The notes beneath the pieces were generated by a model that ran no database searches, had not been told where the DNA came from, and saw nothing but the letters and a program-made list of their open reading frames with translations. 64,000 nucleotides of DNA from Oscillospiraceae bacterium (GTDB lineage: Bacteria > Bacillota > Clostridia > Oscillospirales > Oscillospiraceae): positions 1 through 64,000 of the forward strand of contig JAFRIV010000030.1 of NCBI GenBank assembly GCA_017432615.1. Reading direction: 5' to 3'. Positions 1 to 64,000 of this stretch are shown here, piece after piece. A program made the translations under genes and the position numbers. Positions within the stretch are counted from its first letter, which is position 1, and the number at the start of each line of letters is the position of its first letter.

Positions 1-67
1 CCGCTTGCATGTGCCATAATCTTTATGCGGTAATCTATTTTTCACAAACTTATTTTACCACAAACAG

Positions 68-103
68 GAAACCGAGACCACCCTTTTGGGTCGTCCCGGT
101 TTC
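68..103 (-). terminator. Intrinsic terminator after the YtfQRT/YjfF operon
   Basis: Inverted repeat GAAACCG...CGGTTTC with further inner pairing (GAC/GTC, ACCC/GGGT) around a four-base loop, about 55 bases past the stop of the last permease. On the minus strand a moderately T-rich stretch follows. Positions 1-67 show nothing else I can support. Confidence 0.65.
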
Positions 104-156
104 TTGTTCCTTTAGGGCTATTTTGCTACAGCCCCTTTGCTCGAGTTTTATTTCTG

Positions 157-1221
157 CTATGTTTTACCCTTTGCCTCTTTTTTCCTCTCAGAGGCTGTAA
201 CTACAATACGCTGAATGACAATAAACAGGGCAAGGAGTCCGCCGGTGGCAATCTTTCCCCACCAGGAGAGCAGGGTGCCGTTGAAAGTAATCAATGCCGG
301 TATAACAGATTTCAGCAGGACGCCAAACAGTGTCCCTATCATATAACCGACGCCTCCTGTAAGCAGTGTTCCGCCTATGACCGCACAGGAAATCGCTTCC
401 AGTTCTCCTCCGTTAAGAGCAAGGTTCCATCCGCTTTTTACTTCCAGCAGATAAGCAAACCCTGCCAGGACAGAACAAAGTCCATTGAATCCGTAGACCA
501 TAATTTTGGTCTTGCCTACCGGCAGACCCATCAGTTTGGCACTTTGTTCGTTGCCACCGATTGCATAGATATTCCTGCCAAATTTCGTCTTTTGCAGGAT
601 GAATGTCCCGATGATGATCATCAGCAGGAAAACGAAAAGATTTACGTTGATAAAGGCAATCGGCTTGATTTTTACCCATTCTCCGTTCACATACTTTTTG
701 AAATACCATTTCCACCCGGCAAGAGCATCGATCATCGGGTGAGAAACCGAAATCGATTCCCTGCTGATCAGGGAACAGACACCACGGGCGAGGAAGTTTC
801 CTGCGAGGGTTGTAATAAACGGAGGCACATTCAGATAATGAATCGCTGCGCCCTGCAGCAGACCCAAACCGACCCCTACTACAAGAGCAACCAGCATGCA
901 TAAAGCAGGATGAAAGCCGAGAACTGTGGTGCCGTAGGCTACGATCATTCCCGTCAAACATGTCACAGACGCTACAGAGAGGTCAATACCGCCGGTAATC
1001 AGTACCATCGTCATGCCAACTGCAGAAATACCATAGTAGGCATTGTCTTTGAACATGTTGATAAATGTGCGCAATGTGGTAAAACCAACACTTCCGAAGC
1101 GTACAGCCCCATAGATATAAATCAGAATAAAAATTCCAATGGTAGCATATACCATTACAAACTGGGGTTTCAGCAGGCGGCTGGCGATACTCTGTCGTCT
1201 TTCAGGAATGCGTTCAGGCAT
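157..1221 (-). CDS. yjfF: Sugar ABC transporter permease, YjfF-like
   Basis: Inner-membrane permease of the RbsC/AraH branch (BPD_transp_2), 354 residues and rich in hydrophobic helices. It forms the heterodimeric channel with the upstream permease of a YtfQRT-YjfF type importer; the E. coli system takes up galactofuranose. The family hallmark GGIDLS-V lies in the first third and a conserved GG-LLTGG-G segment near the end. I chose the ATG at 1221 because it overlaps the upstream stop by 8 bases (ATGCCTGA), typical of translational coupling. A start 75 bases further upstream would lie deep in the neighbour. It is the last gene of the operon and is followed by a stem-loop. The substrate is inferred from gene order and the binding-protein sequence. 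Confidence 0.85.
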   Translation of the reverse strand: MPERIPERRQSIASRLLKPQFVMVYATIGIFILIYIYGAVRFGSVGFTTLRTFINMFKDNAYYGISAVGMTMVLITGGIDLSVASVTCLTGMIVAYGTTVLGFHPALCMLVALVVGVGLGLLQGAAIHYLNVPPFITTLAGNFLARGVCSLISRESISVSHPMIDALAGWKWYFKKYVNGEWVKIKPIAFINVNLFVFLLMIIIGTFILQKTKFGRNIYAIGGNEQSAKLMGLPVGKTKIMVYGFNGLCSVLAGFAYLLEVKSGWNLALNGGELEAISCAVIGGTLLTGGVGYMIGTLFGVLLKSVIPALITFNGTLLSWWGKIATGGLLALFIVIQRIVVTASERKKEAKGKT

Positions 1222-2284
1222 GCTGCACACCCCCCTTAACTTTTTTCTTCCCCATTTTTGCCATTCTTGCTCTGACCGGTTCTGACTGAAGAACAATAAC
1301 CACGATAATGATTAAAGCTTTAAATGCCATGGTAGCTTCTGAAACAATACCGAAATAATAAACAAAAGTGATAATCGTACGGATGATGATCGATCCAACT
1401 ACCGTTCCGGCAAGGCTGAATTTACCACCTGCCATATTCGTCCCGCCAATGACAACAGCTAGAATTGCATCCATTTCGAAGTTGATTCCGAAATTGTTGG
1501 AGTCATTTGACATGACACGGCTGGCTGTGATCAGCCCGGCAATCCCGGAGAGAAAAGCTGTCAATGCAAAGACGATCATAATGATTTTTCTGGAATCAAT
1601 CCCGCTGAGTCGGCTTGCACTCGGATTGATACCGACCGATTCGACCATCGTTCCGAATGCCGTTTTTCGTACAAACAATGAGACGGCCGCCACCACCACA
1701 ATCGTAATAATAATCGGCATCGGCAGGAAGAAAAGACTTCCTTGTCCAATGACGCGGAAGGGGGAATAGAGCGTTGTAAACTGTTTGCCGTTTGTAACGA
1801 TCTGTGCAATACCGCGTCCACAAACCATCAATATCAGTGTGGCAATGATTGGCTGCATCCCAATTCTGGAAATCATAAAGCCGTTAAAAAGCCCCATCAA
1901 TATGCACACTGCCAGTGGCACCAGAATTACCAGAATAAACGGCTTAACGGTATAATCACCCGGTGTATTATAAATCAGAACATCCCACCGAAGAAATTTT
2001 AGTGCCAATGCGCCGCTGAGTGCCACAAGCGATCCCACAGAAAGATCTGTTCCTGCCAAAGCAATGACAAGCGTCATGCCCATGGCAATAATCGTGATCT
2101 CTGCAGAACGGTTAAGAATGTCGATCAGGCTGCCGTAAAGCATACCAGTTGCCGGCTGGTATTTAATGGAAAAGAAATCCGGGCGAATAATAAAGCATAC
2201 CAACAGGATCAACAGTTCCGCAACAACTGCCCAGGTAATCTTGGACTGCATGATGTTGGAAATATTAAACTGTTTCTTCTTCAT
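1214..2284 (-). CDS. ytfT: Sugar ABC transporter permease, YtfT-like
   Basis: Integral membrane permease of 356 residues in the RbsC/AraH/YtfT family, paralogous to the next gene. It carries the family signature GTDLSVGSLVALSGA around residues 79-93 and a VIGGTNMAGGKF segment near residue 280, which in this family lies at the ATPase interface. Its start overlaps the ATPase stop by four bases (ATGA at 2281-2284) and its stop overlaps the next permease, so the three genes are translationally coupled. It should act in the cytoplasmic membrane as one half of the channel. The galactofuranose-type specificity is inferred from operon order (Q-R-T-F), which matches E. coli ytfQRT-yjfF. Confidence 0.87.
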   Translation of the reverse strand: MKKKQFNISNIMQSKITWAVVAELLILLVCFIIRPDFFSIKYQPATGMLYGSLIDILNRSAEITIIAMGMTLVIALAGTDLSVGSLVALSGALALKFLRWDVLIYNTPGDYTVKPFILVILVPLAVCILMGLFNGFMISRIGMQPIIATLILMVCGRGIAQIVTNGKQFTTLYSPFRVIGQGSLFFLPMPIIITIVVVAAVSLFVRKTAFGTMVESVGINPSASRLSGIDSRKIIMIVFALTAFLSGIAGLITASRVMSNDSNNFGINFEMDAILAVVIGGTNMAGGKFSLAGTVVGSIIIRTIITFVYYFGIVSEATMAFKALIIIVVIVLQSEPVRARMAKMGKKKVKGGVQHA

Positions 2285-3798
2285 GCTGAAGCCCCTTCCT
2301 GCGTTCCCTCTGCAATAATACTCAGTATCGTCTGCTGTGTGCAGTCTTCCCCGTTGACCTCTCCGACTTTCTTCCCGTCACGCATGACGATAATCCGGTT
2401 AGAGCAGCGGATGATCTCATCCAGCTCAGAACTGATGAAAATAACAGAAACCCCGTCATTGCACATTTCAAGCATCAAACGCTGAATCTCCGCTTTTGCG
2501 CCAACGTCAATTCCACGGGTCGGTTCATCCAAAATCAAAAGATCCGGCTGTGTCGCCATCCAGCGGGCAAGAATCACCTTCTGCTGATTTCCGCCGGAGA
2601 GTTCACCAATCTTCTTTTCCGCATCCGGTGTTGCAATGGAGAGCATCTTGATATATTTTTCTGCCATTTCATTCTGCTCCTGCAAGGAAATCGGATGCAT
2701 AAATCCTCTTTTCGCCTGCAAAGCGAGAGCAATATTTTCTCGGATGGACAAATCCCCGATGATTCCGTCGCGTTTCCTGTCCTCAGGGCAAAAAGCCAGC
2801 TTTGCCCCGATTGCATCCAACGGTTTCTTTATGGAGACCTGTTTTCCGTTGATAACCTCTGTTCCTTCCGTAGCCGGAACAGCGCCGAAAATCAATTCTG
2901 CCGTTTCTGTGCGTCCGCTTCCAAGCAGTCCGGCAAAACCCACCAGTTCTCCTTTTTTCACTGACAGATTGACATTCTGAATTTGTCCAGGTGCTCCAAG
3001 ATTCTCTGTCTTCAGCATCTCCGGCGCATCCGCATCTACCGTTGCTCTCTTCAGATTGAATATGACGTCCATATCTTTCCCGATCATCCAGGTAACGAGC
3101 TTAAGTTTGGTAATATCATGGATGTCAAAGGTTCCAACAAGGGTTCCGTTGCGCAGAATCGTAAGCCTGTCACTGACAGCAAAAACCTGGTCCAGGAAGT
3201 GCGTAATGAAGATGATTCCCATACCTTCGGCTTTTAACTCATTCATTACATCAAACAGCAGCTTGACTTCGTTGTCATCCAAAGAAGAAGTCGGCTCATC
3301 CAGAATCAGGATTTTTGCATCAATATCCACTGCACGGGCAATGGAAACCATCTGCTGAATGGCTGTGGAATAGTTATTCAAAGGACGCGTGACGTCAATA
3401 TCCATATGGAATCTTGCCATCAGCTCCTGTGCTCTCCTGTTAATTTCTTTCCAGTTGATCACCCCACGTCGCATAGGCTGCCGCCCAACAAAAATATTTT
3501 CTGCGACTGTCAAATTCGGGCAAAGATTGATTTCCTGGTAAACCGTTGAAATGCCCATTGAGAAAGCATCCTGCGGGCTCGTAGGATGGATCTCTTTCCC
3601 GTCAAATAAAATGGTGCCTGCATCCATATGATGGACGCCTGTCAGGCATTTGATCAGTGTACTCTTCCCCGCGCCATTTTCTCCCAAAAGTGCGTGGATC
3701 TCTCCTTTTTTCATAGAGAAGTCCACTTTATCTAAAGCCTTTACGCCGGGAAACTGTATTTCAATGCCTTTCATTTCAAGTAAATTCTGATCCGGCAA
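2281..3798 (-). CDS. ytfR: Sugar ABC transporter ATP-binding protein, YtfR-like
   Basis: Cytoplasmic ATPase of 505 residues with two fused nucleotide-binding domains, usual for RbsA/MglA/YtfR. Domain 1 has Walker A GENGAGKST near residue 40 and Walker B ILILDEPTSSLD. Its signature is degenerate (NYSTAIQQM), normal in this family. Domain 2 has the degenerate Walker A GLLGSGRTE, an intact signature LSGGNQQK and Walker B LLILDEPTRG. It powers import of the sugar bound by the 3913-4908 protein. The start at 3798 is preceded by a TAAGGAGG ribosome site. Between the binding-protein gene and this gene lies a strong stem-loop (3856-3878) that should lower ATPase and permease levels relative to the binding protein. 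Confidence 0.9.
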   Translation of the reverse strand: MPDQNLLEMKGIEIQFPGVKALDKVDFSMKKGEIHALLGENGAGKSTLIKCLTGVHHMDAGTILFDGKEIHPTSPQDAFSMGISTVYQEINLCPNLTVAENIFVGRQPMRRGVINWKEINRRAQELMARFHMDIDVTRPLNNYSTAIQQMVSIARAVDIDAKILILDEPTSSLDDNEVKLLFDVMNELKAEGMGIIFITHFLDQVFAVSDRLTILRNGTLVGTFDIHDITKLKLVTWMIGKDMDVIFNLKRATVDADAPEMLKTENLGAPGQIQNVNLSVKKGELVGFAGLLGSGRTETAELIFGAVPATEGTEVINGKQVSIKKPLDAIGAKLAFCPEDRKRDGIIGDLSIRENIALALQAKRGFMHPISLQEQNEMAEKYIKMLSIATPDAEKKIGELSGGNQQKVILARWMATQPDLLILDEPTRGIDVGAKAEIQRLMLEMCNDGVSVIFISSELDEIIRCSNRIIVMRDGKKVGEVNGEDCTQQTILSIIAEGTQEGASA

Positions 3799-3855
3799 TT
3801 GAATTCCTCCTTAAAGAAAAAAGGCGAGGGCCAGGCGCCTCCGCCTTGAAAAGAC

Positions 3856-3878
3856 GGGGCTGGCTGACCGCCAGCCCC
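3856..3878 (-). terminator. Stem-loop between binding protein and ATPase (attenuator-like)
   Basis: Nine-base-pair perfect stem GGGGCTGGC/GCCAGCCCC with a five-base loop, in the 114-base gap between the YtfQ-like gene and the ATPase gene. A short T-containing stretch follows on the minus strand. It probably stabilises the binding-protein message and terminates part of the transcripts. Confidence 0.6.
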
Positions 3879-3912
3879 GAAAATCAGACTGTGAAAATAG
3901 GCTACTTATGAA

Positions 3913-4908
3913 TTAATAGACGCGGCTGTCAATAACATCAGCAGCGAGGACAGAAGTGACGGTTCCAAGATCGATGCCGCCAACGCAGTCATACACGCCT
4001 TCTTCCGGATGAACAATCGTCTTCTCAAAGGTTTCGCCGGCTTCCAGGGCTTCGATGGTCTTCTCAACAAACGGGCCATAGAGCGGTGTGCATTCAACTG
4101 TGCAGTTCATTTCCCCAGCAACGATTGCTTCAAATGCAGCTTTAACAGAGTCGCAGCCGACGATGATGATGTCCTTGCCCGGCACAAGACCGGCAGCCTT
4201 GATGGCATCAATTGCGCCAAGGCCCATATCGTCGTTCTGTACGATCAGGACGTCGATCTTGTCGACAGACTTCAGCCATGCTTCCATAACAGCCTGTCCT
4301 TCGGTACGGGTGAAGTTACCGGACTGCTGAGCCACGAGCTTCATGTTGGGATATTCGGCAAGAGCAGCCAGGTTCCCTTCGGTACGGCCGACCTGAGCAT
4401 CAGCACCCGTGGTGCCTTCCATAATAGCAACAGCAACTTCTTCGTCACCGCGGCCGAGCGTCTTAAGATATTCGCCGGCCCATGCGACCTGACGACGGCC
4501 TTCTTCAACGAAGTCACCGCCGAATGCAGCAGCGTAGTCAATCTTATCTGCGCAGTCAGGCATACGGTCAACCAGGATCAGAGGGATCTCAGCCTCATTG
4601 ACTTCGGCAAGGACTTCATCCCAACCAGTGGAAACAACGCCGGTGAAAAGGATGTAGTCAACACCCTGGGTGATGAAGTTACGGAGTGCTTTGATCTGGT
4701 TTTCCTGCTTCTGCTGTGCATCATCATAGATAAGTGTCCAGCCGTCATGGCCTTCGATGGTCCCTTTGATGCTGTCGGTATTAGCGGTACGCCAGTCAGA
4801 CTCCTGACCAATCTGGGAGAACGCGACCTTGATGTCATCTGCAAAAGCGGTTACACCAAGAGCCATTACCATTGCCAGTGCAAGTACGATTGCGAGGATC
4901 TTTTTCAT
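3913..4908 (-). CDS. ytfQ: Sugar ABC transporter substrate-binding protein, YtfQ-like
   Basis: Exported binding protein of 331 residues, Peripla_BP_4 fold. It has a Sec signal peptide of about 23 residues ending AFA. The mature N-terminus resembles E. coli YtfQ closely: VAFSQIGQESDWR, then DAQQKQENQIKALRNFITQGVDYI, then a TGWDEVLAE block and LILVDR. YtfQ binds furanose forms of galactose, so galactofuranose-type ligands are the likely cargo; this is inference. No lipobox cysteine is present, unusual for a Gram-positive binding protein but shared by the others in this window. It is the first gene of its operon, with ribosome site AGAGG nine bases from the ATG. A good promoter and a 17-bp regulatory box lie upstream. 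A lipoprotein paralogue is encoded at 7518-8495. Confidence 0.9.
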   Translation of the reverse strand: MKKILAIVLALAMVMALGVTAFADDIKVAFSQIGQESDWRTANTDSIKGTIEGHDGWTLIYDDAQQKQENQIKALRNFITQGVDYILFTGVVSTGWDEVLAEVNEAEIPLILVDRMPDCADKIDYAAAFGGDFVEEGRRQVAWAGEYLKTLGRGDEEVAVAIMEGTTGADAQVGRTEGNLAALAEYPNMKLVAQQSGNFTRTEGQAVMEAWLKSVDKIDVLIVQNDDMGLGAIDAIKAAGLVPGKDIIIVGCDSVKAAFEAIVAGEMNCTVECTPLYGPFVEKTIEALEAGETFEKTIVHPEEGVYDCVGGIDLGTVTSVLAADVIDSRVY

Positions 4909-4936
4909 GGTTTCTTACCTCTTTCTAAATATTTTT

Positions 4937-4948
4937 GGACATTTGTCC
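4937..4948 (-). promoter_or_regulatory. Leader dyad GGAC-N4-GTCC of the ytfQ-like operon
   Basis: A 12-base inverted repeat GGACAAATGTCC (minus strand) lies about 10 bases past the -10 box, near the expected transcript start. It is followed by a leader segment almost identical to that of the 10932-12053 gene, where GGACTATTGTCC occupies the same place. Confidence 0.5.
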
Positions 4949-4957
4949 TTGTTTCAT

Positions 4958-4986
4958 ATATAACCACAAAAAAAGAGAAAAAACAA
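4958..4986 (-). promoter_or_regulatory. Promoter of the ytfQ-like operon
   Basis: On the minus strand -35 TTGTTT (4986-4981), 17-base spacer, -10 TTATAT (4963-4958). Two direct half-sites (4989-5000 and 5011-5022) lie immediately upstream of the -35, as for an AraC-type activator that touches RNA polymerase. Confidence 0.6.
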
Positions 4987-4988
4987 CC

Positions 4989-5022
4989 GAATAATTTACG
5001 ATTTTTTGTTGAATATTTTACG
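4989..5022 (-). promoter_or_regulatory. Candidate binding site of the YesN-type regulator (two direct half-sites)
   Basis: On the minus strand CGTAAAATATTC (5022-5011) and CGTAAATTATTC (5000-4989) are direct repeats exactly 22 bases apart, two helical turns, as expected for an AraC-family dimer. The first, extended to CGTAAAATATTCAACAA, is repeated without a mismatch at 10818-10834 beside the regulator operon and the second transporter. Confidence 0.6.
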
Positions 5023-5043
5023 TTTCTCTTTGTGATCTATATA

Positions 5044-7380
5044 CTAAACAGCCATAATGAAGAGATGGACGAGCCATGCTGCGATCCATGCTATCATACA
5101 CTGCCAGGCCACCACTCCCACAGCCCATTTCTGCCCAAGCTCCCTTCGGATGGACGCAATAGCTGCAACGCACGGCGTGTACAGAAGAGAAAACACAAGC
5201 AGCGCAGCAGAAGCTGCGGCCGTCATAAAGGAGGAAACTTCCTGCCCGAAGAGGATCTCCATTGTCGACACCACACTTTCCTTGGCCAGAAAGCCGCTGA
5301 TCAGTGACGTGCAGATCCGCCAGTCTCCCAGTCCGATCGGCCGCATTAGAGGAACAAGCCATCCTGCAACGATTGCGAGAATACTGTTTTGCTGATCCTG
5401 CACCAGGTTGAAATGCAGGTCAAAACTTTGCAGCAGCCATATCACAACAGTAGCGACAAGAATAACGGTAAATGCTCTTGTAAGAAAGTCTTTTGCCTTT
5501 TCCCACAGCAGCTGCGTAACATTTTTTATCCCCGGCATACGGTAGTTTGGCAGTTCCATCACAAACGGGACAGCCTCCCCTTTAAAAAGGGAATTCTTGA
5601 ACAGCAGTGCAACGAAAACCGCCATCACAATTCCGAGAACATAAAGCCCTATCATAATAAGTGCTTTATACCCCGGGAAAAAAGCGTCTACAAAAAAGGC
5701 ATAAATCGGAAGTTTCGCCGTACAGCTCATAAACGGTGTAAGGAGGATCGTCATTTTGCGATCCCGCTCACTGGGTAATGTCCTTGTAGACATGACCGCA
5801 GGAACTGTGCACCCAAATCCGATCAGCATGGGGACGATGCTTCGTCCGGATAGTCCGATCTTTCGCAGCAGCTTGTCCATAAAAAAGGCAACTCGTGCAA
5901 TATAACCGCTGTCTTCCAGCAGCGAAAGGAAAAGAAAAAGAGTAACAATTATCGGCAAAAAGCTTAAAACACTTCCGACGCCGGCAAAAATTCCTTTTAT
6001 AATCAGACCATGCAGCACCTCATTGACGTTTGCCGCTGTCAGCCACCCGTCGACAAGCACCGTTAGTGTATCGATTCCCCTTTCCAGCCATTCCTGAAGT
6101 GTACCGCCGATCACATGGAAAGTCAGGTAAAATACAATTCCCATGATCAGTACGAACAAAGGGATCGCTGTCCATTTTCCGGTCAGAAGCCTGTCAAGTC
6201 TTTCACTGCGAATACTCTCTCTGCTCTTTCTTGTTCTTCTTACACATGCGCCGCACACACGATAGATAAAGGAATACCGCATATCCGCAATGGCAGCACT
6301 TCTGTCAAGCCCACGCTCCTTCTCCATCTGCAAAACGATATGTGCTACAGTCTCCTGTTCGTTCTCATCCAGCTTCAGCTGAGAAATAACCAATGGGTCA
6401 CCTTCAATAACTTTGCTTGCCGAAAAGCGAAGAGGCATCCCTGCATTCTCCGCATGATCCTGAATCAGGTGGGTAACGGCATGCAGGCATCGATGCACGG
6501 CACCTCCGTTCTCGTCCTCCCCGCAAAAGTCCTGACGAAGCGGTTTTTCCTGATAAGTAGCAATATGCACAGCATGCTCAATCAGCTCATGGATCCCCTG
6601 ATTTTTTGCTGCCGAAATCGGAACGACCGGCACCCCAAGGGCTGCTTCCATCTCGTTGACGTCGACCGAACCCCCGTTTGTTGTGATCTCGTCCATCATA
6701 TTCAACGCCACAACCATCGGTACATCCATCTCCAGCAGCTGCATGGTAAGATAAAGATTCCGCTCAATATTGGTTGCATCTACGATATTGATAACAGCTT
6801 TTGGTTTGCTGTTCATCACGAAGTTTCTGGAAATGATTTCTTCACTGCTGTAAGGAGACATGGAATAGATACCCGGAAGATCCGTTACCAGAGTATTGGG
6901 ATATCCTTTGATTGCCCCGTCCTTGCGATCCACCGTAACGCCGGGAAAATTCCCCACATGCTGATTGGCTCCTGTCAACTGATTGAAGAGTGTGGTTTTT
7001 CCGCAGTTTTGATTCCCAACCAGTGCAAACGTCAGAAGAGTGCCGTCCGGCAGTGGATCACCGGATCCTTTCGGATGGAATTTTCCGCCTTCGCCGAAGC
7101 CTGGATGCACCGAACTGTTTGCGCGTCGGTCCTGGAATCCGGATTCTTTTTGCCCGGAGCTTGCTCTGATATCGATTTTTGCTGCGTCATCCAGCCGCAG
7201 GGTAAGTGTATAGCCATGGATAGACAATTCTACCGGGTCCCCTAATGGCGCATATTTTATAACGGTCACCTCTGCGCCGGGAATCATACCCATATCGAGA
7301 AAATGCTGGCGTAAAGCCCCTTCACCGCCCACTGCTGTAATCACAGCCGAGCTTCCAACGGAAAGATCTTTCAGTGTCAT
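5044..7380 (-). CDS. feoB: Ferrous iron transporter, FeoA-FeoB fusion
   Basis: Membrane Fe(II) importer of 778 residues. Residues 1-72 form an SH3-like FeoA domain, joined by a 40-residue charged linker to FeoB. The GTPase has G1 GNQNCGKT (about 122-129), G3 DLPG (167-170), G4 NMMD (227-230) and G5 SAAKN (256-260). A FeoB-type helical stretch follows, then gate (nucleoside-recognition) membrane domains with GFGCTVPAVM and TPCVAAIASIRRELG. In many bacteria FeoA is a separate protein; here it is fused. No FeoC is visible. It sits between two sugar modules and stops 22 bases before the distal regulatory half-site of the ytfQ-like operon. I see no terminator there, so read-through is possible. 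A start ATG with GAGGA upstream supports 7380. Confidence 0.95.
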   Translation of the reverse strand: MTLKDLSVGSSAVITAVGGEGALRQHFLDMGMIPGAEVTVIKYAPLGDPVELSIHGYTLTLRLDDAAKIDIRASSGQKESGFQDRRANSSVHPGFGEGGKFHPKGSGDPLPDGTLLTFALVGNQNCGKTTLFNQLTGANQHVGNFPGVTVDRKDGAIKGYPNTLVTDLPGIYSMSPYSSEEIISRNFVMNSKPKAVINIVDATNIERNLYLTMQLLEMDVPMVVALNMMDEITTNGGSVDVNEMEAALGVPVVPISAAKNQGIHELIEHAVHIATYQEKPLRQDFCGEDENGGAVHRCLHAVTHLIQDHAENAGMPLRFSASKVIEGDPLVISQLKLDENEQETVAHIVLQMEKERGLDRSAAIADMRYSFIYRVCGACVRRTRKSRESIRSERLDRLLTGKWTAIPLFVLIMGIVFYLTFHVIGGTLQEWLERGIDTLTVLVDGWLTAANVNEVLHGLIIKGIFAGVGSVLSFLPIIVTLFLFLSLLEDSGYIARVAFFMDKLLRKIGLSGRSIVPMLIGFGCTVPAVMSTRTLPSERDRKMTILLTPFMSCTAKLPIYAFFVDAFFPGYKALIMIGLYVLGIVMAVFVALLFKNSLFKGEAVPFVMELPNYRMPGIKNVTQLLWEKAKDFLTRAFTVILVATVVIWLLQSFDLHFNLVQDQQNSILAIVAGWLVPLMRPIGLGDWRICTSLISGFLAKESVVSTMEILFGQEVSSFMTAAASAALLVFSLLYTPCVAAIASIRRELGQKWAVGVVAWQCMIAWIAAWLVHLFIMAV

Positions 7381-7403
7381 AGTTTGTTCCTCTATAATAA
7401 CGC

Positions 7404-7428
7404 CCCGGCAGGAAAGCTTCCCGCCGGG
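7404..7428 (-). terminator. Stem-loop between the sensor operon and feoB
   Basis: CCCGGC/GCCGGG with inner GGAA/TTCC pairing, about 90 bases past the stop of the lipoprotein gene and 24 bases before the feoB start. It could terminate the sensor operon or lie in the feoB leader. A weak promoter candidate (TTGACT-17-TTACAC, 7478-7450 on the minus strand) precedes it. Confidence 0.5.
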
Positions 7429-7449
7429 CTATGGATTTTGCTTTTTTAA

Positions 7450-7478
7450 GTGTAAGGGATAACGCATCGATTAGTCAA
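7450..7478 (-). promoter_or_regulatory. feoB: Possible feoB promoter
   Basis: TTGACT (7478-7473), 17-base spacer, TTACAC (7455-7450) on the minus strand. The -35 is good but the -10 is poor. I could not find a convincing Fur or IdeR box. Confidence 0.3.
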
Positions 7479-7517
7479 GCATAACACGGAAAGCAGTACC
7501 CAGGGATCTGTCAGATT

Positions 7518-8495
7518 TCAATATCCCCGGCTGTCAATGAGCTCTCTGGTAATGGTATCGCTGGAAAACGCAATTTCCTCCACATAGGAAAGCCGCGGCA
7601 ATTCTTCTCCCGCCTCACAGGCTTTAATGAGTGCATCTACCCTTGGTCCATGCAGCGGATTACATTCCACGCACAGGTCGATCTTACCCTTCAGGCATTC
7701 TTCCAGAGCATTCTTCACACAATCAAAAGAGACGATCTTTACCGTTCCTTCTTCCCCATAGGTAATGCCGGCTTCATCCATCGCCTGCATTGCGCCGAAA
7801 GTCATATTATCGTTTTCGCTGTACAGCAGATCAAACTTCCCACCTTCTGAAAGGAAATCACGGGTGACCTCATAGCCTTTGGCTTCGGTAAAATCGCCTT
7901 TCAGGGACGCCTCGATTTGCCAGGAGGGATGCGTTTCAGCAGCATCATACAAAGCTTTGCTGCGCATCAGAGAGGCAGTAGCCCCTTCCGTCCCCTGAAG
8001 GTGGAGGATCCGAAGCGGCCGGTCGGCAAACTGCCGGTCGATCCAGGCGGTCGCCTCTGTCCCTTCCCGGTAAAAATCAGATCCGACCCAGCTTCGATAA
8101 AGAGATTGATCTTCGACGTTGACCTGTCTGTCTACCAGAATTACCGGGATCCCTGCCGCCCGCGCCTCGGCAAGAACACTTTCCCAACCGGTTTCGGAAA
8201 TGGGAGCTATTACAATATAATCTACATCCTGCTGGATGAAGTTTCGTATCGCAAGATACTGATTTTCCTGCCGCTGCTTGGCATTGTCAAACAGAAGATG
8301 GTACCCGTTTTCCTCGCTGAGAGCTGAAACCATGGATGCGGTATTGGCCAGGCGCCAGTCTGACTCCGACCCTACTTGAGAAAAACCCACTACAATCAGC
8401 TTCTCATCAGTTTCTTCCTCCTTTGCCCTGTTGCAGCCAGCAAAGCAGCACAGTGGCAGGAGGCACAGCAAAAAGATAATGATCTTTCTCCTCAT
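7518..8495 (-). CDS. YtfQ-like sugar-binding lipoprotein, probable sensor subunit
   Basis: Peripla_BP_4 binding protein of 325 residues with a lipobox (PLCCFAGC, lipidated Cys about residue 21), so it is anchored to the outer face of the membrane. The mature part parallels the transporter protein at 3913-4908: GFSQVGSESDWRLANT, AKQRQENQYLAIRNFIQQ, SETGWESVLAEA, VILVDR, and a shared ending IDSRGY against IDSRVY. It is encoded last in a regulator-kinase-lipoprotein operon; its ATG overlaps the kinase stop (ATGA, 8492-8495). No permease follows it. This matches the arrangement of XylFII-LytS in Clostridium, where a binding protein presents the sugar to the kinase. I infer that it reports ligand to the kinase instead of feeding a transporter. 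A shared role as a second transporter receptor cannot be excluded. Confidence 0.85.
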   Translation of the reverse strand: MRRKIIIFLLCLLPLCCFAGCNRAKEEETDEKLIVVGFSQVGSESDWRLANTASMVSALSEENGYHLLFDNAKQRQENQYLAIRNFIQQDVDYIVIAPISETGWESVLAEARAAGIPVILVDRQVNVEDQSLYRSWVGSDFYREGTEATAWIDRQFADRPLRILHLQGTEGATASLMRSKALYDAAETHPSWQIEASLKGDFTEAKGYEVTRDFLSEGGKFDLLYSENDNMTFGAMQAMDEAGITYGEEGTVKIVSFDCVKNALEECLKGKIDLCVECNPLHGPRVDALIKACEAGEELPRLSYVEEIAFSSDTITRELIDSRGY

Positions 8496-9946
8496 TTTGC
8501 TTGCTTCTCCTCAGTTTCTCCCTCGTCCGGTTCATAGGGCATTTGGATCACGATCTCTGTTTCTTCCCCCATAACACTGTGAATGGTAAACGTACAGCGC
8601 TCACCATACAGCAGTTTCAGTCGCTTGTAGGCTGCAACCAGTCCGAAGCCCGGCATAGCATCGCTTTGCATTCCTTCCTGAATGGCGGCAAGAGTCTCCT
8701 CTGTCATGCCCATACCGGTGTCTTTTACCCGAAGCGTCACATAGGATGCGTCCCTCGTTCCTTCAATCAGGATCGCCCCGCCGCCCCGCTTGAGCTTGAT
8801 ACCATGGTAAAGCGCATTTTCTACCAAGGGTTGAAGTGTCAGCTTGGGAATACGGCATGCTTTGCATGTTTCATCGATACGGATCTGATAACTCAGGATA
8901 TCACGGTACCTTACCTGCTGGATCTCCAGATAGCTGCGGATGTGGCGCTCCTCCTCTTGCAATGTAATAATATCCTTGCCGTTGCTGAGGAATGATCGGA
9001 AGTAATTGGAAAGGCTGATGACCATTTCCTCCGCCTCTCCCGTCTTCCCAGTTTCAATCAGCCAGACAATAGTATCCAGCGTGTTATATAGAAAGTGGGG
9101 GCTGATCTGAGCCTGGATCAGTGCCAGTTCCATCCCCCGCAGGCGGATCTGTTCTTCATTGTAAAGCCGCATCTGCACATTGATCTGTTCCACCATTTGT
9201 TCCAGCCCGTTGCTGAGAGTCTGAAGTTTTTCATCCTCCGCGCAGATTGGCTGACGGGCATTCAAGTCCCCGCAGCCGATCTCTTTCACGCGGGTGTAAA
9301 GTGCATCGATCGGTTCGGTAATGCTCTCGGCAATGCGAAAAGTCTTTCGTGTCGTCCGCACCAGAAACAGCGCCACTACCCCTGCAACCGCAAAAATCTC
9401 GAACACAAGAATAAGGATAATACGCGATTGCATATTGGCCAGCACACCGGCTTCATAGTAAAGATAAGTATAGATATATTGTTCAATCAGCTCCGTGATT
9501 ACATACACATTGGCTTCCAGCAGATGCATCCTGGCATCATACCCGTCTGCACCGCGGATTTCCAGAATTCTGTTGCGCAGATTGTCGCAGAGGTTCAGAA
9601 CGCTGCGGATCGTACGATACCCTTCCCTGTTCGTGGTTCTGCCCAGCAACGTATAGGCAAGGTCACGGGCTGTGTCAACCTCCTCCAGAGGCAGAGTATC
9701 ACTGCTGCCGCTGACAAAGGAATACATTTTCAGATCCACTTCGTCTTTGAAGTTGTGGTTAAATCGGGAGGCTGTAGTTATATTCCCGCTTACCTGGGCA
9801 TACTGTATTGTGTAAATCACAAATACCGACAGAATCACAGCTGTCATGATGATAAAAGGAATCAGCATCTGTCGGATCAGGCTTCGAAGCTGAACATCGA
9901 TCGATCGGCTGCCGGGATCCGCTGCCTTACGGTACAGGCTCTTCAT
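8492..9946 (-). CDS. Sensor histidine kinase, LytS/YesM type
   Basis: Membrane kinase of 484 residues. TM1 spans about 27-49, a small extracellular part 50-172, TM2 about 174-197, then HAMP and a His_kinase domain with phospho-acceptor His in SPHFLYNTLD (about H284). The HATPase N box is LQPLVENALYHG (371-382). The extracellular part is short and helical, too small for a dCACHE sensor, which fits sensing through a partner binding protein. The start at 9946 is chosen over an upstream one because GGAGGG lies eight bases before it; this gives a 20-base overlap with the regulator gene. Its stop overlaps the lipoprotein start. It should phosphorylate the regulator at 9927-10733 when the lipoprotein binds sugar; this is inference from gene order. 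Confidence 0.9.
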   Translation of the reverse strand: MKSLYRKAADPGSRSIDVQLRSLIRQMLIPFIIMTAVILSVFVIYTIQYAQVSGNITTASRFNHNFKDEVDLKMYSFVSGSSDTLPLEEVDTARDLAYTLLGRTTNREGYRTIRSVLNLCDNLRNRILEIRGADGYDARMHLLEANVYVITELIEQYIYTYLYYEAGVLANMQSRIILILVFEIFAVAGVVALFLVRTTRKTFRIAESITEPIDALYTRVKEIGCGDLNARQPICAEDEKLQTLSNGLEQMVEQINVQMRLYNEEQIRLRGMELALIQAQISPHFLYNTLDTIVWLIETGKTGEAEEMVISLSNYFRSFLSNGKDIITLQEEERHIRSYLEIQQVRYRDILSYQIRIDETCKACRIPKLTLQPLVENALYHGIKLKRGGGAILIEGTRDASYVTLRVKDTGMGMTEETLAAIQEGMQSDAMPGFGLVAAYKRLKLLYGERCTFTIHSVMGEETEIVIQMPYEPDEGETEEKQAK

Positions 9947-10733
9947 GCGTTTTTCCCTCCCCGCTGCGGTACTCGCTGGGGGTGCATCCCTGCTGTTTTT
10001 TGAAAACAGAACTGAAGTACCGCGGGTCCCGATACCCGACTGCGAAAGCAATCTCTCCGGAGCGTTTGTTAGTCTGACGCAGAAGCTGCTTGGCCTGCCG
10101 AATCCGTTTTTCCGTCAGATACTCGACAAAAGAACTGCCTACTCTCTGTCCAAACACGGCGCTCAGATAGTTTGCGCTTACATTGACCGCTTTTGCCACT
10201 GCGTGGAGAGAAATATCTTCCTCACAAAAATGGGCATCAATATAGCGCAGCGCATCCTCCACAATTTCTCCGCTCCCTGTTTTTTCGAAAGGAGTATCAG
10301 GCTGTACAGTACTTTCTTCCTGTGTTAATTGCAGCAGCAGTGCACGTCGATGCTGTTCTTCTTCTATCCGTGCTCTTGTTGTCTTCAGCGCCTCAATCAG
10401 TTTTGTGCGTGTTACAGGTTTCAGGAGGTACTGGTCGGCCTGCATTTCAATAGCCTGCCTGGCATATTCAAAATCATCATAGCCGCTGATAAAAATAATC
10501 TTCGTTTCCGGTAATTCCTCCCGAACATGGCGGGCAAAGGTCAGCCCATCCATAAACGGCATACGAATATCGGTTAAAACCAGATCCGGGCGGATGGTGC
10601 GTACCATCTCCAGTGCTGTCTCACCATCGGATGCCTCTCCGGAAAAAAGAAAACCGCACGACTCCCAGGGGATGCTGTCACGAAGCGCTTCGCGGACGAT
10701 CACTTCATCCTCGGCAAGAAATACTTTCAGCAC
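9927..10733 (-). CDS. Response regulator, YesN type (REC + AraC DNA-binding)
   Basis: Cytoplasmic transcription regulator of 268 residues. Its receiver domain has acidic pocket EDE and phospho-acceptor Asp55 in LTDIRMP. The C-terminal AraC domain has two helix-turn-helix units, SLHAVAKAVNVSANYLSAVF and GEIAFAVGYRDPRYFSSVF. I place the start at the GTG at 10733 and reject the GTG at 10742, because the latter lies inside the Shine-Dalgarno GGGAGG (10747-10742), which is eight bases from 10733. It is the first gene of the regulator-kinase-lipoprotein operon. Its own promoter (10781-10809) is back to back with that of the second sugar transporter. The 17-bp box at 10818-10834 lies between them, so self-regulation is likely. 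Confidence 0.9.
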   Translation of the reverse strand: MLKVFLAEDEVIVREALRDSIPWESCGFLFSGEASDGETALEMVRTIRPDLVLTDIRMPFMDGLTFARHVREELPETKIIFISGYDDFEYARQAIEMQADQYLLKPVTRTKLIEALKTTRARIEEEQHRRALLLQLTQEESTVQPDTPFEKTGSGEIVEDALRYIDAHFCEEDISLHAVAKAVNVSANYLSAVFGQRVGSSFVEYLTEKRIRQAKQLLRQTNKRSGEIAFAVGYRDPRYFSSVFKKQQGCTPSEYRSGEGKTHEEPVP

Positions 10734-10780
10734 GAAAAACACCTCCCAAACACGTGTACAGGGTAAACTTCCTCACGAGC

Positions 10781-10809
10781 ATTGTACCTGTACTGGTATA
10801 AAAAAGCAA
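10781..10809 (-). promoter_or_regulatory. Promoter of the regulator-kinase-lipoprotein operon
   Basis: Minus strand -35 TTGCTT (10809-10804), 17-base spacer, -10 TACAAT (10786-10781), about 48 bases before the GTG start. The shared 17-bp box begins eight bases upstream of this -35. Confidence 0.6.
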
Positions 10810-10817
10810 CACAGAAT

Positions 10818-10834
10818 CGTAAAATATTCAACAA
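10818..10834 (+). promoter_or_regulatory. 17-bp regulatory box shared with the ytfQ-like promoter
   Basis: CGTAAAATATTCAACAA is identical to the minus-strand sequence 5022-5006. It ends 18 bases before the -35 of the second transporter promoter, with its core half-site 23 bases away; at the ytfQ-like promoter the core half-site is 24 bases from the -35. A weaker second half-site may lie around 10840-10851. It is the likely target of the regulator at 9927-10733. Confidence 0.6.
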
Positions 10835-10852
10835 TTCCAATGATAAAAAGAA

Positions 10853-10881
10853 TTGACGATTTTGCCATTTCGTGGTTTATT
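10853..10881 (+). promoter_or_regulatory. Promoter of the second sugar ABC operon
   Basis: TTGACG (10853-10858), 17-base spacer, TTTATT (10876-10881). The -10 is weak, as expected for an activated promoter. A GTGG just upstream of the -10 is shared with the ytfQ-like promoter. Confidence 0.5.
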
Positions 10882-10889
10882 ATTATATA

Positions 10890-10901
10890 GGACTATTGTC
10901 C
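10890..10901 (+). promoter_or_regulatory. Leader dyad GGAC-N4-GTCC of the second sugar operon
   Basis: GGACTATTGTCC near the expected transcript start, followed by AAAAATATCTAAGAAAGAGG, almost the same as the ytfQ-like leader. It could be an operator or an RNA element that both transcripts carry. Confidence 0.5.
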
Positions 10902-10931
10902 AAAAATATCTAAGAAAGAGGTATGGAAAAC

Positions 10932-12053
10932 ATGAAAAAAATCCTGGCACTTATTCTGGCACTTACCATGATCCTGAGCCTTGGGATCACCGCAAGCGCG
11001 GCCAACGACAAGATTAAGATCGGTATCTCCATTTGGAGCTCCACAGATACGCTTGGCAGTGAATGCAAGCGTATTATCGATGCTGCTGCTGACGCACTGG
11101 GGGTTGAAACGCAGTGGGTCGACCAGGCTCATATCTCCGAGCAGGTCACAGCATCTGCTGAGACCCTCGCTTTGGCCGATTGTGACGGTATTATTATCTG
11201 CAACTCCGCTTCCGCAGAAATGGGCTCTGTCATCAAGACCTGTGATGAGAACGAAGTCTATGTTGCACAATTCTTCCGTGTAATCGATCCGGAAGCCAAC
11301 CCTGACGAGTATGCACAGGCATGTGCTTCTCCCTACTATGTAGGTGCCGTGCATGAATCCGAGTTTGATAACGGCAAAACGCTTGTCACCATTCTTGCCG
11401 ACAAGGGTTGCCGCAAGATCGGTCTCGAAGGCTGGGAACCGGGCGATGCGACCTTCCTCGGCCGTTGGGCTGGCTACCAGGCTGGTGTAGAAGAGTGGAA
11501 TGCCGCACATGCCGATGATCCTGTCACTCTCCTTGAGCCTCAGTATGGCCGCACCACCACCGACACCGGCCGTGCTACCGCAGAAGCCATTATCCAGGCT
11601 AACCCTGACATTGATGCTCTGATCGTTGCAGGCGGCGGCGGTGATACCCTTCTCGGCGCCATTGCAGGCATCGAAGGTCTCGGCCTCACAGGGAAGATTG
11701 CTGTTGCCTCTACCGACTTCCTCCCTGACCTTGATGTGAAGCTGGAAACCGGTGCTATGGCCGCTGAGTCCGGCGGACATTACGCTGATCCGTTCTTCGC
11801 TTTCCTGATGGTCTACAATGCTATTAAGGGCAATTATGAAGTTTCTACCGACGGTTTCTATGATATGGTCTTCCCGTACATGTTTGTTGCTTCCCCTGAA
11901 GACTATGCCGCCTACGGTCAGTACTTCACCGGCACTGAGCTTCCGTACTACACCGATGAGATCGTTGCTCTTGCTGACATGAGCTATGACGATCTTGCTG
12001 CTGCATGCGCAGAGCTGTCCGTTGCTGACGTTGTTGCACGTCACGCCGGTTGA
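10932..12053 (+). CDS. Sugar ABC transporter substrate-binding protein (Peripla_BP_4)
   Basis: Exported binding protein of 373 residues with a signal peptide MKKILALILALTMILSLGI...ASA (about 23 residues). The mature protein opens KIKIGISIW and has the two-lobed Peripla_BP_4 pattern: a DGIIICNSAS segment, a KIGLEGWEPGDATFLGRWAGYQAG segment and DALIVAGGGGDTLLGAIAGIEG. It is only distantly related to YtfQ, so the sugar is not evident. The ATG at 10932 is preferred over 10923 because AGAGG is ten bases from the former and one base from the latter. It is the first gene of a four-gene operon (binding protein, permease, ATPase, permease) divergent from the sensor operon. It shares its promoter box and leader with the ytfQ-like operon, so both probably respond to the same signal. 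Confidence 0.87.
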   Translation: MKKILALILALTMILSLGITASAANDKIKIGISIWSSTDTLGSECKRIIDAAADALGVETQWVDQAHISEQVTASAETLALADCDGIIICNSASAEMGSVIKTCDENEVYVAQFFRVIDPEANPDEYAQACASPYYVGAVHESEFDNGKTLVTILADKGCRKIGLEGWEPGDATFLGRWAGYQAGVEEWNAAHADDPVTLLEPQYGRTTTDTGRATAEAIIQANPDIDALIVAGGGGDTLLGAIAGIEGLGLTGKIAVASTDFLPDLDVKLETGAMAAESGGHYADPFFAFLMVYNAIKGNYEVSTDGFYDMVFPYMFVASPEDYAAYGQYFTGTELPYYTDEIVALADMSYDDLAAACAELSVADVVARHAG

Positions 12054-12071
12054 TTATTAACCGAATTCCCG

Positions 12072-12103
12072 GGGTGCGGGTCTTTGACCCGCTCCCTTTT
12101 TTT
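12072..12103 (+). terminator. Stem-loop with T-run between binding protein and permease
   Basis: GGG-T-GCGGGTC / GACCCGC-T-CCC stem with a TTT loop (12072-12096) followed by seven T. It looks like a full intrinsic terminator inside the operon, so permease and ATPase expression depends on read-through. Confidence 0.75.
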
Positions 12104-12125
12104 AAGCAGGGAGGAAACGCAAAAC

Positions 12126-13076
12126 ATGTCAAAAACACTTGAGAAGCTGAAAGCCAGCCGATACTACGGGCTTGTTCTGCTCGGCGCCATGCTTCTGTTT
12201 TTCTATGGGGTCTTTAAGATCCTGACCCCGGGGAACTTCGGTTCCCTCAGCAATCTGTATACTTATCTGCAGTCTTCCATCATTTACTCCGTGGGCGGAT
12301 GCGGGTTATACTTTATTGTGGTAATGGGGCTGTTTGATTTCGCCGTAGGCGCAAATATCGTGCTTTCATCCATTGTAGGGGTAATCCTGTCCAGTAAGTT
12401 TGGCTATGCAGGTTTTATCCTCGGTTGTCTGGGCTGCGGCACTCTGATCGGCTTTCTCATCGGCATGCTCTACAACAATCTGAATGTTCCATCCATGATT
12501 GTAACCGTTGGCCTTATGCTGATTTTTGAAAGCGTTGCCGTCTTCGTGGCCGGCGGCGTCAAACAGACGCTTGCTCCGGAACTTCGTTTCTTTTCCGGGG
12601 CCCCCGGCAACATCATTCTGGCAGGGCTGGCCTTTCTTCTGATGTATTTCATTTTGAACTATACCAAGATCGGTACATACTGCAACGCGATCGGCAGCAA
12701 CGAATTCACCGCTAAAAACATGGGCATCAATGTGAAAAAGTATAAACTCATCGGCTTTATGCTTTTACACTTCTTTGTGGGTATTATGGCTATCCTGACG
12801 GTTTCCTACGGCACCACAATGACAGCTCTCACCGGCATGAGCACTATGAGCCGTAACTTTCAGCCTCTGATGGGTACTTTCTTCGGTGTTGCCTTCCGAA
12901 AGTACAAAATGCCCATTACTGCCATCATTGTGGGGGAATTTATTATCTCCATCATCTTTAACGGCTTTGTTGCTCTCGGTGCTCCGACAACGATCCAGAA
13001 TGTTGTTACCGGCGGTGCACTGCTGGTGATTGTTTCTCTTACCGCCCGTGGCGGTAAGGGCAGTGTTGTAAAGTGA
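12126..13076 (+). CDS. Sugar ABC transporter permease (BPD_transp_2)
   Basis: Membrane permease of 316 residues in the RbsC-like family, with about eight to ten hydrophobic helices. The motif MGLFDFAVGANIVLSSIVG replaces the usual GGIDLSVG. A later GMSTMSRNFQPLMGTFFGV segment lies where the family contacts its ATPase. The start at 12126 is chosen because GGGAGG lies 11 bases upstream; an ATG at 12084 has no ribosome site and falls in the stem-loop region. It pairs with the permease at 14604-15581; the ATPase gene lies between the two permease genes, an unusual order for this class. Substrate unknown, inferred to be a sugar. Confidence 0.85.
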   Translation: MSKTLEKLKASRYYGLVLLGAMLLFFYGVFKILTPGNFGSLSNLYTYLQSSIIYSVGGCGLYFIVVMGLFDFAVGANIVLSSIVGVILSSKFGYAGFILGCLGCGTLIGFLIGMLYNNLNVPSMIVTVGLMLIFESVAVFVAGGVKQTLAPELRFFSGAPGNIILAGLAFLLMYFILNYTKIGTYCNAIGSNEFTAKNMGINVKKYKLIGFMLLHFFVGIMAILTVSYGTTMTALTGMSTMSRNFQPLMGTFFGVAFRKYKMPITAIIVGEFIISIIFNGFVALGAPTTIQNVVTGGALLVIVSLTARGGKGSVVK

Positions 13077-13088
13077 GGAGGGATAATT

Positions 13089-14588
13089 ATGGATAAGAAA
13101 CCTCTCCTTATTGCCGAACATATTGACAAACGTTTTGGTATTACGCATGCCGTCAACGATGTCTCTCTGACCATCGATGCCGGAGAAATCCGAGGTCTCA
13201 TTGGGGAAAACGGGTCCGGAAAAAGCACATTTTCTCAGATGTTATGCGGCATTTATACTATCGGAGGCGGCTCCTTCACCCTTGATGGAGAAAAACTGCA
13301 TATTCGTAATCAGGTGGAAGCTAACAATGTCGGTATTGCCATAATTGTGCAGGAGATGGGGACGCTCTCCGGTCTCACTGTGGCGGAAAACATTTTCCTC
13401 GGCCATGAAGAGCCATTTATGCACTTCGGGATCAAAGATACCGGGGCGATGAACCGGGAAGCTCAGCGCTTGCTCAATGAGTACGGTTTTGGACGGATCA
13501 AAGCTGCCGATATGATCGATCACTATAATTTTGAAGACCGCAAACTGGTGGAAATTGTCAAAGCGACCTACAGCAAGCCGAAGATCCTTGTAGTTGATGA
13601 GACGACGACGGCTCTATCACAAAATGGTCGTCTGGAACTGTACAAAATTATGGATGCCGTCCGTGCTGACAATCGCACGGTAATCTTCATCAGTCACGAC
13701 CTGGGTGAAGTGCTTGCACATACCGACAGTGTCTCCGTACTTCGTGACGGCGAGTATATTGATACCGTTCGTTCTTCTGACGTGACGGAAGATGACCTGA
13801 AGAGGCTGATGGTTGGCCGCGAGATCGGCTCCGCCTACTACCGCACAGATTATGGCCAGAAGATTTCGGAAGAGGTTGTCCTCAAAGTAGAGAACGTCAG
13901 CGTTCCCAAAGAAATCCGCAATATTAGTTTCTCCCTTCATAAAGGAGAAATCCTTGGATTCGGCGGTCTTTCCGAATGCGGTATGCACGAAGTCGGAAAG
14001 GCGATCTTCGGCGCTTCCTGGGACAGGTCCGGCAGCGTCACCCTTGCCGATGGAACCGTTATCAGCAATATTCCTACAGCCATTCGTCATTCGATTGCCT
14101 ACGCTTCGAAAGACAGAGACAATGAATCGATCATTCTGAATGAATCGATCCGCAACAACGTGGTGCTTCCGTCCATCGACGATCTGGCAAATCGTGGTCT
14201 TCTGAATCAGCGCAAACTCACACAATTTGCCGAGAAGCATGCTGCCGATATGCAGACGAAGATGCAGAATGTAAATCAGTTTGTCTCTGATCTGTCCGGC
14301 GGCAATAAGCAGAAGGTGGTTTTGGCCCGTTGGATCGGAAAAGGCAGTGACATCCTGGTGCTGGACTCTCCGACGCGCGGTATCGATGTAAAAGTCAAAC
14401 AGGCTATCTATGCGCTGATGTCGGAGCTGAAAGAACAGGGCAAATCCATCATTATGATCTCGGAAGAGATCCCTGAATTGCTTGGTATGGCTGACAGGAT
14501 CCTCATCATGAAAGACGGTGTGATCAACGGAGAATTTCTCCGCCATCCCGAATTAAGTGAAGAAGATCTGATTGAAAAAATGGTGTAA
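13089..14588 (+). CDS. Sugar ABC transporter ATP-binding protein (two-domain, RbsA/MglA class)
   Basis: Cytoplasmic double-domain ATPase of 499 residues. Domain 1 has Walker A GENGSGKST near residue 40 and Walker B ILVVDETTTAL with the catalytic Glu, but its signature LSGGQ is replaced by a YNFEDRKLVEIV stretch. Domain 2 has a degenerate Walker A (GGLSECGMHEVG), an intact signature LSGGNKQK, and Walker B ILVLDSPTRG in which the usual Glu is Ser. One composite ATP site therefore looks active and the other dead, a stronger asymmetry than in the YtfR-like paralogue at 2281-3798. Ribosome site GAGGAGGG precedes the ATG. Flanked by its two permeases in one operon. Confidence 0.9.
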   Translation: MDKKPLLIAEHIDKRFGITHAVNDVSLTIDAGEIRGLIGENGSGKSTFSQMLCGIYTIGGGSFTLDGEKLHIRNQVEANNVGIAIIVQEMGTLSGLTVAENIFLGHEEPFMHFGIKDTGAMNREAQRLLNEYGFGRIKAADMIDHYNFEDRKLVEIVKATYSKPKILVVDETTTALSQNGRLELYKIMDAVRADNRTVIFISHDLGEVLAHTDSVSVLRDGEYIDTVRSSDVTEDDLKRLMVGREIGSAYYRTDYGQKISEEVVLKVENVSVPKEIRNISFSLHKGEILGFGGLSECGMHEVGKAIFGASWDRSGSVTLADGTVISNIPTAIRHSIAYASKDRDNESIILNESIRNNVVLPSIDDLANRGLLNQRKLTQFAEKHAADMQTKMQNVNQFVSDLSGGNKQKVVLARWIGKGSDILVLDSPTRGIDVKVKQAIYALMSELKEQGKSIIMISEEIPELLGMADRILIMKDGVINGEFLRHPELSEEDLIEKMV

Positions 14589-14603
14589 GGGAGGGTAAGC
14601 AAG

Positions 14604-15581
14604 ATGAATAATGAAACCATTCGGGAACCGTCCAGGTTCCGGGATAAACTCCGGGCTTTCTTCGGCAGCGATTCCTTCAAAGGCCTGCTTCCCTTCATCG
14701 GCCTTGTGGTCATCATCATTGTGATGAATATCCTGACGCAAGGCAAGATCCTGACCGCCAAGCGTCTTCGTCTGTTACTGTCTCAGGTCTATTATCCGAT
14801 GATCGTGGCTACCGGCGTATTCTTTGTGATGACACTCGGCTCCATTGACTTTACGGAGGGCTCCACTTTGGGGCTTGCCTCTATCGTCATCAGCAAACTG
14901 TCCTTTTACAGCATCCCGCTGGCTATTCTCGGCGGCATACTTACAGGCGCTGCCATCGGTGCAATCAATGGCTTTTTCCATGTAAAATTCAAGCTGCAGA
15001 GCTTCATCATCACCATTTGCACGATGTATCTTTTCCGCGGTGTTTGTGCATATATGACCACGGAAACGGCTGTGCCCGCCAGCGCCGCCATTAAGGCATT
15101 GGATCAGAACTGGCTGAAGATTACCATCACGGTCGCTGTGCTGGTGATTGCCTGGTTCCTCTTCCGCTTTACCAGGATTGGAAATGATGTAAAAGCCGTC
15201 GGATCCGGAGAGACAGCCGCGCGTTTTTCCGGCGTCCACACCGACAGGGTAAAGTTCCTGGTCTTTGTAGCCGCCGGAGCCCTGACCGGTCTTGCCGCCT
15301 TTGTCAACGTAATCAAAGTAGGTTCCATTACCTCTACTGCAGGCAACCAGTTGGAAACGCAGATCCTGATCTCCCTTGTTTTGGGCGGATTGCCGATCAC
15401 CGGCGGCGCCAAGGTGCGGTTTTCCAATATTGTCGTCGGTACACTGATGTACACCATTTTAAACAACGGCCTTGTTATGATGGGGTTTGAAAGCCAGACG
15501 CAGCAGCTGATCAAAGGCATCATTTTCCTGCTGTTTGTTGCCCTGACAATTGACCGCAAGGCGCTGAAAGTCATTAAGTAG
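14604..15581 (+). CDS. Sugar ABC transporter permease (BPD_transp_2)
   Basis: Second membrane permease of the operon, 325 residues, RbsC-like. It shows MTLGSIDFTEGSTLGLASIV in the position of the family motif GGIDLSVG, and LVLGGLPITGGAKVRFSNIVVG near residue 265 as the ATPase-contact loop. The ribosome site GGGAGGG lies just upstream of the ATG, 15 bases after the ATPase stop. It should heterodimerise with the permease at 12126-13076. Downstream is a long inverted repeat (15612-15662) shared with the convergent gene. The substrate is unknown. Confidence 0.85.
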   Translation: MNNETIREPSRFRDKLRAFFGSDSFKGLLPFIGLVVIIIVMNILTQGKILTAKRLRLLLSQVYYPMIVATGVFFVMTLGSIDFTEGSTLGLASIVISKLSFYSIPLAILGGILTGAAIGAINGFFHVKFKLQSFIITICTMYLFRGVCAYMTTETAVPASAAIKALDQNWLKITITVAVLVIAWFLFRFTRIGNDVKAVGSGETAARFSGVHTDRVKFLVFVAAGALTGLAAFVNVIKVGSITSTAGNQLETQILISLVLGGLPITGGAKVRFSNIVVGTLMYTILNNGLVMMGFESQTQQLIKGIIFLLFVALTIDRKALKVIK

Positions 15582-15611
15582 TATTCGAAAGAGTATCTTC
15601 GGAAAAGCGAA

Positions 15612-15662
15612 GGGGCTGTGAAGAAAAGGAGAGGAAAAAACTCACCTGGACTTCACAGCCCC
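15612..15662. terminator. Terminator between convergent genes
   Basis: Twelve-base perfect inverted repeat GGGGCTGTGAAG / CTTCACAGCCCC separated by 27 bases, flanked by an outer GTATCTT/AAGATAC pair (15592-15680). It can serve the sugar operon and the convergent 15701-17242 gene. Confidence 0.6.
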
Positions 15663-15700
15663 AAACCATATAAAAGATACTGTTTTGACAGACAGGTTAC

Positions 15701-17242
15701 TTACCAGATGAAAGAACCCCAGCCGTATTCGCTGCTATAGACTTCCGGGTAGTCGTAATCCATTCCGCCACCGACAACAGAGCCGTCGGTGCCGTAGATG
15801 GTAAAGCTGCCATTCTTTTCAAAGTCCATATAGGAACCGTCGTCATAGATGATGCTGCCGCTGCCGTCGCCATAGTCGATATAGCTTGTGCCGTCCGTAT
15901 CGTCATACTGTGAGGTACCGGTGGAGTATTCAGTATAGGAAGATCCGTCTGTAAAGTATGTTGTGGAGTTGCCGTATTCGTCAAAATCAGTTACTGTACC
16001 GGTTGAATCCAGATGGATTCCGGTTCCGTCGGTGTAGAAATAAGTGACAGAGCCGTCAGTATGCTGATAAATCTGTGTGCCGTTGCGATCCTGTGTATGG
16101 ATGTCAGCTCCGTAGGCACTGTAGTAACTCGGACCATATAAAATCGGCGTGGTGCTGGTATAGGTCTTGGTCGTGACGTACAGATAGGCGGTATTGGTAC
16201 GCGCCGTCTGGCCGTTGTAATAGAAGGTGCAGTAAACACCCCAGCCGCTCATATCGTTGGTAACATTGGAAACCGTAAGCGTGGTGCTGGAAGATCCGCC
16301 GACAGGAGAACCCGGGAAGATGCTCTGGAAGCCTTCTACAGAATACTCCCCGCCATAGGTGGAGACAAAGGTCCAACTCAGAGACGTCCATGTCGTGGCA
16401 TTGGAAACAAAGTAGGCGGTCTCTCCGGTGTAATGGCTCTCACTGGTGGGGCTTTTGGTAATGGAGAGATACGCCGGTGTAGAAGGGGACTGCGGTGCCG
16501 GTGTGTACGCTACAACAGGAACCGTCTTATCCGGCTGCTTCAGCCCTTTGAAGACTGCATAGCTGTCTGCCAGAACGGAAACATTATTTGCTGTCGCATA
16601 GCCGAACCAGCCAAAGTTTGTGCTGCTCTTGTTTGCGCTTGCAAAGGCATTTACTCCAGCAGAATTGTACTGCTCCGGAGAAATGGGATTTCCGCCGGCA
16701 TCAAAAAATGCCGTCTGCTGATAGCCGCCGCTGGCGTTGGAGGTGACCTGTGTGGCATGCTGTGTAAAGCTGAGCATCCCATCCTTCAAAGTAACAGAGC
16801 TTTTAAAGGTGTAGACATCATTTGTATTGAGGACCATATTATCATAGAACATGTAGGCCCAGGTGTCGGTAGTCGAATCATAGAAAGTATCGGCATTCTC
16901 CGCATAGAGATATGGAAAACTCTGACCCTGCGGGATGTTGACCTTGCAGGCAGCAAGTGCATTCTGCTCAGCATTGACCTCCCATACATTCACAAAAGTC
17001 GTCCTGTTGGCATCTTTCATAGTGGCAAGCACTTCCAGACGGCCGTTGTGGTCCAGATCTGTCACACTGTAACTCCATACACCGGACGTTTCGTTCTGCC
17101 GGATGGAAGCAAGGCTGGAGTAAATCAGGTTAAGCTGTGCTGCAGTAGACTCATCGTCTGCACGGACGGGTGTTGCAAAGCTCGAGACACCAAGGGACAG
17201 AACAAGTGCCAGGACAAGTGCAAATGATAAAACTTTCTTCAT
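15701..17242 (-). CDS. Exported protein with an Ig-like domain and tandem DG repeats, function unknown
   Basis: Predicted exported protein of 513 residues with a signal peptide (MKKVLSFALVLALVLSLGV..., cleaved near residue 25-30). The first part holds a calcium-loop-like DLDHNGRLEVL. The centre (about 270-370) looks like a bacterial Ig-like domain with SLSWTFVS and WGVYCTFYYNG and a single Cys there. The C-terminal 120 residues are a run of short strands built on DGS/DGT, STGT and YGD units, reminiscent of YD or MORN-like beta-hairpin repeats and rich in Asp, Gly, Tyr and Thr. No anchor motif is visible. The ATG at 17242 has AAAGGAG upstream; a TTG at 17257 is rejected. It has its own promoter (17305-17333). 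I do not recognise a family; a secreted or surface adhesive protein is a guess. Confidence 0.75.
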   Translation of the reverse strand: MKKVLSFALVLALVLSLGVSSFATPVRADDESTAAQLNLIYSSLASIRQNETSGVWSYSVTDLDHNGRLEVLATMKDANRTTFVNVWEVNAEQNALAACKVNIPQGQSFPYLYAENADTFYDSTTDTWAYMFYDNMVLNTNDVYTFKSSVTLKDGMLSFTQHATQVTSNASGGYQQTAFFDAGGNPISPEQYNSAGVNAFASANKSSTNFGWFGYATANNVSVLADSYAVFKGLKQPDKTVPVVAYTPAPQSPSTPAYLSITKSPTSESHYTGETAYFVSNATTWTSLSWTFVSTYGGEYSVEGFQSIFPGSPVGGSSSTTLTVSNVTNDMSGWGVYCTFYYNGQTARTNTAYLYVTTKTYTSTTPILYGPSYYSAYGADIHTQDRNGTQIYQHTDGSVTYFYTDGTGIHLDSTGTVTDFDEYGNSTTYFTDGSSYTEYSTGTSQYDDTDGTSYIDYGDGSGSIIYDDGSYMDFEKNGSFTIYGTDGSVVGGGMDYDYPEVYSSEYGWGSFIW

Positions 17243-17304
17243 TTTTTCTCCTTTCAATCATTCGCTATTTTATTTATTAAATTGCAACAAAATTGTAATT
17301 TTCT

Positions 17305-17333
17305 ATTTTATCAGACAAATAAAGAAAAATCAA
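17305..17333 (-). promoter_or_regulatory. Promoter of the DG-repeat protein gene
   Basis: Minus strand TTGATT (17333-17328), 17-base spacer ending TGA, TAAAAT (17310-17305): an extended -10 promoter about 60 bases before the ATG. Confidence 0.6.
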
Positions 17334-17391
17334 TCCATTCTTTTCCAAATAATCAGCTGCTGAGTTGCCGAGCAGGTCTGCTTCAGCTGTG

Positions 17392-17547
17392 TTATTCATC
17401 CACCGGCATACTTGCCCACATGGCATCGATATGTGCCATGAATTCATACGGGTCATTTTCCAGGTACTTTTGTACAAATTCTTCATATGTCATACCAAGC
17501 CTGGTTTCCTCCCCTGCGGATGATGTGTTTGTTTCCTTTCTGTCCAT
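17392..17547 (-). CDS. 51-residue acidic protein, function unknown
   Basis: Small open frame of 51 codons beginning MDRKETNTSSAGEE and ending AMWASMPVDE. It is acidic, has no cysteine and no membrane segment, and its second half (TYEEFVQKYLENDPYEFM) should form an amphipathic helix. Support: a GGGAG site nine bases before the ATG, and a well-spaced promoter (17575-17603) 28 bases upstream of the ATG. It is followed by an independent promoter for the 17242 gene, so it may be monocistronic. I know no homologue. It could be a small regulatory protein, antitoxin-like or a peptide precursor; the sequence does not decide. Confidence 0.55.
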   Translation of the reverse strand: MDRKETNTSSAGEETRLGMTYEEFVQKYLENDPYEFMAHIDAMWASMPVDE

Positions 17548-17574
17548 ATCCGGATTCTCCCTTCTTTTTGGTAT

Positions 17575-17603
17575 ATTTTAGCAGACTCGGCCGTTCTTGT
17601 CTA
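17575..17603 (-). promoter_or_regulatory. Promoter of the 51-residue protein gene
   Basis: Minus strand TAGACA (17603-17598), 17-base spacer, TAAAAT (17580-17575). Confidence 0.5.
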
Positions 17604-17684
17604 TTGGGAACTTTCCTTCTTGCCTGCAAAGCATTTAAATTGCTTCCCCCCAATTCCTTTGGTATTTTATTCATAGAATCTCCA

Positions 17685-17713
17685 TTGAATCCGTCGGAGT
17701 ATTTTGTTATGAT
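17685..17713 (+). promoter_or_regulatory. Promoter of the 17759 gene
   Basis: TTGAAT (17685-17690), 17-base spacer, TATGAT (17708-17713), about 46 bases before the ATG. Confidence 0.5.
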
Positions 17714-17758
17714 ATGCTATAGATTATTATAGAATGCATCCTTTGGAGGAAAATGATA

Positions 17759-18808
17759 ATGAAACGGATAACCGCTCTCCTTTGTACTATACTCTTCCTT
17801 TTTGTATGTCCCAATTTCGCACTGGCTGAAGAACCCGCCTGGAGTTCTGCCTATCGGGCCGTACTGGAGGAAAGCTGCACCTTGTGGGAACAGGTAAGAA
17901 ACGACGCTGCGGTGGAAAATTCTTATACCTTATGGGATATGGACAACGATTCCATACCGGAACTGATCCTGAAAAGCGGCACCTGCGAAGCCGACTACAT
18001 GGCTTATATCTATACCTGCCGGGATAGTGCTGCCGTAAGGATCGATACGATTGGAGCCGGGCACTGCGTCTTTTATGGTGATGGTGCCGGAGAAGGCCTG
18101 ATCGTTTACTGGGGGCATATGGGGTGCGCTGAGGCAGACCGTTACCGGATCACAGAAAACTCCTTATCAGATGAATTCATCTTTGAAGATAATCTCAATC
18201 CCCGGTTGGAAACGGATCCTGATGCTGAATATCTGCCGCTGACAGACTTTGTCCCTGCTGCCCGGTACCTGACGCTTGTGGAAGCGAACAATCCTCTGCT
18301 CTTAGAACAATACTTTCTTGTCTCTTCCCTGCTTGACGGCTGTTTCACCGCACCTGCCGAGACACACTTTCCCCAAAATGATGAAGATTTTTTCCTGAAG
18401 GTGATTTCCAACGATCTGCCCATTTTTGCCGCTGCAACGAATCGGTTTGCAAATACACCGGGTACAGTTTCCTTCCGGAATCTGCTGCAGCGAAATATTG
18501 CCTCGCCCTGGATGAGCGGTGATCTGGAAATCCAGAGTATGCAGACGGCTGATCTGAACAGCGACGGTCAGCTGGAATGCATTTTGGAGCTTGCCTGTGC
18601 GGACGGTAGTTCTCCTGTACGCTTTTATCTCAGTGAACAGGAAGGAACCGTATACGTCTATATAGAGAATTACACCTACAGCAGACTGGTTGCGGATCCC
18701 TTTGGCAATCTGATAGTTACCTCGCTTTATGCGCCCGATCAACCGCAGCTGATGCGCCTCATCTTCAATAAAGAAAACAGTTTTCTTCTTACACTGCCTG
18801 CCACTTGA
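17759..18808 (+). CDS. Exported protein with calcium-loop-like motifs, function unknown
   Basis: Predicted exported protein of 349 residues with a signal peptide of about 23 residues (ends ALA). Two loops fit the D-x-D-x-D/G pattern of calcium-binding FG-GAP/EF-hand-like repeats: DMDNDSIPELIL near residue 60 and DLNSDGQLECIL near residue 260. Each opens a short beta unit. The same motif occurs in the neighbouring exported protein at 15701-17242. The ATG at 17759 is preferred over 17753 because GGAGG is nine bases upstream of it. There is no anchor motif. It precedes a membrane sulfatase-fold enzyme and a PASTA-like exported protein on the same strand. Family not recognised; a cell-surface role is inferred only from export and neighbours. 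Confidence 0.75.
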   Translation: MKRITALLCTILFLFVCPNFALAEEPAWSSAYRAVLEESCTLWEQVRNDAAVENSYTLWDMDNDSIPELILKSGTCEADYMAYIYTCRDSAAVRIDTIGAGHCVFYGDGAGEGLIVYWGHMGCAEADRYRITENSLSDEFIFEDNLNPRLETDPDAEYLPLTDFVPAARYLTLVEANNPLLLEQYFLVSSLLDGCFTAPAETHFPQNDEDFFLKVISNDLPIFAAATNRFANTPGTVSFRNLLQRNIASPWMSGDLEIQSMQTADLNSDGQLECILELACADGSSPVRFYLSEQEGTVYVYIENYTYSRLVADPFGNLIVTSLYAPDQPQLMRLIFNKENSFLLTLPAT

Positions 18809-18833
18809 CGGATAAATATAATCGGTATAAAAT
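18805..18833 (+). promoter_or_regulatory. Possible promoter of the sulfatase-fold gene
   Basis: TTGACG (18805-18810), 17-base spacer, TAAAAT (18828-18833). It starts within the last codons of the previous gene. Confidence 0.45.
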
Positions 18834-18920
18834 CGTTACACTTTTCAGGATTTTCCTCTGATAAAAAACAGGTGAATGTCTTTTTGGCGTCCTTCTGTCA
18901 TAAAGGAGCTGTTGGAAACC

Positions 18921-20540
18921 ATGAATCGTAAAAGTACATCAGCTGCCGGCATTTGGGCTTCCCTCCTGCTTGCTTTTCTGCTGTCCTTTTTTGCCCCCGT
19001 CCAGGCGTTTCTTACCAATTTGAATGATTTTTCTTTTGATTTCTATGATATGGCAGGATATCTTGCTGTTCTGTTGATCCTGTCTTTCTGTTTTCTTTTT
19101 CTGATTACCCTTCTCTGCAGAGCAAAGCAGAAAATCGAATCTCTGTGGCTGGTATTTCTATGTACCTCTATCCTCGCATTTTACCTTCAGGGAACCTTCT
19201 TCGCTTCCTGGCTTCCCACCATGGATGGCAGCTCTTTTGACTGGCGTTCCCATGCGGAACAGAGGTGGATTTCCCTGCTTTTATGGGCAGTACCTTTTTG
19301 TTTGTCCTTTGCCCTTTGCAAAACATTAAAAGCAGAAAGATTCCGCACTCTGATCTCTTTTGCTTCCAAAGCCGGGCTTCTTTTCCTATTGATAACGATG
19401 ACCCTCTCCATAGCCACAACAAAAAATGCCATGCAGAAGAAAACCGGTGTTCGTGTCAGCAGCGATCATATTCTGACGATGTCTGACGATACCAATTTTA
19501 TTATTGTCCTGCTGGATTGTATTGACAGCCATGCTTTTACAGATATCATTCTTTCCACGCCGTCCGACCGGGAAGTGCTGAATGATTTTACCTTTTATCG
19601 CAATACCGTGGGCAGTTATAATTTGACTTCGCATGCTGTTCCCTATCTTCTCACAGGAAAGTGGTATGAGAACCAGGAACCGTATTCTGATTATCTTACA
19701 CGGGAAACCGGCTCTTCCTCACTGTTTCAGGTTCTGAAAGAGCACAATTATCGCATGGGTCTCTATGATGACACAGTTTCTGTAACTTCGTTCGCTCTCG
19801 ATAATTTTGATAACATTTATCCTGCCGATTCGTTTTCTGCCCCCTTCAAATTTTGCAAAATGATGATCAAACTGGTTGGTTTTCGTTATCTTCCGTTTGA
19901 CTGCAAGCCTTATTGTCTGCTCTCTCCGGAAGACATTTATTTTGACACGCTCAAGGGTTCTCCGGAGGAAAGTGTTTTCTCCTGGGATAACCGGGAATTT
20001 TACCAGATCCTGCAGAGAGAGTCTATCGAGCATATTCAGGAAAAGAACTTTCGCTTCATTCATCTCCAGGGTGGGCATGGTGGCTGGCAATATAATGAAT
20101 TTCTGGAACCGGTTGGACAATCCAACTATGAATATGGTATCAAAGGCTCCGTTTTTGCGCTGAAAAATTATTTTCAAATGCTGAAAGAAGCCGGTGTTTA
20201 TGATAATTCTGTCATTTTCGTGCTGGCCGATCACGGCGCTAACTTGGTCAATGAAGTGTATCGCTCTAACCCGATCCTCCTGATCAAGGGGTTTCATGAA
20301 GTGCATCCTTTGGCAGTCTCTGATGCGCCGCTTTCTCATGAAGACATTATGGAAGCTTATTTTCTAGCCTTGGACGGCTGTCAGAGCGACGAACTGTTCT
20401 CCTGGCAGGAGGGAGACGAAAGAACTCGTCGATATCTGATCGTCAATGATAATGAAGATCTTGTCGAGATGATGCAATCCGGCTATGCAATGGATGAAGA
20501 GACATTTTCCGGCACCGGAGTTGTTTATCCACATCCGTAA
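18921..20540 (+). CDS. Membrane sulfatase/alkaline-phosphatase-fold transferase or hydrolase
   Basis: Membrane enzyme of 539 residues. Four or five N-terminal hydrophobic helices (to about residue 170) are followed by an extracytoplasmic sulfatase-like domain. Visible active-site features are a metal-ligand Asp in VLLDCIDSHAF, a segment TVGSYNLTSHAVPYLLTGKW carrying the likely Thr/Ser nucleophile, a His-rich LQGGHGGW, and the C-terminal metal motif VLADHG. This build resembles LtaS/phosphoglycerol transferases and phosphoethanolamine transferases, which modify cell-envelope polymers or glycans. The ATG at 18921 has AAAGGAG 12 bases upstream and starts right before the first helix; a start at 18876 is possible. 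Exact substrate unknown; a transfer of a phospho-group onto a surface polymer is inference. Confidence 0.75.
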   Translation: MNRKSTSAAGIWASLLLAFLLSFFAPVQAFLTNLNDFSFDFYDMAGYLAVLLILSFCFLFLITLLCRAKQKIESLWLVFLCTSILAFYLQGTFFASWLPTMDGSSFDWRSHAEQRWISLLLWAVPFCLSFALCKTLKAERFRTLISFASKAGLLFLLITMTLSIATTKNAMQKKTGVRVSSDHILTMSDDTNFIIVLLDCIDSHAFTDIILSTPSDREVLNDFTFYRNTVGSYNLTSHAVPYLLTGKWYENQEPYSDYLTRETGSSSLFQVLKEHNYRMGLYDDTVSVTSFALDNFDNIYPADSFSAPFKFCKMMIKLVGFRYLPFDCKPYCLLSPEDIYFDTLKGSPEESVFSWDNREFYQILQRESIEHIQEKNFRFIHLQGGHGGWQYNEFLEPVGQSNYEYGIKGSVFALKNYFQMLKEAGVYDNSVIFVLADHGANLVNEVYRSNPILLIKGFHEVHPLAVSDAPLSHEDIMEAYFLALDGCQSDELFSWQEGDERTRRYLIVNDNEDLVEMMQSGYAMDEETFSGTGVVYPHP

Positions 20541-20574
20541 AATACAACAATAAAGAAGGCAAAAGGTCGGTTTT

Positions 20575-22194
20575 ATGAAAAAAAGACTTCAAATCCTCTC
20601 CTGTCTGTTTCTGGGAATTCTTTTCATTTCTCTGTTTCCTTCTGTGCTGGCAGACAGCGGCTACTCCGTTTATTTCGATCTTTCTTTTAAAGGAAATCTT
20701 CTCTTCGCGGGGTATGACATTGAAGTAGTTCTGGATGACAGTGAAATAGCCACCGTCAAACGCGGCGGGAGTTTTTCCCGCCTGATGGAGAATGTTCCTT
20801 CCGGACAACATACCATTACCTTTAACAAAAGCGGGGATGCTTCCGTCTCCGGCTCCAGAAGTTTCACCATCCTTGGAAATACAACAATTCGCGGCAAGGT
20901 ATATACCTCCTCGGCCGCGATCAACACTTCCGCTCTGGAACAGATCAACGATCTTGCAGCCGTTTATCTTGAAATGCCGGATGTAAATCTCCTTTACTTG
21001 AATCAGGCTGAGAAAGTGCTGAAAGACCGCGGATTTCCCAATGTCTCCCGCATCACGGAGGGAAATGAATCGATCTGGGATGCAGGCAGCTGGATCGTTG
21101 TGGGACAAAACTATAACCCGGGGGAAACGATCAATAAAAATGCTTCCATTCTGCTGCAATGTAAAAGAGTGGCTGCGTTTCTGGGAGATACTTTCCGTAA
21201 TTTGCCTGTTCCGGATGCACAGAAGCTGGCAGATGACCTGGGCTTTTCCGTTCAGTTTGCAGACGCTGTCCATAAACGGAAGCTTACAGACCTTGCCAAT
21301 GCAAGTACCCCGGAAGGGCTTCGCTCCTGGTCCGTTACAGAAGGAGAACCCATTTCTGCAAAGGGCAGAAAGGTTCGGCTGTATGCTGCATATACAGGCG
21401 AAGTGGAAATGCCGGATCTGATTGGTTTACAGTTAAATGATGCAATTAAGGTATTGGAAGACTATAATTTCTCAAATCTCTCTTTTCACTCTGCCAATGG
21501 TTCTTCTGTGCTTTTCCGGCGAAGCTGGGTCGTAGAAGGACAGAATATCCCTGCAGGATCCATGGTCCCGGCGAACGAGGCCATCACATTGAATTGCTAT
21601 AAGCCCGGTGAAAAAGTAGAAGAGACTGTGGAAACTCCTCCTGTCCCGGTACATACGCCCGAGATCTCGTCCTCTCCGCTCATTCCGTCTTCCGTGACGG
21701 AAGGTTCTATGGAGAATAAGCCGGTTCCATCGCCGGTTCCTCTTCCCTCTTTGGCGCAAGCACCCGTTATCGTGTCCGGTCCGGAAATCTCTCCATCCCT
21801 TGTCTTTTCCCCGGTGCCGGAGGCATCTCCGACAACAGCTGCAGAGAACGGGAATTCTTTTGGCTCTGTAAACTCCACCGATGCACTGGCCGCCTATTAT
21901 TATCATGAAGATGGCTATACTTATCTCTACTTCTTCAATTTTGAACAAAAAACGGTAAAAAAATTCCGGATTGACGGAGATTCCGTCTTGACCGGTACCT
22001 ATACAGAAGAAGACCCCTTCCATATTACCATTATCTTTGATGACAAAGACGCAACACAGGAGACTGGCCGATGGACTTCTTCCGGAGATAAGTCTTCCTA
22101 TATTTCCGCAAGGGATATCCGTTATAAAAAATTTGACACCGGAGAAGCCATGGCAGCTCTGCAAAAGTTGGAAAGCAGTCCCGTAACGCCCTGA
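20575..22194 (+). CDS. Exported protein with PASTA-like repeats and a Pro-rich linker
   Basis: Exported protein of 539 residues with a signal peptide (about 26 residues, ends VLA). An N-terminal beta domain (30-115) resembles a carboxypeptidase-regulatory or PEGA-type fold: NVPSGQHTITFNKSGD. Two PASTA-like units follow. The first begins MPDVNLLYLNQAEKVLKDRGF and ends SWIVVGQNYNPGETI; the second begins MPDLIGLQLNDAIKVLEDYNF and ends SWVVEGQNIPAGSMV. A divergent unit lies between them. A Pro/Ser/Val-rich stretch (about 350-425) joins a C-terminal beta domain. PASTA modules bind peptidoglycan fragments or beta-lactams in kinases and PBPs; here no kinase domain exists. Ribosome site AAAGG precedes the ATG. 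It lies 34 bases after the sulfatase-fold gene, so the two are likely co-transcribed. Confidence 0.72.
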   Translation: MKKRLQILSCLFLGILFISLFPSVLADSGYSVYFDLSFKGNLLFAGYDIEVVLDDSEIATVKRGGSFSRLMENVPSGQHTITFNKSGDASVSGSRSFTILGNTTIRGKVYTSSAAINTSALEQINDLAAVYLEMPDVNLLYLNQAEKVLKDRGFPNVSRITEGNESIWDAGSWIVVGQNYNPGETINKNASILLQCKRVAAFLGDTFRNLPVPDAQKLADDLGFSVQFADAVHKRKLTDLANASTPEGLRSWSVTEGEPISAKGRKVRLYAAYTGEVEMPDLIGLQLNDAIKVLEDYNFSNLSFHSANGSSVLFRRSWVVEGQNIPAGSMVPANEAITLNCYKPGEKVEETVETPPVPVHTPEISSSPLIPSSVTEGSMENKPVPSPVPLPSLAQAPVIVSGPEISPSLVFSPVPEASPTTAAENGNSFGSVNSTDALAAYYYHEDGYTYLYFFNFEQKTVKKFRIDGDSVLTGTYTEEDPFHITIIFDDKDATQETGRWTSSGDKSSYISARDIRYKKFDTGEAMAALQKLESSPVTP

Positions 22195-22201
22195 CATAGA
22201 A

Positions 22202-22246
22202 AGATGCTCTGCATATACTATCATGCAGAGCATCTGATTTTCTTTT
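22202..22246 (+). terminator. Terminator after the PASTA-like protein gene
   Basis: Thirteen-base perfect stem AGATGCTCTGCAT / ATGCAGAGCATCT with an eight-base loop, then a T-rich tail. Confidence 0.85.
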
Positions 22247-22283
22247 CTGAAAAAGCTGCCCAATCCTGGTCTGCAGAAAACCG

Positions 22284-22550
22284 TCACAGGGATGTGGTGG
22301 AGTACCCTTTCCCGGAATTGAGGTTCTTATCCTGGCGTAAAGGATTCTGATCCAGGGATGTTATTGCAGCATTTCCACCATGAAAAGGCATATTGCTGAT
22401 CGGATTGGTATTGCTGCCTCTTTGAACGAGGTCATTCACCGTTACTCTCTGCTGCCTGGCTTCGGATGCTGTCAGGCTGCTTACACCGCCGATTACCTTT
22501 TCCATCGTCTCATCACTCAATGCAGCTTTGTACAGATCTAACTCTTTCAT
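22284..22550 (-). CDS. Peptide precursor with a double-glycine leader (bacteriocin/RiPP-like)
   Basis: Small protein of 88 residues. Residues 1-22 end LSDETMEKVIGG, which matches the double-glycine leader consensus LS-x2-EL-x2-I-GG recognised by C39 peptidase ABC exporters. The predicted 66-residue core is rich in Asn, Ser, Thr and Gln, has no cysteine, contains MPFHGGNAA and ends STTSL. The ATG at 22550 is chosen because AAGGG lies eight bases before it; the ATG at 22556 is too close, and a longer frame to 22652 has no ribosome site. No C39 exporter, immunity protein or modification enzyme lies in the window. A bacteriocin, signalling peptide or nitrile-hydratase-type leader peptide are all possible. 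Confidence 0.65.
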   Translation of the reverse strand: MKELDLYKAALSDETMEKVIGGVSSLTASEARQQRVTVNDLVQRGSNTNPISNMPFHGGNAAITSLDQNPLRQDKNLNSGKGYSTTSL

Positions 22551-22593
22551 TTTCATTTCCCTTTCATAAGTATTAAAAACACTATTCTCTAAT

Positions 22594-22599
22594 ATTTTA
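22594..22599 (-). promoter_or_regulatory. Extended -10 box of the double-glycine peptide gene
   Basis: Minus strand TCTGATAAAAT (TGA followed by TAAAAT). The -35 is poor, so activation is likely. A direct repeat lies upstream at 22671-22690. Confidence 0.4.
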
Positions 22600-22670
22600 T
22601 CAGAAACCGACTGCTGATTTTTGAACGATCCATAAACATGTTTTATAAACAAGAGAATACTATCATATGA

Positions 22671-22690
22671 ACTGTCACACTACTGTCACA
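22671..22690 (-). repeat. Direct repeat upstream of the double-glycine peptide gene
   Basis: Minus strand TGTGACAGT-AG-TGTGACAGT, two perfect nine-base copies 11 bases apart (one helical turn), about 50 bases upstream of the expected -35. Its ACAGT core recalls the repeats bound by LytTR regulators of peptide genes; that link is inference. Confidence 0.4.
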
Positions 22691-22701
22691 AAAGGAATCT
22701 C

Positions 22702-23958
22702 TCAACCTCCGATCTCCTGACCTGCGAGATAACGCCTGTGAATGTGTGACGTCTCCCCAAGATAGCAAAAACGCTCTACTTTCTGAGCCGGCGTCAACTC
22801 CAGAAACGGATCGGAGACCCCTCCGATGACCAGAGCATCAAAGACATATCCTTTTTCTAAACTGCCGACCTTCCCGAAGACCGATCCTCCCGATTTGGTC
22901 GCCATATAGAACGCTTCGGCAAACGAAATGGATCGGTTTTCTTTCGCCTCATAAAACGACTTTACCTTGGAAAGCTGTACTGCTCGCCCTGCCTGGCTGA
23001 AGATGCCCAGTCTATGCCCTCCTGCAATGTCACTGCCCAAACAGACACGAAGACCCTGCTCCATAAGGGATGCCGTCTGCATGATGCCGGCAATAATACT
23101 GACAGTGGCGTCCGGGCATTGTACAGCGATCCCATTATGCTTTTTTAATATATATATATCCTCCGGGTCGGGAAAAATAAAATGCGCCCCGATTACAGGA
23201 CCGTTCTCGAGAAGTCCCGCCTGTTGATAAATTTCCGTATCGCAGGTACACTGCGGAAAGAGCTCCATGGCTGTCTTCTTCTCCCAGAGAGACTCTACAA
23301 GGTGCGTTTGAACCCCTACCTCATATTTCTTAGCCAATTCTCCCAGCCCGCGCAGAAGTTCCCTGCTGCAGCAGGGAGCAAAACGTGGCGTCAGGATTGG
23401 CCTTGCTTTTCTGTTGCTGGAATACTGAACAAGGAAACGCTCTGTCTCCCGAAGGGATGTTTCCACTGTCTCACAGAGAAAAGCTGGACTGTTAACATCC
23501 ATATTGACTTTCCCGACATATGCGGAAAGTCCTTTTTCCTCTAAACGATCCAACAAATATGCTGTAGCCTCCGGATGGATCGTACCAAAAACAGCAGCAT
23601 GAAAGGTGCCGTGGCGGACCAGATCTTCCACGAACGCATCATAAACGGCACGGGCAAATGTCATATCTGCAAATTTGCTTTCAAGAGGGAAAGTATACCT
23701 GGAAAGCCAGTCGGAAAGCAGTTCATCCATGGCAAGGCCGCGTTGCGGATACTGTGGAGCATGTACATGCAGATCGGAAAAAGCGGGGATAATCACATCC
23801 TCTCCGAAATCTGTTACCGGAAGATTGCAAAAAGCATCCGGCAGGACCGGATAAATACCCTCTATCACACCGTTTTCCACAGCAAGATAGCTGTCTGTAT
23901 ACTCTGCCAGTTCTTTTTCTGATCTGGAATAGACGATATTTCCATGAAAGACCTCCAT
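22702..23958 (-). CDS. guaD: Guanine deaminase
   Basis: Cytoplasmic zinc amidohydrolase of 418 residues that converts guanine to xanthine in purine salvage and catabolism. The N-terminal metal motif is HVHAPQYPQRG near residue 64, followed by the deaminase-typical SDWLSRYTFPLESKF. Further elements are VQTHLVES (His) near residue 210, GAHFIF with a metal-type His near 245, and LGSDIAGG carrying the metal Asp near residue 308. The length is normal for the family. Its promoter (24020-24048) diverges from that of the oxidoreductase gene. The ribosome site is weak (a G-run 14 bases upstream of the ATG), so the start is less sure than the identity. Confidence 0.9.
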   Translation of the reverse strand: MEVFHGNIVYSRSEKELAEYTDSYLAVENGVIEGIYPVLPDAFCNLPVTDFGEDVIIPAFSDLHVHAPQYPQRGLAMDELLSDWLSRYTFPLESKFADMTFARAVYDAFVEDLVRHGTFHAAVFGTIHPEATAYLLDRLEEKGLSAYVGKVNMDVNSPAFLCETVETSLRETERFLVQYSSNRKARPILTPRFAPCCSRELLRGLGELAKKYEVGVQTHLVESLWEKKTAMELFPQCTCDTEIYQQAGLLENGPVIGAHFIFPDPEDIYILKKHNGIAVQCPDATVSIIAGIMQTASLMEQGLRVCLGSDIAGGHRLGIFSQAGRAVQLSKVKSFYEAKENRSISFAEAFYMATKSGGSVFGKVGSLEKGYVFDALVIGGVSDPFLELTPAQKVERFCYLGETSHIHRRYLAGQEIGG

Positions 23959-24019
23959 AGTCTTACTCTCTACCCCCTTTTCGTTTATATGACCTCTGAA
24001 GAGTCATCAAATATATAGC

Positions 24020-24048
24020 ATTATAGCAAAAAATCCTGAATCTAACAA
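24020..24048 (-). promoter_or_regulatory. guaD: Promoter of the guanine deaminase gene
   Basis: Minus strand TTGTTA (24048-24043), 17-base spacer, TATAAT (24025-24020). The leader contains a small hairpin TGACTCTTCAGAGGTCA (about 23990-24006). I see no purine riboswitch. Confidence 0.7.
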
Positions 24049-24116
24049 GTTTTTCTCCTGTTCCCTCGTACTCTCCTTTTTCATTCTCCCGCTTTTTGAA
24101 ATACCTTTTGATTTGG

Positions 24117-24144
24117 TTGACACGAAATAAGAAAGTGCTATAAT
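24117..24144 (+). promoter_or_regulatory. Promoter of the pyruvate:ferredoxin oxidoreductase gene
   Basis: TTGACA (24117-24122), 16-base spacer, TATAAT (24139-24144): both boxes are consensus, fitting a highly expressed gene. An 85-base leader follows. Confidence 0.85.
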
Positions 24145-24236
24145 CTCTTTCAGTTGATTAGACGGTTTGCCTGTTTGAGTTTTACGATTGCTCGCAGCCT
24201 ATAATCCTTAAAAATGATCGTTTCAGGGAGGAAACC

Positions 24237-27200
24237 ATGATCAGAAAATCAATGGACGGCAATGAAGCCGCCGCGTACGCAAGTTACGCCTTTACAGAAG
24301 TCGCAACCATTTACCCTATCACCCCTTCCAGCCCCATGGCAAATCATGTGGATGAATGGGCTGCCAGGGGCAGGAAGAATCTGTTCGGCACTTCCGTCAA
24401 ACTGATGGAGATGCAGGCCGAGTCAGGAGCCTGTGCAGCTATGCAGGGAGCGTTGGAATCCGGTGCTCTTGCCACCACTTACACTTCTGCCCAGGGTCTG
24501 ATGTTAATGATCCCTCCAATGTACCGCATTGCAGGTCTGCTCGTCCCGGCTGTAATGCATGTGGCGGCGCGTAGTGTTGCCACATCCACTGTCTCTATTT
24601 TTGGTGATCATCAGGACGTAATGGCTTGCCGACAGACCGGCTGGGCGCAGCTTGCTTCCTCCAGTGTACAGGAATGTATGGATCTCGCGGCCGTTGCGCA
24701 CCTGTCTGCCATTAAGGGGCATATCCCTGTGCAACACTTCTTTGACGGATTTCGTACCAGCCATGAGATTCAGAAAATTGAAGTATTAGACTATGCCGAT
24801 TTGTGGGATTTGGTCGATCAGACGGAACTCAGGAAGTTCCGCGACAGAGCGCTGAACCCGGAGCACCCCACCATTCGAAACAGCGGTGAAAATGATGATG
24901 TCTTTTTTCAGCACCGTGAAGCCTCTAATCCTGTATATAATGCTTTTCCGGCGGTTGTTGAAGAGTATATGGACAAAATGTCGGTTCTTACCGGGAGGGA
25001 TTACAAACTATTCAACTATTTCGGCGCACCGGATGCCGAGCGGATAATCATTGCCATGGGATCCGTTTGTGAAGCGGCTCGTGAAGTAGTGGATTATCTT
25101 AATGCCCAGGGCGAAAAGGTCGGTCTGATACAGGTACATCTGTATCGTCCCTTCTCTTTGAAGCACTTCTTGGCCGCCATTCCGGAAAGCTGCCGAGTGC
25201 TTACTGCCCTTGATCGCACCAAGGAGCCCGGCTCTCTTGGCGAACCGCTGTATGAAGATGTTGGCTCTGCGTTGCTGGAATCCGGGCGCACCGGTATCCG
25301 TCTTCTCGGCGGGCGCTACGGTCTCAGCTCTAAAGACACCACCCCCGCTCAGCTCAAGGCTGTTTTTGACAACATGAAAGGTCAGCAGAAAAACCACTTC
25401 ACCGTAGGCATTACTGATGACGTAACGAATACTTCTTTGCCCGTTGGAGAAAACATTGTAACCGCCGGGAAAAGTATCATTTCCTGCAAATTCTGGGGCC
25501 TTGGCTCTGACGGCACAGTCGGCGCAAATAAGAACTCCTGTAAAATAATCGGGGATAACACGGACCAGTACGTTCAGGCATATTTTCAGTACGATGCCAA
25601 GAAGTCCGGCGGTCTGACGCGCAGCCATCTGCGCTTTGGTCACGAGCCCATCCGCAGCACCTATTATGTTACAATGGCAGACTTTGTTGCATGCCATAAG
25701 CAAAGCTATATGCACACCTTTGATATCGCGAGCGAAGTAAAAGAGGGTGGTACTTTTCTCCTCAATACCCACTGGAAGGGCGAGGAACTGGAGAAAAACC
25801 TCACCAACCGTACCAAGCGTCTCCTGGCACAGCGCCACGCAAAGTTCTATACGATCGATGCGACCGGAATTGCCGCAGAGATTGGCTTGGGTAACCGCAC
25901 CAGCACGGTGCTGCAGGCTGCTTTTTTCAAGCTTTCCGGGGTGCTTCCCATCGACCAGGCAGAACAGTATATGAAGGAGGCTGCTGTGAAGACCTTTTCC
26001 CGTAAAGGAGAAAAGATCGTCCAGATGAATCTCTCTGCCATTGAACGTGGTCTTACTGATCTTGTAAAAATCGATATTCCGGAATCCTGGGCTTCCATGG
26101 AAGATGAAGTTCGCACCCCGGATATGAGCCTTCCGAAATATGTCCGTGAAATACTGATTCCAATGGACAGGGCGGAAGGTGATCTGCTCCCAGTCAGCAC
26201 CTTCAGGGACTATGCCGACGGCGTGATGCCGGTTGATGCGGCTCGCTTTGAAAAACGCGGCGTAGCGGATAACGTACCTGTTTGGGATGCGACCAATTGT
26301 ATCGGCTGCAACCGCTGCTCTCTGGTCTGCCCCCATGCAGCAATTCGTCCCTTTCTCTTTACGGAAGAAGAAGCAGCCAAAGCGCCGGAATCCTGTATTA
26401 CCAAGAAAGCTGTTGGCAAGGGATTTGAAGGGCTCCGTTATCGCATTCAGGTAGACGTAATGGACTGCCAGGGATGCGGAAGTTGTGCCAGTGCCTGCCC
26501 TGCAAAGGAGAAAGCGCTCACCATGGCCCCGTTGGACAGTCAGCTCGCTGAACAGAAAAACTGGGATCACTGCCTGACCCTCAGTGAAAAGAAAAATCCT
26601 ATGAGTCGCTTCTCTGCCAGAGGCAGTCAATACGAACAGCCTCTGTACGAATTCTCCGGTGCCTGCCCCGGCTGTGGCGAAACGCCATACATCAAGCTTC
26701 TTACTCAGCTTTTTGGAGACCGGATGTACGCTGCCAATGCAACTGGCTGCTCACAGGCTTACGGGTTTTTTGCCCCTACTTTCCCGCAGACAGTTACGAG
26801 CCGCGGTTTTGGCCCTGCTTTTTCGAACTCTCTGTTTGAAAACAATGCGGAGTTTGCCCTTGGTATCAATCTGTCCGTCGACCAGCTTCGGGAAAAAACC
26901 AAAATGCACGCCCGGGCCGCTATTGAAAATACCCGTGATAAAGTACTCAAAGCTGCCCTGCAGGCATGGCTAGATCATGGTGATGAAAATGACCACACTG
27001 TTCTGGTATCAGATGCAGTACGTGTTGCTCTCGCCAACACGGATGACAACAGTGAACACGTTGCCTATGTTCGCCGGCGCCAGGATACGCTGACAAAGAA
27101 AGCCGTCTGGATGGTTGGCGGAGACGGCTGGGCCTACGATATCGGTTACGGCGGACTTGACCACGTGCTTGCTTCCGGTCTGGATCTCAACGTACTGGTA

Positions 27201-27782
27201 CTGGACAACGAGCTCTATGCCAACACAGGCGGGCAGGCTTCCAAAGCTACTCCGGTAGGTGCCTCAGTACAGTTTGCAGCAGCCGGCAAAGGTACACCGA
27301 AAAAGGATCTTGGAGTGATTCTTTCCACTTACGGTTATATTTATGTAGCTCAGATCAACCTCGGTGCCAATCCGGAGCATGCAATCAAGTGCCTGAAGGA
27401 AGCTGCTGCTTATAAAGGTCCCTCTATTGTGATCGCCTATGCCCCCTGCATTAATCACGGTCTCACAAAGGGTATGTCTAAAGTCATGGAGGAGAGCAAA
27501 GCAGCCACGGAATGCGGCTTCTGGCCTCTCTATCATTACAACCCGGACTATGAAAAGGAAGGGAAGAATCCCTTTATTCTTGACTCTGCCGAGCCGAACG
27601 GCAAACTGCGTGAGTATATGATGGGTGAAGTTCGGTTTGCTTCCCTGACCCGTACCTTCCCCGAACGTGCAGAGATTCTCTTTGCCGAAGCAGAGGACTT
27701 TACCAAACGGCGTTATGCCAAGTACAAACACCTCGCCGGACAGGATTTTCCTGAAGGCCCCGTACATGATAAGCTGATCTAA
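24237..27782 (+). CDS. nifJ: Pyruvate:ferredoxin (flavodoxin) oxidoreductase
   Basis: Cytoplasmic iron-sulfur thiamine-diphosphate enzyme of 1181 residues. It oxidises pyruvate with CoA to acetyl-CoA and CO2, reducing ferredoxin; it is central to anaerobic fermentation. Domain order is that of single-chain PFOR: N-terminal pyruvate-binding domain with ATIYPITPSSPMA, a middle CoA domain, the gamma-like domain (GLGSDGTVGANKNS), then a two-cluster ferredoxin insert (CIGCNRCSLVCP near residue 690 and CQGCGSCASACP near 745). The C-terminal TPP domain carries CPGCGETPY, GGDGWAYDIGYGG and NTGGQASKATP. Full length. Ribosome site GGGAGG precedes the ATG. Monocistronic, ended by the stem-loop at 27794-27823. 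Confidence 0.98.
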   Translation: MIRKSMDGNEAAAYASYAFTEVATIYPITPSSPMANHVDEWAARGRKNLFGTSVKLMEMQAESGACAAMQGALESGALATTYTSAQGLMLMIPPMYRIAGLLVPAVMHVAARSVATSTVSIFGDHQDVMACRQTGWAQLASSSVQECMDLAAVAHLSAIKGHIPVQHFFDGFRTSHEIQKIEVLDYADLWDLVDQTELRKFRDRALNPEHPTIRNSGENDDVFFQHREASNPVYNAFPAVVEEYMDKMSVLTGRDYKLFNYFGAPDAERIIIAMGSVCEAAREVVDYLNAQGEKVGLIQVHLYRPFSLKHFLAAIPESCRVLTALDRTKEPGSLGEPLYEDVGSALLESGRTGIRLLGGRYGLSSKDTTPAQLKAVFDNMKGQQKNHFTVGITDDVTNTSLPVGENIVTAGKSIISCKFWGLGSDGTVGANKNSCKIIGDNTDQYVQAYFQYDAKKSGGLTRSHLRFGHEPIRSTYYVTMADFVACHKQSYMHTFDIASEVKEGGTFLLNTHWKGEELEKNLTNRTKRLLAQRHAKFYTIDATGIAAEIGLGNRTSTVLQAAFFKLSGVLPIDQAEQYMKEAAVKTFSRKGEKIVQMNLSAIERGLTDLVKIDIPESWASMEDEVRTPDMSLPKYVREILIPMDRAEGDLLPVSTFRDYADGVMPVDAARFEKRGVADNVPVWDATNCIGCNRCSLVCPHAAIRPFLFTEEEAAKAPESCITKKAVGKGFEGLRYRIQVDVMDCQGCGSCASACPAKEKALTMAPLDSQLAEQKNWDHCLTLSEKKNPMSRFSARGSQYEQPLYEFSGACPGCGETPYIKLLTQLFGDRMYAANATGCSQAYGFFAPTFPQTVTSRGFGPAFSNSLFENNAEFALGINLSVDQLREKTKMHARAAIENTRDKVLKAALQAWLDHGDENDHTVLVSDAVRVALANTDDNSEHVAYVRRRQDTLTKKAVWMVGGDGWAYDIGYGGLDHVLASGLDLNVLVLDNELYANTGGQASKATPVGASVQFAAAGKGTPKKDLGVILSTYGYIYVAQINLGANPEHAIKCLKEAAAYKGPSIVIAYAPCINHGLTKGMSKVMEESKAATECGFWPLYHYNPDYEKEGKNPFILDSAEPNGKLREYMMGEVRFASLTRTFPERAEILFAEAEDFTKRRYAKYKHLAGQDFPEGPVHDKLI

Positions 27783-27793
27783 AAATATCTGTC

Positions 27794-27823
27794 AATACGG
27801 GAGGGCTATCCCCCTCCCGTATT
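27794..27823 (+). terminator. Terminator after the oxidoreductase gene
   Basis: Twelve-base stem AATACGGGAGGG / CCCTCCCGTATT with a six-base loop, directly after the stop. The tail is only weakly T-rich. Confidence 0.75.
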
Positions 27824-27864
27824 ATAGAGTTCCAGATCCCTTTATATCTTTATTGCAGACATTG

Positions 27865-27896
27865 AAAAACCGGTGCAGCCGTTTCGGCTGCACCGG
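27865..27896 (-). terminator. Terminator of rpsB-tsf
   Basis: Eleven-base stem CCGGTGCAGCC / GGCTGCACCGG with a five-base loop, followed on the minus strand by five T. Confidence 0.85.
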
Positions 27897-27925
27897 AAAT
27901 ACTATTTATGAAGGGAAACGGAAGC

Positions 27926-28858
27926 TTACTTGCCCATGTTCATCTGGGCTGCAACCTCAGCAGCAAAGTCCTCTTCCTTCTTTTCAATGCCTTCGCCCTT
28001 GATAAAGTGCACAGCATCAACAAACTTTACGCTGCCGCCGAGCTTCTTGGCCGCATCGGCAATATACTTCTCAACGGAGCCCTGAAACAGATCGCTGCGA
28101 ACAAATTCCATCTGAAGCAGGCAATTGTCTTCATAGAACTTGTTGATCTTGCCTGCCGCGATTTTCTCCTTGACAGCTGCAGGCTTTGCAGCCATCTTCG
28201 GGTCATTGTCCATTAATGCTACCTGAACTTCGAGCTCATGGTCGATATCTGCCTGCGGTACCAGGGATTTGTCCCAGTACTTCGGGCTCATAGCGGCAAT
28301 CTGCATGGCAACATTTTTTCCGATCTCGGTAGCGTCGATATCACCTTCCACTGCAAAGTTGACCAACACTGCACGAGAACCGCCTGCATGTACATAGGCA
28401 ACATTCGTTCCGTTTTCAAAGCGGGCAAAGCGACGGATCTGAAGATTTTCCCCGATAGACATGACCTTTTCGGGAAGAGTCTCTTCCACGGTAAGCTCAC
28501 TTCCGGGATACTTGCAGGCTTTAAGTGCATCCACATCTGCCGGGTTGTCTTTCAATACGACCTTGCAGATATCTTTCACGAAGGACTGGAAAAGTTCGCT
28601 CTTTGCACAGAAATCAGTCTCGCAGTTTACTTCTACAATAGCGCCGACGCCGCACTTGGAGCAAACATGGGCATAAGCCATGCCTTCAGCAGCAACACGG
28701 CTTGCCTTCTTGGCAGCCTTGGCAAGGCCCTTTTCGCGCAGCCAGTCAACTGCTTTATCCATATCTCCGTCACATGCCTGGAGTGCCTTTTTGCAGTCCA
28801 TCATACCGACGTTTGTCATCTCTCTAAGGGTTTTAACATCCTGAGCAGTAAATGCCAT
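27926..28858 (-). CDS. tsf: Translation elongation factor Ts
   Basis: Guanine-nucleotide exchange factor for EF-Tu, 310 residues, cytoplasmic. The N-terminal UBA domain carries LREMTNVGMMDCKKALQACDGDMDKAVDWLREKG, the core of the family. The second signature VNCETDFCAKSE lies near residue 80. The loop just before it reads HVCSKCGVGA: a C-x2-C pair plus two further Cys in VNCETDFC, where most EF-Ts have no cysteines. Zinc binding is conceivable but unproven. The ATG at 28858 has GGAGG eight bases upstream. It lies 13 bases after rpsB, the usual rpsB-tsf order. Confidence 0.98.
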   Translation of the reverse strand: MAFTAQDVKTLREMTNVGMMDCKKALQACDGDMDKAVDWLREKGLAKAAKKASRVAAEGMAYAHVCSKCGVGAIVEVNCETDFCAKSELFQSFVKDICKVVLKDNPADVDALKACKYPGSELTVEETLPEKVMSIGENLQIRRFARFENGTNVAYVHAGGSRAVLVNFAVEGDIDATEIGKNVAMQIAAMSPKYWDKSLVPQADIDHELEVQVALMDNDPKMAAKPAAVKEKIAAGKINKFYEDNCLLQMEFVRSDLFQGSVEKYIADAAKKLGGSVKFVDAVHFIKGEGIEKKEEDFAAEVAAQMNMGK

Positions 28859-28871
28859 TGATTTTTCCTCC

Positions 28872-29621
28872 TTATTCTTCTGCCTTGTCTTCCGTCGCTT
28901 CTTCAGCAACGGCAGCCTCAAAATCGACCTCGGCATCCTGACCCTGGTGGCCTTCCTGAACAGCGTTTGCCATGGTGGCGGCAATCAGGCGAATAGCGCG
29001 GATCGCATCATCGTTTGCAGGGATCACATAATCGACCTCATCCGGATCGCAGTTGGTATCGACAATTGCAACGATGGGAATATGCAGCTTGCGAGCTTCT
29101 GCAATAGCATTGTGCTCTTTACGCGGGTCAACTACAAACAGAGCACCCGGGAGTTTCTTCATCTCTTTTACGCCGCCGAGATACTTCTCGAGCTTTTCCA
29201 TCTCGCCAAGATGCTTCATAACTTCCTTCTTTGGAAGCATATCGAATGTGCCGTCCTCCTGCATCTTCTTGAGTTGGGCGAGACGGTCAATACGCGTACG
29301 CATTGTTTTGAAGTTGGTGAGCATACCGCCGAGCCAGCGGGCATTGACATAGTACATACCGACGCGGGAAGCTTCTTCCTTGATGGCATCCGCTGCCTGC
29401 TTTTTTGTGCCGACAAAAAGAACCGTCTGATCATTCTTCGCAAGCTCTCTGACAAAGTCATAAGCCTCTTCCAGTTTTTTCACGGTCTTCTGGAGATCTA
29501 TGATATAAATACCATTTCTCTCACAATAGATGTACTCTGCCATCTTGGGGTTCCAGCGGCGGGTCTGGTGACCAAAGTGGACACCGGCCTCCAGCAGCTG
29601 CTTCATGGATACGACTGCCAT
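28872..29621 (-). CDS. rpsB: 30S ribosomal protein S2
   Basis: Small-subunit ribosomal protein of 249 residues, full length. Family landmarks are [22 protein letters not shown] at the N-terminus, [16 protein letters not shown], and [15 protein letters not shown]. Then come [19 protein letters not shown] and [24 protein letters not shown]. The C-terminus is acidic. The ATG at 29621 has AAAGGAG nine bases upstream; a longer frame to 29696 is the leader. It is the first gene of rpsB-tsf, with a clear promoter at 29736-29764 and a leader of about 108 bases that may fold, as S2 leaders often do for autoregulation; I could not assign a known leader motif. Confidence 0.98.
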
Positions 29622-29735
29622 TTTTTGTTTCTCCTTTATAATATGTTTTTCCTCCGGGGGCATCACACCTTCTCCCAAGCCGCCATACACGGCCACATGG
29701 GAAGAAAGTCCGCTCCCCGTGCGAAATGCTCAGAT

Positions 29736-29764
29736 ATAATACCAGAGGAATGGCAGAATTGCAA
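29736..29764 (-). promoter_or_regulatory. Promoter of rpsB-tsf
   Basis: Minus strand TTGCAA (29764-29759), 17-base spacer, TATTAT (29741-29736). The stretch between this and the opposite promoter at 29927 holds no gene that I can support. Confidence 0.75.
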
Positions 29765-29926
29765 GTGTTTTTTTGTTTAAACGCCCATTTTCAGCTGTTT
29801 TTTCAATGTATGGGTGCCGCTTTTTCTGCTGCGTCCAGTGAAATCATATTTTGTAGATTCTGCACAATTTTCTTCCCCTTTTTTTGTGACAATTCACCAA
29901 TATCATTTCCTAATCTTTAAAAAAAC

Positions 29927-29955
29927 TTGAAATGAGAAATAGTCCGCGGTAAAAT
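29927..29955 (+). promoter_or_regulatory. Promoter of the first organophosphate-type ABC operon
   Basis: TTGAAA (29927-29932), 17-base spacer, TAAAAT (29950-29955). The leader carries a small hairpin GGCG-TTTACT-CGCC (about 29968-29981) before the ribosome site. Confidence 0.7.
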
Positions 29956-30011
29956 ACGCTTATCCAAGGCGTTTACTCGCCGGAAAGAATAAAATGATGG
30001 AGGAAAACGAA

Positions 30012-31076
30012 ATGAAGAAGTTCCTGGCTGTTGTCCTTGCCCTTTGCATGATTGCTGCACTTGGCGTATCTGCATTTGCAGAAGATGCCAAAGGTGCCGA
30101 CGTAAAAGGTACGGGCGTTCCCCTCACGATCTATACCAACTCCGGTTCTTCCGGCCGTGCTGACTGGCTGAAAGAACGTGCCGCACAGGACGGCTATAAT
30201 CTCACCATTGTGGAAGAAGGCGCCGGTGCTGTCCAGCAGCGTCTGATCAATGAAGGCGAAGCAACCCCCTGCGACGTAGTATTCGGTCTGAATGCTATCA
30301 TCTGGAATGATCTGATTTCCCGCGACATTCTGGTTGCCATTGACCCTCCGTCCTGGGCAGGTGAAGTCAGTGAAGGCCTGAATGATCCCGCCGGTTATTA
30401 CTACGCAATCGTAAAGCAGGCTATCCTGCTTGCCTATGATGCAAACCAGGTTGCTCCTGAGGATGCACCGAAAGATTGGCCGGATCTGTGGGAAAATGAA
30501 GCTTTCTGGACCAAATATGAGTCTCAGATCAAGCTGACCGGCGGTACCACGCGTAATGTTCTTGCAGGTATCCTCACCCGTTATGCCGATCCCGACGGAG
30601 AACTCGGTGTCTCTGAGGAAGGTTGGGCTGCTATTGGCGAATTCTTTGCACACGGCACGCCGGTCGAAGACGGCGTAGACCTCTATGCACAGATGGTCAA
30701 CCCGGATTCTCCTGTCCTGATGGGGCAGATGTGGTCCTCCGGTGCAGACCAGTATGATGCACAGTATGGTGTTAAGACTGGTTATGCGGTTCCTGAAGTT
30801 GGTATTCCTTATGCTGTAGAAGGCGTTGCCATTGTTAAAACAACAAAGAATCTGGAAGAAGCCAAACGTTTTGTGGAGTGGTTCGGTTCTGCTCAGATTC
30901 AGGGCGAGTGGAGCGAGCAGTTTAAGACGATGCCGGCTAACGAACTGGCTGCGGAAAAAGCACCTGCAAGCCAGATTGCAATGTGCTCCATTCCCGCACA
31001 GGACATTGACTGGGCGCTTGTCGCTGCCAATATTGATTCCTGGTGTGAGAAGATCATGCTGGAGTACATGCAGTAA
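30012..31076 (+). CDS. ABC transporter substrate-binding protein, FbpA/AfuA-like (system 1)
   Basis: Exported binding protein of 354 residues, SBP family 1/6, with signal peptide MKKFLAVVLALCMIAALGVSAFAE (about 23 residues). The mature part opens LTIYTNSGSSGRADWLKERAAQDG and contains PSWAGEVSEGLNDPAGYYYAIVKQAILLAYD and WEALW-type segments. It resembles proteins annotated as iron(III)-binding, but the paired tyrosines that hold Fe in the C-lobe of FbpA are not seen; AfuA-type relatives bind sugar phosphates. The ATG at 30012 has GGAGG eight bases upstream. First gene of a five-gene operon with ATPase, fused permease, a glycerophosphodiesterase and a HAD phosphatase, which points to an organophosphate ligand (inference). 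Confidence 0.85.
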   Translation: MKKFLAVVLALCMIAALGVSAFAEDAKGADVKGTGVPLTIYTNSGSSGRADWLKERAAQDGYNLTIVEEGAGAVQQRLINEGEATPCDVVFGLNAIIWNDLISRDILVAIDPPSWAGEVSEGLNDPAGYYYAIVKQAILLAYDANQVAPEDAPKDWPDLWENEAFWTKYESQIKLTGGTTRNVLAGILTRYADPDGELGVSEEGWAAIGEFFAHGTPVEDGVDLYAQMVNPDSPVLMGQMWSSGADQYDAQYGVKTGYAVPEVGIPYAVEGVAIVKTTKNLEEAKRFVEWFGSAQIQGEWSEQFKTMPANELAAEKAPASQIAMCSIPAQDIDWALVAANIDSWCEKIMLEYMQ

Positions 31077-31125
31077 AGTAGCAATCTGAAAAACTGCTTC
31101 TCCTCTTTTCAAGCAGATTTTTTCA

Positions 31126-31156
31126 ACGGGGCAAGGGAGGACCTTGCCCCGTTTTT
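31126..31156 (+). terminator. Stem-loop with T-run between binding protein and ATPase (system 1)
   Basis: Eleven-base stem ACGGGGCAAGG / CCTTGCCCCGT, five-base loop, then TTTTT. It has full terminator form inside the operon. Confidence 0.8.
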
Positions 31157-31182
31157 AATAGTATAATAAGGAGGCACTGCTT

Positions 31183-32190
31183 ATGATTCGTTTAAATGAT
31201 ATTGAGGTACGTTTTGGTGATTTTACTGCCCTGAAAGATATCAATATTCACGTGGAAGAAGGACAGTTTTATACATTTCTTGGTCCCAGCGGATGCGGGA
31301 AGACCACAACACTTCGTACCATCACCGGTTTTATTGAACCTTCCAAAGGTACCGTTATGGTTAAAGGAAAGGATATTACGCATGTGCCAGTGGAAAGGCG
31401 CAATATTGGCATGGTTTTTCAGAACTACGCTCTTTTCCCAACGATGAGTGTCTATGAAAATATTGCTTTTGGTCTGCGCGTCAAAAAAGTTAACAAAACA
31501 GATATCGACAGGCGTGTTAAAGAAATGGCCGGCAAGGTGGAGTTGACCGAGCAGCAATTAATGCGCAAAGTAGCAGAACTGTCAGGTGGTCAGCAGCAGC
31601 GCGTCGCTATCGCCCGCGCACTGGTAAACAATCCGGAAATCATCTGTCTGGATGAACCGCTTTCCAATCTGGACGCCAAATTGCGTGTACAACTGCGCGA
31701 AGAGTTGAAAGAAATGCAGGCAAAGTTTGGAATCACAACAGTATACGTAACTCACGATCAGGAAGAAGCGTTGACTCTTTCTGACTGTATTGCTGTTTTT
31801 AACAAAGGTTTTATCGAGCAGATCGGTACTCCGAACGAAATTTATTCTCATTCCAAAACAGAGTTTGTCTGTAATTTCATAGGCGATATCAACCGGCTTG
31901 AAAAACCGATCGTTATTTCTCTCAATGCACAGACCGACAGAAATCTTGATCCGGAAAAACACACATATATTCGTCTGGAGGACATCCATGTCAATAACAC
32001 TTCGGCAGGTCAGGCAAAGTTTCGGGGAAAAGTTGTCGGAAATGAGTACTTTGGTCTTTACATCAAATATCAGCTCGAAGTGGAAGGCCAGATCCTCAAA
32101 TGCATTGATAAAAACGACGGCCGCCAATATCTGAAAAAGGATGATCTCGTCGAGGTTTCCATTAATCCGGATGACCTGATGATTTATTAA
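31183..32190 (+). CDS. ABC transporter ATP-binding protein (system 1)
   Basis: Cytoplasmic ATPase of 335 residues of the FbpC/PotA class. Walker A GPSGCGKTT near residue 37, Q-loop VFQNYALFP, signature LSGGQQQRVAIARAL, Walker B IICLDEPLSNLD and switch VTHDQEEA. The last 100 residues form a TOBE/OB-type regulatory domain. The start has AAGGAGG upstream. It energises the fused permease encoded 14 bases downstream. Paralogues sit at 36794-37858 and 42673-43749. Confidence 0.92.
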   Translation: MIRLNDIEVRFGDFTALKDINIHVEEGQFYTFLGPSGCGKTTTLRTITGFIEPSKGTVMVKGKDITHVPVERRNIGMVFQNYALFPTMSVYENIAFGLRVKKVNKTDIDRRVKEMAGKVELTEQQLMRKVAELSGGQQQRVAIARALVNNPEIICLDEPLSNLDAKLRVQLREELKEMQAKFGITTVYVTHDQEEALTLSDCIAVFNKGFIEQIGTPNEIYSHSKTEFVCNFIGDINRLEKPIVISLNAQTDRNLDPEKHTYIRLEDIHVNNTSAGQAKFRGKVVGNEYFGLYIKYQLEVEGQILKCIDKNDGRQYLKKDDLVEVSINPDDLMIY

Positions 32191-32204
32191 GGTAGGAGGC
32201 AGTT

Positions 32205-33956
32205 ATGAATCTGGTAAAAGTTCCGCTTCTGACAAGAATGAGGCGTATGACACCAGGACAGCTGCTGCTCTTTTGCATAATGGCTGCAGTTTTCATCTGG
32301 TTTATTACGGCCTGTATGGTTCTTCCGATCCTGAATCTTCTGAAAACGGTTTTCATTGAAAACGGGAAAATCTCTCTCTCTTCTTTCCAGAAGCTCTCCA
32401 AATCTCCCCGTGCCATGAAAGCGCTGAAGAATTCTTTTATTCTTGCTCCGACGCTTTCTCTAACCGTCGGGTTTGTAGGGATCTCACTTGTACTGATTAC
32501 GGAATACTTTGACGTCAAAGGTGCTGCAATTTTAAGGCTCGGTTATATGACAACACTGATCTACGGCGGTGTAACACTGGTATCCGGTTACAAGTTTATC
32601 TACAGCAATAACGGAGTACTGACAAATTTCATTGCAAATATTTTCCCTCATTTCAACAAAACATGGTTTACCGGTTACTGGGCAGTTCTTTTTGTGATGA
32701 CCTTTTCCTGTACTTCTAACCACATGATTTTTTTACGCAATGCCATGCGTGCTGTTGATTTCCAGACAGTGGAAGCTGCCCGTAACATGGGTGCAAGTCA
32801 GTGGACGATTCTGCGGCGGGTGGTGCTGCCGGTACTCCTGCCGAGTCTGTTTGCCGTAACAATCCTCACCTTTATTACAGGATTATGCGCTATGAGTGCT
32901 CCGTTGCTGGTCGGTGGGAAAGATTTTCAGACCATCAACCCAATGATCCAGCAGTTTGCCGAAATGACGACAACAAGTGCCAAAAGTCTGGCTGCTACGC
33001 TTTCTCTGATTCTCGGTGCAGCGACAATGATCTTGCTGGCAATTATGACAGCAATTGAACGGCGTGGCCATTATATGTCTGTTTCAAAAGTGAAAACGAA
33101 GATCGTCAAGCAGAAGATCAACAATCCGGTCGTAAATATTCTGGTGCATTTTTATGCTTATGCGCTCTTTGTAATCTATGTGATTCCCGTTATCTTGATT
33201 GTTCTCTTCTCCTTCTCTGATTCTGCACATATTCAGCAGCGACAGTTGGATTTCTCCACCTTCTCTCTGAAAAATTATGGGGAACTTCTTTCCAAAACGA
33301 CAGCCTATAAACCTTTTCTCGTATCGATTATCTATTCTGCTCTTGCTGCAGTAATCGTCGGTCTGCTGGTTGTGCTGGCCTGCCGCTATATTCAAAAGAG
33401 CAAAGGTACCTTTTCTGCCACTGCTTTGGAATACAGCCTGATGATTCCCTGGCTGCTGCCCTCTACTATGATTGCATTGAGCCTTATGCTTGCTTTTAAC
33501 CAGCCCCGTTGGTATATGTTCAACAAGCCTCTGATCGCAACCTTGCAACTGCTGCTGATTGGCTATGTAATCGTCAAACTGCCCTTTACCATGCGTATGA
33601 CAAAAGCGGCCTTCTTCTCACTGGATAATGCGCTGGAAGATGCGGCCAAAAACCTCGGTGCAAGCGAAGTCTATACCTTCCGAAGAGTCATTTTCCCGGT
33701 GTTGTTGCCCACTGTCATGGCTGTTGCAGCACTGAATTTCAATGGCTTGCTGACCGACTACGATATGTCTGTCTTCCTGCATCACCCGGCTAACCCGACG
33801 CTGGGTGTCAAGATCAAATCACTTACAGAGGAAATGGGCAACAGTTCAGACGGAGTCGCACTTACTTTTGTTTACGCTGTACTGATGATGATCATTTCCG
33901 CCATTGTTCTCTACCTTGTTTACGGGCGGGGCGGCAAAGATAATATTAAGGAGTAA
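32205..33956 (+). CDS. ABC transporter permease, two fused BPD_transp_1 domains (system 1)
   Basis: Integral membrane protein of 583 residues with about 12 helices. It combines both half-channels, as in FbpB/AfuB. Each half has an ATPase-contact EAA loop: EAARNMGASQWTILRRVVLPVLLPS in the first and EDAAKNLGASEVYTFRRVIFPVLLPT in the second. Ribosome site TAGGAGG precedes the ATG. It is followed seven bases later by the glycerophosphodiesterase gene, so import and hydrolysis are probably co-expressed. Annotated relatives are called iron(III) permeases; the neighbours argue otherwise. Confidence 0.92.
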   Translation: MNLVKVPLLTRMRRMTPGQLLLFCIMAAVFIWFITACMVLPILNLLKTVFIENGKISLSSFQKLSKSPRAMKALKNSFILAPTLSLTVGFVGISLVLITEYFDVKGAAILRLGYMTTLIYGGVTLVSGYKFIYSNNGVLTNFIANIFPHFNKTWFTGYWAVLFVMTFSCTSNHMIFLRNAMRAVDFQTVEAARNMGASQWTILRRVVLPVLLPSLFAVTILTFITGLCAMSAPLLVGGKDFQTINPMIQQFAEMTTTSAKSLAATLSLILGAATMILLAIMTAIERRGHYMSVSKVKTKIVKQKINNPVVNILVHFYAYALFVIYVIPVILIVLFSFSDSAHIQQRQLDFSTFSLKNYGELLSKTTAYKPFLVSIIYSALAAVIVGLLVVLACRYIQKSKGTFSATALEYSLMIPWLLPSTMIALSLMLAFNQPRWYMFNKPLIATLQLLLIGYVIVKLPFTMRMTKAAFFSLDNALEDAAKNLGASEVYTFRRVIFPVLLPTVMAVAALNFNGLLTDYDMSVFLHHPANPTLGVKIKSLTEEMGNSSDGVALTFVYAVLMMIISAIVLYLVYGRGGKDNIKE

Positions 33957-33963
33957 TCATTCT

Positions 33964-34842
33964 ATGGATTTTGGTCAGGTCCGGTATGAAGAAAACAATA
34001 TCCTTCTTAACTCAAAATTTGCTGAAAAACAAGTATTAATCTGTGCACATCGCGGTTCTTGGCACGGCAATATTACGCAAAATACCAACCTTGCTTATAA
34101 AGCCGCATTGTTGCAGGGAGCCGACATTTTGGAAACAGACACGACCGCAACCGTCGACGATGTTGTTTTTTCCTTGCACGACGGGGTAGAGCCGCGACTT
34201 TTTGGTTTGCCGCGCCGCTGCAGTCTGCAAATGACAGCAAGTGAAATCGATGCTATCCAGCCGCTCAACGCGCTTGCAGAGCCTTCTACGCACAAAGTCC
34301 AGCGTCTGGCGGAAATTTTTGCTGCCCTGGATCACGGAGAGCTGATCAATGTAGATCGGTCCTGGCGTGCCAAAGGGCTTGTGCTGTCTGTACTGGATGC
34401 CTTCCCGTACATGCGTCTTCAGGCTATCATCAAGGCTCCGCTTTCGGAAAAACAGGTCATCCAGCAACTGCAGGCTCACCCGATCAAGTACATGTTCATG
34501 CCCATTTGTTATTCTCTTGAAGAAGTAAAGGAAGCTTTATCCTTTGACGAACTCAACATGGTAGGCATTGAACTGATCGCTCATTCCGAGAAAGACGACC
34601 TGTATTCTGATGAAGCGATCCGTTTCATTCACGCGCACAATCTTTTCTGCTGGGTCAATGCCCTTGTAATTTCCGACTGTTATCCCAAGGCGGCGCTTTA
34701 CGGCACTCTTAATGACGATGTTTCCATTGCAAACGGGCCGGATGCCGGTTGGGGGATACTGATGGACAAAGGGATCGATGTCATCCAGACAGACTGGCCT
34801 TCGATACTGAGAGATTACCGTTTTAAGAGGCTTTCCATATGA
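33964..34842 (+). CDS. Glycerophosphodiester phosphodiesterase family protein, cytoplasmic
   Basis: GDPD-family TIM-barrel enzyme of 292 residues with no signal peptide, so it acts in the cytoplasm. Catalytic and metal motifs are visible: AHRGSWHGN...N at about 28-40, the metal pair in LETDT near residue 59, and FSLHDG near residue 70. The C-terminus has DVIQTDWP, a form of the family ending. Enzymes of this family split glycerophosphodiesters into glycerol 3-phosphate and an alcohol. The start at 33964 follows AAGGAG by ten bases; a longer frame to 33904 overlaps the permease and is rejected. It overlaps the HAD gene by four bases (34839-34842). The link to the importer suggests that the imported compound is its substrate (inference). 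Confidence 0.88.
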   Translation: MDFGQVRYEENNILLNSKFAEKQVLICAHRGSWHGNITQNTNLAYKAALLQGADILETDTTATVDDVVFSLHDGVEPRLFGLPRRCSLQMTASEIDAIQPLNALAEPSTHKVQRLAEIFAALDHGELINVDRSWRAKGLVLSVLDAFPYMRLQAIIKAPLSEKQVIQQLQAHPIKYMFMPICYSLEEVKEALSFDELNMVGIELIAHSEKDDLYSDEAIRFIHAHNLFCWVNALVISDCYPKAALYGTLNDDVSIANGPDAGWGILMDKGIDVIQTDWPSILRDYRFKRLSI

Positions 34843-35456
34843 TCAAAAATATTATCTTTGATATGGGCAACGTACTCATTTACTTCAATCGGGAAATATT
34901 TCTGGATCGCGTTGGGGTTACTGATCCGGAAGATCGTAAACTTCTCTTGCGAGAAGTCTACCTCTCGCTGGAATGGTCCCGTATGGACCGCGGGTCTCTC
35001 TCAGATGAGGAAGCAGCCGACATTATTGCCCGGCGGGTACCGGAGAGACTGCGTAGGCAGGTACATCAGCTTGTCAATGAGTGGGACAGGCCTATTCTTC
35101 CTGTTCCCGGTATGGAAGATCTTGTTCGAGAACTGCGAGTGAACGGCTATGGGATCTATCTTCTCTCCAACGCAAGCTTTCGACAGCATGTATACTGGCC
35201 GCGTGTCCCGGCGGCAGATCTTTTTTACGGCACACTGATCTCTGCCGACGTTCATCTTGTCAAACCCCAACCGGAGATCTATGAACTGCTTTGCAATACC
35301 TTTTCCTTGAAGAAAGAAGAGTGCGTGTTTATCGACGATTCCACGCCGAATGTGGAGGGCGCTTTCTTTACCGGTATGCCTGCTATCGTTTTCCATGATG
35401 ATGTCTGCGAACTGCGCAGAAAGCTACGGGAACTGGGAATCCAATGCTGCCCTTGA
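34839..35456 (+). CDS. HAD-superfamily hydrolase (phosphatase-like)
   Basis: Cytoplasmic HAD enzyme of 205 residues. Motif I is FDMGNVL (the second acidic residue is replaced by Asn, as in several HAD-IA proteins), motif II LLSNAS, motif III Lys in KPQPEIY, motif IV VFIDDSTPNVEGA. An alpha-helical cap lies between residues 15 and 90. It resembles YihX-type sugar-phosphate phosphatases. Its start overlaps the glycerophosphodiesterase stop (ATGA), so the two are translationally coupled. This suggests sequential steps: diester cleavage, then dephosphorylation. The exact substrate is not shown by the sequence. Confidence 0.88.
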   Translation: MIKNIIFDMGNVLIYFNREIFLDRVGVTDPEDRKLLLREVYLSLEWSRMDRGSLSDEEAADIIARRVPERLRRQVHQLVNEWDRPILPVPGMEDLVRELRVNGYGIYLLSNASFRQHVYWPRVPAADLFYGTLISADVHLVKPQPEIYELLCNTFSLKKEECVFIDDSTPNVEGAFFTGMPAIVFHDDVCELRRKLRELGIQCCP

Positions 35457-35497
35457 TTTCGTCAACCTGCACAAATTTCGCTGTGTTTTTTTGTCAA

Positions 35498-35623
35498 ATT
35501 ACACAAAAATAGGCTCTCCCTTGTAAAAAATCTTTTCTCAGGAATGTAAAAAGAGTATAATGTTTTTTACGGAAAGGTTTCCACAGCCGCAAGGCTGCAG
35601 AAATAAATTTTGATTGGAGGAAA
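35498..35623 (+). repeat. Duplicated promoter/leader, copy 1
   Basis: About 126 bases nearly identical to 39614-39738; the only differences I see lie after the -10 region at 35562-35573. It holds -10 TATAAT (35556-35561) with a poor -35, a GGAAA-GG-TTTCC dyad (35571-35582) and a hairpin CAGCC-GCAA-GGCTG with a GNRA tetraloop (35584-35597). It also includes the ribosome site. Confidence 0.85.
35533..35561 (+). promoter_or_regulatory. Promoter of ABC system 2
   Basis: Consensus -10 TATAAT (35556-35561) with TTTTCT at the -35 position; likely activator-dependent. Confidence 0.5.
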
Positions 35624-35628
35624 ACCTT

Positions 35629-36648
35629 ATGAAAAAGTTTTTGGCAGTTGTTCTTGCTCTTTGCATGATTGCCGCACTCAGCGTTTCTGCATTTGCAGAA
35701 GAGAAGGCTCCGGAGGATTATTCCGGCACCCTCACGATCTATTCCCCGCATGACTCCGACCCTCTGCTGGCCGGTATTGCCGCATTTGAAGCTGCTTATC
35801 CCAATGTGAAGGTCGAATATGTCGCAGACGGCACTTCCAACTTGGTTGCAAAAATAGCCGCTGAGTCTGCAGCTCCGGTTGCTGACGTGCTTTGGGGCGG
35901 CGGCGCTGATACGCTGGCAGCTTATAAACAGTACTTCCAGCCCTACTGCCCAAGCAGCATTGATCTGATTGATCCTTCTCTTTATGACGCCGAGTATTAC
36001 TGGATCGGTGAGTCTCCTCTGCCGATGGTGTTCATTGCCAACACCAACAAGGTCCCTGCCGACAAGGTCCCGCAGACCTGGGCAGAGCTTGCTGAGTTTG
36101 ACACAGATACCTACGGTAAAATTGCTATTGCCGATCCTACTTCATCCGGCTCCGCATTTACGCAGCTTTGCACCATGCTTTTCCTCTATGGAGAGGAAGC
36201 CGACGAGTATGCATCCGGTTGGGAGTTTGTCGGAAAGGTCCTTCCGAAACTTGAAGTAAAGTCCAGTTCTTCTCTGGCTCACAAAGACATCTATGCCGGT
36301 GAAAATGCTGTCGGCATTACCCTTGAAAAAGCTGCTATCAAGTACGAAGAAGATTACATGGTCGTTGTTTACCCGACAGACGGTACATCTGCTGTTCCTG
36401 ATGGTGTTGCGATTGTCAAGAACTGCCCGAACCTTGAGCTCGCCCAACTGTTTGAAGAGTTTGTCCTCGGCTATGACTGTCAGGTCTCTCAGAATGCTGA
36501 CTGGGGTCGTCGTCCGATCCGCAGCGACGTTGTTCCTGTCGGTCTCTGCCCGTTGTCTGAAGTAACTCTGATGAACTACAATTTTGACTATGCTGCCAAC
36601 AACGCTTCCATGATTAAAGAAGCATGGCAGGATATGCTCGTCGGGTAA
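35629..36648 (+). CDS. ABC transporter substrate-binding protein, FbpA/AfuA-like (system 2)
   Basis: Exported binding protein of 339 residues with a signal peptide almost the same as that of system 1 (MKKFLAVVLALCMIAALSVSAFAE). The mature protein has LTIYSPHDSDPLLAGIAAFEAAYP, ADVLWGGGADTLAAYKQYFQPY, VPQTWAELAEF and a ligand-side ADPTSSGSAFTQL typical of this family. The paired tyrosines of FbpA are not at their usual C-lobe position. The ATG at 35629 has GGAGG eight bases upstream. First gene of system 2, followed by a terminator-like stem-loop, an ATPase and a fused permease. Ligand unknown, by neighbourhood perhaps a phosphorylated compound. Confidence 0.85.
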   Translation: MKKFLAVVLALCMIAALSVSAFAEEKAPEDYSGTLTIYSPHDSDPLLAGIAAFEAAYPNVKVEYVADGTSNLVAKIAAESAAPVADVLWGGGADTLAAYKQYFQPYCPSSIDLIDPSLYDAEYYWIGESPLPMVFIANTNKVPADKVPQTWAELAEFDTDTYGKIAIADPTSSGSAFTQLCTMLFLYGEEADEYASGWEFVGKVLPKLEVKSSSSLAHKDIYAGENAVGITLEKAAIKYEEDYMVVVYPTDGTSAVPDGVAIVKNCPNLELAQLFEEFVLGYDCQVSQNADWGRRPIRSDVVPVGLCPLSEVTLMNYNFDYAANNASMIKEAWQDMLVG

Positions 36649-36680
36649 GACCGCAAATCCTGATATTTGCATGTTCCACG

Positions 36681-36717
36681 GCGAGGGGGAATCCCCGGAT
36701 TTCCTCTCGCTTTTTTT
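36681..36717 (+). terminator. Stem-loop with T-run between binding protein and ATPase (system 2)
   Basis: GCGAGGGGGAATCC pairs with GGATTTCCTCTCGC (two G-U pairs), followed by seven T. Confidence 0.8.
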
Positions 36718-36793
36718 GTTTAGATGCAAAGTTAGCAAATAGTTTGCTGCTTTGCCTGTGGACAGAAAAAATTAAAATATAGGGGTTATATTT

Positions 36794-37858
36794 ATGAGCA
36801 ATAAAGTTCTGATCAAAGATGCCGTCAAAAAGTACGGCAATTTTACAGCCCTCAACGGTGTATCTCTGGATATTGCGGAAGGAGAATTTTTTACACTCCT
36901 CGGCCCATCAGGATGTGGGAAAACTACACTCTTGCGTATGATTGCGGGTTTCAACTCCATTGAGGGCGGTGAATTCTATTTCGGCGATAAGCTGATCAAC
37001 AAGGTCCCCGCTCACAAAAGAGATATCGGCATGGTTTTTCAGAATTATGCTATTTTCCCTCATTTGACGGTGGAGGATAATGTGGCATATGGGCTCAAAG
37101 CCCGCAAAGTTCCTAAAGCAGATATTGACCGGCGTGTAAAAGATTCCTTGGAACTGGTGCAGATTGCCCACCTTGCAAAAAGGAAACCAAACGAACTTTC
37201 TGGCGGGCAGCAGCAGCGTGTAGCTCTGGCGCGTGCTTTTGTTATTGAACCGAGTGTTTTGCTGATGGATGAGCCTCTGTCAAATCTGGATGCAAAATTG
37301 CGTGTTCAGATGCGATCTGTCATCAAAAAGCTTCAGCGCCGTCTCGGTATCACAACAATTTATGTAACACATGACCAGGAGGAAGCCCTTGCCATTTCTG
37401 ACCGGATCGCCGTCATGAAAGATGGTCACATCATGCAGGTAGGAACGCCCAATGAGATCTATGCAAAACCGCAGAATCCTTTTGTCGCCGGTTTTATTGG
37501 GGTGAGCAATTTCCTGGATTGTGAGATTGATTCAGCTGGGATCACCTCCATCAAGGATGAACTCAAAATAAAAGTGCCTCTTCGGAGAGCATACAGCGGC
37601 AAGGCAAAACTTTCTGCCCGTCCGGAGCAGCTCTTCTTCTCCCGGGAAGGTATGCCCGGAGAAATTCTGTTTTCAACTTTCCTTGGTGACTTTATTGAAT
37701 ATGAAGTCAAGCTGAATGACGGGCAGGAATTAATCATTAACGAATATACCAAGGATACCACCGAGGTCCATGCAGACGGAGAAAAGGTTCATATCAGTTT
37801 TGATCCGAACAGGATCAGTCTCTACACTGCAGATACAGAGGAGGTGCTCTCGTGCTGA
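36794..37858 (+). CDS. ABC transporter ATP-binding protein (system 2)
   Basis: Cytoplasmic ATPase of 354 residues, FbpC/PotA class. Walker A GPSGCGKTT near residue 38, Q-loop VFQNYAIFP, signature LSGGQQQRVALARAF, Walker B VLLMDEPLSNLD, switch VTHDQEEA, then a C-terminal TOBE-like domain. The ribosome site AGGGG lies eight bases before the ATG. Its last codons overlap the GTG start of the fused permease by seven bases, so the two are coupled. Confidence 0.92.
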   Translation: MSNKVLIKDAVKKYGNFTALNGVSLDIAEGEFFTLLGPSGCGKTTLLRMIAGFNSIEGGEFYFGDKLINKVPAHKRDIGMVFQNYAIFPHLTVEDNVAYGLKARKVPKADIDRRVKDSLELVQIAHLAKRKPNELSGGQQQRVALARAFVIEPSVLLMDEPLSNLDAKLRVQMRSVIKKLQRRLGITTIYVTHDQEEALAISDRIAVMKDGHIMQVGTPNEIYAKPQNPFVAGFIGVSNFLDCEIDSAGITSIKDELKIKVPLRRAYSGKAKLSARPEQLFFSREGMPGEILFSTFLGDFIEYEVKLNDGQELIINEYTKDTTEVHADGEKVHISFDPNRISLYTADTEEVLSC

Positions 37859-39522
37859 AAAACAATAAGAGTTCTGCTCCGTTCTATACAGATGTTTGGT
37901 TTTGGGTCAAACTCATGGTGTTTGTAATCTTTGTCCTCTTTCTAATTTGGCCTTTTTCCTCTATGATTACAAATGCCTTTGCCTCAAGCAAAGCGGAAGG
38001 CTTTACTTTCTATAATTTCAACCGTTTCTTTACAAAAAAGTATTATTACGGAGCCCTTTGGAACAGCATTGGAGTTTCCGTTGTTCCAACACTCCTTTCG
38101 GTATTGCTCGGTGTTCCAATGGCATATTTCATGACGCGCTATAATGTGTGGGGCAAGAAAGTCTGGCATGTGCTGGCAATCCTGTCTCTGATGAGTCCTC
38201 CGTTCCTCGGGGCCTATGCATGGATCATGCTGTTTGGCAGAGCCGGAAGTGTTACGCAATTTTTTCTGAACCACTTCGGAATTCAGATGCCAACAATTTA
38301 CGGCTTTGGCGGGATCAGCATAGTTCTGACATTGAAACTCTATCCGTATGTCTACATGTATACTTCCGGTGCCATGGAGAGCATCGACAGTTCTCTGGAA
38401 GAGTGCGCCGAAAATCTGGGCAGCGGCAAACTGAGAAGATTTATTACCATAACAATGCCGGTCGTTACTCCGTCTATTGCAGCTGGTGCCCTGATGGTAT
38501 TTATGAGCGCTCTGGCAGATTTCGGTACCCCGATGCTGCTTGGAGGTGCTGATTTCCGTACTCTGCCAGTTCTGATTTACAATGAATACTTCAGCGAGAT
38601 CGGAGGAAACGGTAATTTTGCGTCTGCTGTTTCCATTATTATCGTTATAATTACACTCGGGATGCTTCTCATCCAGAAACTGTGGGTCTCCCGCAGAAAC
38701 TATGTTATGAGTGCACTTCGTCCGCCAAAAGAAGTGGAAGTCCATGGTTTTACACGTTTTCTTGTAACTCTGGTACCCTTCCTGATCACCTTTTTCTCTT
38801 TCCTTCCGCAACTGGTCGTTTGCGTCTGTTCTTTCCAGACCACAAATTACTCCAGTTTTACCGGCGGTTTTACGCTCGATAACTACACCGGGCTGGGGAA
38901 GCGCCTCTGGACGGCTATTCGCAATACGTTCACTTACTCCACCGTTGCTATTGTCTTTATCGTTGTAATCGGAATCTTGATGTCCTATGCAATCGTCCGA
39001 AAGAAGGGGAAAACCGGCGGTCTTCTGGATCTTCTGTTGATGGCTCCTTACGTTATCCCGGGCTCGGTTCTCGGTCTTTGCTATATCGTAACATTCAATG
39101 TCAAACCTCTTGTGTTGACAGGCACCGCAGCAATCATCATTATTTCTTATATCATTCGAAAGCTTCCTTATACCGTGCGAAGTGCAAGTGCATTTCTGAT
39201 GCAGATGGATCCGAGTGTGGAAGAAGCTTCCATTAATCTCGGTGTTCCCCCTATGAAGACTTTCTGGAAGGTCACAGCGCGGCTGATGCTTCCCGGCGTG
39301 TTCTCCGGTGCGATTCTCTCTTGGGTTACATGTATCAATGAATTAAGCTGCTCTATTATGCTTTCCACCGGGAAAAATAATACACTGACCATTGCAGCAT
39401 ATACGGATATCGTCCGCAACAGTGTTGGCTCCGGTGCTGCCCTCGCGGCTATTTTGACGCTGACCAGCAGTATTATTCTGATTGCTGCCCTTCGTGTTAC
39501 AAAGGGAAAGATCCGTGTCTGA
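37852..39522 (+). CDS. ABC transporter permease, two fused BPD_transp_1 domains (system 2)
   Basis: Integral membrane protein of 556 residues with two half-channels. EAA loops are EECAENLGSGKLRRFITITMPVVTPS in the first half and EEASINLGVPPMKTFWKVTARLMLPG in the second. It starts with GTG at 37852, supported by GGAGG seven bases upstream; it overlaps the ATPase gene by seven bases. It is the last gene of system 2; the duplicated promoter of system 3 begins about 90 bases after its stop. I see no strong terminator there, so read-through into system 3 is possible. Confidence 0.92.
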   Translation: MLKNNKSSAPFYTDVWFWVKLMVFVIFVLFLIWPFSSMITNAFASSKAEGFTFYNFNRFFTKKYYYGALWNSIGVSVVPTLLSVLLGVPMAYFMTRYNVWGKKVWHVLAILSLMSPPFLGAYAWIMLFGRAGSVTQFFLNHFGIQMPTIYGFGGISIVLTLKLYPYVYMYTSGAMESIDSSLEECAENLGSGKLRRFITITMPVVTPSIAAGALMVFMSALADFGTPMLLGGADFRTLPVLIYNEYFSEIGGNGNFASAVSIIIVIITLGMLLIQKLWVSRRNYVMSALRPPKEVEVHGFTRFLVTLVPFLITFFSFLPQLVVCVCSFQTTNYSSFTGGFTLDNYTGLGKRLWTAIRNTFTYSTVAIVFIVVIGILMSYAIVRKKGKTGGLLDLLLMAPYVIPGSVLGLCYIVTFNVKPLVLTGTAAIIIISYIIRKLPYTVRSASAFLMQMDPSVEEASINLGVPPMKTFWKVTARLMLPGVFSGAILSWVTCINELSCSIMLSTGKNNTLTIAAYTDIVRNSVGSGAALAAILTLTSSIILIAALRVTKGKIRV

Positions 39523-39613
39523 TCGCTGTTGCAAAACTGATTGAGCGCCCTCTTTCTGAGTACAGGTTCCGGTTTCGTCAGTTTGCACAATTTCAATTGC
39601 ATTTTTTTGGCAG

Positions 39614-39738
39614 ATTACACAAAAATAGGCTCTCCCTTGTAAAAAATCTTTTCTCAGGAATGTAAAAAGAGTATAATGTTTTTGTGGAAAGGTTTCCACA
39701 GCCGCAAGGCTGCAGAAATAAATTTTGATTGGAGGAAA
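39614..39738 (+). repeat. Duplicated promoter/leader, copy 2
   Basis: Nearly identical to 35498-35623, one base shorter in the T-run after the -10. The -10 TATAAT is at 39672-39677, the GNRA hairpin CAGCC-GCAA-GGCTG at 39699-39712. Confidence 0.85.
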
Positions 39739-39742
39739 TCAC

Positions 39743-40837
39743 ATGAAAAAGTATCTGGCAATGCTGCTTGCATGCATCATGGTTTTTGCCCTGTGTGTAA
39801 CCAGCACCGCTTTTGCTGATGTTGACGATGCTCTCGTTGAAGCGGCAAAAGCAGAAGGCACTGTTGTTGTGTATGGTTCCTGCGAAGAGGACTATCTCAA
39901 TGCAGCCTGCGACAAGTTTGAAGAGCTCTACGGTATCAAGGTAGAGCGTCAGCGTCTTTCCACCGGTGAAGTTCCGGCAAAAATTGAGGAAGAAAACGGT
40001 AAACCCTCTGCTGACGTCTGGTTTGGCGGTACGAATAACCCGTACGATGAACTTGGTGCAAAAGGCTTCCTGGAAGTCTATGAGCCGGCCAATGCTTCCC
40101 ATCTGACAAAAGACATCTATAAGGATCCCAACGGTTACTGGAATGGAATTTATACCGGTATTCTTGGTTTTATGGTCAACACCGATGAGCTTACCCGTCT
40201 CGGTCTTGAAGCTCCCAAAACCTGGGATGATCTTCTCAAACCCGAATACAAAGGTCTGATTTGGTTGTCCAACTATAACACTGCAGGTACGGCAAAACTC
40301 GTCGTAAACACCATGTATCAGCTTAAGGGTCATGAAGCCGGCCGTCAGTTCCTCGTAGATCTGGATAAAAATATCGAAGTATACACCAAATCCGGCTCCG
40401 GCCCGAGCAAGAATGTCGGCACCGGTGAGTGTGTTATTGGCATTGGCTTCCTGCATGATGGCATTACCCAGATTGTAGACAACGGCTATGAGAATATTGC
40501 TCTCATCATCCCCGAAGATGGCACATCCTGTGAAATCGGCCCTGTGGCAATATTCAAAGGCGCCTCCCATATAAATGCTGCGAAGCTGTTTGTAGAATTT
40601 GCTCTTTCTCCAGACTGCGTGGAGCTTGCTGCCAAGAACGGTTCTTATCAGTTCCTTGTTATTGACAATGCTCAGCAGCCGGAAGAGGCAGCACAGTTTG
40701 GCCTCGATCCGAGCCTTGTTATGGACTACGACTTTGCCGACGCTGCAGCAAACACCTCCACCTATGTCACCGAGGTAATGGAAGCCATCGCTGCCGCCGG
40801 AGCTGATACCGGTGAAGGCCGTTTCAAGACGTCCTGA
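39743..40837 (+). CDS. ABC transporter substrate-binding protein, FbpA/AfuA-like (system 3)
   Basis: Exported binding protein of 364 residues, with a signal peptide of about 24 residues ending AFA. The mature part reads VVYGSCEEDYLNAACDKFEELYG, ADVWFGGTNNPYDELGAKGFLEVYEP and YTGILGFMVNTDEL. Then come a Ser/Gly-rich SGSGPSKNVGTGECVIGIGF that could hold an anionic ligand, and GPVAIFKGASHINAAK. No FbpA-type paired tyrosines in the C-lobe. The ATG at 39743 has GGAGG seven bases upstream. Despite the promoter shared with system 2, the protein itself has clearly diverged, so its ligand may differ. Confidence 0.85.
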   Translation: MKKYLAMLLACIMVFALCVTSTAFADVDDALVEAAKAEGTVVVYGSCEEDYLNAACDKFEELYGIKVERQRLSTGEVPAKIEEENGKPSADVWFGGTNNPYDELGAKGFLEVYEPANASHLTKDIYKDPNGYWNGIYTGILGFMVNTDELTRLGLEAPKTWDDLLKPEYKGLIWLSNYNTAGTAKLVVNTMYQLKGHEAGRQFLVDLDKNIEVYTKSGSGPSKNVGTGECVIGIGFLHDGITQIVDNGYENIALIIPEDGTSCEIGPVAIFKGASHINAAKLFVEFALSPDCVELAAKNGSYQFLVIDNAQQPEEAAQFGLDPSLVMDYDFADAAANTSTYVTEVMEAIAAAGADTGEGRFKTS

Positions 40838-40876
40838 TATTATCTTTCATTCTTCATCTGTAGCATGTGGAAAGCA

Positions 40877-40906
40877 GGGAAGGCGGCCGCGCCGCCTTCC
40901 CTTTTT
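40877..40906 (+). terminator. Stem-loop with T-run between binding protein and permease (system 3)
   Basis: Eleven-base stem GGGAAGGCGGC / GCCGCCTTCCC with a CGC loop, then TTTTT. Confidence 0.85.
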
Positions 40907-40953
40907 AAATCTATGCAGAATCATCCTTTCGTAAAGGAGAAAGGAGAAGCCGT

Positions 40954-42669
40954 ATGGCTGCTAAAACAAAACAGAGTGCGTCGCTGGATCGAAAAAAACT
41001 CATGGCGGATCCGATTATGGTTACCACCATTGTAGTTTTGATTACTCTGCTGACGCTTTTTATTCTTTATCCTCTTGCCATTCTTCTGGTAGACAGTTTT
41101 GTAGGGGACGGCAGTTTTTCTCTGAGTGTTTTCCAGCGGATTTTTCAGATCTCCAGTTTTAAGCGTGCTATTACCAACACCTTAAAGGTCGGTTTTGTGG
41201 TGGGTATTTTGTCCTCTCTGATCGGTCTGCTTTTTGCTTATGTGGAAGTTTATGTTCGCATGCCGAAATTTACCGGTGGACTGTTCAAAGTTGTTTCTAT
41301 GCTCCCGGTTGTCTCTCCTCCGTTTGTGCTCTCTCTTTCCATGATCATGCTTTTTGGGAAAGCGGGCATCATCACCCGTTTTCTGCTGCATATTTATGAC
41401 AACAGTGTATATGGGTACTGGGGCATTGTTATCGTACAGACGCTGACCTTCTTCCCTGTCTGCTATATGATGCTCAAGGGGCTTCTGAAAAACATTGATC
41501 CCTCTCTGGAGGAAGCCGCGCGTGATATGGGTGCAGGCAGACTAAAGGTCTTCACCAGCGTAACGCTTCCGCTGATGCTGCCTGGCCTTGGTAATGCATT
41601 TCTGGTTACATTTATTGAATCTATTGCAGACTTTGCCAACCCTATGATCATCGGCGGTTCCTATGACACACTGGCTACAACAATCTACCTGCAGATTACA
41701 GGTGCATACGATAAGCCGGGAGCTGCCGCAATGGCCGTTGTTTTGCTTTGTATTACACTTTTGATGTTTGCTGTACAAAAATATTACCTTGAAGCCAAAA
41801 CCGCTGCCACCCTCACCGGGAAGGCTTCCCGTGCCCGCATGATGATTGAAGATAAGAGTGTACGTGTCCCCTTAACTGTACTGTGCACACTTGTTGCTGT
41901 TTTTGTTATCATGATGTATATCTGTGTGCCGATTGGAGCCTGTTTCCCCACCTGGGGATACAAATTTTTCCCGCTCACAGGCAAATGGTTTACGCAGGTC
42001 TTTACCCGGTATAAAGGCTTCAAAGCCTTCAAAGATTCTTTTATGCTTTCTTTGATTGCCGCTCCGATCACTGCTTTGTTGAGTATGATCATCTCTTATC
42101 TCGTTGTTAAACGCAATTTCAAAGGCAAGGGCTTTATTGAAGCAGTCTCTATGCTGGCCATGGCTGTCCCCGGTACAGTGCTCGGCGTGGGATACATCCG
42201 CGGTTTTTCCGGCGGTCTGTTTCATACAGGCATCCTGCAGGGGCTTTATGGAACCGGCGCGATCCTGATTATTGTGTTTATTGTGCGTTCTCTGCCGACG
42301 GGTACCCGAAGCGGCATTTCCGCTTTACGTCAGATTGATAAAAGCATCGAGGAATCAGCCTACGATATGGGTGCGGACAGTTTCAAAGTATTTATGACGG
42401 TTACCTTGCCGCTTATCAAGGATTCCTTCCTCAGCGGTCTTGTCACAGCCTTCGTGCGCAGTATCACGGCCATTTCCGCTATTATCCTGCTGGTTACGCC
42501 GAGTTATCTGCTGATTACCGTGCAAATCAATGAATTTGCTGAAAAAGGCGCCTACAGCTTGGCCTGCGCATTTGCTACCATTCTGATTCTGATAACTTAC
42601 GGTGCTGTGCTGCTGATGAATCTCTTTATGAAATACTTTGGCACCAGCAGAAAAATGAAGGAGGACTGA
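40954..42669 (+). CDS. ABC transporter permease, two fused BPD_transp_1 domains (system 3)
   Basis: Integral membrane protein of 571 residues. EAA loops are EEAARDMGAGRLKVFTSVTLPLMLPG in the first half and EESAYDMGADSFKVFMTVTLPLIKDS in the second. In contrast to systems 1 and 2 the permease gene comes before the ATPase gene, so system 3 is probably not a simple tandem copy of system 2. The ribosome site AAAGGAG precedes the ATG. The stop lies three bases before the ATPase start. Confidence 0.92.
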   Translation: MAAKTKQSASLDRKKLMADPIMVTTIVVLITLLTLFILYPLAILLVDSFVGDGSFSLSVFQRIFQISSFKRAITNTLKVGFVVGILSSLIGLLFAYVEVYVRMPKFTGGLFKVVSMLPVVSPPFVLSLSMIMLFGKAGIITRFLLHIYDNSVYGYWGIVIVQTLTFFPVCYMMLKGLLKNIDPSLEEAARDMGAGRLKVFTSVTLPLMLPGLGNAFLVTFIESIADFANPMIIGGSYDTLATTIYLQITGAYDKPGAAAMAVVLLCITLLMFAVQKYYLEAKTAATLTGKASRARMMIEDKSVRVPLTVLCTLVAVFVIMMYICVPIGACFPTWGYKFFPLTGKWFTQVFTRYKGFKAFKDSFMLSLIAAPITALLSMIISYLVVKRNFKGKGFIEAVSMLAMAVPGTVLGVGYIRGFSGGLFHTGILQGLYGTGAILIIVFIVRSLPTGTRSGISALRQIDKSIEESAYDMGADSFKVFMTVTLPLIKDSFLSGLVTAFVRSITAISAIILLVTPSYLLITVQINEFAEKGAYSLACAFATILILITYGAVLLMNLFMKYFGTSRKMKED

Positions 42670-42672
42670 GCT

Positions 42673-43749
42673 ATGGAAAAAATAAAAAAAGGCGTCCGTC
42701 TGGACCATATCTCCAAGATCTACCAGGATCCGAAGACCGGCAAAGACTTTTATGCCGTAAAAGATACTTCTCTTGAAATTGAACCCGGTTCTTTCGTGAC
42801 CCTTCTCGGCCCGTCAGGCTGCGGGAAAACGACGACTCTTCGCATGATAGCAGGTTTTGAAAGCCCGGACGAAGGAGAGATCTACCTCGGTGAGGAGCCG
42901 ATCAATGAACTCACTCCCAACAAGCGAGACACCGCCATGGTCTTCCAGAGTTATGCACTTCTGCCTCATTACAACGTGTTTGACAATGTTGCCTATGGTT
43001 TGAAGCTTAGAAAAGTCCCGAAGAACGAAATCAAAAATCGTGTTCTGAAGATCCTTGACCTGGTGGAACTCACCGGGATGGAAGAGCGCATGACCAATCA
43101 GCTATCCGGTGGCCAACAGCAGCGCGTTGCCTTGGCAAGAGCCTTGGTAATCGAGCCTTCCGTTCTTCTCTTTGATGAACCGCTTTCTAACCTGGATGCC
43201 AAGCTTCGCGTCTCCATGCGCACGGAAATTCGCCGGATCCAGCAGGAAGTCGGTATCACGGCAATCTATGTTACCCATGACCAGAGTGAAGCCATGGCTC
43301 TGTCCGATAAGATCATTATCATGAGCAAAGGTGTAGTAGCACAGATGGGGACCCCACAGGAAATCTATTATCATCCGGTCAGTGAATTTGTAGCGGACTT
43401 TATCGGGGAAGCTAACTTCCTCAAGGGCCGCATGATTGGCAAAAATGGTAGCAATGCTGTGCTGGAGATCGAAGGGAACTCGTTGAATGTGCCTGACCAT
43501 GATGGAATGGAAACGGGAAAGGACTATACCATCGTTCTGCGTCCGGAAGCTGCTTCTCTGGCTGATCGTGGCGGAATGCCTTGCCGTGTTGTGCTCAGTT
43601 GCTTTATGGGCTCTTATCAGAACTACCATGTAATGGTAGGCAATACCCTTGTAAAACTGGAGGAGCACAATCCGAAAAACAAACGAATTTATCAGGTTGA
43701 TGAAACCTGCTCACTCGTATTCGATCCGGAGTCTGTCCACGTGCTGTAA
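42673..43749 (+). CDS. ABC transporter ATP-binding protein (system 3)
   Basis: Cytoplasmic ATPase of 358 residues. Walker A GPSGCGKTT near residue 43, Q-loop VFQSYALLP, signature LSGGQQQRVALARAL, Walker B VLLFDEPLSNLD, switch VTHDQSEA and a C-terminal TOBE domain with VLRPEAASL. Ribosome site GGAGG upstream. It is the last gene of system 3, followed by a clear terminator. Confidence 0.92.
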   Translation: MEKIKKGVRLDHISKIYQDPKTGKDFYAVKDTSLEIEPGSFVTLLGPSGCGKTTTLRMIAGFESPDEGEIYLGEEPINELTPNKRDTAMVFQSYALLPHYNVFDNVAYGLKLRKVPKNEIKNRVLKILDLVELTGMEERMTNQLSGGQQQRVALARALVIEPSVLLFDEPLSNLDAKLRVSMRTEIRRIQQEVGITAIYVTHDQSEAMALSDKIIIMSKGVVAQMGTPQEIYYHPVSEFVADFIGEANFLKGRMIGKNGSNAVLEIEGNSLNVPDHDGMETGKDYTIVLRPEAASLADRGGMPCRVVLSCFMGSYQNYHVMVGNTLVKLEEHNPKNKRIYQVDETCSLVFDPESVHVL

Positions 43750-43777
43750 TATTCCGCGTATATCTCTCCGGGATAGG

Positions 43778-43811
43778 ATCCGGGTGCTGTCCCATCGGCA
43801 CCCGGATTTTT
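43778..43811 (+). terminator. Terminator of ABC system 3
   Basis: Ten-base perfect stem ATCCGGGTGC / GCACCCGGAT with a ten-base loop followed by T-run. Confidence 0.85.
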
Positions 43812-43892
43812 ATAATCTCAAAACAGCAGTAGCATCTTGTTTTTTGTATATTTTATACAAAATTTTTAGTTTATTTTTGTTTATTCTGCCAA

Positions 43893-43921
43893 TTGATTAT
43901 GCAATTTGTTTCTGATATACT
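43893..43921 (+). promoter_or_regulatory. Strong promoter of an RNA gene
   Basis: TTGATT (43893-43898), 17-base spacer ending TGA, TATACT (43916-43921): an extended -10 promoter with no protein gene in the next 400 bases. Confidence 0.7.
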
Positions 43922-43927
43922 ATAGCC

Positions 43928-44194
43928 AACTTAAAAAAGTAAATACTTCCTACATCTTTTTAAAGAAGCCGCGAAGGTCAGGCACTCATAGGGAATATTC
44001 CTTGGCTACAGTCGATCCCGCTTATGGGAGTGTGAATGAAAAAGAGAAGCGCATTGTGAATGGATTCCGGAGTGAAGCGGCAGGAATATAAGAGAAAGAG
44101 AGGTAACCAGGATGCTAGATATCAAGATGTCAGAGAAATAACCCCTGATTGTTGCAGGTGAAAGATGCAATGATCAGGGGTTATTTCGTTTTGT
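43928..44194 (+). ncRNA. Probable structured non-coding RNA, about 265 bases
   Basis: This unit has its own extended -10 promoter and its own terminator and lies between two terminated operons. Pairings visible by eye: an enclosing helix GCCGC (43968-43972) with GCGGC (44077-44081); an inner helix CACTCATA (43983-43990) with TAT-GG-GAGTG (44023-44032); a self-complementary GGAATATTCC (43992-44001). The terminator is AAATAACCCCTGAT (44136-44149) with ATCAGGGGTTATTT (44173-44186), continued by TTGCA/TGCAA, then T-rich. The uxaB gene downstream has its own promoter, so this is not simply its leader. I cannot assign a family; a raiA-type motif or 6S RNA are candidates to test. The only frame across it (43906-44091) has no convincing ribosome site. 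Confidence 0.6.
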
Positions 44195-44267
44195 ACGGTT
44201 TTCAGCATTTTTCTTTCCGAGGCTGCTGTGCCCCGGTTTTTTTATGGCTTGTTAGCGGATTTCACTC

Positions 44268-44296
44268 TTGCTAAATTGCCGCTTTTTGACTATACT
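44268..44296 (+). promoter_or_regulatory. Promoter of uxaB-uxaA
   Basis: TTGCTA (44268-44273), 17-base spacer, TATACT (44291-44296). A small dyad TATC-N6-GATA (44303-44316) follows at the expected start and could be an operator. Confidence 0.65.
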
Positions 44297-44330
44297 ATAT
44301 GGTATCTTATTTGATATAAAGGAGTACCAC

Positions 44331-45806
44331 ATGGAGAGACTTTCTTATAAGACCCTGGAAGAACAAGGATATACCGGATATCTTTTGAAAGATGCTCCGG
44401 AACGTGTGCTGCAATTTGGCGAAGGCAATTTCCTTCGTGCATTTGTGGATTATTTTATTGATCTGATGAACGAAAAAGCGGGTTTCAACAGTAAGGTTGT
44501 GCTGACACAGCCTTCTTCTCCCCGTCTTAATACCCGATTTGCTCCGCAGGATGGTCTGTATACTCTTTTGCTGCGCGGCAGAGAAAACGGTGAAGCTGTA
44601 GAGCGCAAAAGAATTATTTCCTGTGTTTCTCGCTGTCTGAATATCACCCAGCAGTTTGAAGATTATCTTGCCTGTGCTGAGAACCCGGAACTGCGTTTTA
44701 TCGCCTCCAATACCACCGAGGCAGGCATTGCTTTTGATCCCTCCTGTAAAGCAGATGATGCCCCCCCCTCCAGTTTTCCTGCAAAACTCACACTCCTGCT
44801 CTATAAGCGTTGGAAGCTTGGTCTGAAGGGCTTCATTATTCTTTCCTGTGAGCTGATCGATCACAATGGCGATGAGCTGAAAAAGTGTGTGAAGCAGTAT
44901 ATAGATCTTTGGGCTCTGGAAAAAGAATTTACCGCCTGGGTCGAGGAAGAAAACATTTTCTGCTCTACCCTGGTTGACCGTATTGTCACTGGATATCCCC
45001 GTGCTGAGGCGGAAGCTCTCTGTGAGAAATTCGGTTACCAGGACGACATCATTGACACGGGTGAAGTCTTTGCCGCCTGGGTCATTGAGGGCCCGCAGTC
45101 TATCAAGGAAGAATTTCCGTTTGAACAAGCCGGTCTTCCTATTATTGTTGTGGATGATGTCACCCCATACAAACAGCGCAAAGTGCGCATTCTCAACGGT
45201 GCTCACACTTCTATGGTCCTCGGTGCCTATCTTGCCGGGCAGGATATCGTGCGCTCATGTATGGAAGATGAAAATATCCGGACGTTCATGAATAATGCCA
45301 TCTACGAGGAGATCATTCCTACACTTGATCTTCCGAAGGAGGATCTTCTCGATTTTGCAGCCGCTGTTACTGAGCGTTTCAATAACCCCTATATTGATCA
45401 TCGCCTGTTGGATATCTCTCTCAATTCCACTTCCAAATGGAAAGCTCGCGTAATGCCAAGTGTTACAGAATATTATAAACGGAACGGTTCTCTTCCAAAG
45501 CGTCTTACTTTCTCTTTCGCTGCATATATTGCTTTTTATCACACTGCAAAAGAGCGTGGAGAAGGCTGCCTGAAAGGCGTCCGGGGCGACAGTACTTATG
45601 ATATCAAAGACGATGCCTGGGTACTGGATTTCTTCTATGATCATCGCGAGGACACGGCAGAAGAGATCGTACATGCCGTTGTGAACAACGAGCGCATGTG
45701 GGGTACAGACCTGGCCGAATTACCTGGATTTGAAGCAGCTGTACTGTCTGATCTCAAAAATATTGAAAGCCTGGGCGCCGCCGATGCCATTCGGGAGGTC
45801 TGCTGA
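44331..45806 (+). CDS. uxaB: Tagaturonate reductase (altronate oxidoreductase)
   Basis: Cytoplasmic NADH-dependent enzyme of 491 residues, mannitol-dehydrogenase family. It reduces D-tagaturonate to D-altronate in galacturonate degradation. The N-terminus has the nucleotide-binding segment VLQFGEGNFLRAFVDYFID. The centre has VDRIVTGYPR and the substrate-side VDDVTPYKQRKVRILNGAHTSMVLGAYLAG, with the family's conserved K-x-RILNGAH core. The ATG at 44331 has AAAGGAG upstream; an earlier start at 44268 is unsupported. The altronate dehydratase gene starts right after its stop. The isomerase uxaC is not in the window. Confidence 0.95.
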   Translation: MERLSYKTLEEQGYTGYLLKDAPERVLQFGEGNFLRAFVDYFIDLMNEKAGFNSKVVLTQPSSPRLNTRFAPQDGLYTLLLRGRENGEAVERKRIISCVSRCLNITQQFEDYLACAENPELRFIASNTTEAGIAFDPSCKADDAPPSSFPAKLTLLLYKRWKLGLKGFIILSCELIDHNGDELKKCVKQYIDLWALEKEFTAWVEEENIFCSTLVDRIVTGYPRAEAEALCEKFGYQDDIIDTGEVFAAWVIEGPQSIKEEFPFEQAGLPIIVVDDVTPYKQRKVRILNGAHTSMVLGAYLAGQDIVRSCMEDENIRTFMNNAIYEEIIPTLDLPKEDLLDFAAAVTERFNNPYIDHRLLDISLNSTSKWKARVMPSVTEYYKRNGSLPKRLTFSFAAYIAFYHTAKERGEGCLKGVRGDSTYDIKDDAWVLDFFYDHREDTAEEIVHAVVNNERMWGTDLAELPGFEAAVLSDLKNIESLGAADAIREVC

Positions 45807-47288
45807 ATGAAGTTCCTTCAGATCCATCCGCTGGACAATGTGGCGGTGGCACTGGAAGATCTTCCCTCCGGCCTGACAATTACGTTGCAAGATTCTTCCA
45901 CTGTCTCTACCGCAGAAGCAATTCCTCGCGGGCATAAGTTTGCTCTGCATGCCATCAAAACCGGAGAGAATATAATCAAATACGGTTGTGCGATCGGCAA
46001 TGCATCAAGTGACATTCCGCAGGGTACCTGGGTACATACGCACAATGTGCATACTGGTTTAAGTGAAACTGCTTCATATACATATGATCATAAATACTTC
46101 CCGCTGCCTTCTGTCAAACCACGTACCTTTCACGGCTATCGTCGTCCGGACGGTCGTGCGGCCATTCGCAATGAGATCTGGATCCTCCCTACAGTAGGCT
46201 GCGTGAATAATATCGCAGCGCAGCTGGTTCAGCTGAATCAGGATCTCGTTCAGGGAAGCGTAGAGGGGCTGTATCACTTTTCGCATCCTTTTGGATGCAG
46301 CCAGATAGGGGAGGATCATGCGCAGACACGCAAGCTTCTCGCAGCGCTTACACGTCATCCCAATGCTGGCGGCGTACTGGTTCTCGGCCTCGGATGTGAA
46401 AATCTGACTATGGATCAGTTCAGGTCTGAACTCGGGAGTTGGGATGAGAATCGTGTCAAATTCCTGATCTGCCAGCAGGTGGAGGATGAGTTGGAAGCCG
46501 GATCTGCACTTCTGAAAGAACTTGCTGCCTATGTCGGGCAATTCCACCGGGAAGAGATTCCGGCATCGGAACTCGTTGTCGGTATGAAATGCGGTGGTTC
46601 CGACGGGCTTTCCGGTATTACCGCCAACCCCACTGTCGGCCGGTTCTCCGATCGTCTGATTGCTCTTGGCGGTTCAACCGTATTAACTGAAGTACCGGAG
46701 ATGTTTGGTGCAGAATCCATCCTCTTCTCCCGCTGTGAAAACGAAACCGTTTTTGGCAAAGCGGTTCAAATGGTGGAAGATTTCAAACAGTACTTTACCA
46801 GTCACGGGCAGGTCGTCTATGAAAATCCAAGTCCCGGAAACAAGGCAGGCGGCATTACCACATTGGAAGATAAATCCTGTGGATGCGTTCAGAAAGGCGG
46901 CAGCGCACAGATCACGGACGTGCTTTCTTACGGAGACGCCGTTATAAAGAAAGGTCTGAATCTTCTCAGTGGGCCGGGAAATGATCTGGTTTCCGCCACA
47001 GCACTCACCGCAGCCGGTGCGCATCTGATCCTCTTTACCACGGGTCGGGGAACACCTTTTGGTGCACCGGCACCTACAGTCAAGATTTCCACCAACACCC
47101 CGCTTTTTGAGAAGAAGGGGAACTGGATCGATTTCAACGCCGGGACGGTCGTACAGGGCGAAAGTCTGGACGACGCAGGCGATCGTCTTCTTGACTTCGT
47201 GCTGGAAATTGCCAGCGGTAAAAAAACACGGTCAGAGCAGCGCGGTGCGCGGGAGATTTCTATTTTTAAAGACGGTGTTGTGCTGTAA
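45807..47288 (+). CDS. uxaA: Altronate dehydratase
   Basis: Iron-dependent dehydratase of 493 residues that converts D-altronate to 2-keto-3-deoxygluconate. A small N-terminal SAF domain (1-95, containing ALHAIKTGENIIKYG and GTWVHTHNV) is followed by the UxaA catalytic domain with GYRRPDGRAAIRNEIWILPTVGCVN, HPFGCSQIGEDH, LGLGCEN and KCGGSDGLSGITANP. The C-terminus has TTGRGTPFGAPAPTVKISTN. Its ATG abuts the uxaB stop (TGA-ATG), with GGGAGG upstream inside uxaB, so the two are coupled. The product would enter the KDG branch encoded elsewhere. Confidence 0.96.
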   Translation: MKFLQIHPLDNVAVALEDLPSGLTITLQDSSTVSTAEAIPRGHKFALHAIKTGENIIKYGCAIGNASSDIPQGTWVHTHNVHTGLSETASYTYDHKYFPLPSVKPRTFHGYRRPDGRAAIRNEIWILPTVGCVNNIAAQLVQLNQDLVQGSVEGLYHFSHPFGCSQIGEDHAQTRKLLAALTRHPNAGGVLVLGLGCENLTMDQFRSELGSWDENRVKFLICQQVEDELEAGSALLKELAAYVGQFHREEIPASELVVGMKCGGSDGLSGITANPTVGRFSDRLIALGGSTVLTEVPEMFGAESILFSRCENETVFGKAVQMVEDFKQYFTSHGQVVYENPSPGNKAGGITTLEDKSCGCVQKGGSAQITDVLSYGDAVIKKGLNLLSGPGNDLVSATALTAAGAHLILFTTGRGTPFGAPAPTVKISTNTPLFEKKGNWIDFNAGTVVQGESLDDAGDRLLDFVLEIASGKKTRSEQRGAREISIFKDGVVL

Positions 47289-47310
47289 GCATTTTCTCAT
47301 AATAACAGCT

Positions 47311-47336
47311 CGGGCGTGTACTGATGTACACGCCCG
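47311..47336. terminator. Bidirectional terminator between uxaA and nanA
   Basis: Eleven-base perfect stem CGGGCGTGTAC / GTACACGCCCG with a TGAT loop, T-rich on the plus side; it serves the convergent uxaA and nanA genes. Confidence 0.85.
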
Positions 47337-47361
47337 GCTTTTGTTTTTCTGTTTTTTGGAT

Positions 47362-48270
47362 TCAGGCGTAGGTTTTGATCAATTCCTTGATCTGTTTTGC
47401 ACATGCGGAACAGATTGTTTTATCTCCTTCTGCAAGGTTATAAAGCGGTTCCCGCACGCCCCCGATATCCGGAGCACCCATATTCCGCAGGGTCTCTTTG
47501 ATCATGGCATACATGTTGCCCGTTCCGGAACAGAGTTTATAGATTATCTGGCAACATGCATCCTGGATCTCTCTTGCTTTTGCAATCTCCCCTTTTTGCG
47601 TCAGGCTATAGATAGCGAGATACAGCTCCGGCATAACGGCATATGTACCTCCGATACCTCCGATTGCACCGGCGCAGAGGCCGGAGAGAAGCTGTTCATC
47701 CGGTCCGTTAAAGACGATTGCGCCTTCATCCCGCCACATCTCAATATCCTGAACCGGCATGGAGGAATTCTTTACGCCGATCACATTGGGGTTTTTAAGC
47801 ATCTCTCGCAGCAGCGATGAGCTGAGGGCCACCCCCGCAAGCTGCGGTATGTTGTAGATTACAAAGTCTGTGTGCGGTGCCGCTGAAGAAATGTCATTCC
47901 AATACTTTGCAATAGCATGAGGAGGGAGTTTGAAGTAAATTGGTGGAATAGCCGCAATTGCATCCACGCCGAGGCTTTCGGCATGTGCTGCAAGCTCCAT
48001 GCTGTCACGGGTGTTGTTGCAGGCCACATGCGCAATGATCACGATCTTGTCTCTAGCCGCAGCCATAACATTTTCCAGCACCAGTTTGCGCTCTTCCACC
48101 GAGTGATAGATGCACTCTCCCGATGAGCCGCCGACATAGAGTCCTGTAACACCTTTGCCGATCAGATACTCTGTAAACGCCCGGACACGCTCCGGAGAGA
48201 TCGACCCGTCTTCTGCGTAGCACGCGTAAAATGCGGGAAAAATACCCTGATATTTAGCATTGTCTCTCAT
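47362..48270 (-). CDS. nanA: N-acetylneuraminate lyase
   Basis: Cytoplasmic class I aldolase of 302 residues (DapA/NanA family) that splits sialic acid into N-acetylmannosamine and pyruvate. The carboxylate-binding motif GGSSGEC is at 47-53, the catalytic Tyr in IYNIP is about residue 139, and the Schiff-base Lys in GVKNSS is about residue 167. These nearly match Tyr137 and Lys165 of the E. coli lyase. The context supports a lyase over dihydrodipicolinate synthase: a CUT1 transporter, an RpiR regulator and an N-acylglucosamine 2-epimerase precede it. It is the last gene of the sialic-acid operon, 30 bases after the permease stop. Confidence 0.92.
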   Translation of the reverse strand: MRDNAKYQGIFPAFYACYAEDGSISPERVRAFTEYLIGKGVTGLYVGGSSGECIYHSVEERKLVLENVMAAARDKIVIIAHVACNNTRDSMELAAHAESLGVDAIAAIPPIYFKLPPHAIAKYWNDISSAAPHTDFVIYNIPQLAGVALSSSLLREMLKNPNVIGVKNSSMPVQDIEMWRDEGAIVFNGPDEQLLSGLCAGAIGGIGGTYAVMPELYLAIYSLTQKGEIAKAREIQDACCQIIYKLCSGTGNMYAMIKETLRNMGAPDIGGVREPLYNLAEGDKTICSACAKQIKELIKTYA

Positions 48271-48299
48271 AACTGTTTATAACTGTTTCCTTTCCTGTT

Positions 48300-49223
48300 T
48301 TATCCTTTTACCGCACCCATTGTAATACCCTTGGTAAAGTATTTCTGGAAAATGATGAATACGACAATGATCGGTACAGAGGCAAATGCAGCTCCCGCCA
48401 TGATGAGACCATAGTCTGTCGCATTTTCTGCCTGCATTTTGGCAATACCGAGAGAGATCGTCAGGTTCTTGGTGCTGGAGAGCATGATCAGCTGCATAAA
48501 ATAATCATTCCAGGACGAAATGAAGGTGAAGATTGCCAGAGCCCCAACGCCCGGTTTGATCATCGGGAAAACAACCGTATTAAACGTTTTAAGTTCTCCC
48601 GCCCCGTCGATTCTGGCCGCTTCCAGGATTTCTCCAGGGATGCTTTCGGCAAACTGCTTGATCAGGAAAACGCCGAAGGGCCAGCCGACAATGGGAAATA
48701 TCACTGCAGCCATTGTATTATAAAACTTCAGTGAGCTCATCTCACGGATCAGCGGGATCAGGATGACCTGTTTGGGCAGTGCCATGGCACAGACGATCAG
48801 AGTAAAGATCAGATTCCGCCCCACAAAACGCTTTTTGGCCAGGGAATATCCCGCCAGGGCCGAGGTCAGGCAGGTAAGCAGCATCGCTGCAACTGCCATA
48901 AAAACGGTGTTGATCATCCATCGAATTGCTGCAGGGACCGTCGCTCCTGTGACGGCAGCAATCGGTGCCCCATCCTCTGACCAGTACTGACTGAAGGGAA
49001 TACTGATCTCAAACAGCGGGGCTTTCAATTTCCCCATCAGTTTTTCCCAGTTCGCCATCGTCCATTCATACGGCCACCAGACCGGAGTAGTAGAATTCAC
49101 TTCTTTCGCTGTTTTAAAAGCACCGGTAACGATCCAGTACAGCGGGAAGGTAAACAGGAGCGCAATAATAAGAATAACTATAAACTCAATTGCCTTGGAA
49201 GCCTTGGATTTTTGCCCTAACAT
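48300..49223 (-). CDS. CUT1 sugar ABC permease, MalG/UgpE-like (sialic-acid system)
   Basis: Membrane permease of 307 residues with six helices, BPD_transp_1. The ATPase-contact EAA loop reads EAARIDGAGELKTFNTVVFPMIKPG and the C-terminus has FQKYFTKGITMGAVKG, characteristic of MalG-type subunits. The ATG at 49223 has AAAGGAGG seven bases upstream; a longer frame to 49286 is rejected. It partners the permease at 49237-50145, 13 bases away. An extracytoplasmic insert of about 40 residues follows the first helix. Sialic acid as cargo is inferred from nanA. Confidence 0.87.
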   Translation of the reverse strand: MLGQKSKASKAIEFIVILIIALLFTFPLYWIVTGAFKTAKEVNSTTPVWWPYEWTMANWEKLMGKLKAPLFEISIPFSQYWSEDGAPIAAVTGATVPAAIRWMINTVFMAVAAMLLTCLTSALAGYSLAKKRFVGRNLIFTLIVCAMALPKQVILIPLIREMSSLKFYNTMAAVIFPIVGWPFGVFLIKQFAESIPGEILEAARIDGAGELKTFNTVVFPMIKPGVGALAIFTFISSWNDYFMQLIMLSSTKNLTISLGIAKMQAENATDYGLIMAGAAFASVPIIVVFIIFQKYFTKGITMGAVKG

Positions 49224-49236
49224 ATCTGTACCTCCT

Positions 49237-50145
49237 TTAACTGTCACTCTGGCCGAGTTTAAACTGAATCCCTGAGAGCACTGCAATAATGATCATCAGA
49301 ATCACACCCATTGCATTACCATAACCATAACGGGACATTTTCAGTGCCGTGTAGTAGATGTAATACATGATCGTATCTGTGGAGTGAAGCGGCCCTCCAG
49401 ATGTAAGCAGCTGAATCAGGGCAAAGCACTGGAAGGAGTTGATCATGGTGATGATCAGGATGTAGAGCGTTGTCGGCATAATCTGTGCCCATTTGATCTT
49501 CCAGAAAACCTGACGGTGATTGGCTCCATCCACTTCTGCCGCTTCTACAAGGCTCTGGTCTACGTTTCCCAATGCTGAGACATACAGTACGATCGGCTGT
49601 CCGACAGATGTTGTCAGAAGGATTAGAATAATACATCCCAGAGCATATTTCGGATCCCCGAGCCAATTGATCGGTTTACTGATGATTCCGAGTGCTTTCA
49701 GAATGTAGTTGAAAATACCGTAGTAATTATTGAACATCCACTTCCATACTACCGTAACTGCTACCGATCCTGTTACCACCGGAAGATAGAAAACCACACG
49801 GAAGAGACTGGTCAGCCACGGCTTCATATCATAGATGCAGTTGGCAACCCAAAGGGAAAAGATCATAACAACCGGCACCGAAACCAGCACGATCACAAAG
49901 GTGTTTTTCAACGCTCCGCGGAAGATCGGGTCTTGGAAGAGCTCGATATAGTTACCGAAACCGATAAAAACATCCTGCGTATTCTTACCCATATTGGAAT
50001 CAAAGAAGCTTGTAATAATGCACATTACCATTGGGTAAACAACAAACGTCAGAAAGAAGACCAGACTCGGCAGCAGAAACAGATATCCAGCTGTTGTTTC
50101 TCGTCTGACCAGCGCCCGGCTCATGCCGGATCTATTTTTGTTCAT
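49237..50145 (-). CDS. CUT1 sugar ABC permease, MalF/UgpA-like (sialic-acid system)
   Basis: Membrane permease of 302 residues, six helices, BPD_transp_1. First helix region TAGYLFLLPSLVFFLTFVVYPMVM; EAA loop EAAEVDGANHRQVFWKIKWAQIMPT. I chose the ATG at 50145 over that at 50151 because AAGGG is seven bases from the former but touches the latter. No ATPase gene is present in this operon, so it probably uses a shared MsmK/UgpC-type ATPase encoded elsewhere. Confidence 0.87.
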   Translation of the reverse strand: MNKNRSGMSRALVRRETTAGYLFLLPSLVFFLTFVVYPMVMCIITSFFDSNMGKNTQDVFIGFGNYIELFQDPIFRGALKNTFVIVLVSVPVVMIFSLWVANCIYDMKPWLTSLFRVVFYLPVVTGSVAVTVVWKWMFNNYYGIFNYILKALGIISKPINWLGDPKYALGCIILILLTTSVGQPIVLYVSALGNVDQSLVEAAEVDGANHRQVFWKIKWAQIMPTTLYILIITMINSFQCFALIQLLTSGGPLHSTDTIMYYIYYTALKMSRYGYGNAMGVILMIIIAVLSGIQFKLGQSDS

Positions 50146-50210
50146 AGGCATACCCTTCCTTTTTGAAAAAGCAAATCATGATGGATCGTTTGAACTTCAT
50201 TGAAAGAGAA

Positions 50211-50241
50211 CACCCTCTCTGCGCGAAGCACAGAGAGGGTG
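50211..50241 (-). terminator. Stem-loop between binding protein and permease (sialic-acid system)
   Basis: Eleven-base stem CACCCTCTCTG / CAGAGAGGGTG with a nine-base loop, T-rich tail on the minus strand (TTCTCTTTC). Confidence 0.75.
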
Positions 50242-50273
50242 CGCACCCTTAGGTTTTTAATTCAAACTTTTTC

Positions 50274-51554
50274 TCAGCCTGCTGCAAGAGCATTAGCTGC
50301 CTCGACAAAGGCATTCGTCTCTGCCTGGACATCACCGCCTGCACCGATGCGCTGGAGCATATTCCACCACTCGGTACGCTGCCCTGCCCAGCCGGGGATC
50401 ACATTGTAGTAATCGCCAAGATTCGGAAGGAAGATTGCAGAATATTCATTCATAATATCTTCCGTAGCTGTGCCTTCAAATACGCCCTGGACATCCGCAC
50501 GCACCGGGAAGAAGCTGGAAGCACGTACTGCCTTGACCACTTCATCTGCATCATAGCAGAAATATTTGATGAATTCTTTTGCTGCTTCCACTTTATCAGG
50601 ATTGCCGTTGTCAAATACGCCAAAGCCCCAGATACCACCGCAGAGTTCTGCTTTACCATCTTCAGACGGGAAGTTCATCATGAGGATTCTGCTGCCATCA
50701 TTGGTAAATCCCGGTTCGCCATTGTCGGCATTGGTCTGCTGAGAAGCATTCCAGCACCAGGAAATATTCAGCATACCCTGACGGAAGAGCTGGATCTCAT
50801 CCCCTGCAACAATGCCCGGATCAAAGGTGATGGCATCCCAACTCTGGAGAAGCTCAAGTGCTTTTACATTTTCAGGAGAATTTGCTGTGTACTCTGTGTG
50901 TTCCGGATTGGTATAAGTACCGTTATACAGGTTGTTGACAAGAGCACGTGTGCCCTGGTCGCCGCCCTGACCACCGCAGTAAACAGTGGCAACCGGCATG
51001 CCGGTGTAAGCATAAACAGCATCGACAGCCTTAATGAAGTTCTCTGTCGTCCATGTGCGATTCTCGAGGTCAATGTACTGTAGCGCATCGGCAGCTTCAA
51101 ATACATCATAATTGATAGCCATGTTATGGGCAACCATGCAGAGAGGAACTTCATAATAAGTGCCTTCATACTGACAGGCCTTCTTCAGAGAATCATAAAC
51201 CCCGGCAGCTTCCGGAATTTCATAAAGATCGCTGAGGTCTGCCATATAGCCGCCGACGCCCCACTTCATTACGAGACGTTCGGGTCCTTCCATAATAAGG
51301 TCCGGAGCGGCGTTTCCTTCCAGTGCAGTGTTGACCTGATCGTCACCGGAAGTATAATCCAGATATTCTACAGTAACCTTGATGCCTGTAGCGGCTTCAA
51401 AATCCGCCATCAGAGCATCCATTGTCTCGGCATCGACCCATTTTCCAATCGGATACGTCCACAGTGTAATCTCTTTTGCAGGTTCTGCACTTGCGAAGAC
51501 GCCGAGAGAGGCGACCATGCACAAAGCAAGGATAATTGCCAGGAATTTCTTCAT
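50274..51554 (-). CDS. CUT1 substrate-binding protein (probable sialic-acid system)
   Basis: Exported binding protein of 426 residues, SBP_bac_1 family. The signal peptide MKKFLAIILALCMVASLGVFASAE ends near residue 24 and has no lipobox. The mature part begins EITLWTYPIGKWVDAETMDALMADFEAATGIKVTVEYLDY, and has EGPERLVMKWGVGGYMADLSDL, RQGMLNISWCWN and GGIWGFGVFDNG. Such proteins bind oligosaccharides or sialic acid (SAT2-type systems); sialic acid is inferred from nanA, the epimerase and RpiR. The ATG at 51554 has GGAGG eight bases upstream. A consensus-like promoter and likely operators lie directly upstream. Confidence 0.85.
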   Translation of the reverse strand: MKKFLAIILALCMVASLGVFASAEPAKEITLWTYPIGKWVDAETMDALMADFEAATGIKVTVEYLDYTSGDDQVNTALEGNAAPDLIMEGPERLVMKWGVGGYMADLSDLYEIPEAAGVYDSLKKACQYEGTYYEVPLCMVAHNMAINYDVFEAADALQYIDLENRTWTTENFIKAVDAVYAYTGMPVATVYCGGQGGDQGTRALVNNLYNGTYTNPEHTEYTANSPENVKALELLQSWDAITFDPGIVAGDEIQLFRQGMLNISWCWNASQQTNADNGEPGFTNDGSRILMMNFPSEDGKAELCGGIWGFGVFDNGNPDKVEAAKEFIKYFCYDADEVVKAVRASSFFPVRADVQGVFEGTATEDIMNEYSAIFLPNLGDYYNVIPGWAGQRTEWWNMLQRIGAGGDVQAETNAFVEAANALAAG

Positions 51555-51622
51555 TTTGTGTACCTCCAATAAAAAATTTTATTTTGTTTGGCCTCAACAG
51601 CCTGGATTCTGTTGAAACTGAC

Positions 51623-51681
51623 AAACCTATTGTAATCGATAAAACCTATAATGTCAATTACTATTTTGAAAAAATTTTCAA
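51623..51681 (-). promoter_or_regulatory. Candidate operators of the sialic-acid transporter promoter
   Basis: Two direct copies of ATAGGTTT (minus strand; 51649-51642 and 51630-51623) flank and overlap the promoter, 19 bases apart. A 16-base palindrome TTGAAAAAATTTTCAA (51666-51681) lies upstream of the -35. The RpiR regulator encoded just upstream is the obvious candidate ligand-responsive protein. Confidence 0.45.
51629..51657 (-). promoter_or_regulatory. Promoter of the sialic-acid transporter genes
   Basis: Minus strand TTGACA (51657-51652), 17-base spacer, TACAAT (51634-51629), about 75 bases before the ATG. Confidence 0.8.
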
Positions 51682-51702
51682 TTCATCTTCTTTTTGAAAA
51701 TA

Positions 51703-52575
51703 TTATACAAGATGGAGATCCGCCTGCGCCTCGGCTATTGTGAGGCGAGCCTGACGGGCATCCTCCAGATGTCGCAGACAGACTTCAGAAAACAGCACAT
51801 CCAGCAAATACATTTGTGCAATTCTGGCTGCTACAGATCCCAGCTGGATCGGGCTTTCATTCGAACCGCATTGCAGCACCACATCTGCCAGCTTTACTCC
51901 CGGCGCATTGGGATATCGCGTGATCAGGATAACTTTCACCCCCCGTTTTTTTGCGATGGAAAGGGTATGCATTAAATCTGTCGTTGCGCCGGAATAGGAA
52001 AAGTACAAAATAGCATCTTTCTCCGTCATAGTGGCTGTCGTAATGGCTTGTGTATGATTATCCGTTACTGCAAAGTATTTACAGCCCGTTGTCGTAAACA
52101 GATGTGCTGCCTCCTGGGCCAAAATCATGGAGCCTCCCTGCCCCATACAAAAAACTTTTTCTGCTCCTTCAATGATATCCCCCGCTGCCCGAATGGTGTC
52201 TTCCTCTATCAGCTCCAGTGTCTGCGCCATCGCGTCAGCATCTGCAGCATAGATTTTTCGGATGATCTCCGAAAAACTGTCCTGATCTGTCACTTCCCCT
52301 GCAAGAGGGCTGAGCTGTCCGCTTATTGCTGTAAGAGACCGGGCGATATCCAGCCGAAACGCATTATAGCCGGAATACCCGAGGCGTCGTGCAAAACGGG
52401 AGATTGTTGCTTCAGCCACAGCACTTGCTTCAGCCAGTTCCGTGATGGACAGATGCTGTGCCTCGGCACGGTGGGCAAGTACATAATCTGCTGCCCGCTT
52501 CTCAGCTGTTGTAAAATTGTAGTATTCCCTGTTGATTCGTTGGGTGAAGCCGACATCCGATGTTTTTTCTGGCAT
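51703..52575 (-). CDS. RpiR/MurR-family transcription regulator
   Basis: Cytoplasmic regulator of 290 residues. N-terminal HTH_6 domain (1-80): FTTAEKRAADYVLAHRAEAQHLSITELAEASAVAEATISRFARRLGYSGYNAFRLDIARSL is the family pattern. The C-terminal SIS domain (about 125-255), with FCMGQGGSMILAQEAAHLFTTTG and LYFSYSGATTDLMHTLSIAKKRG, binds phosphosugars such as ManNAc-6-P or GlcNAc-6-P in relatives. The ATG has GGGGAG nine bases upstream. It lies between the epimerase and the transporter genes and probably controls the promoter at 51629-51657. It may be activator or repressor. Confidence 0.92.
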   Translation of the reverse strand: MPEKTSDVGFTQRINREYYNFTTAEKRAADYVLAHRAEAQHLSITELAEASAVAEATISRFARRLGYSGYNAFRLDIARSLTAISGQLSPLAGEVTDQDSFSEIIRKIYAADADAMAQTLELIEEDTIRAAGDIIEGAEKVFCMGQGGSMILAQEAAHLFTTTGCKYFAVTDNHTQAITTATMTEKDAILYFSYSGATTDLMHTLSIAKKRGVKVILITRYPNAPGVKLADVVLQCGSNESPIQLGSVAARIAQMYLLDVLFSEVCLRHLEDARQARLTIAEAQADLHLV

Positions 52576-52599
52576 CTGATGCTTCTCCCCTTTCTAATG

Positions 52600-53808
52600 T
52601 TATTCTGTAAGTTCAGCGAGCATACGGTCAACATTCACAAGCATACGCGGAAGATGGAATGGACCTTTAAAAGTGGACCCTTTTGTCGATGGTTCGGTGG
52701 GCAGGCCGTCGCGCCGTAGATAACCGTACCATTCGCCATACTCGGGATCAGAAAAATGTGCCTTGCAGTAATCCAGCGTCTTGTAAAACCAATTAAGATA
52801 TGCTTCCTTCCCCGTATCACGATAAAGCATCAGAGAAGAGATCAGAATTTCGTCATGCGGCCACCAGAGCTTCATATCATGCTCATAAGCCTCTGGAGGT
52901 CTGCCGAGGCAGTCTACAAAATACAGCAGTCCGCCATATTGCTCATCCCATCCGGCATGAATGGCCCAGTTGAATATCTGCTCTGCTTTTTCCACAAGGG
53001 TTTTGTCCCCGGTACGCTTTGCATGTTCCAACAGGAACCAAACGCCTTCAATGTCATGCCCGGGATTGACGATACGCCCTTCCGTAAACTCTGTACGGGC
53101 TTCTCCGTCCGGGCCTACATTTTCCAGGATGCACTTGAGTTCAGGATGATAGCTGTATTGGAAGATCTCATTCACACACTGCTGTGCCCGTTCCTCATAA
53201 AGCGTTTTTCCGGCAGGATCGCAGCGCATCATTACGCTGGTTACGTTGAGATAGATCATCGGCAGGCCGAAGGAGCGTCCGGTGCGAGTCTCTGGAATCG
53301 TCTTCGGCCCCAAATGTGTCGGATCAGGTTCGCCATGCCAGAGTTTCCAATAGATTTCATAAGCACGCTTTGCTCGGGCAAGACAGATCTCCTCTCCCGT
53401 TACCCCGTAATATTCGGCATTTGCCATGGCGTAAAATGCTTCAGAATAATAATAACGGCGCTGCCGCAAGGGTTTTCCGTCCGCCGTTACAGTAAAGTAC
53501 ATTCTTCCATCTGCATCGGGATTGATACAGTATTTTTCCATGAATTCTAGGCAGGAGCGGGAAGCCTCCAGCCACTCGTCTTTTTTCCCGTAGACGGCGC
53601 ATAGATACGCAAAGATCCAGCCGCAGCGTCCCTGCATCCAGACGCTTTTATCGGTAGAATAGATCTCTCCCTTGCGATCCAGGCAGGTATAAACACCGCC
53701 ATGTTCTTTATCCATACCGTTTGTAAGCCAGAAATTGATGCATGTGTCAAGTTCTTGATCGATCCACTGTTTTGTTTCCAGCAGTTTTTCTCTTTTTTCC
53801 TGTTCCAT
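52600..53808 (-). CDS. N-acylglucosamine 2-epimerase
   Basis: Cytoplasmic (alpha/alpha)6-barrel isomerase of 402 residues that interconverts ManNAc and GlcNAc. Landmarks are WMQGRCGWIFAYL near residue 60, RRYYYSEAFYAMANAEY, FTEGRIVNPGHDIEGVWFL with a catalytic-type His near residue 244, and LWWPHDEILISSLML with the second catalytic-type His near residue 330. In some gut bacteria this enzyme follows the lyase in sialic-acid breakdown, in place of the ManNAc kinase route. Its location between cupin and RpiR in the same run as nanA supports that. GGAG lies eight bases upstream of the ATG. Confidence 0.9.
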   Translation of the reverse strand: MEQEKREKLLETKQWIDQELDTCINFWLTNGMDKEHGGVYTCLDRKGEIYSTDKSVWMQGRCGWIFAYLCAVYGKKDEWLEASRSCLEFMEKYCINPDADGRMYFTVTADGKPLRQRRYYYSEAFYAMANAEYYGVTGEEICLARAKRAYEIYWKLWHGEPDPTHLGPKTIPETRTGRSFGLPMIYLNVTSVMMRCDPAGKTLYEERAQQCVNEIFQYSYHPELKCILENVGPDGEARTEFTEGRIVNPGHDIEGVWFLLEHAKRTGDKTLVEKAEQIFNWAIHAGWDEQYGGLLYFVDCLGRPPEAYEHDMKLWWPHDEILISSLMLYRDTGKEAYLNWFYKTLDYCKAHFSDPEYGEWYGYLRRDGLPTEPSTKGSTFKGPFHLPRMLVNVDRMLAELTE

Positions 53809-53839
53809 GAAAATTTCTCCTGTCCTATCTGTTTTGTAA

Positions 53840-54187
53840 TCAGGAATATAAAATCAGGGCAATAGCCTCCAGCGGTTCCCTTCCGTCATTGACAAGCCCG
53901 TGAAGTTCCCCTTCGCTGCATATTGTTGTATCTCCGGGAAAAACACGCACGATCTTTCCGTTGTCGTTATACAGTCCTGTACCGGCAAGAATATAATAAA
54001 TCTCATTATCTCCTTCATGCACATGTTCTCCAATTGACGTGCCGGGTGGAAGGATCAGATGATTAAAAAGTTTTCCTTTCCCATACAGCTCTGACTCGCC
54101 TCGGGTTATCTTGTGCATCTCCGCTTCGCCGATCCCGTTGCGCACACACTGGAAGATTACTTCCTGTTCTTCTTTTTTTCGAACCAT
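53840..54187 (-). CDS. Small cupin-domain protein
   Basis: Single-domain cupin of 115 residues, cytoplasmic. Cupin motif 1 reads GEHVHEGDNEIYYILAGTG, which supplies two His and a Glu as metal ligands; motif 2 has FPGDTTICSEGELHGLVN with the third His. Such proteins are often sugar-binding or isomerase-like. Here it opens the sialic-acid gene run, 31 bases before the epimerase, after a terminator and a candidate promoter (54232-54259). A mutarotase- or sugar-sensor-like role is a guess. GGAG lies ahead of the ATG. Confidence 0.85.
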   Translation of the reverse strand: MVRKKEEQEVIFQCVRNGIGEAEMHKITRGESELYGKGKLFNHLILPPGTSIGEHVHEGDNEIYYILAGTGLYNDNGKIVRVFPGDTTICSEGELHGLVNDGREPLEAIALILYS

Positions 54188-54231
54188 AGTCGGTCTCCTT
54201 TCTGAAAGTACCGTATATAGAGCTAAGTCAG

Positions 54232-54259
54232 TTTACAATAGGGTGAAGATTCTTGTCAA
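54232..54259 (-). promoter_or_regulatory. Candidate promoter of the cupin-epimerase-RpiR genes
   Basis: Minus strand TTGACA (54259-54254), 16-base spacer, TGTAAA (54237-54232). Confidence 0.5.
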
Positions 54260-54270
54260 CTACAAAAATG

Positions 54271-54320
54271 AAAAACGGCAATCAGCTGACGTCCGGAAGG
54301 ACCATCTCTGTTTGCCGTTT
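54271..54320 (-). terminator. Terminator after the second YesN-type regulator gene
   Basis: AAACGGCAA / TTGCCGTTT outer stem with an inner GGTCC-TTCC-GGAC hairpin, directly after the stop at 54322, followed on the minus strand by a T-rich tail. Confidence 0.8.
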
Positions 54321-54321
54321 G

Positions 54322-55059
54322 TTACAGACTGTTGCGGTATTCATTGGCACTCATACCGGCAATCTTTCGGAAAACGCGGGCAAAATGTGCCGGGTCGGCA
54401 TATCCTACCATCTCTCCGATATCTCCGATCCGCAATCGGGGATCCGCCAGGAGTTCCTTGGCAGCATGGATGCGCTTTGTATTCAGAAGATCATAAAAAT
54501 TTTTATGGGCATATCGATTGAGTAGTTTGGACAGATGCCACTGTGAAACATAGCAGGCCTCTGCCACTTCCTGCAATGTCAGCTTTTCGGCATAATGTTC
54601 ATCCAGATAAGCAATGGCACGGTTCACAAGAAAGCTTCCTGCGTTTTCCTTTTTCTCGCTTTCTGCTGTCTCCTCGCCTATCTCCCGTCCCAGGCGAGCT
54701 GTCATGGCTTCCAATGCCTCCCGGATTTCCCCCATTTTCGACGGCTTCAACAGGAACCTTGTAACACCAAGTCGTATAGCTTCCTGTGCATAAGAGAAAT
54801 CGCGATAGCCGGTCAGAACCGTAACCATCATCTCCGGGAATTCGCTGCGCAGTCCCGCAAGCATCGTCAGCCCGTCTGCCCCCGGCATTCGAATATCCGT
54901 AAAGAGGATATCCGGTCGTATCGTTCGGATTAATTTTGCACCGCTCTCAGCATCCTCTGCCGTTCCCACAACCTCACAGGTATAGTCCTTCCAGGGGACC
55001 ACTTTTTTAAGGCCTTCTACGATCAGCGGCTCATCATCGACCAGTACAACACGGTACAC
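54322..55059 (-). CDS. Response regulator, YesN type (REC + AraC DNA-binding)
   Basis: Cytoplasmic regulator of 245 residues. Receiver domain with DDEPLI and phospho-acceptor Asp in LFTDIRMPG (about residue 55). The C-terminal AraC domain has LTLQEVAEACYVSQWHLSKLLNRY and IGDIGEMVGYADPAHFARVFRKIAG. The start is GTG at 55059, seven bases after GGAG. It is separated from its probable kinase (58386-60089) by the three transporter genes, an unusual order. It is the last gene before a strong terminator, so the set of kinase, transporter and regulator forms one block. Confidence 0.9.
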   Translation of the reverse strand: MYRVVLVDDEPLIVEGLKKVVPWKDYTCEVVGTAEDAESGAKLIRTIRPDILFTDIRMPGADGLTMLAGLRSEFPEMMVTVLTGYRDFSYAQEAIRLGVTRFLLKPSKMGEIREALEAMTARLGREIGEETAESEKKENAGSFLVNRAIAYLDEHYAEKLTLQEVAEACYVSQWHLSKLLNRYAHKNFYDLLNTKRIHAAKELLADPRLRIGDIGEMVGYADPAHFARVFRKIAGMSANEYRNSL

Positions 55060-55100
55060 GGTTTTTCTCCTCTCTGTCGTTCGGTTTTGTTTCTCATATT

Positions 55101-55958
55101 TTATCCTTTGACCGCTCCGGCCGTCAAGCCTTTTATTATATGCTTCTGCAAGCAGATATAGACTACCAGTACCGGGATCACTACCAACACCACAGATGCT
55201 GCCATCAGCCCGTAATTCACCCCTGCCTGAGAGCTGATCTCATTAAGCAGTCCGGTTATGGCCCGCTCCTGCGGATACCTCAGGAAAAAAGATTGGGTAA
55301 ACAGATCATTATAACTCCACAAAAACGCAAAGATTGCCACCGTAGCAAATGAAGATTTTGCTGCCGGGATAATGATATGAAAATAAATCTGAAAAACACT
55401 GCACCCGTCCAGATAAGCACTTTCCTCCAATTCGATCGGTACAGACTGAATAAAGCCCATCAGGATGATGATAGCAAAACACAGATTTCCTGCAATCTGC
55501 GGTAAAACTACGGCCAGAAGGCTCAGCCAACGGTTTCCGGTTCCCGCTATGCCAAGCACTGCCTCCATTCGAAACACCGGAATAATGGTGGAAAACACGG
55601 GAAACATCATTCCCGCCATAATTAAGCTATGGAGCAGTCCTCTTCCCCGAAACCGGTAACGCACAAGCCCATAGGCGGCAAGTCCGGCAATCACGACCAC
55701 ACAGAAAGTGACTATACCGGAGATCAGGAAACTGTTCAGATAAGCATTTTTGAAGTCAGCCCGGTGAAATGCTGTAACATAGTTATCCCAGGTAAATGCT
55801 TCTCCAACAGGGAGAGAAAAGGAATCCGACATAATCAGTCCCTTTTGCCGGAAAGAATTCAGAATCACCCAGAAAAAAGGATAGATCGTGGTAAGTGCCC
55901 AAAGGCTTAAGATCCCATAGGTGATTGCCTGGGAAGTTCTTTTCTGTCCATATTTCAT
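55101..55958 (-). CDS. CUT1 sugar ABC permease, MalG-like (chitobiose-type system)
   Basis: Membrane permease of 285 residues, six helices. EAA loop EESAYLDGCSVFQIYFHIIIPAAKSS and C-terminus LQKHIIKGLTAGAVKG mark a MalG-type subunit. It follows the MalF-type subunit by 12 bases, with a ribosome site AAAGGAG. The cargo is inferred to be an amino-sugar oligosaccharide, since diacetylchitobiose phosphorylase is encoded in the same run. Confidence 0.87.
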   Translation of the reverse strand: MKYGQKRTSQAITYGILSLWALTTIYPFFWVILNSFRQKGLIMSDSFSLPVGEAFTWDNYVTAFHRADFKNAYLNSFLISGIVTFCVVVIAGLAAYGLVRYRFRGRGLLHSLIMAGMMFPVFSTIIPVFRMEAVLGIAGTGNRWLSLLAVVLPQIAGNLCFAIIILMGFIQSVPIELEESAYLDGCSVFQIYFHIIIPAAKSSFATVAIFAFLWSYNDLFTQSFFLRYPQERAITGLLNEISSQAGVNYGLMAASVVLVVIPVLVVYICLQKHIIKGLTAGAVKG

Positions 55959-55970
55959 GGCAATGCTCCT

Positions 55971-56897
55971 TTACAGGTCTTCAGAAGGTCGGAATACCCT
56001 GTTGGCTATATTGGAAAGCACTACGCCCAGTACAACGATCAGCACTGCAATGGTAGACCCGTAGTCCACATTCATTTTATTAAAGGTCTGATCATACATA
56101 TATGTTCCGGTGAGCCACCCCCGGTTTTCCGGCATTCCTGCACCAAACATAACCCACGGCAGATCGAACACCTTCAGCGCACCTGTGATAGCAAGTACCA
56201 GGCAGGTACAAAGAACATTGCGCAGCAGCGGAAGGGTAATAAACTGTGTCCTCTTCCAGCCGTCCGCACCATCCAGCGCAGCTGCCTCATAGACATCTTC
56301 AGGGATGTTATTGAGCCCAGTAACCAGAATCACGAAATAGAAACCGACATACTGCCACATAACCGGCAGCAGCATTGTAAAAAGAAAATGTGCCTGATCT
56401 TTCCAGTCCAGCCACTGTACAATCATCTTTCCGCTCGGCTTAATTTCTACCGGCAATTTCCCCAGGCTCAGAAGCATTTGGTTTACCATACCGCCTTTAT
56501 AGAGAAAGATCAGGTTAAACATCAACCCCAGAGCGGTCGCTGAAATAACAATCGGGAAGAAATAAACTGTCCGGAAAAACTGTGCCCCCACGCGGATGGT
56601 ATCCACCAACAAAGCCAGAATCAGTGCGATCCCCACCTGAAAAACCACCGTGCAGATGATCAGGATGAGTGTGTTCTTCATTGCCACGCGCATATAGGGA
56701 TCTTCCAGAAGTCTCTGATAGTTTTCGTACCAGGGGGTATTGACGCCTTCCGGTGCCCTGCCGAGCCCACCGATCTTCAGAAAGGTGTTAAAAATATTCT
56801 GAAAGAACGGATAATACAGAAATACGAACAAAAATGCAAAGGCTGGAACCAGGAAAAGCAGCAGAGGGGATTTCTTTTTATAGATCATAGAATTCAT
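55971..56897 (-). CDS. CUT1 sugar ABC permease, MalF-like (chitobiose-type system)
   Basis: Membrane permease of 308 residues, six helices; EAA loop EAAALDGADGWKRTQFITLPLLRN. The start at 56897 (ATG) is chosen because AAGGCGG is seven bases upstream; a GTG at 56903 sits on top of that site. It is separated from the binding-protein gene by a stem-loop. No ATPase gene accompanies the two permeases. Confidence 0.86.
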   Translation of the reverse strand: MNSMIYKKKSPLLLFLVPAFAFLFVFLYYPFFQNIFNTFLKIGGLGRAPEGVNTPWYENYQRLLEDPYMRVAMKNTLILIICTVVFQVGIALILALLVDTIRVGAQFFRTVYFFPIVISATALGLMFNLIFLYKGGMVNQMLLSLGKLPVEIKPSGKMIVQWLDWKDQAHFLFTMLLPVMWQYVGFYFVILVTGLNNIPEDVYEAAALDGADGWKRTQFITLPLLRNVLCTCLVLAITGALKVFDLPWVMFGAGMPENRGWLTGTYMYDQTFNKMNVDYGSTIAVLIVVLGVVLSNIANRVFRPSEDL

Positions 56898-56922
56898 AAC
56901 CACGCCGCCTTACAGGAAAATT

Positions 56923-56943
56923 GGGAGGGCACGAGGCCCTCCC
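56923..56943 (-). terminator. Stem-loop between binding protein and permease (chitobiose-type system)
   Basis: Eight-base stem GGGAGGGC / GCCCTCCC with a five-base loop and an AATTTT tail on the minus strand. Confidence 0.7.
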
Positions 56944-56991
56944 ATGAAGAAGTTTTGAATATGGAGCCCCGGTTCAAATCTGCTGTCCGAC

Positions 56992-58242
56992 TCAGTTGAG
57001 TGCAATTGCAGAGGCAACTGCTTCCTCGGCCGTCATTTTACCGGTGACTACATTCTGAACGTTGGCAAACAGATCACCGCGGGCTTCCGCTGTCAGGCTG
57101 TCCTGAACGGCACCGGCGATCGCCGTTATTTTCCCGTTCGCCTCTGCGGCAGACTGCTGCAGCACATTAAGCCCTTCCGGGCTGGCGCCGTTGACCAGTG
57201 CGGTCACTTCCGTCGTAACAAAGGTGCTCAGAACTTCATCGGAGGTAAGCTGAGAAACAAAGGCTACTGCTGCTTCCCGTTTGGCAGGATCTTCCCATGC
57301 TTTTCTTGTGATGAAATATCCCATGGAAATTCCCCCGATAGCTTCAGATGCACTGCGTTCTCCTTTGCCGGGAACAAAGGCAATGGCAAAGTCATTCAGA
57401 TCTGCCGCATTGGCGGTAAAGTAACCGACCTTCCAGGACCCGTCAATCAGGAAAGCAGCATCACCGGAATTAAACAGTTCCACTGTTTCTGCATCGGAGG
57501 CGGTAAGCGTATTTGCAGGGAAGAAGCCGGCTTCGTACAAAGCCTTGATATCATTGAGTCCGGCTGCCCATTTTTCTGCCACTGCATCGTCGGCATTCTG
57601 TGGCAGATCAAGATGGTTTGCAACCGTCCCGTTATTCATTACCATAAACTCAAACCAGTAGTGCGGAACCTCAACCAGAGAACAGGCAATCGGTGTATAA
57701 CCGGCTTCTTTGATCACAGCACAATCGGCAAGAAACTGATCCCATGTATAGTCAGGTCCCGGAACTGCTACGCCGCAATCTTCCAGAACTGCTTTGTTGA
57801 CGAACATATTTTCCCAATATCCGGAAGAAGGAACAGAATACTGTTTTCCGTCTGCAGCAACCGCCATCATGCTGCTCTTCATGTTCGTGGCATAGTCGGG
57901 GTATTCAGCGCGTATCTCGTCTATGGAAACAACCTTGCCCGCAGAAATAAACGGTTCTGCATCCGCATTGGTAAAGTAGAACAGAACATCCGGCTCAGAT
58001 CCGGTTTCGAAGTCTGTTAATACTTTGGCTTTCCACTCTTCATTTGAAGTAGCGGAACCGTCATTGACCTTATTGCCTGTGGAATTTTCGTATGCTTTTA
58101 CCGCTGCTTCAAAGTTACCGCGGTTTCCATCGTCTCCGCCGTAAGAGGTAACTACATTCAGAGTAACGGAATCAGCAAACGCAGGGGAAGCAAGACTCAT
58201 GACCATTACAAGAGCCAGCAGCAGAACAAATGCTTTTTTCAT
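56992..58242 (-). CDS. CUT1 substrate-binding protein (chitobiose-type system)
   Basis: Exported binding protein of 416 residues, SBP_bac_1, signal peptide MKKAFVLLLALVMVMSLASPAFAD (cleaved about residue 23). Mature landmarks are FEAAVKAYENSTGNKVNDGSATSNEEWKAKVLTDFETGSEPDVLFYFTNADAEPF, PSSGYWENMFVNKAVLEDCG, and FNSGDAAFLIDGSWKVGYF. It lies between the kinase and the permease genes. Ribosome site AAAGGAG precedes the ATG. The ligand is not shown by sequence; (GlcNAc)2 or a related glycan is inferred from the phosphorylase and mutase upstream. Confidence 0.85.
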   Translation of the reverse strand: MKKAFVLLLALVMVMSLASPAFADSVTLNVVTSYGGDDGNRGNFEAAVKAYENSTGNKVNDGSATSNEEWKAKVLTDFETGSEPDVLFYFTNADAEPFISAGKVVSIDEIRAEYPDYATNMKSSMMAVAADGKQYSVPSSGYWENMFVNKAVLEDCGVAVPGPDYTWDQFLADCAVIKEAGYTPIACSLVEVPHYWFEFMVMNNGTVANHLDLPQNADDAVAEKWAAGLNDIKALYEAGFFPANTLTASDAETVELFNSGDAAFLIDGSWKVGYFTANAADLNDFAIAFVPGKGERSASEAIGGISMGYFITRKAWEDPAKREAAVAFVSQLTSDEVLSTFVTTEVTALVNGASPEGLNVLQQSAAEANGKITAIAGAVQDSLTAEARGDLFANVQNVVTGKMTAEEAVASAIALN

Positions 58243-58299
58243 GTTTTTCTCCTTTTCATATTTTCTGATACGGGAACCCTTTCAGGTTTTCCTACTGTT

Positions 58300-58305
58300 A
58301 TTATA
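58300..58305 (-). promoter_or_regulatory. -10 box of the chitobiose-type transporter operon
   Basis: Minus strand TATAAT with no good -35. Further upstream (58356-58337) a direct repeat AAAAGACAAG-AAAAGGCAAG with 10-base period could bind the YesN-type regulator. Confidence 0.4.
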
Positions 58306-58385
58306 AGGAAAAAGATCTGAAAGAGGAAGATTTCTGCTTGCCTTTTCTTGTCTTTTGTTGTTGTGATGATCACAGAATCAAGGTT

Positions 58386-60089
58386 TTATTCTTCTTTTGA
58401 AATGGGAAATCGCACATATGCCAGGATTCTGTCCTCTGTGATCTGCTCCAGGCGCAACTCTCCCTTTTCTCCGTATAGAAGATTCAACCGCTGCCGCAGA
58501 TTGCGAAGGCCGACGTGCCCGGTAAGTTCTGTATCCGCAGTCGGCGAAGCAAGCATCGCAACTACTGTTGCACGGTCTTCCGCTGTCATATGTCCTTCAT
58601 GCTCCACCTCGATGACAGCGTCTCCCTCTTCCTGCCTTACGCGCAGGCACAGTCCTCCTCCGTGGTTTCCTGTCAGATCATGCTCCACGGCATTTTCTGC
58701 CAGCGGTTGTAACACAAGGCGCGGAACAAGTACTTCTGTCATACTATCATCAATTTCTCTGCTTACCACAAAACGTGTACCGAGACGTTCCCGTATGATA
58801 TATAGGTAAGCGTCCGTATAACGAAGTTCCTCCCGTAATGGGATCCGGCTGCGCCCGTCTCTCGCAAGTGCCCCATCCATCAAAACAGACAGCGCCTCGA
58901 TCATTGCACTGACTCTGTCATTTTCTGCAAGGCGGGCTTCCCAGTTAATGATTTCCAGTGTGTTGTTCAAAAAATGCGGATTGATTTGCGACTGCAGTGC
59001 TTTCATTCTGGCCTGCTGCAGTGCCTGCTGTTCCTGAAAAGACCGGTCAAACTGGTTTTTCAATTCTGTCGACATCCGGTTAAAATGATCAAACAATGTT
59101 TCAAATTCCCGGCTGCCCGCATTTTCCGGAATTACATATCCCCGTTCCCCCTGTTGAAGCTTTTTACTGGCTTCTTCCAGTACCATCATTGGTTTTGTAA
59201 CGTACCGTCGGAAAAGCAAAAGGACAACGAAAAGCAGCGGAATAGCCAGCAGCGCGACAAAAAGTCCTGCCGTACGGATCTCAGGCACATCCTGCCAGAA
59301 ATGAAAGGGCGGGATCTTGGCTGTGAGGAGAAGGCTATGTCCGGAAACGCTGCTCCTGAAAAGATACTCTTCCTCACTTTTCGGGTCCTGTGCTTGTGTG
59401 CTGAGAGTTCCATTCTCCAGGAGCAAAAGAGTATCATCAATCTCAAGGGTAACGGTCTGGCAGATCTGCCTCACCGCTTCCAATGACTGAAACAACACAT
59501 TCCTGTCACACAAAAGTACTACCGAAGCATATGGCAGAAAATGGCTGTCCAGCAGGTTGCGCGCCACATAGAGTTCTCCGCCGTATTCCAGAAGAAGAAT
59601 CCCAGTATCAATGTTTTTCATTTTCTCCAGAAGATCCTTTTCCACCGTATCTCTGTATTCCCGCTGGGAATTATACCCGAAATCTCCGCGCGAAGCCACA
59701 TAAGGCTGCACATCGATTTCTTCCCAGAAGGTAATAAAAGCAGCGGGAACACGTTCATCTCTTGTAAAATTCTGCTTCAGATAATCGGTTACAACCCGAT
59801 ATAATACTGCCTTGTCTCCGTCTCGTTGGAAAAGCCGGTAAGAATTGCGTACAACTCCGTCATAAGAGACTGCCTTGGAGGCTTCAAATACGGCATCCAT
59901 ACGCATGGCAATCTGCTCTAACGCATTTGCTGCGCGCCCCTCCAGTTCCTGCTGCAGCGACCGTTCATAGCTTCTGCCGATCAAACTCCCGGCCAGGACC
60001 ATCACGCTCATTACAGGCAGAATCCAGCATAGCAGTACAGCTGCCATCAATCGTGCATGGAGAGAACGCGGACCGATTGTATTTTTCAT
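58386..60089 (-). CDS. Sensor histidine kinase, LytS/YesM type with large extracellular domain
   Basis: Membrane kinase of 567 residues. TM1 is about residues 11-32, then an extracellular sensor of about 250 residues (dCACHE-like size), TM2 about 275-298, HAMP, and a His_kinase domain with NPHFLNNTLEIINWE (His acceptor; the usual Tyr after PHFL is Asn). N box LVLQPLAENAVEHDL and G box near the C-terminus (GHVGLRNLRQRLNLLYG). It probably senses a sugar directly, unlike the smaller kinase at 8492-9946. The cognate regulator is at 54322-55059 beyond the transporter genes. It lies 70 bases after the mutase gene. Confidence 0.9.
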   Translation of the reverse strand: MKNTIGPRSLHARLMAAVLLCWILPVMSVMVLAGSLIGRSYERSLQQELEGRAANALEQIAMRMDAVFEASKAVSYDGVVRNSYRLFQRDGDKAVLYRVVTDYLKQNFTRDERVPAAFITFWEEIDVQPYVASRGDFGYNSQREYRDTVEKDLLEKMKNIDTGILLLEYGGELYVARNLLDSHFLPYASVVLLCDRNVLFQSLEAVRQICQTVTLEIDDTLLLLENGTLSTQAQDPKSEEEYLFRSSVSGHSLLLTAKIPPFHFWQDVPEIRTAGLFVALLAIPLLFVVLLLFRRYVTKPMMVLEEASKKLQQGERGYVIPENAGSREFETLFDHFNRMSTELKNQFDRSFQEQQALQQARMKALQSQINPHFLNNTLEIINWEARLAENDRVSAMIEALSVLMDGALARDGRSRIPLREELRYTDAYLYIIRERLGTRFVVSREIDDSMTEVLVPRLVLQPLAENAVEHDLTGNHGGGLCLRVRQEEGDAVIEVEHEGHMTAEDRATVVAMLASPTADTELTGHVGLRNLRQRLNLLYGEKGELRLEQITEDRILAYVRFPISKEE

Positions 60090-60122
60090 AGCTTTCTTCT
60101 TCCCCTCTTACAGCATCACAGA

Positions 60123-60153
60123 GGGAGGGTGCCAAGCATAGCAGGCCCCTCCC
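60123..60153. terminator. Weak stem-loop between mutase and kinase genes
   Basis: GGGAGGG-T-GCC pairs with GGCCCCTCCC. The T-run is on the plus side, so as a minus-strand terminator it is weak. Confidence 0.4.
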
Positions 60154-60159
60154 CTTTTT

Positions 60160-61569
60160 CTATAATGACAAAGAACTGCGCCAGACAGCAATGCTCCGTT
60201 CTGCCTGTTCTCCAGTTTCTGCTTCGGCTGCCATTCTGAGCAGCGGCTCCGTCCCGGAGAAACGGCAGATTACCCAGCTCCCGTCCCGGAACCAAGTCTT
60301 TACACCGTCTGTTCGATCCACTTTTTCAACATCGTCAAACAACGGCAGATACTTTTGGGCATAAAGCTTTTCCTGCAGTTGCTGTTTGCCTTCCGCCGTC
60401 AGATGAAAATCCATCTCTCGATAGACCAGCTCACCAAACTGTCCGGTGATTTCCCGGTACAGTTCTGTAATGGATTTCCCCGTTACTGCGATCATCTCAG
60501 CGAGCAGTGCCGCAGCGTAGATTCCGTCCTTGCCGGAAATATGTCCTCGTACAGAAAGACCGCCGGAACTCTCCCCTCCGATAATTGCATCTGTCTCTGC
60601 CATCTTTGCAGAGATGTACTTAAAACCCACCGGAACTTCATAACAGCACTGTCCCAAACCTTCCGCTACGCGGTCGAGCAGGTGTGTTGTGGAATTATTC
60701 CTCACACAGGGGCCCTTCCATCCGCGTACCTTCACCAGATAATAATAGAGCAGTACCAGCAGATGATTGGGATGAAGAAAGCTGCCCTTTTCATCGATTA
60801 CTCCCAGACGGTCAGCATCTCCGTCGGTTGCAATCCCGAAATTGCAGTGTGTGTCTGTCACCACATAAGAAAGTGGGGAGAGCGTAACAGCATTCGGCGC
60901 CGGGAGTTTTCCCCCGAAGAGTGTATCATGCCGATCATGGATCACTTCCAGATCACAGCGGCAGGTTGCCAGAATAGTGCGCAAACTGGTTTGGCTTACG
61001 CCATACATCGGGTCCAGTGCAATTTTCAAGCGCGCATTCCGAATAGCATTGGTATTGATAAGTTCCAAAATGCTGTCTATATACTCATTGGCCGGATTTT
61101 CTTCCCGCACCAGCCCTCTTGATAACGCTTCTTCATAGGGAAGGCTTTGAATGGTCGCCGGATCAAGCTGAGCAATAATCTCTTCAATTTCGTTTGTTAC
61201 GGTTTGATCTGCATCTCTCCCGCCCTCTGTAAATACCTTGACGCCGTTATAAACAGCGGGATTGTGACTTGCAGTGACCATCATCCCGAAGGGCATATTT
61301 CTTGTTTTTACAGTATACATTAAAAGCGGCGTCGGAGAGGATCGATTTACCATCAGCACCCGATATCCGTTTGCCGTGAGTACTTCCGCTATCCAGTGTG
61401 CCGATTCTTTTGCCAGAAAGCGCCGATCATATCCTATGGCAATCTCTGCTCCGGTTATGTTTTTTCGGTCCATCAACCTGCATATTCCCGCTGCAAGCAG
61501 ACGGAGATTCTCTTTTGTAAAGCCATCTGCAATAACATCTCGCCATCCGCCTGTTCCAAATCGAATCAT
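60160..61569 (-). CDS. Phosphohexomutase (PMM/PGM family), probable GlcNAc-1-phosphate mutase
   Basis: Cytoplasmic alpha-D-phosphohexomutase of 469 residues. Catalytic Ser loop TASHNP at 99-104, metal loop TDGDADR near residue 245, sugar-binding loop GGESSGG near residue 325, phosphate loop RFSGTEPLLR near residue 443. The ATG at 61569 overlaps the phosphorylase stop (ATGA); a frame extending to 61761 lies inside the phosphorylase gene and is rejected. Coupling to a diacetylchitobiose phosphorylase, which releases GlcNAc-1-phosphate, implies conversion to GlcNAc-6-phosphate, as in the chitin operon of Vibrio. Phosphomannomutase or phosphoglucomutase activity cannot be excluded from sequence. 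Confidence 0.9.
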   Translation of the reverse strand: MIRFGTGGWRDVIADGFTKENLRLLAAGICRLMDRKNITGAEIAIGYDRRFLAKESAHWIAEVLTANGYRVLMVNRSSPTPLLMYTVKTRNMPFGMMVTASHNPAVYNGVKVFTEGGRDADQTVTNEIEEIIAQLDPATIQSLPYEEALSRGLVREENPANEYIDSILELINTNAIRNARLKIALDPMYGVSQTSLRTILATCRCDLEVIHDRHDTLFGGKLPAPNAVTLSPLSYVVTDTHCNFGIATDGDADRLGVIDEKGSFLHPNHLLVLLYYYLVKVRGWKGPCVRNNSTTHLLDRVAEGLGQCCYEVPVGFKYISAKMAETDAIIGGESSGGLSVRGHISGKDGIYAAALLAEMIAVTGKSITELYREITGQFGELVYREMDFHLTAEGKQQLQEKLYAQKYLPLFDDVEKVDRTDGVKTWFRDGSWVICRFSGTEPLLRMAAEAETGEQAERSIAVWRSSLSL

Positions 61570-63968
61570 CTTTTTTCTCCTTTTCGTCCCATAATCACTT
61601 CTGCGTGGCACACACTGCCCTCGGGAAGAATCGGCAGAATATCCGTTTCTTGCCCGTCTGACAGGATACGGGCAACTCCTTTTTCCACCCCGTCCGGATT
61701 CAAAACATGGATGATATAGGTGCTTCCCCTCCATTTGCGGGTAACGGAGAATTCCTTCCATTCTGATGGGATACAGGGATCAACAGCCAATCCATTAAAA
61801 TCCGGTCGAATACCTAACAGGTACTGTGTCGCTGCATAATATGCCCATCCGGCCGAACCTGTCATAAACGGATGGTGTGCTCTGCCAAATGCTGTGTGTG
61901 CTTTCCCTGCCACGAACTGGCAATAGCTGTATGGTTCCGATCGGCGAATTTCGATCCTGTCATTCTGCAGAGGCGGACATAAGGCGTTATAAAACTTCAT
62001 AGCCCTGCTTCCACGACCCAGGATGGCCTCTGCACACCATGCCCAGGGATTCGGATGGCTGAAGATGGATCCATTCTCCTTGAGTCCGGGATAAACGCGT
62101 GTTACAAAGCCGATTCCGTCATCCGGCCTGGTATAGCAGGGAGCATTCAGCATCAGTCCGTATTCTGTAAAGAGATAGCGGTCTACCTGATCCATGGCGG
62201 AAATGCCCTGCTGATGTGTTGCCGCGCCGGAAATCACCGCCCAGGTGTTAGATTCCATGTGTACTTTTCCTTCTTTATCTGTCCGGGTGCCGATTTTCCG
62301 GTTATCTGCCGTAACGCCTCGGATAAACCATTCTCCGTCCCACAGAAACTGTACGCATTTCTTTTCCGTCCGATCTGCCAGCTCGGTATATCGGTATGTA
62401 TCCTCTTTCTGATTCAGGGCCTCCGCCAGTTCACAGAAGCGCCGCAACGCCCATATATGCAGAAAGCTGACCATGGCGCTTTCTCCGCCGCCAAGGTTCA
62501 GGCAATCATTCCAGTCAGCGCGAAGGCCTTTACAGATCCCGTTTCTTCCGATCTCTCTGGCAGAAAAATCAAGAATACGTTTCAGATGTTCGTATACACT
62601 GTCTTCTCCCCCGTCTGCATAGGTTACAACCTCCTCAGCGAAAGAAAAGTCACCTGTCTCCTTGATATACTGTACAACGGCTGAAACAAGCCACAGCGCA
62701 TCATCTGCGCAGGCATCTTTGATTCCATGGACAATCTGCGCCTTTTCCGGCATTGGGATCACTGTCGGAGATCGGAAGGATTGCTGCTCCTCTTTTTTCC
62801 CTTCAAACCACCGCGGTTCAAACAAGTGCAGGCCATAACCCGCCCGGGTCAGCGCTCGCAGAAGTTCTATAAGCCTTCTTCGGCACATGCCGGGATTGGA
62901 ATGCGGGATCATCATAGCATCCTGCGCCGTATCCCGGTAGCCTAACCCGACACGTCCTCCAACTTCAATAAACGAAGTAAATCGGGAAAACATCACGTTG
63001 ATCTCGCTCTGATACAGATTCCAGATATTGATCTCTGTATTCATTCCTTCATTTGGCGTCCGAATCTGGAGGCAGGAGAGCTTCTCTTCCCAGTAGGCAG
63101 CAAGGCGCCGAAAATCATCATCTGCCCTTCTCTGGGTGTATTTTTCCCTCATCTGCTTTCCTTTGCTGACGTTGCCCTCTCCCAGAAGGAACAGCAGGCG
63201 TACTTCTTCTCCCGGTTGAAGCATCAGTTCTTTTTGGAGGCACCCGCAGTGGTTTCCTCCTTTTTCATAGCTTCCCCGGCAAACACCGCTTTCTACCACG
63301 ATCGGATTTTTTTCGGTGCGGTATGGCCCAAGAAACACATCCCGGAGACATTCAAACCCGTCTGGCTCAAAGTCCGCTGTAAAAAACTGATATCCGTTTT
63401 CCTCATAATAAAGATCATGTTCAATCACCCCGTCTTCATAACGGCTTCCGGCAGCATAGAGACTCATTTGAAAATTTCGGTTGTCCATATCGATATGATG
63501 GAAACTGAATTCCAGATAGGAATATACTGAAAGATTACGGACAGTGTCCCCCACATTACGCAAACGCACATCCCAGATTTCTACCGGATCATCCATCGCA
63601 GCGAACAGCGTCTGGGTGGCATCGATTTCACTGTAGTCGCTGTGATATTTTATATAGCTTAACCCATGGCGGCAGGAATAGTGTTCTTTCGGTTTCCCTA
63701 CAGGCTGCCAGGATATTGACCAGAAGTCACCGCTGTCATTATCCCGGAGATACACATAATGACCGGGAGTATCCATCGGCACACCGTTTGGTCTGAAGCG
63801 GGTAATACGGTGATATTCCGGGCTTTTATACAGAATATACCCGCCTGCCGTATGGTTAAACACCCCGTACAGTTCTCCTACGCCGATGTAATTCGTCCAG
63901 CTGGTTGGCAGGTCGATCTTCTCGATCACATATTCTCTGTTTTTATTGTCAAAATATCCGTACTGCAC
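61566..63968 (-). CDS. chbP: N,N'-diacetylchitobiose phosphorylase (GH94)
   Basis: Cytoplasmic glycoside phosphorylase of 800 residues, close to the 801 of Vibrio ChbP. It opens MQYGYFDNKNREYVIEKIDLP and continues GGYILYKSPEYHRITRFRPN, DNDSGDFWSISWQP, SRFTSFIEVGGRVGLGYRDTAQDAM and GLHLFEPRWF. The catalytic region is GLRADWNDCLNLGGGESAMVSFLH, in which the Asp before Cys (about residue 480-490) is the general acid. Near the end is AVDPCIPSEWKEFSVTRKWRGSTY. It splits (GlcNAc)2 with phosphate into GlcNAc and GlcNAc-1-phosphate. Specificity is inferred from strong resemblance to remembered ChbP sequences. The start is GTG at 63968, nine bases after GGAG; the gene is complete. Upstream sequence (63969-64000) is too short to judge. 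Confidence 0.9.
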   Translation of the reverse strand: MQYGYFDNKNREYVIEKIDLPTSWTNYIGVGELYGVFNHTAGGYILYKSPEYHRITRFRPNGVPMDTPGHYVYLRDNDSGDFWSISWQPVGKPKEHYSCRHGLSYIKYHSDYSEIDATQTLFAAMDDPVEIWDVRLRNVGDTVRNLSVYSYLEFSFHHIDMDNRNFQMSLYAAGSRYEDGVIEHDLYYEENGYQFFTADFEPDGFECLRDVFLGPYRTEKNPIVVESGVCRGSYEKGGNHCGCLQKELMLQPGEEVRLLFLLGEGNVSKGKQMREKYTQRRADDDFRRLAAYWEEKLSCLQIRTPNEGMNTEINIWNLYQSEINVMFSRFTSFIEVGGRVGLGYRDTAQDAMMIPHSNPGMCRRRLIELLRALTRAGYGLHLFEPRWFEGKKEEQQSFRSPTVIPMPEKAQIVHGIKDACADDALWLVSAVVQYIKETGDFSFAEEVVTYADGGEDSVYEHLKRILDFSAREIGRNGICKGLRADWNDCLNLGGGESAMVSFLHIWALRRFCELAEALNQKEDTYRYTELADRTEKKCVQFLWDGEWFIRGVTADNRKIGTRTDKEGKVHMESNTWAVISGAATHQQGISAMDQVDRYLFTEYGLMLNAPCYTRPDDGIGFVTRVYPGLKENGSIFSHPNPWAWCAEAILGRGSRAMKFYNALCPPLQNDRIEIRRSEPYSYCQFVAGKAHTAFGRAHHPFMTGSAGWAYYAATQYLLGIRPDFNGLAVDPCIPSEWKEFSVTRKWRGSTYIIHVLNPDGVEKGVARILSDGQETDILPILPEGSVCHAEVIMGRKGEKR

Positions 63969-64000
63969 CGAAGCACTCTCCTTTTTATAGTATTGTTTCC

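Follow-up and report, generated by a model that had tools for sequence, protein, structure and literature searches.

What is sensed, and which genes are controlled, by a sensor whose genes lie between two sugar transporters preceded by the same short sequence? The question is raised by the window considered here, i.e. the whole stretch of 64,000 nucleotides that was analysed, in which a lipoprotein, a histidine kinase and a response regulator are encoded side by side and an identical 17-bp box lies upstream of both transporter operons.

The three adjacent genes are all on the minus strand. The first (9927..10742) encodes a response regulator of 271 aa with a receiver (Response_reg, PF00072) and, at about residues 155-271, an AraC-type DNA-binding domain (HTH_18, PF12833), the second (8492..9946, the likely start at 9946 being set by alignment) a sensor histidine kinase of the YesM/LytS type, with His_kinase (PF06580, LytS/YesM, 92 bits) and HATPase_c domains, and the third (7518..8495) a YtfQ-like binding protein identified by profiles and by PDB 6hb0 (220 bits). 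By sequence reading, the lipobox cysteine of this last protein, Cys21, follows a hydrophobic leader, as in a membrane-anchored protein, and is invariant in 11 sequences including that of the window. The sensor protein is separate from the transport binding protein and the same trio is found in relatives, so that the original prediction of a binding-lipoprotein/kinase/regulator system is supported by both domains and gene order. The regulator is unusual: alignments with longer orthologues show that about 270 residues are missing from its middle (271 aa against ~530-540), and it has neither the length of a long YesN (~530-560 aa) nor its region between receiver and HTH, a point that the first reading of the sequence had overlooked. 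The 11 aligned orthologous regulators have 534-601 aa when measured from the first start codon, and the regulators of locus L059 and of G307, a genome of the same genus, both have 361 aa.

Transporter 1, on the minus strand, comprises a YtfQ-like binding protein (3913..4908; YtfQ 261.5 bits, cut-off 510; PDB 6hyh, 248 bits), a YtfR-like ATPase (2281..3798; 719.6 bits, cut-off 850), a YtfT-like permease 1 (1214..2284; 274 bits, cut-off 535) and a YjfF-like permease 2 (157..1215; NCBIfam PRK11618 YjfF, 328 bits, curated cut-off 363; BPD_transp_2). Transporter 2, on the plus strand, comprises a distant binding protein (10923..12053; Peripla_BP_4, 41 bits), a permease 1 (12084..13076; BPD_transp_2), an ATPase (13089..14588; sugar ABC ATPase families, below cut-off) and a permease 2 (14604..15581; GguB/RbsC-type families, below cut-off), with counterparts in G307 at 93%, 92%, 88% and 92%, respectively. 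A FeoA-FeoB fusion (5044..7380, minus strand; Pfam FeoA, FeoB_N and FeoB_C) sits between the first box and the sensor operon; G307 has none there, and the fusion is probably outside the sensing system.

As regards the sugar, genes for araA, araD or an FGGY kinase were found beyond yjfF in 32 of 53 related loci, a set in which at least one contig occurs twice, and the AraA and AraD matches exceed curated cut-offs. Because of this linkage L-arabinose, a main plant-fibre sugar, is a likely ligand, and the data suggest it as the best candidate; the label "galactofuranose-type", given to the system in the original prediction, lost its support on the same grounds and the galactofuranose ligand was disfavoured. 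That the sensor answers galactofuranose instead of L-arabinose is unlikely but has points in its favour: YtfQ is the nearest named family, the YtfQ of E. coli is described as binding both D-galactofuranose and L-arabinose in a report that also places L-arabinofuranose binders among YtfQ-like proteins (PMC10191376), AraR-type repressors are described as tied to xylose and galactose as well (PMC4494728), and araA had no match in G307 or in the window genome, which is 87% complete. The window genome does contain araD and an FGGY kinase, and the 20 kb around each are without the box. The NCBIfam equivalog of the galactofuranose-binding YtfQ (NF041827, cut-off 510) is reached neither by the transport protein nor by the sensor (235.8 bits).

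The box itself, CGTAAAATATTCAACAA, was confirmed by pattern searches of window and assembly to be identical at two positions, 5006..5022 on the minus strand (site 1, 21.5 bits) and 10818..10834 on the plus strand (site 2, 24.9 bits), both scored with a matrix trained without the window. These are the sole matches at up to three mismatches within the window, where 0.15 would be expected by chance and at least two occurred in 1 of 100 shuffles. Across the whole assembly (2.40 Mb in 50 contigs) the box has two exact occurrences, those of the window; one or two mismatches gave no match and three gave six, while the same pattern read backwards gave three matches at up to three mismatches.

As claimed earlier, the distance from the end of the core CGTAAAATATTC is 24 bases to TTGTTT (4986-4981) and 23 to TTGACG (10853-10858). 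These are the proposed -35 hexamers of transporter 1 (4981..4986, minus strand) and transporter 2 (10853..10858, plus strand, chosen by promoter scoring), and for transporter 1 a -10 hexamer TTATAT (4958..4963, minus strand) is proposed from sequence reading with the register of the L059 alignment. Both -35 hexamers are weak: a strict consensus promoter scan recovered neither transporter promoter, the hexamers of promoter 1 were missed by the scans, and the promoter score for promoter 1 chose a different hexamer pair. The proposed register is nevertheless supported, because in L059, G307 and G320 a box-like site is followed at this same spacing by TTGACG-N17, with TTGTTT in the position of their TTGACG. 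The second half-site claimed for site 1 stands in part: CGTAAATTATTC (4989..5000, minus strand) is at the exact spacing of 22 bp from the first, but the match is confined to these 12 bases, and the copy scores -4.7 bits with the full 18-bp matrix. At site 2 a second half-site is absent, position +22 scoring -23 bits. Both leaders carry a GGAC-N4-GTCC palindrome (4937..4948, minus strand, also in L059, G307 and G320; 10890..10901, plus strand) and are near-identical between the two promoters; hairpins in 5' leaders were in weak excess over single-base shuffles (10.0 against 8.25).

This likeness bears on whether the identical box is a mere trace of recent promoter duplication, site 2 being no working operator. 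We consider this improbable: the two operons resemble each other in their leaders and in the starts of their signal peptides, and site 2 lacks the second half-site, but when the window promoters are aligned the box is identical at 17/17 positions against just 12/37 in the following nucleotides, up to the GTGG preceding the -10, and the second-transporter promoter of G307 keeps a box-like variant of its own, though a weak one. G307 was among the 18 genomes (the window's own included) matched by a sensor search of 102 genomes of the genus; in it the two-transporter locus is preserved, and each of the two promoters has a box-like site 37 bp from TTGACG (12.6 and 11.7 bits). Among 15 same-genus sensor loci that were fetched, transporter 2 is present in G307 alone; relatives of this transporter besides the window's own numbered two among 300 genomes of the family, one of them at 29% identity, and none among 394 genomes of the order. 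The predicted control of two transporters is thus favoured by the box upstream of both and by the arrangement kept in G307, and weakened by its presence in one of the 15 loci; judging from these promoters, the two transporters probably belong to one regulon.

A matrix search for co-occurrence with the regulator bore out the association of box and sensor. Motif discovery in 38 regions upstream of ytfQ-type operons beside orthologous sensors, a set that left out the window, returned TCGTAARATATTCAACA, and in a leave-one-out test 36 of the 38 scored at least 13 bits (shuffles 1.05%), a test that is slightly circular since the sites were chosen with the full matrix. Counting mismatches to the window box, which is independent of matrix training, 34 of 49 regions with similar regulators have a match at up to four mismatches (31 of 46 distinct regions without three twice-fetched contigs; 4.8% of shuffles) and 17 of 49 at up to three (16 of 46; 0.66% of shuffles), these loci sharing descent and the counts being non-independent. 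In a divergent sensor clade, by contrast, the box was found in 0 of 11 regions at up to four mismatches, with a best matrix score of 9.0 bits. Box loss is not strictly tied to divergence of the DNA-binding domain, because L128, in which this domain is at 46%, keeps the box nonetheless. In Clostridium sporosphaeroides DSM 1294 (L127), a cultured relative whose system has diverged, the site scores 11 bits. The upstream region of G224, which lacks the kinase, has a 13.4-bit site on the opposite strand. A shortened pattern (up to one mismatch) gave 13 matches in the genomes of 12 relatives against six for a reversed control, only two of the 13 adjoining related genes and two coming from G224, and was rejected as too unspecific to define a wider regulon.

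Given its conservation in relatives, the box most likely serves the lipoprotein/YesM/YesN system as operator. That it serves another regulator, e.g. an AraR-like GntR/LacI repressor, and merely accompanies the trio is very unlikely. In its favour, 45 of the 68 loci whose transporter start is annotated do contain an AraR-like gene, with a second motif, AAGTTGTATTTATGCA, in the vicinity of that gene. Against it, the surroundings of the window system yielded no such gene, and the best two matches in the window genome reach 64 and 53 bits, which is weak beside the 601 bits obtained in same-genus G174. None turned up either in the stretches fetched for L059, L099, L116 and L128, all four of which keep the box. 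It is AAGTTGTATTTATGCA that follows the AraR-like gene (29/42 loci with the gene and 0/6 without, for boxes of at least 15 bits), a tracking that is partly circular because most of the loci used to train the matrix of this motif carry the AraR-like gene. Control of the regulator by itself, also predicted, found little to sustain it: sites above 13 bits occur in 3 of 78 regulator upstream regions (L048 and L064, both strong, and L089 at 13.2 bits), and the window box nearest the regulator gene is oriented away from it. Autoregulation was rejected as a general feature, L048 and L064 being possible cases.

The arrangement of sites in relatives provides a further view of the operator. A strong second site was seen in 29 cases across 68 regions, most often at a spacing of 22 bp (16 cases). 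In window site 1, L059, G307 and G320 the second copy is a partial match and scores below zero. The distance from box to -35 in 29 promoters (47 regions examined, 31 passing the filters, 29 within the range of 60-200 bp) has a best period of 10.5 bp with R = 0.91, the filters and the -35 search range having been fixed only after a first look at the data. A tandem of 21-22 bp alone yields spacings 21 apart, and the independent part of the phasing is that the groups at 86, 107, 128/149 and 139/159 share one phase, for which the cluster-level p of 0.0006 overstates independence. Outside the range are L059 at 37 bp and L103 at 215 bp, the latter off phase, and the window clade, at 36-37 bp, falls off the lattice of its relatives. 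If upheld by independent promoter mapping, such a phase between operator and promoter would be evidence, drawn from sequence only, for a working activator site; a literature search for YesN combined with direct repeats found no paper.

A tentative reading, unlikely as a whole, is that stepwise loss of the YesN middle region accompanied a change in the regulator's mode of action. Regulators of ~530-540 aa would use boxes that precede the -35 by 86-160 bp and stay on one helix face, a remoteness that suggests looping or long reach. Where the regulator is shortened (~361, then 271 aa, in one clade), the box is 36-37 bp away from the -35 and the locus has lost both the AraR-like repressor and the motif that goes with it, and two members would have gained a second transporter under the same kind of promoter. 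Loss and promoter geometry are not cleanly related, because in L041/L121 (one contig) the regulator is full-length and yet an inverted pair is proximal. This speaks against the reading, as does the off-phase L103, and the switch in geometry appears only in one clade and in the weak case of L053 (regulator of 365 aa, proximal site of 7.9 bits). If true, the YesN middle region would be what permits action at a distance; full-length, shortened and minimal regulators form a natural series that could reveal its role.

The explanation that we prefer, with a probability of about three in four, is a three-component sugar sensor for which the box would be the operator that activates two transporters. 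The genes from 10742 to 7518 on the minus strand would encode the sensing system, whose YtfQ-like lipoprotein may bind an extracellular monosaccharide, most likely in furanose form and with L-arabinose as the best candidate. From what is known of these families, the lipoprotein would contact the YesM/LytS-type kinase in its extracytoplasmic part, and the kinase would phosphorylate the receiver of the short AraC-type regulator. The regulator would then bind TCGTAAAATATTCAACAA just upstream of the -35, the second, partial copy 22 bp on touching the -35 at promoter 1, and would activate two weak promoters, that of ytfQRT-yjfF (box 5006-5022) and that of the second sugar ABC transporter, which is divergent (box 10818-10834). 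Such a scheme makes it possible to test an operator and a regulon in a sensor family of many rumen and gut Clostridia, most of which are known from metagenomes only.

Systems of this kind are already known, and the window adds a member with an unusual regulator and promoter. In Geobacillus stearothermophilus, AraPST senses arabinose with a trio of binding protein, kinase and regulator, and is likened to the window system by description alone. In CuaDSR of Ruminiclostridium cellulolyticum, as described in PMC10384115, where a Geobacillus system is also mentioned, a separate sensing lipoprotein (CuaD), a kinase and a YesN/AraC regulator likewise adjoin an ABC transporter that has a binding protein to itself; this system is reported to sense cellobiose and to trigger expression of cuaABC-cbpA, and differs in sugar, in binding-protein family and in its regulator of 538 aa, which has a 318-aa stretch between receiver and HTH that the window regulator lacks. 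XylFII-LytS of Clostridium beijerinckii (Sun 2015, as cited in PMC10384115) also couples a second binding protein to a LytS-type kinase, and the parallel drawn with it originally holds as a working analogue but not for the lipoprotein: XylFII-LytS is a xylose sensor, whereas the window lipoprotein is YtfQ-like and not XylF-like (YtfQ 235.8 bits against XylF 35.3). GafABCD and YtfQRT-YjfF, the furanose transporters nearest to transporter 1 and to the sensor, are reported to show a similar linkage to arabinose genes, but no three-component sensor appears in the parts of PMC10191376 that describe them, and the window proteins fall under the NCBIfam equivalog cut-offs. In the account of Caldicellulosiruptor bescii (PMC8579813), GxgRS, listed with the monosaccharide transporter GxgABCA1X, and BxgRS are AraC-type two-component regulators with local control of sugar transporters, as in the window, and for three of the five regulators of this type, which were inferred to be activators, tandem-repeat sites precede the mapped promoters; they differ in organism and sugars, and are likened to the window regulator by the layout of their sites and not by the letters of the motif.

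The 17-bp box lies at both places where the original prediction had put it, 5006-5022 (-) before the ytfQRT-yjfF-like operon (transporter 1; 157..4908, -) and 10818-10834 (+) before the divergent sugar ABC operon (transporter 2; 10923..15581, +), and these are the only exact copies in the window and in the whole 2.40-Mb assembly, across which no variant with 1 or 2 mismatches was found. The distances of 24 and 23 bases to TTGTTT and TTGACG were also as proposed, and the two promoters are identical at 17/17 positions in the box and at 12/37 in the stretch after it. A second half-site had been described 22 bp on at site 1; the spacing is right, but this copy agrees in its first 12 bases only (-4.7 bits with the full matrix), and there is no such copy at site 2. 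Scanning with a strict consensus recovered neither transporter promoter, as would fit weak promoters of an activator-dependent type; their register is taken from relatives (locus L059 and genomes G307 and G320) that share the geometry. Both window leaders carry a GGAC-N4-GTCC palindrome (4937-4948, 10890-10901) followed by AAAAATAT; the palindrome is also present in these three relatives, and the leaders of others have short hairpins of different kinds.

Transporter 1 and the sensor lipoprotein (7518..8495), a second YtfQ-like protein, score under the NCBIfam equivalog cut-offs. The kinase (8492..9946) has His_kinase/HATPase_c domains and the regulator (9927..10742; all three genes on the minus strand) a receiver and an AraC HTH. 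The binding protein of transporter 2, a distantly related sugar ABC system, has a strong match to no family. Domain search places a FeoA-FeoB fusion (5044-7380) between box 1 with the transporter-1 promoter and the sensor operon. A second receiver-AraC regulator (54316-55059, -; 39% to that of the trio) has as neighbours the permease of an ABC transporter (55101-55958) and an SBP_bac_1 binding protein (56992-58242).

Using 38 non-redundant 400-bp upstream regions of relatives, with the window left out, motif discovery gave TCGTAARATATTCAACA, and the matrix built without the window scores the window sites at 21.5 and 24.9 bits; leave-one-out detection succeeded for 36/38 at >=13 bits (shuffles 1.05%). 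When mismatches were counted against the window box itself, loci with a similar regulator carried it at <=4 mismatches in 34/49 regions (31/46 without three contigs fetched twice; shuffles 4.8%) and at <=3 in 17/49 (16/46; shuffles 0.66%). Four of the remaining 19 regions have it at <=4 mismatches: L051, with no regulator in the locus, L128, whose DNA-binding domain is 46% identical, and two loci, L090 and L110, that appear to be misassigned because the BLAST segment extended past the HTH. In the 11 loci of a divergent kinase clade, no box at <=4 mismatches was found and matrix scores reach at most 9.0 bits; the HTH lies within the stretch in 9/11 and is 38-48% identical. Overall, the proposal of a lipoprotein-kinase-regulator sensor tied to two sugar transporters by this box is sound, and better supported than could be known when it was made.

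A sample at family level contains the trio adjoining a ytf-type operon, and so do most of the 80 named loci (best 80 of 578), these 80 being chiefly metagenome assemblies of Clostridia, many ruminant-derived, with a few isolates; four loci (L082, L118, L119, L134) have the lipoprotein and lack kinase and regulator in the stretch covered. Second sites above 9 bits (n=29, 68 regions) lie 22 bp from the best site in 16 cases and 31-32 bp in 10. Helical phase was considered in the 31/47 regions that combine a box of >=15 bits with acceptable -35 and -10 elements, filters set after a first look. The 60-200 bp range leaves out two of these, L059 (37 bp) and L103 (215 bp; off phase by half a turn); in the other 29 promoters the box stands 86, 107-108, 128-129, 138-140, 147-150 or 158-160 bp from the -35, with a best period (7 to 15 tested) of 10.5 bp (R = 0.91, among loci that share kinship). 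Part of this phasing stems from the 21-22 bp tandem; unless the helical face was under selection, the one-turn shift between groups (128/149 vs 139/159) is difficult to account for. The window clade differs, with the box 36-37 bp from the -35 (window promoter 2, both G307 promoters, G320, L059); for window promoter 1, direct reading of the sequence gives 37 bp. L041/L121 (one contig; 5759-5800 in L041) departs from the promoter pattern: box-like sites form an inverted tandem near the -35, the regulator is full-length, and no AraR-like gene was found.

Complete long regulator orthologues have 534-601 aa (n=11; length by first start codon) and the window regulator has 271 aa, without the middle region. 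The L059 regulator, with the latter half of this region retained, and the G307 regulator both have 361 aa, so loss of the region looks stepwise.

In the same-genus genome G307 the whole locus is present, FeoAB excepted (transporter 1 91-94% identical, lipoprotein 72%, kinase 64%, a short regulator and a divergent transporter 2 at 88-93%); it is the only one of 15 same-genus sensor loci fetched with transporter 2. Each of its two promoters has a box-like site plus a second, partial copy that ends at TTGACG, the boxes being weak by matrix (12.6 and 11.7 bits; second copies below zero) and sharing TTCAAACAA instead of the window's TTCAACAA. In G320, the sensor and promoter type of the window clade precede a different ytf operon (34-54% identity), and the transporter seems exchanged under a constant control module; in L071 a window-like transporter (89-96%) stands behind a remote-type promoter. 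These two combinations imply reshuffling between transporters and control modules.

Two negative cases agree with the predicted-operator model, though they are few. For G224 (same genus; transporter 1 at 83-88%), a kinase search at E 1e-25 gave no match, and a box is absent in the expected orientation, with a 13.4-bit site on the opposite strand; G278 (transporter 2 at 53-68%) has no kinase, and the stretch fetched contains no box scoring over 13 bits. A shortened pattern at <=1 mismatch matched 13 places in 12 relatives' genomes vs 6 for the reversed control, with 2/13 beside related genes; therefore the motif alone does not define a regulon. In L175 (G173:C20), a 22-bit box at 1500-1517 stands next to a different kinase (37%) and regulator (33%) and part of a sugar ATPase gene, and possibly marks a second regulon with a similar putative operator.

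Neither the galactofuranose ligand nor the self-control of the original prediction found support. Beyond yjfF, 32/53 related loci (at least one contig counted twice) carry at least one of three genes (FGGY kinase 31, araD 29, araA 9), AraA and AraD above curated cut-offs and the kinase only XylB-like, under its cut-off. One study reports that a YtfQ-like protein is L-arabinofuranose-specific and that binding-site residues are identical in arabinose- and galactose-binding members (PMC10191376), so sequence cannot decide the ligand; the transport binding protein has ESGYR in three aligned relatives vs ESDWR in the window. The window genome has araD and an FGGY kinase; araA gave no match at E 1e-20 there (assembly 87% complete) or in G307. 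An AraR-like GntR/LacI gene, of a family tied to arabinose, xylose and galactose (PMC4494728), occurs in 45/68 loci, with no copy beside the window system. It lies between sensor and transporter in L065 (10944-12014), L089 (11409-12464), L062 (10997-12061) and relatives, and these loci share a further conserved motif, AAGTTGTATTTATGCA, ~145 bp upstream of the transporter.

The phased putative operator of relatives and the shortened regulator of the window clade stand out most, and together they raise a testable question on the YesN middle region. No paper describing the YtfQ-type trio or the box motif was found in open-licence PubMed Central. The window trio has its plan, local sensing with an AraC-type DNA-binding domain, in common with CuaDSR (PMC10384115) and with the C. 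bescii regulators, three of five of which have tandem-repeat sites upstream of the promoter (PMC8579813).
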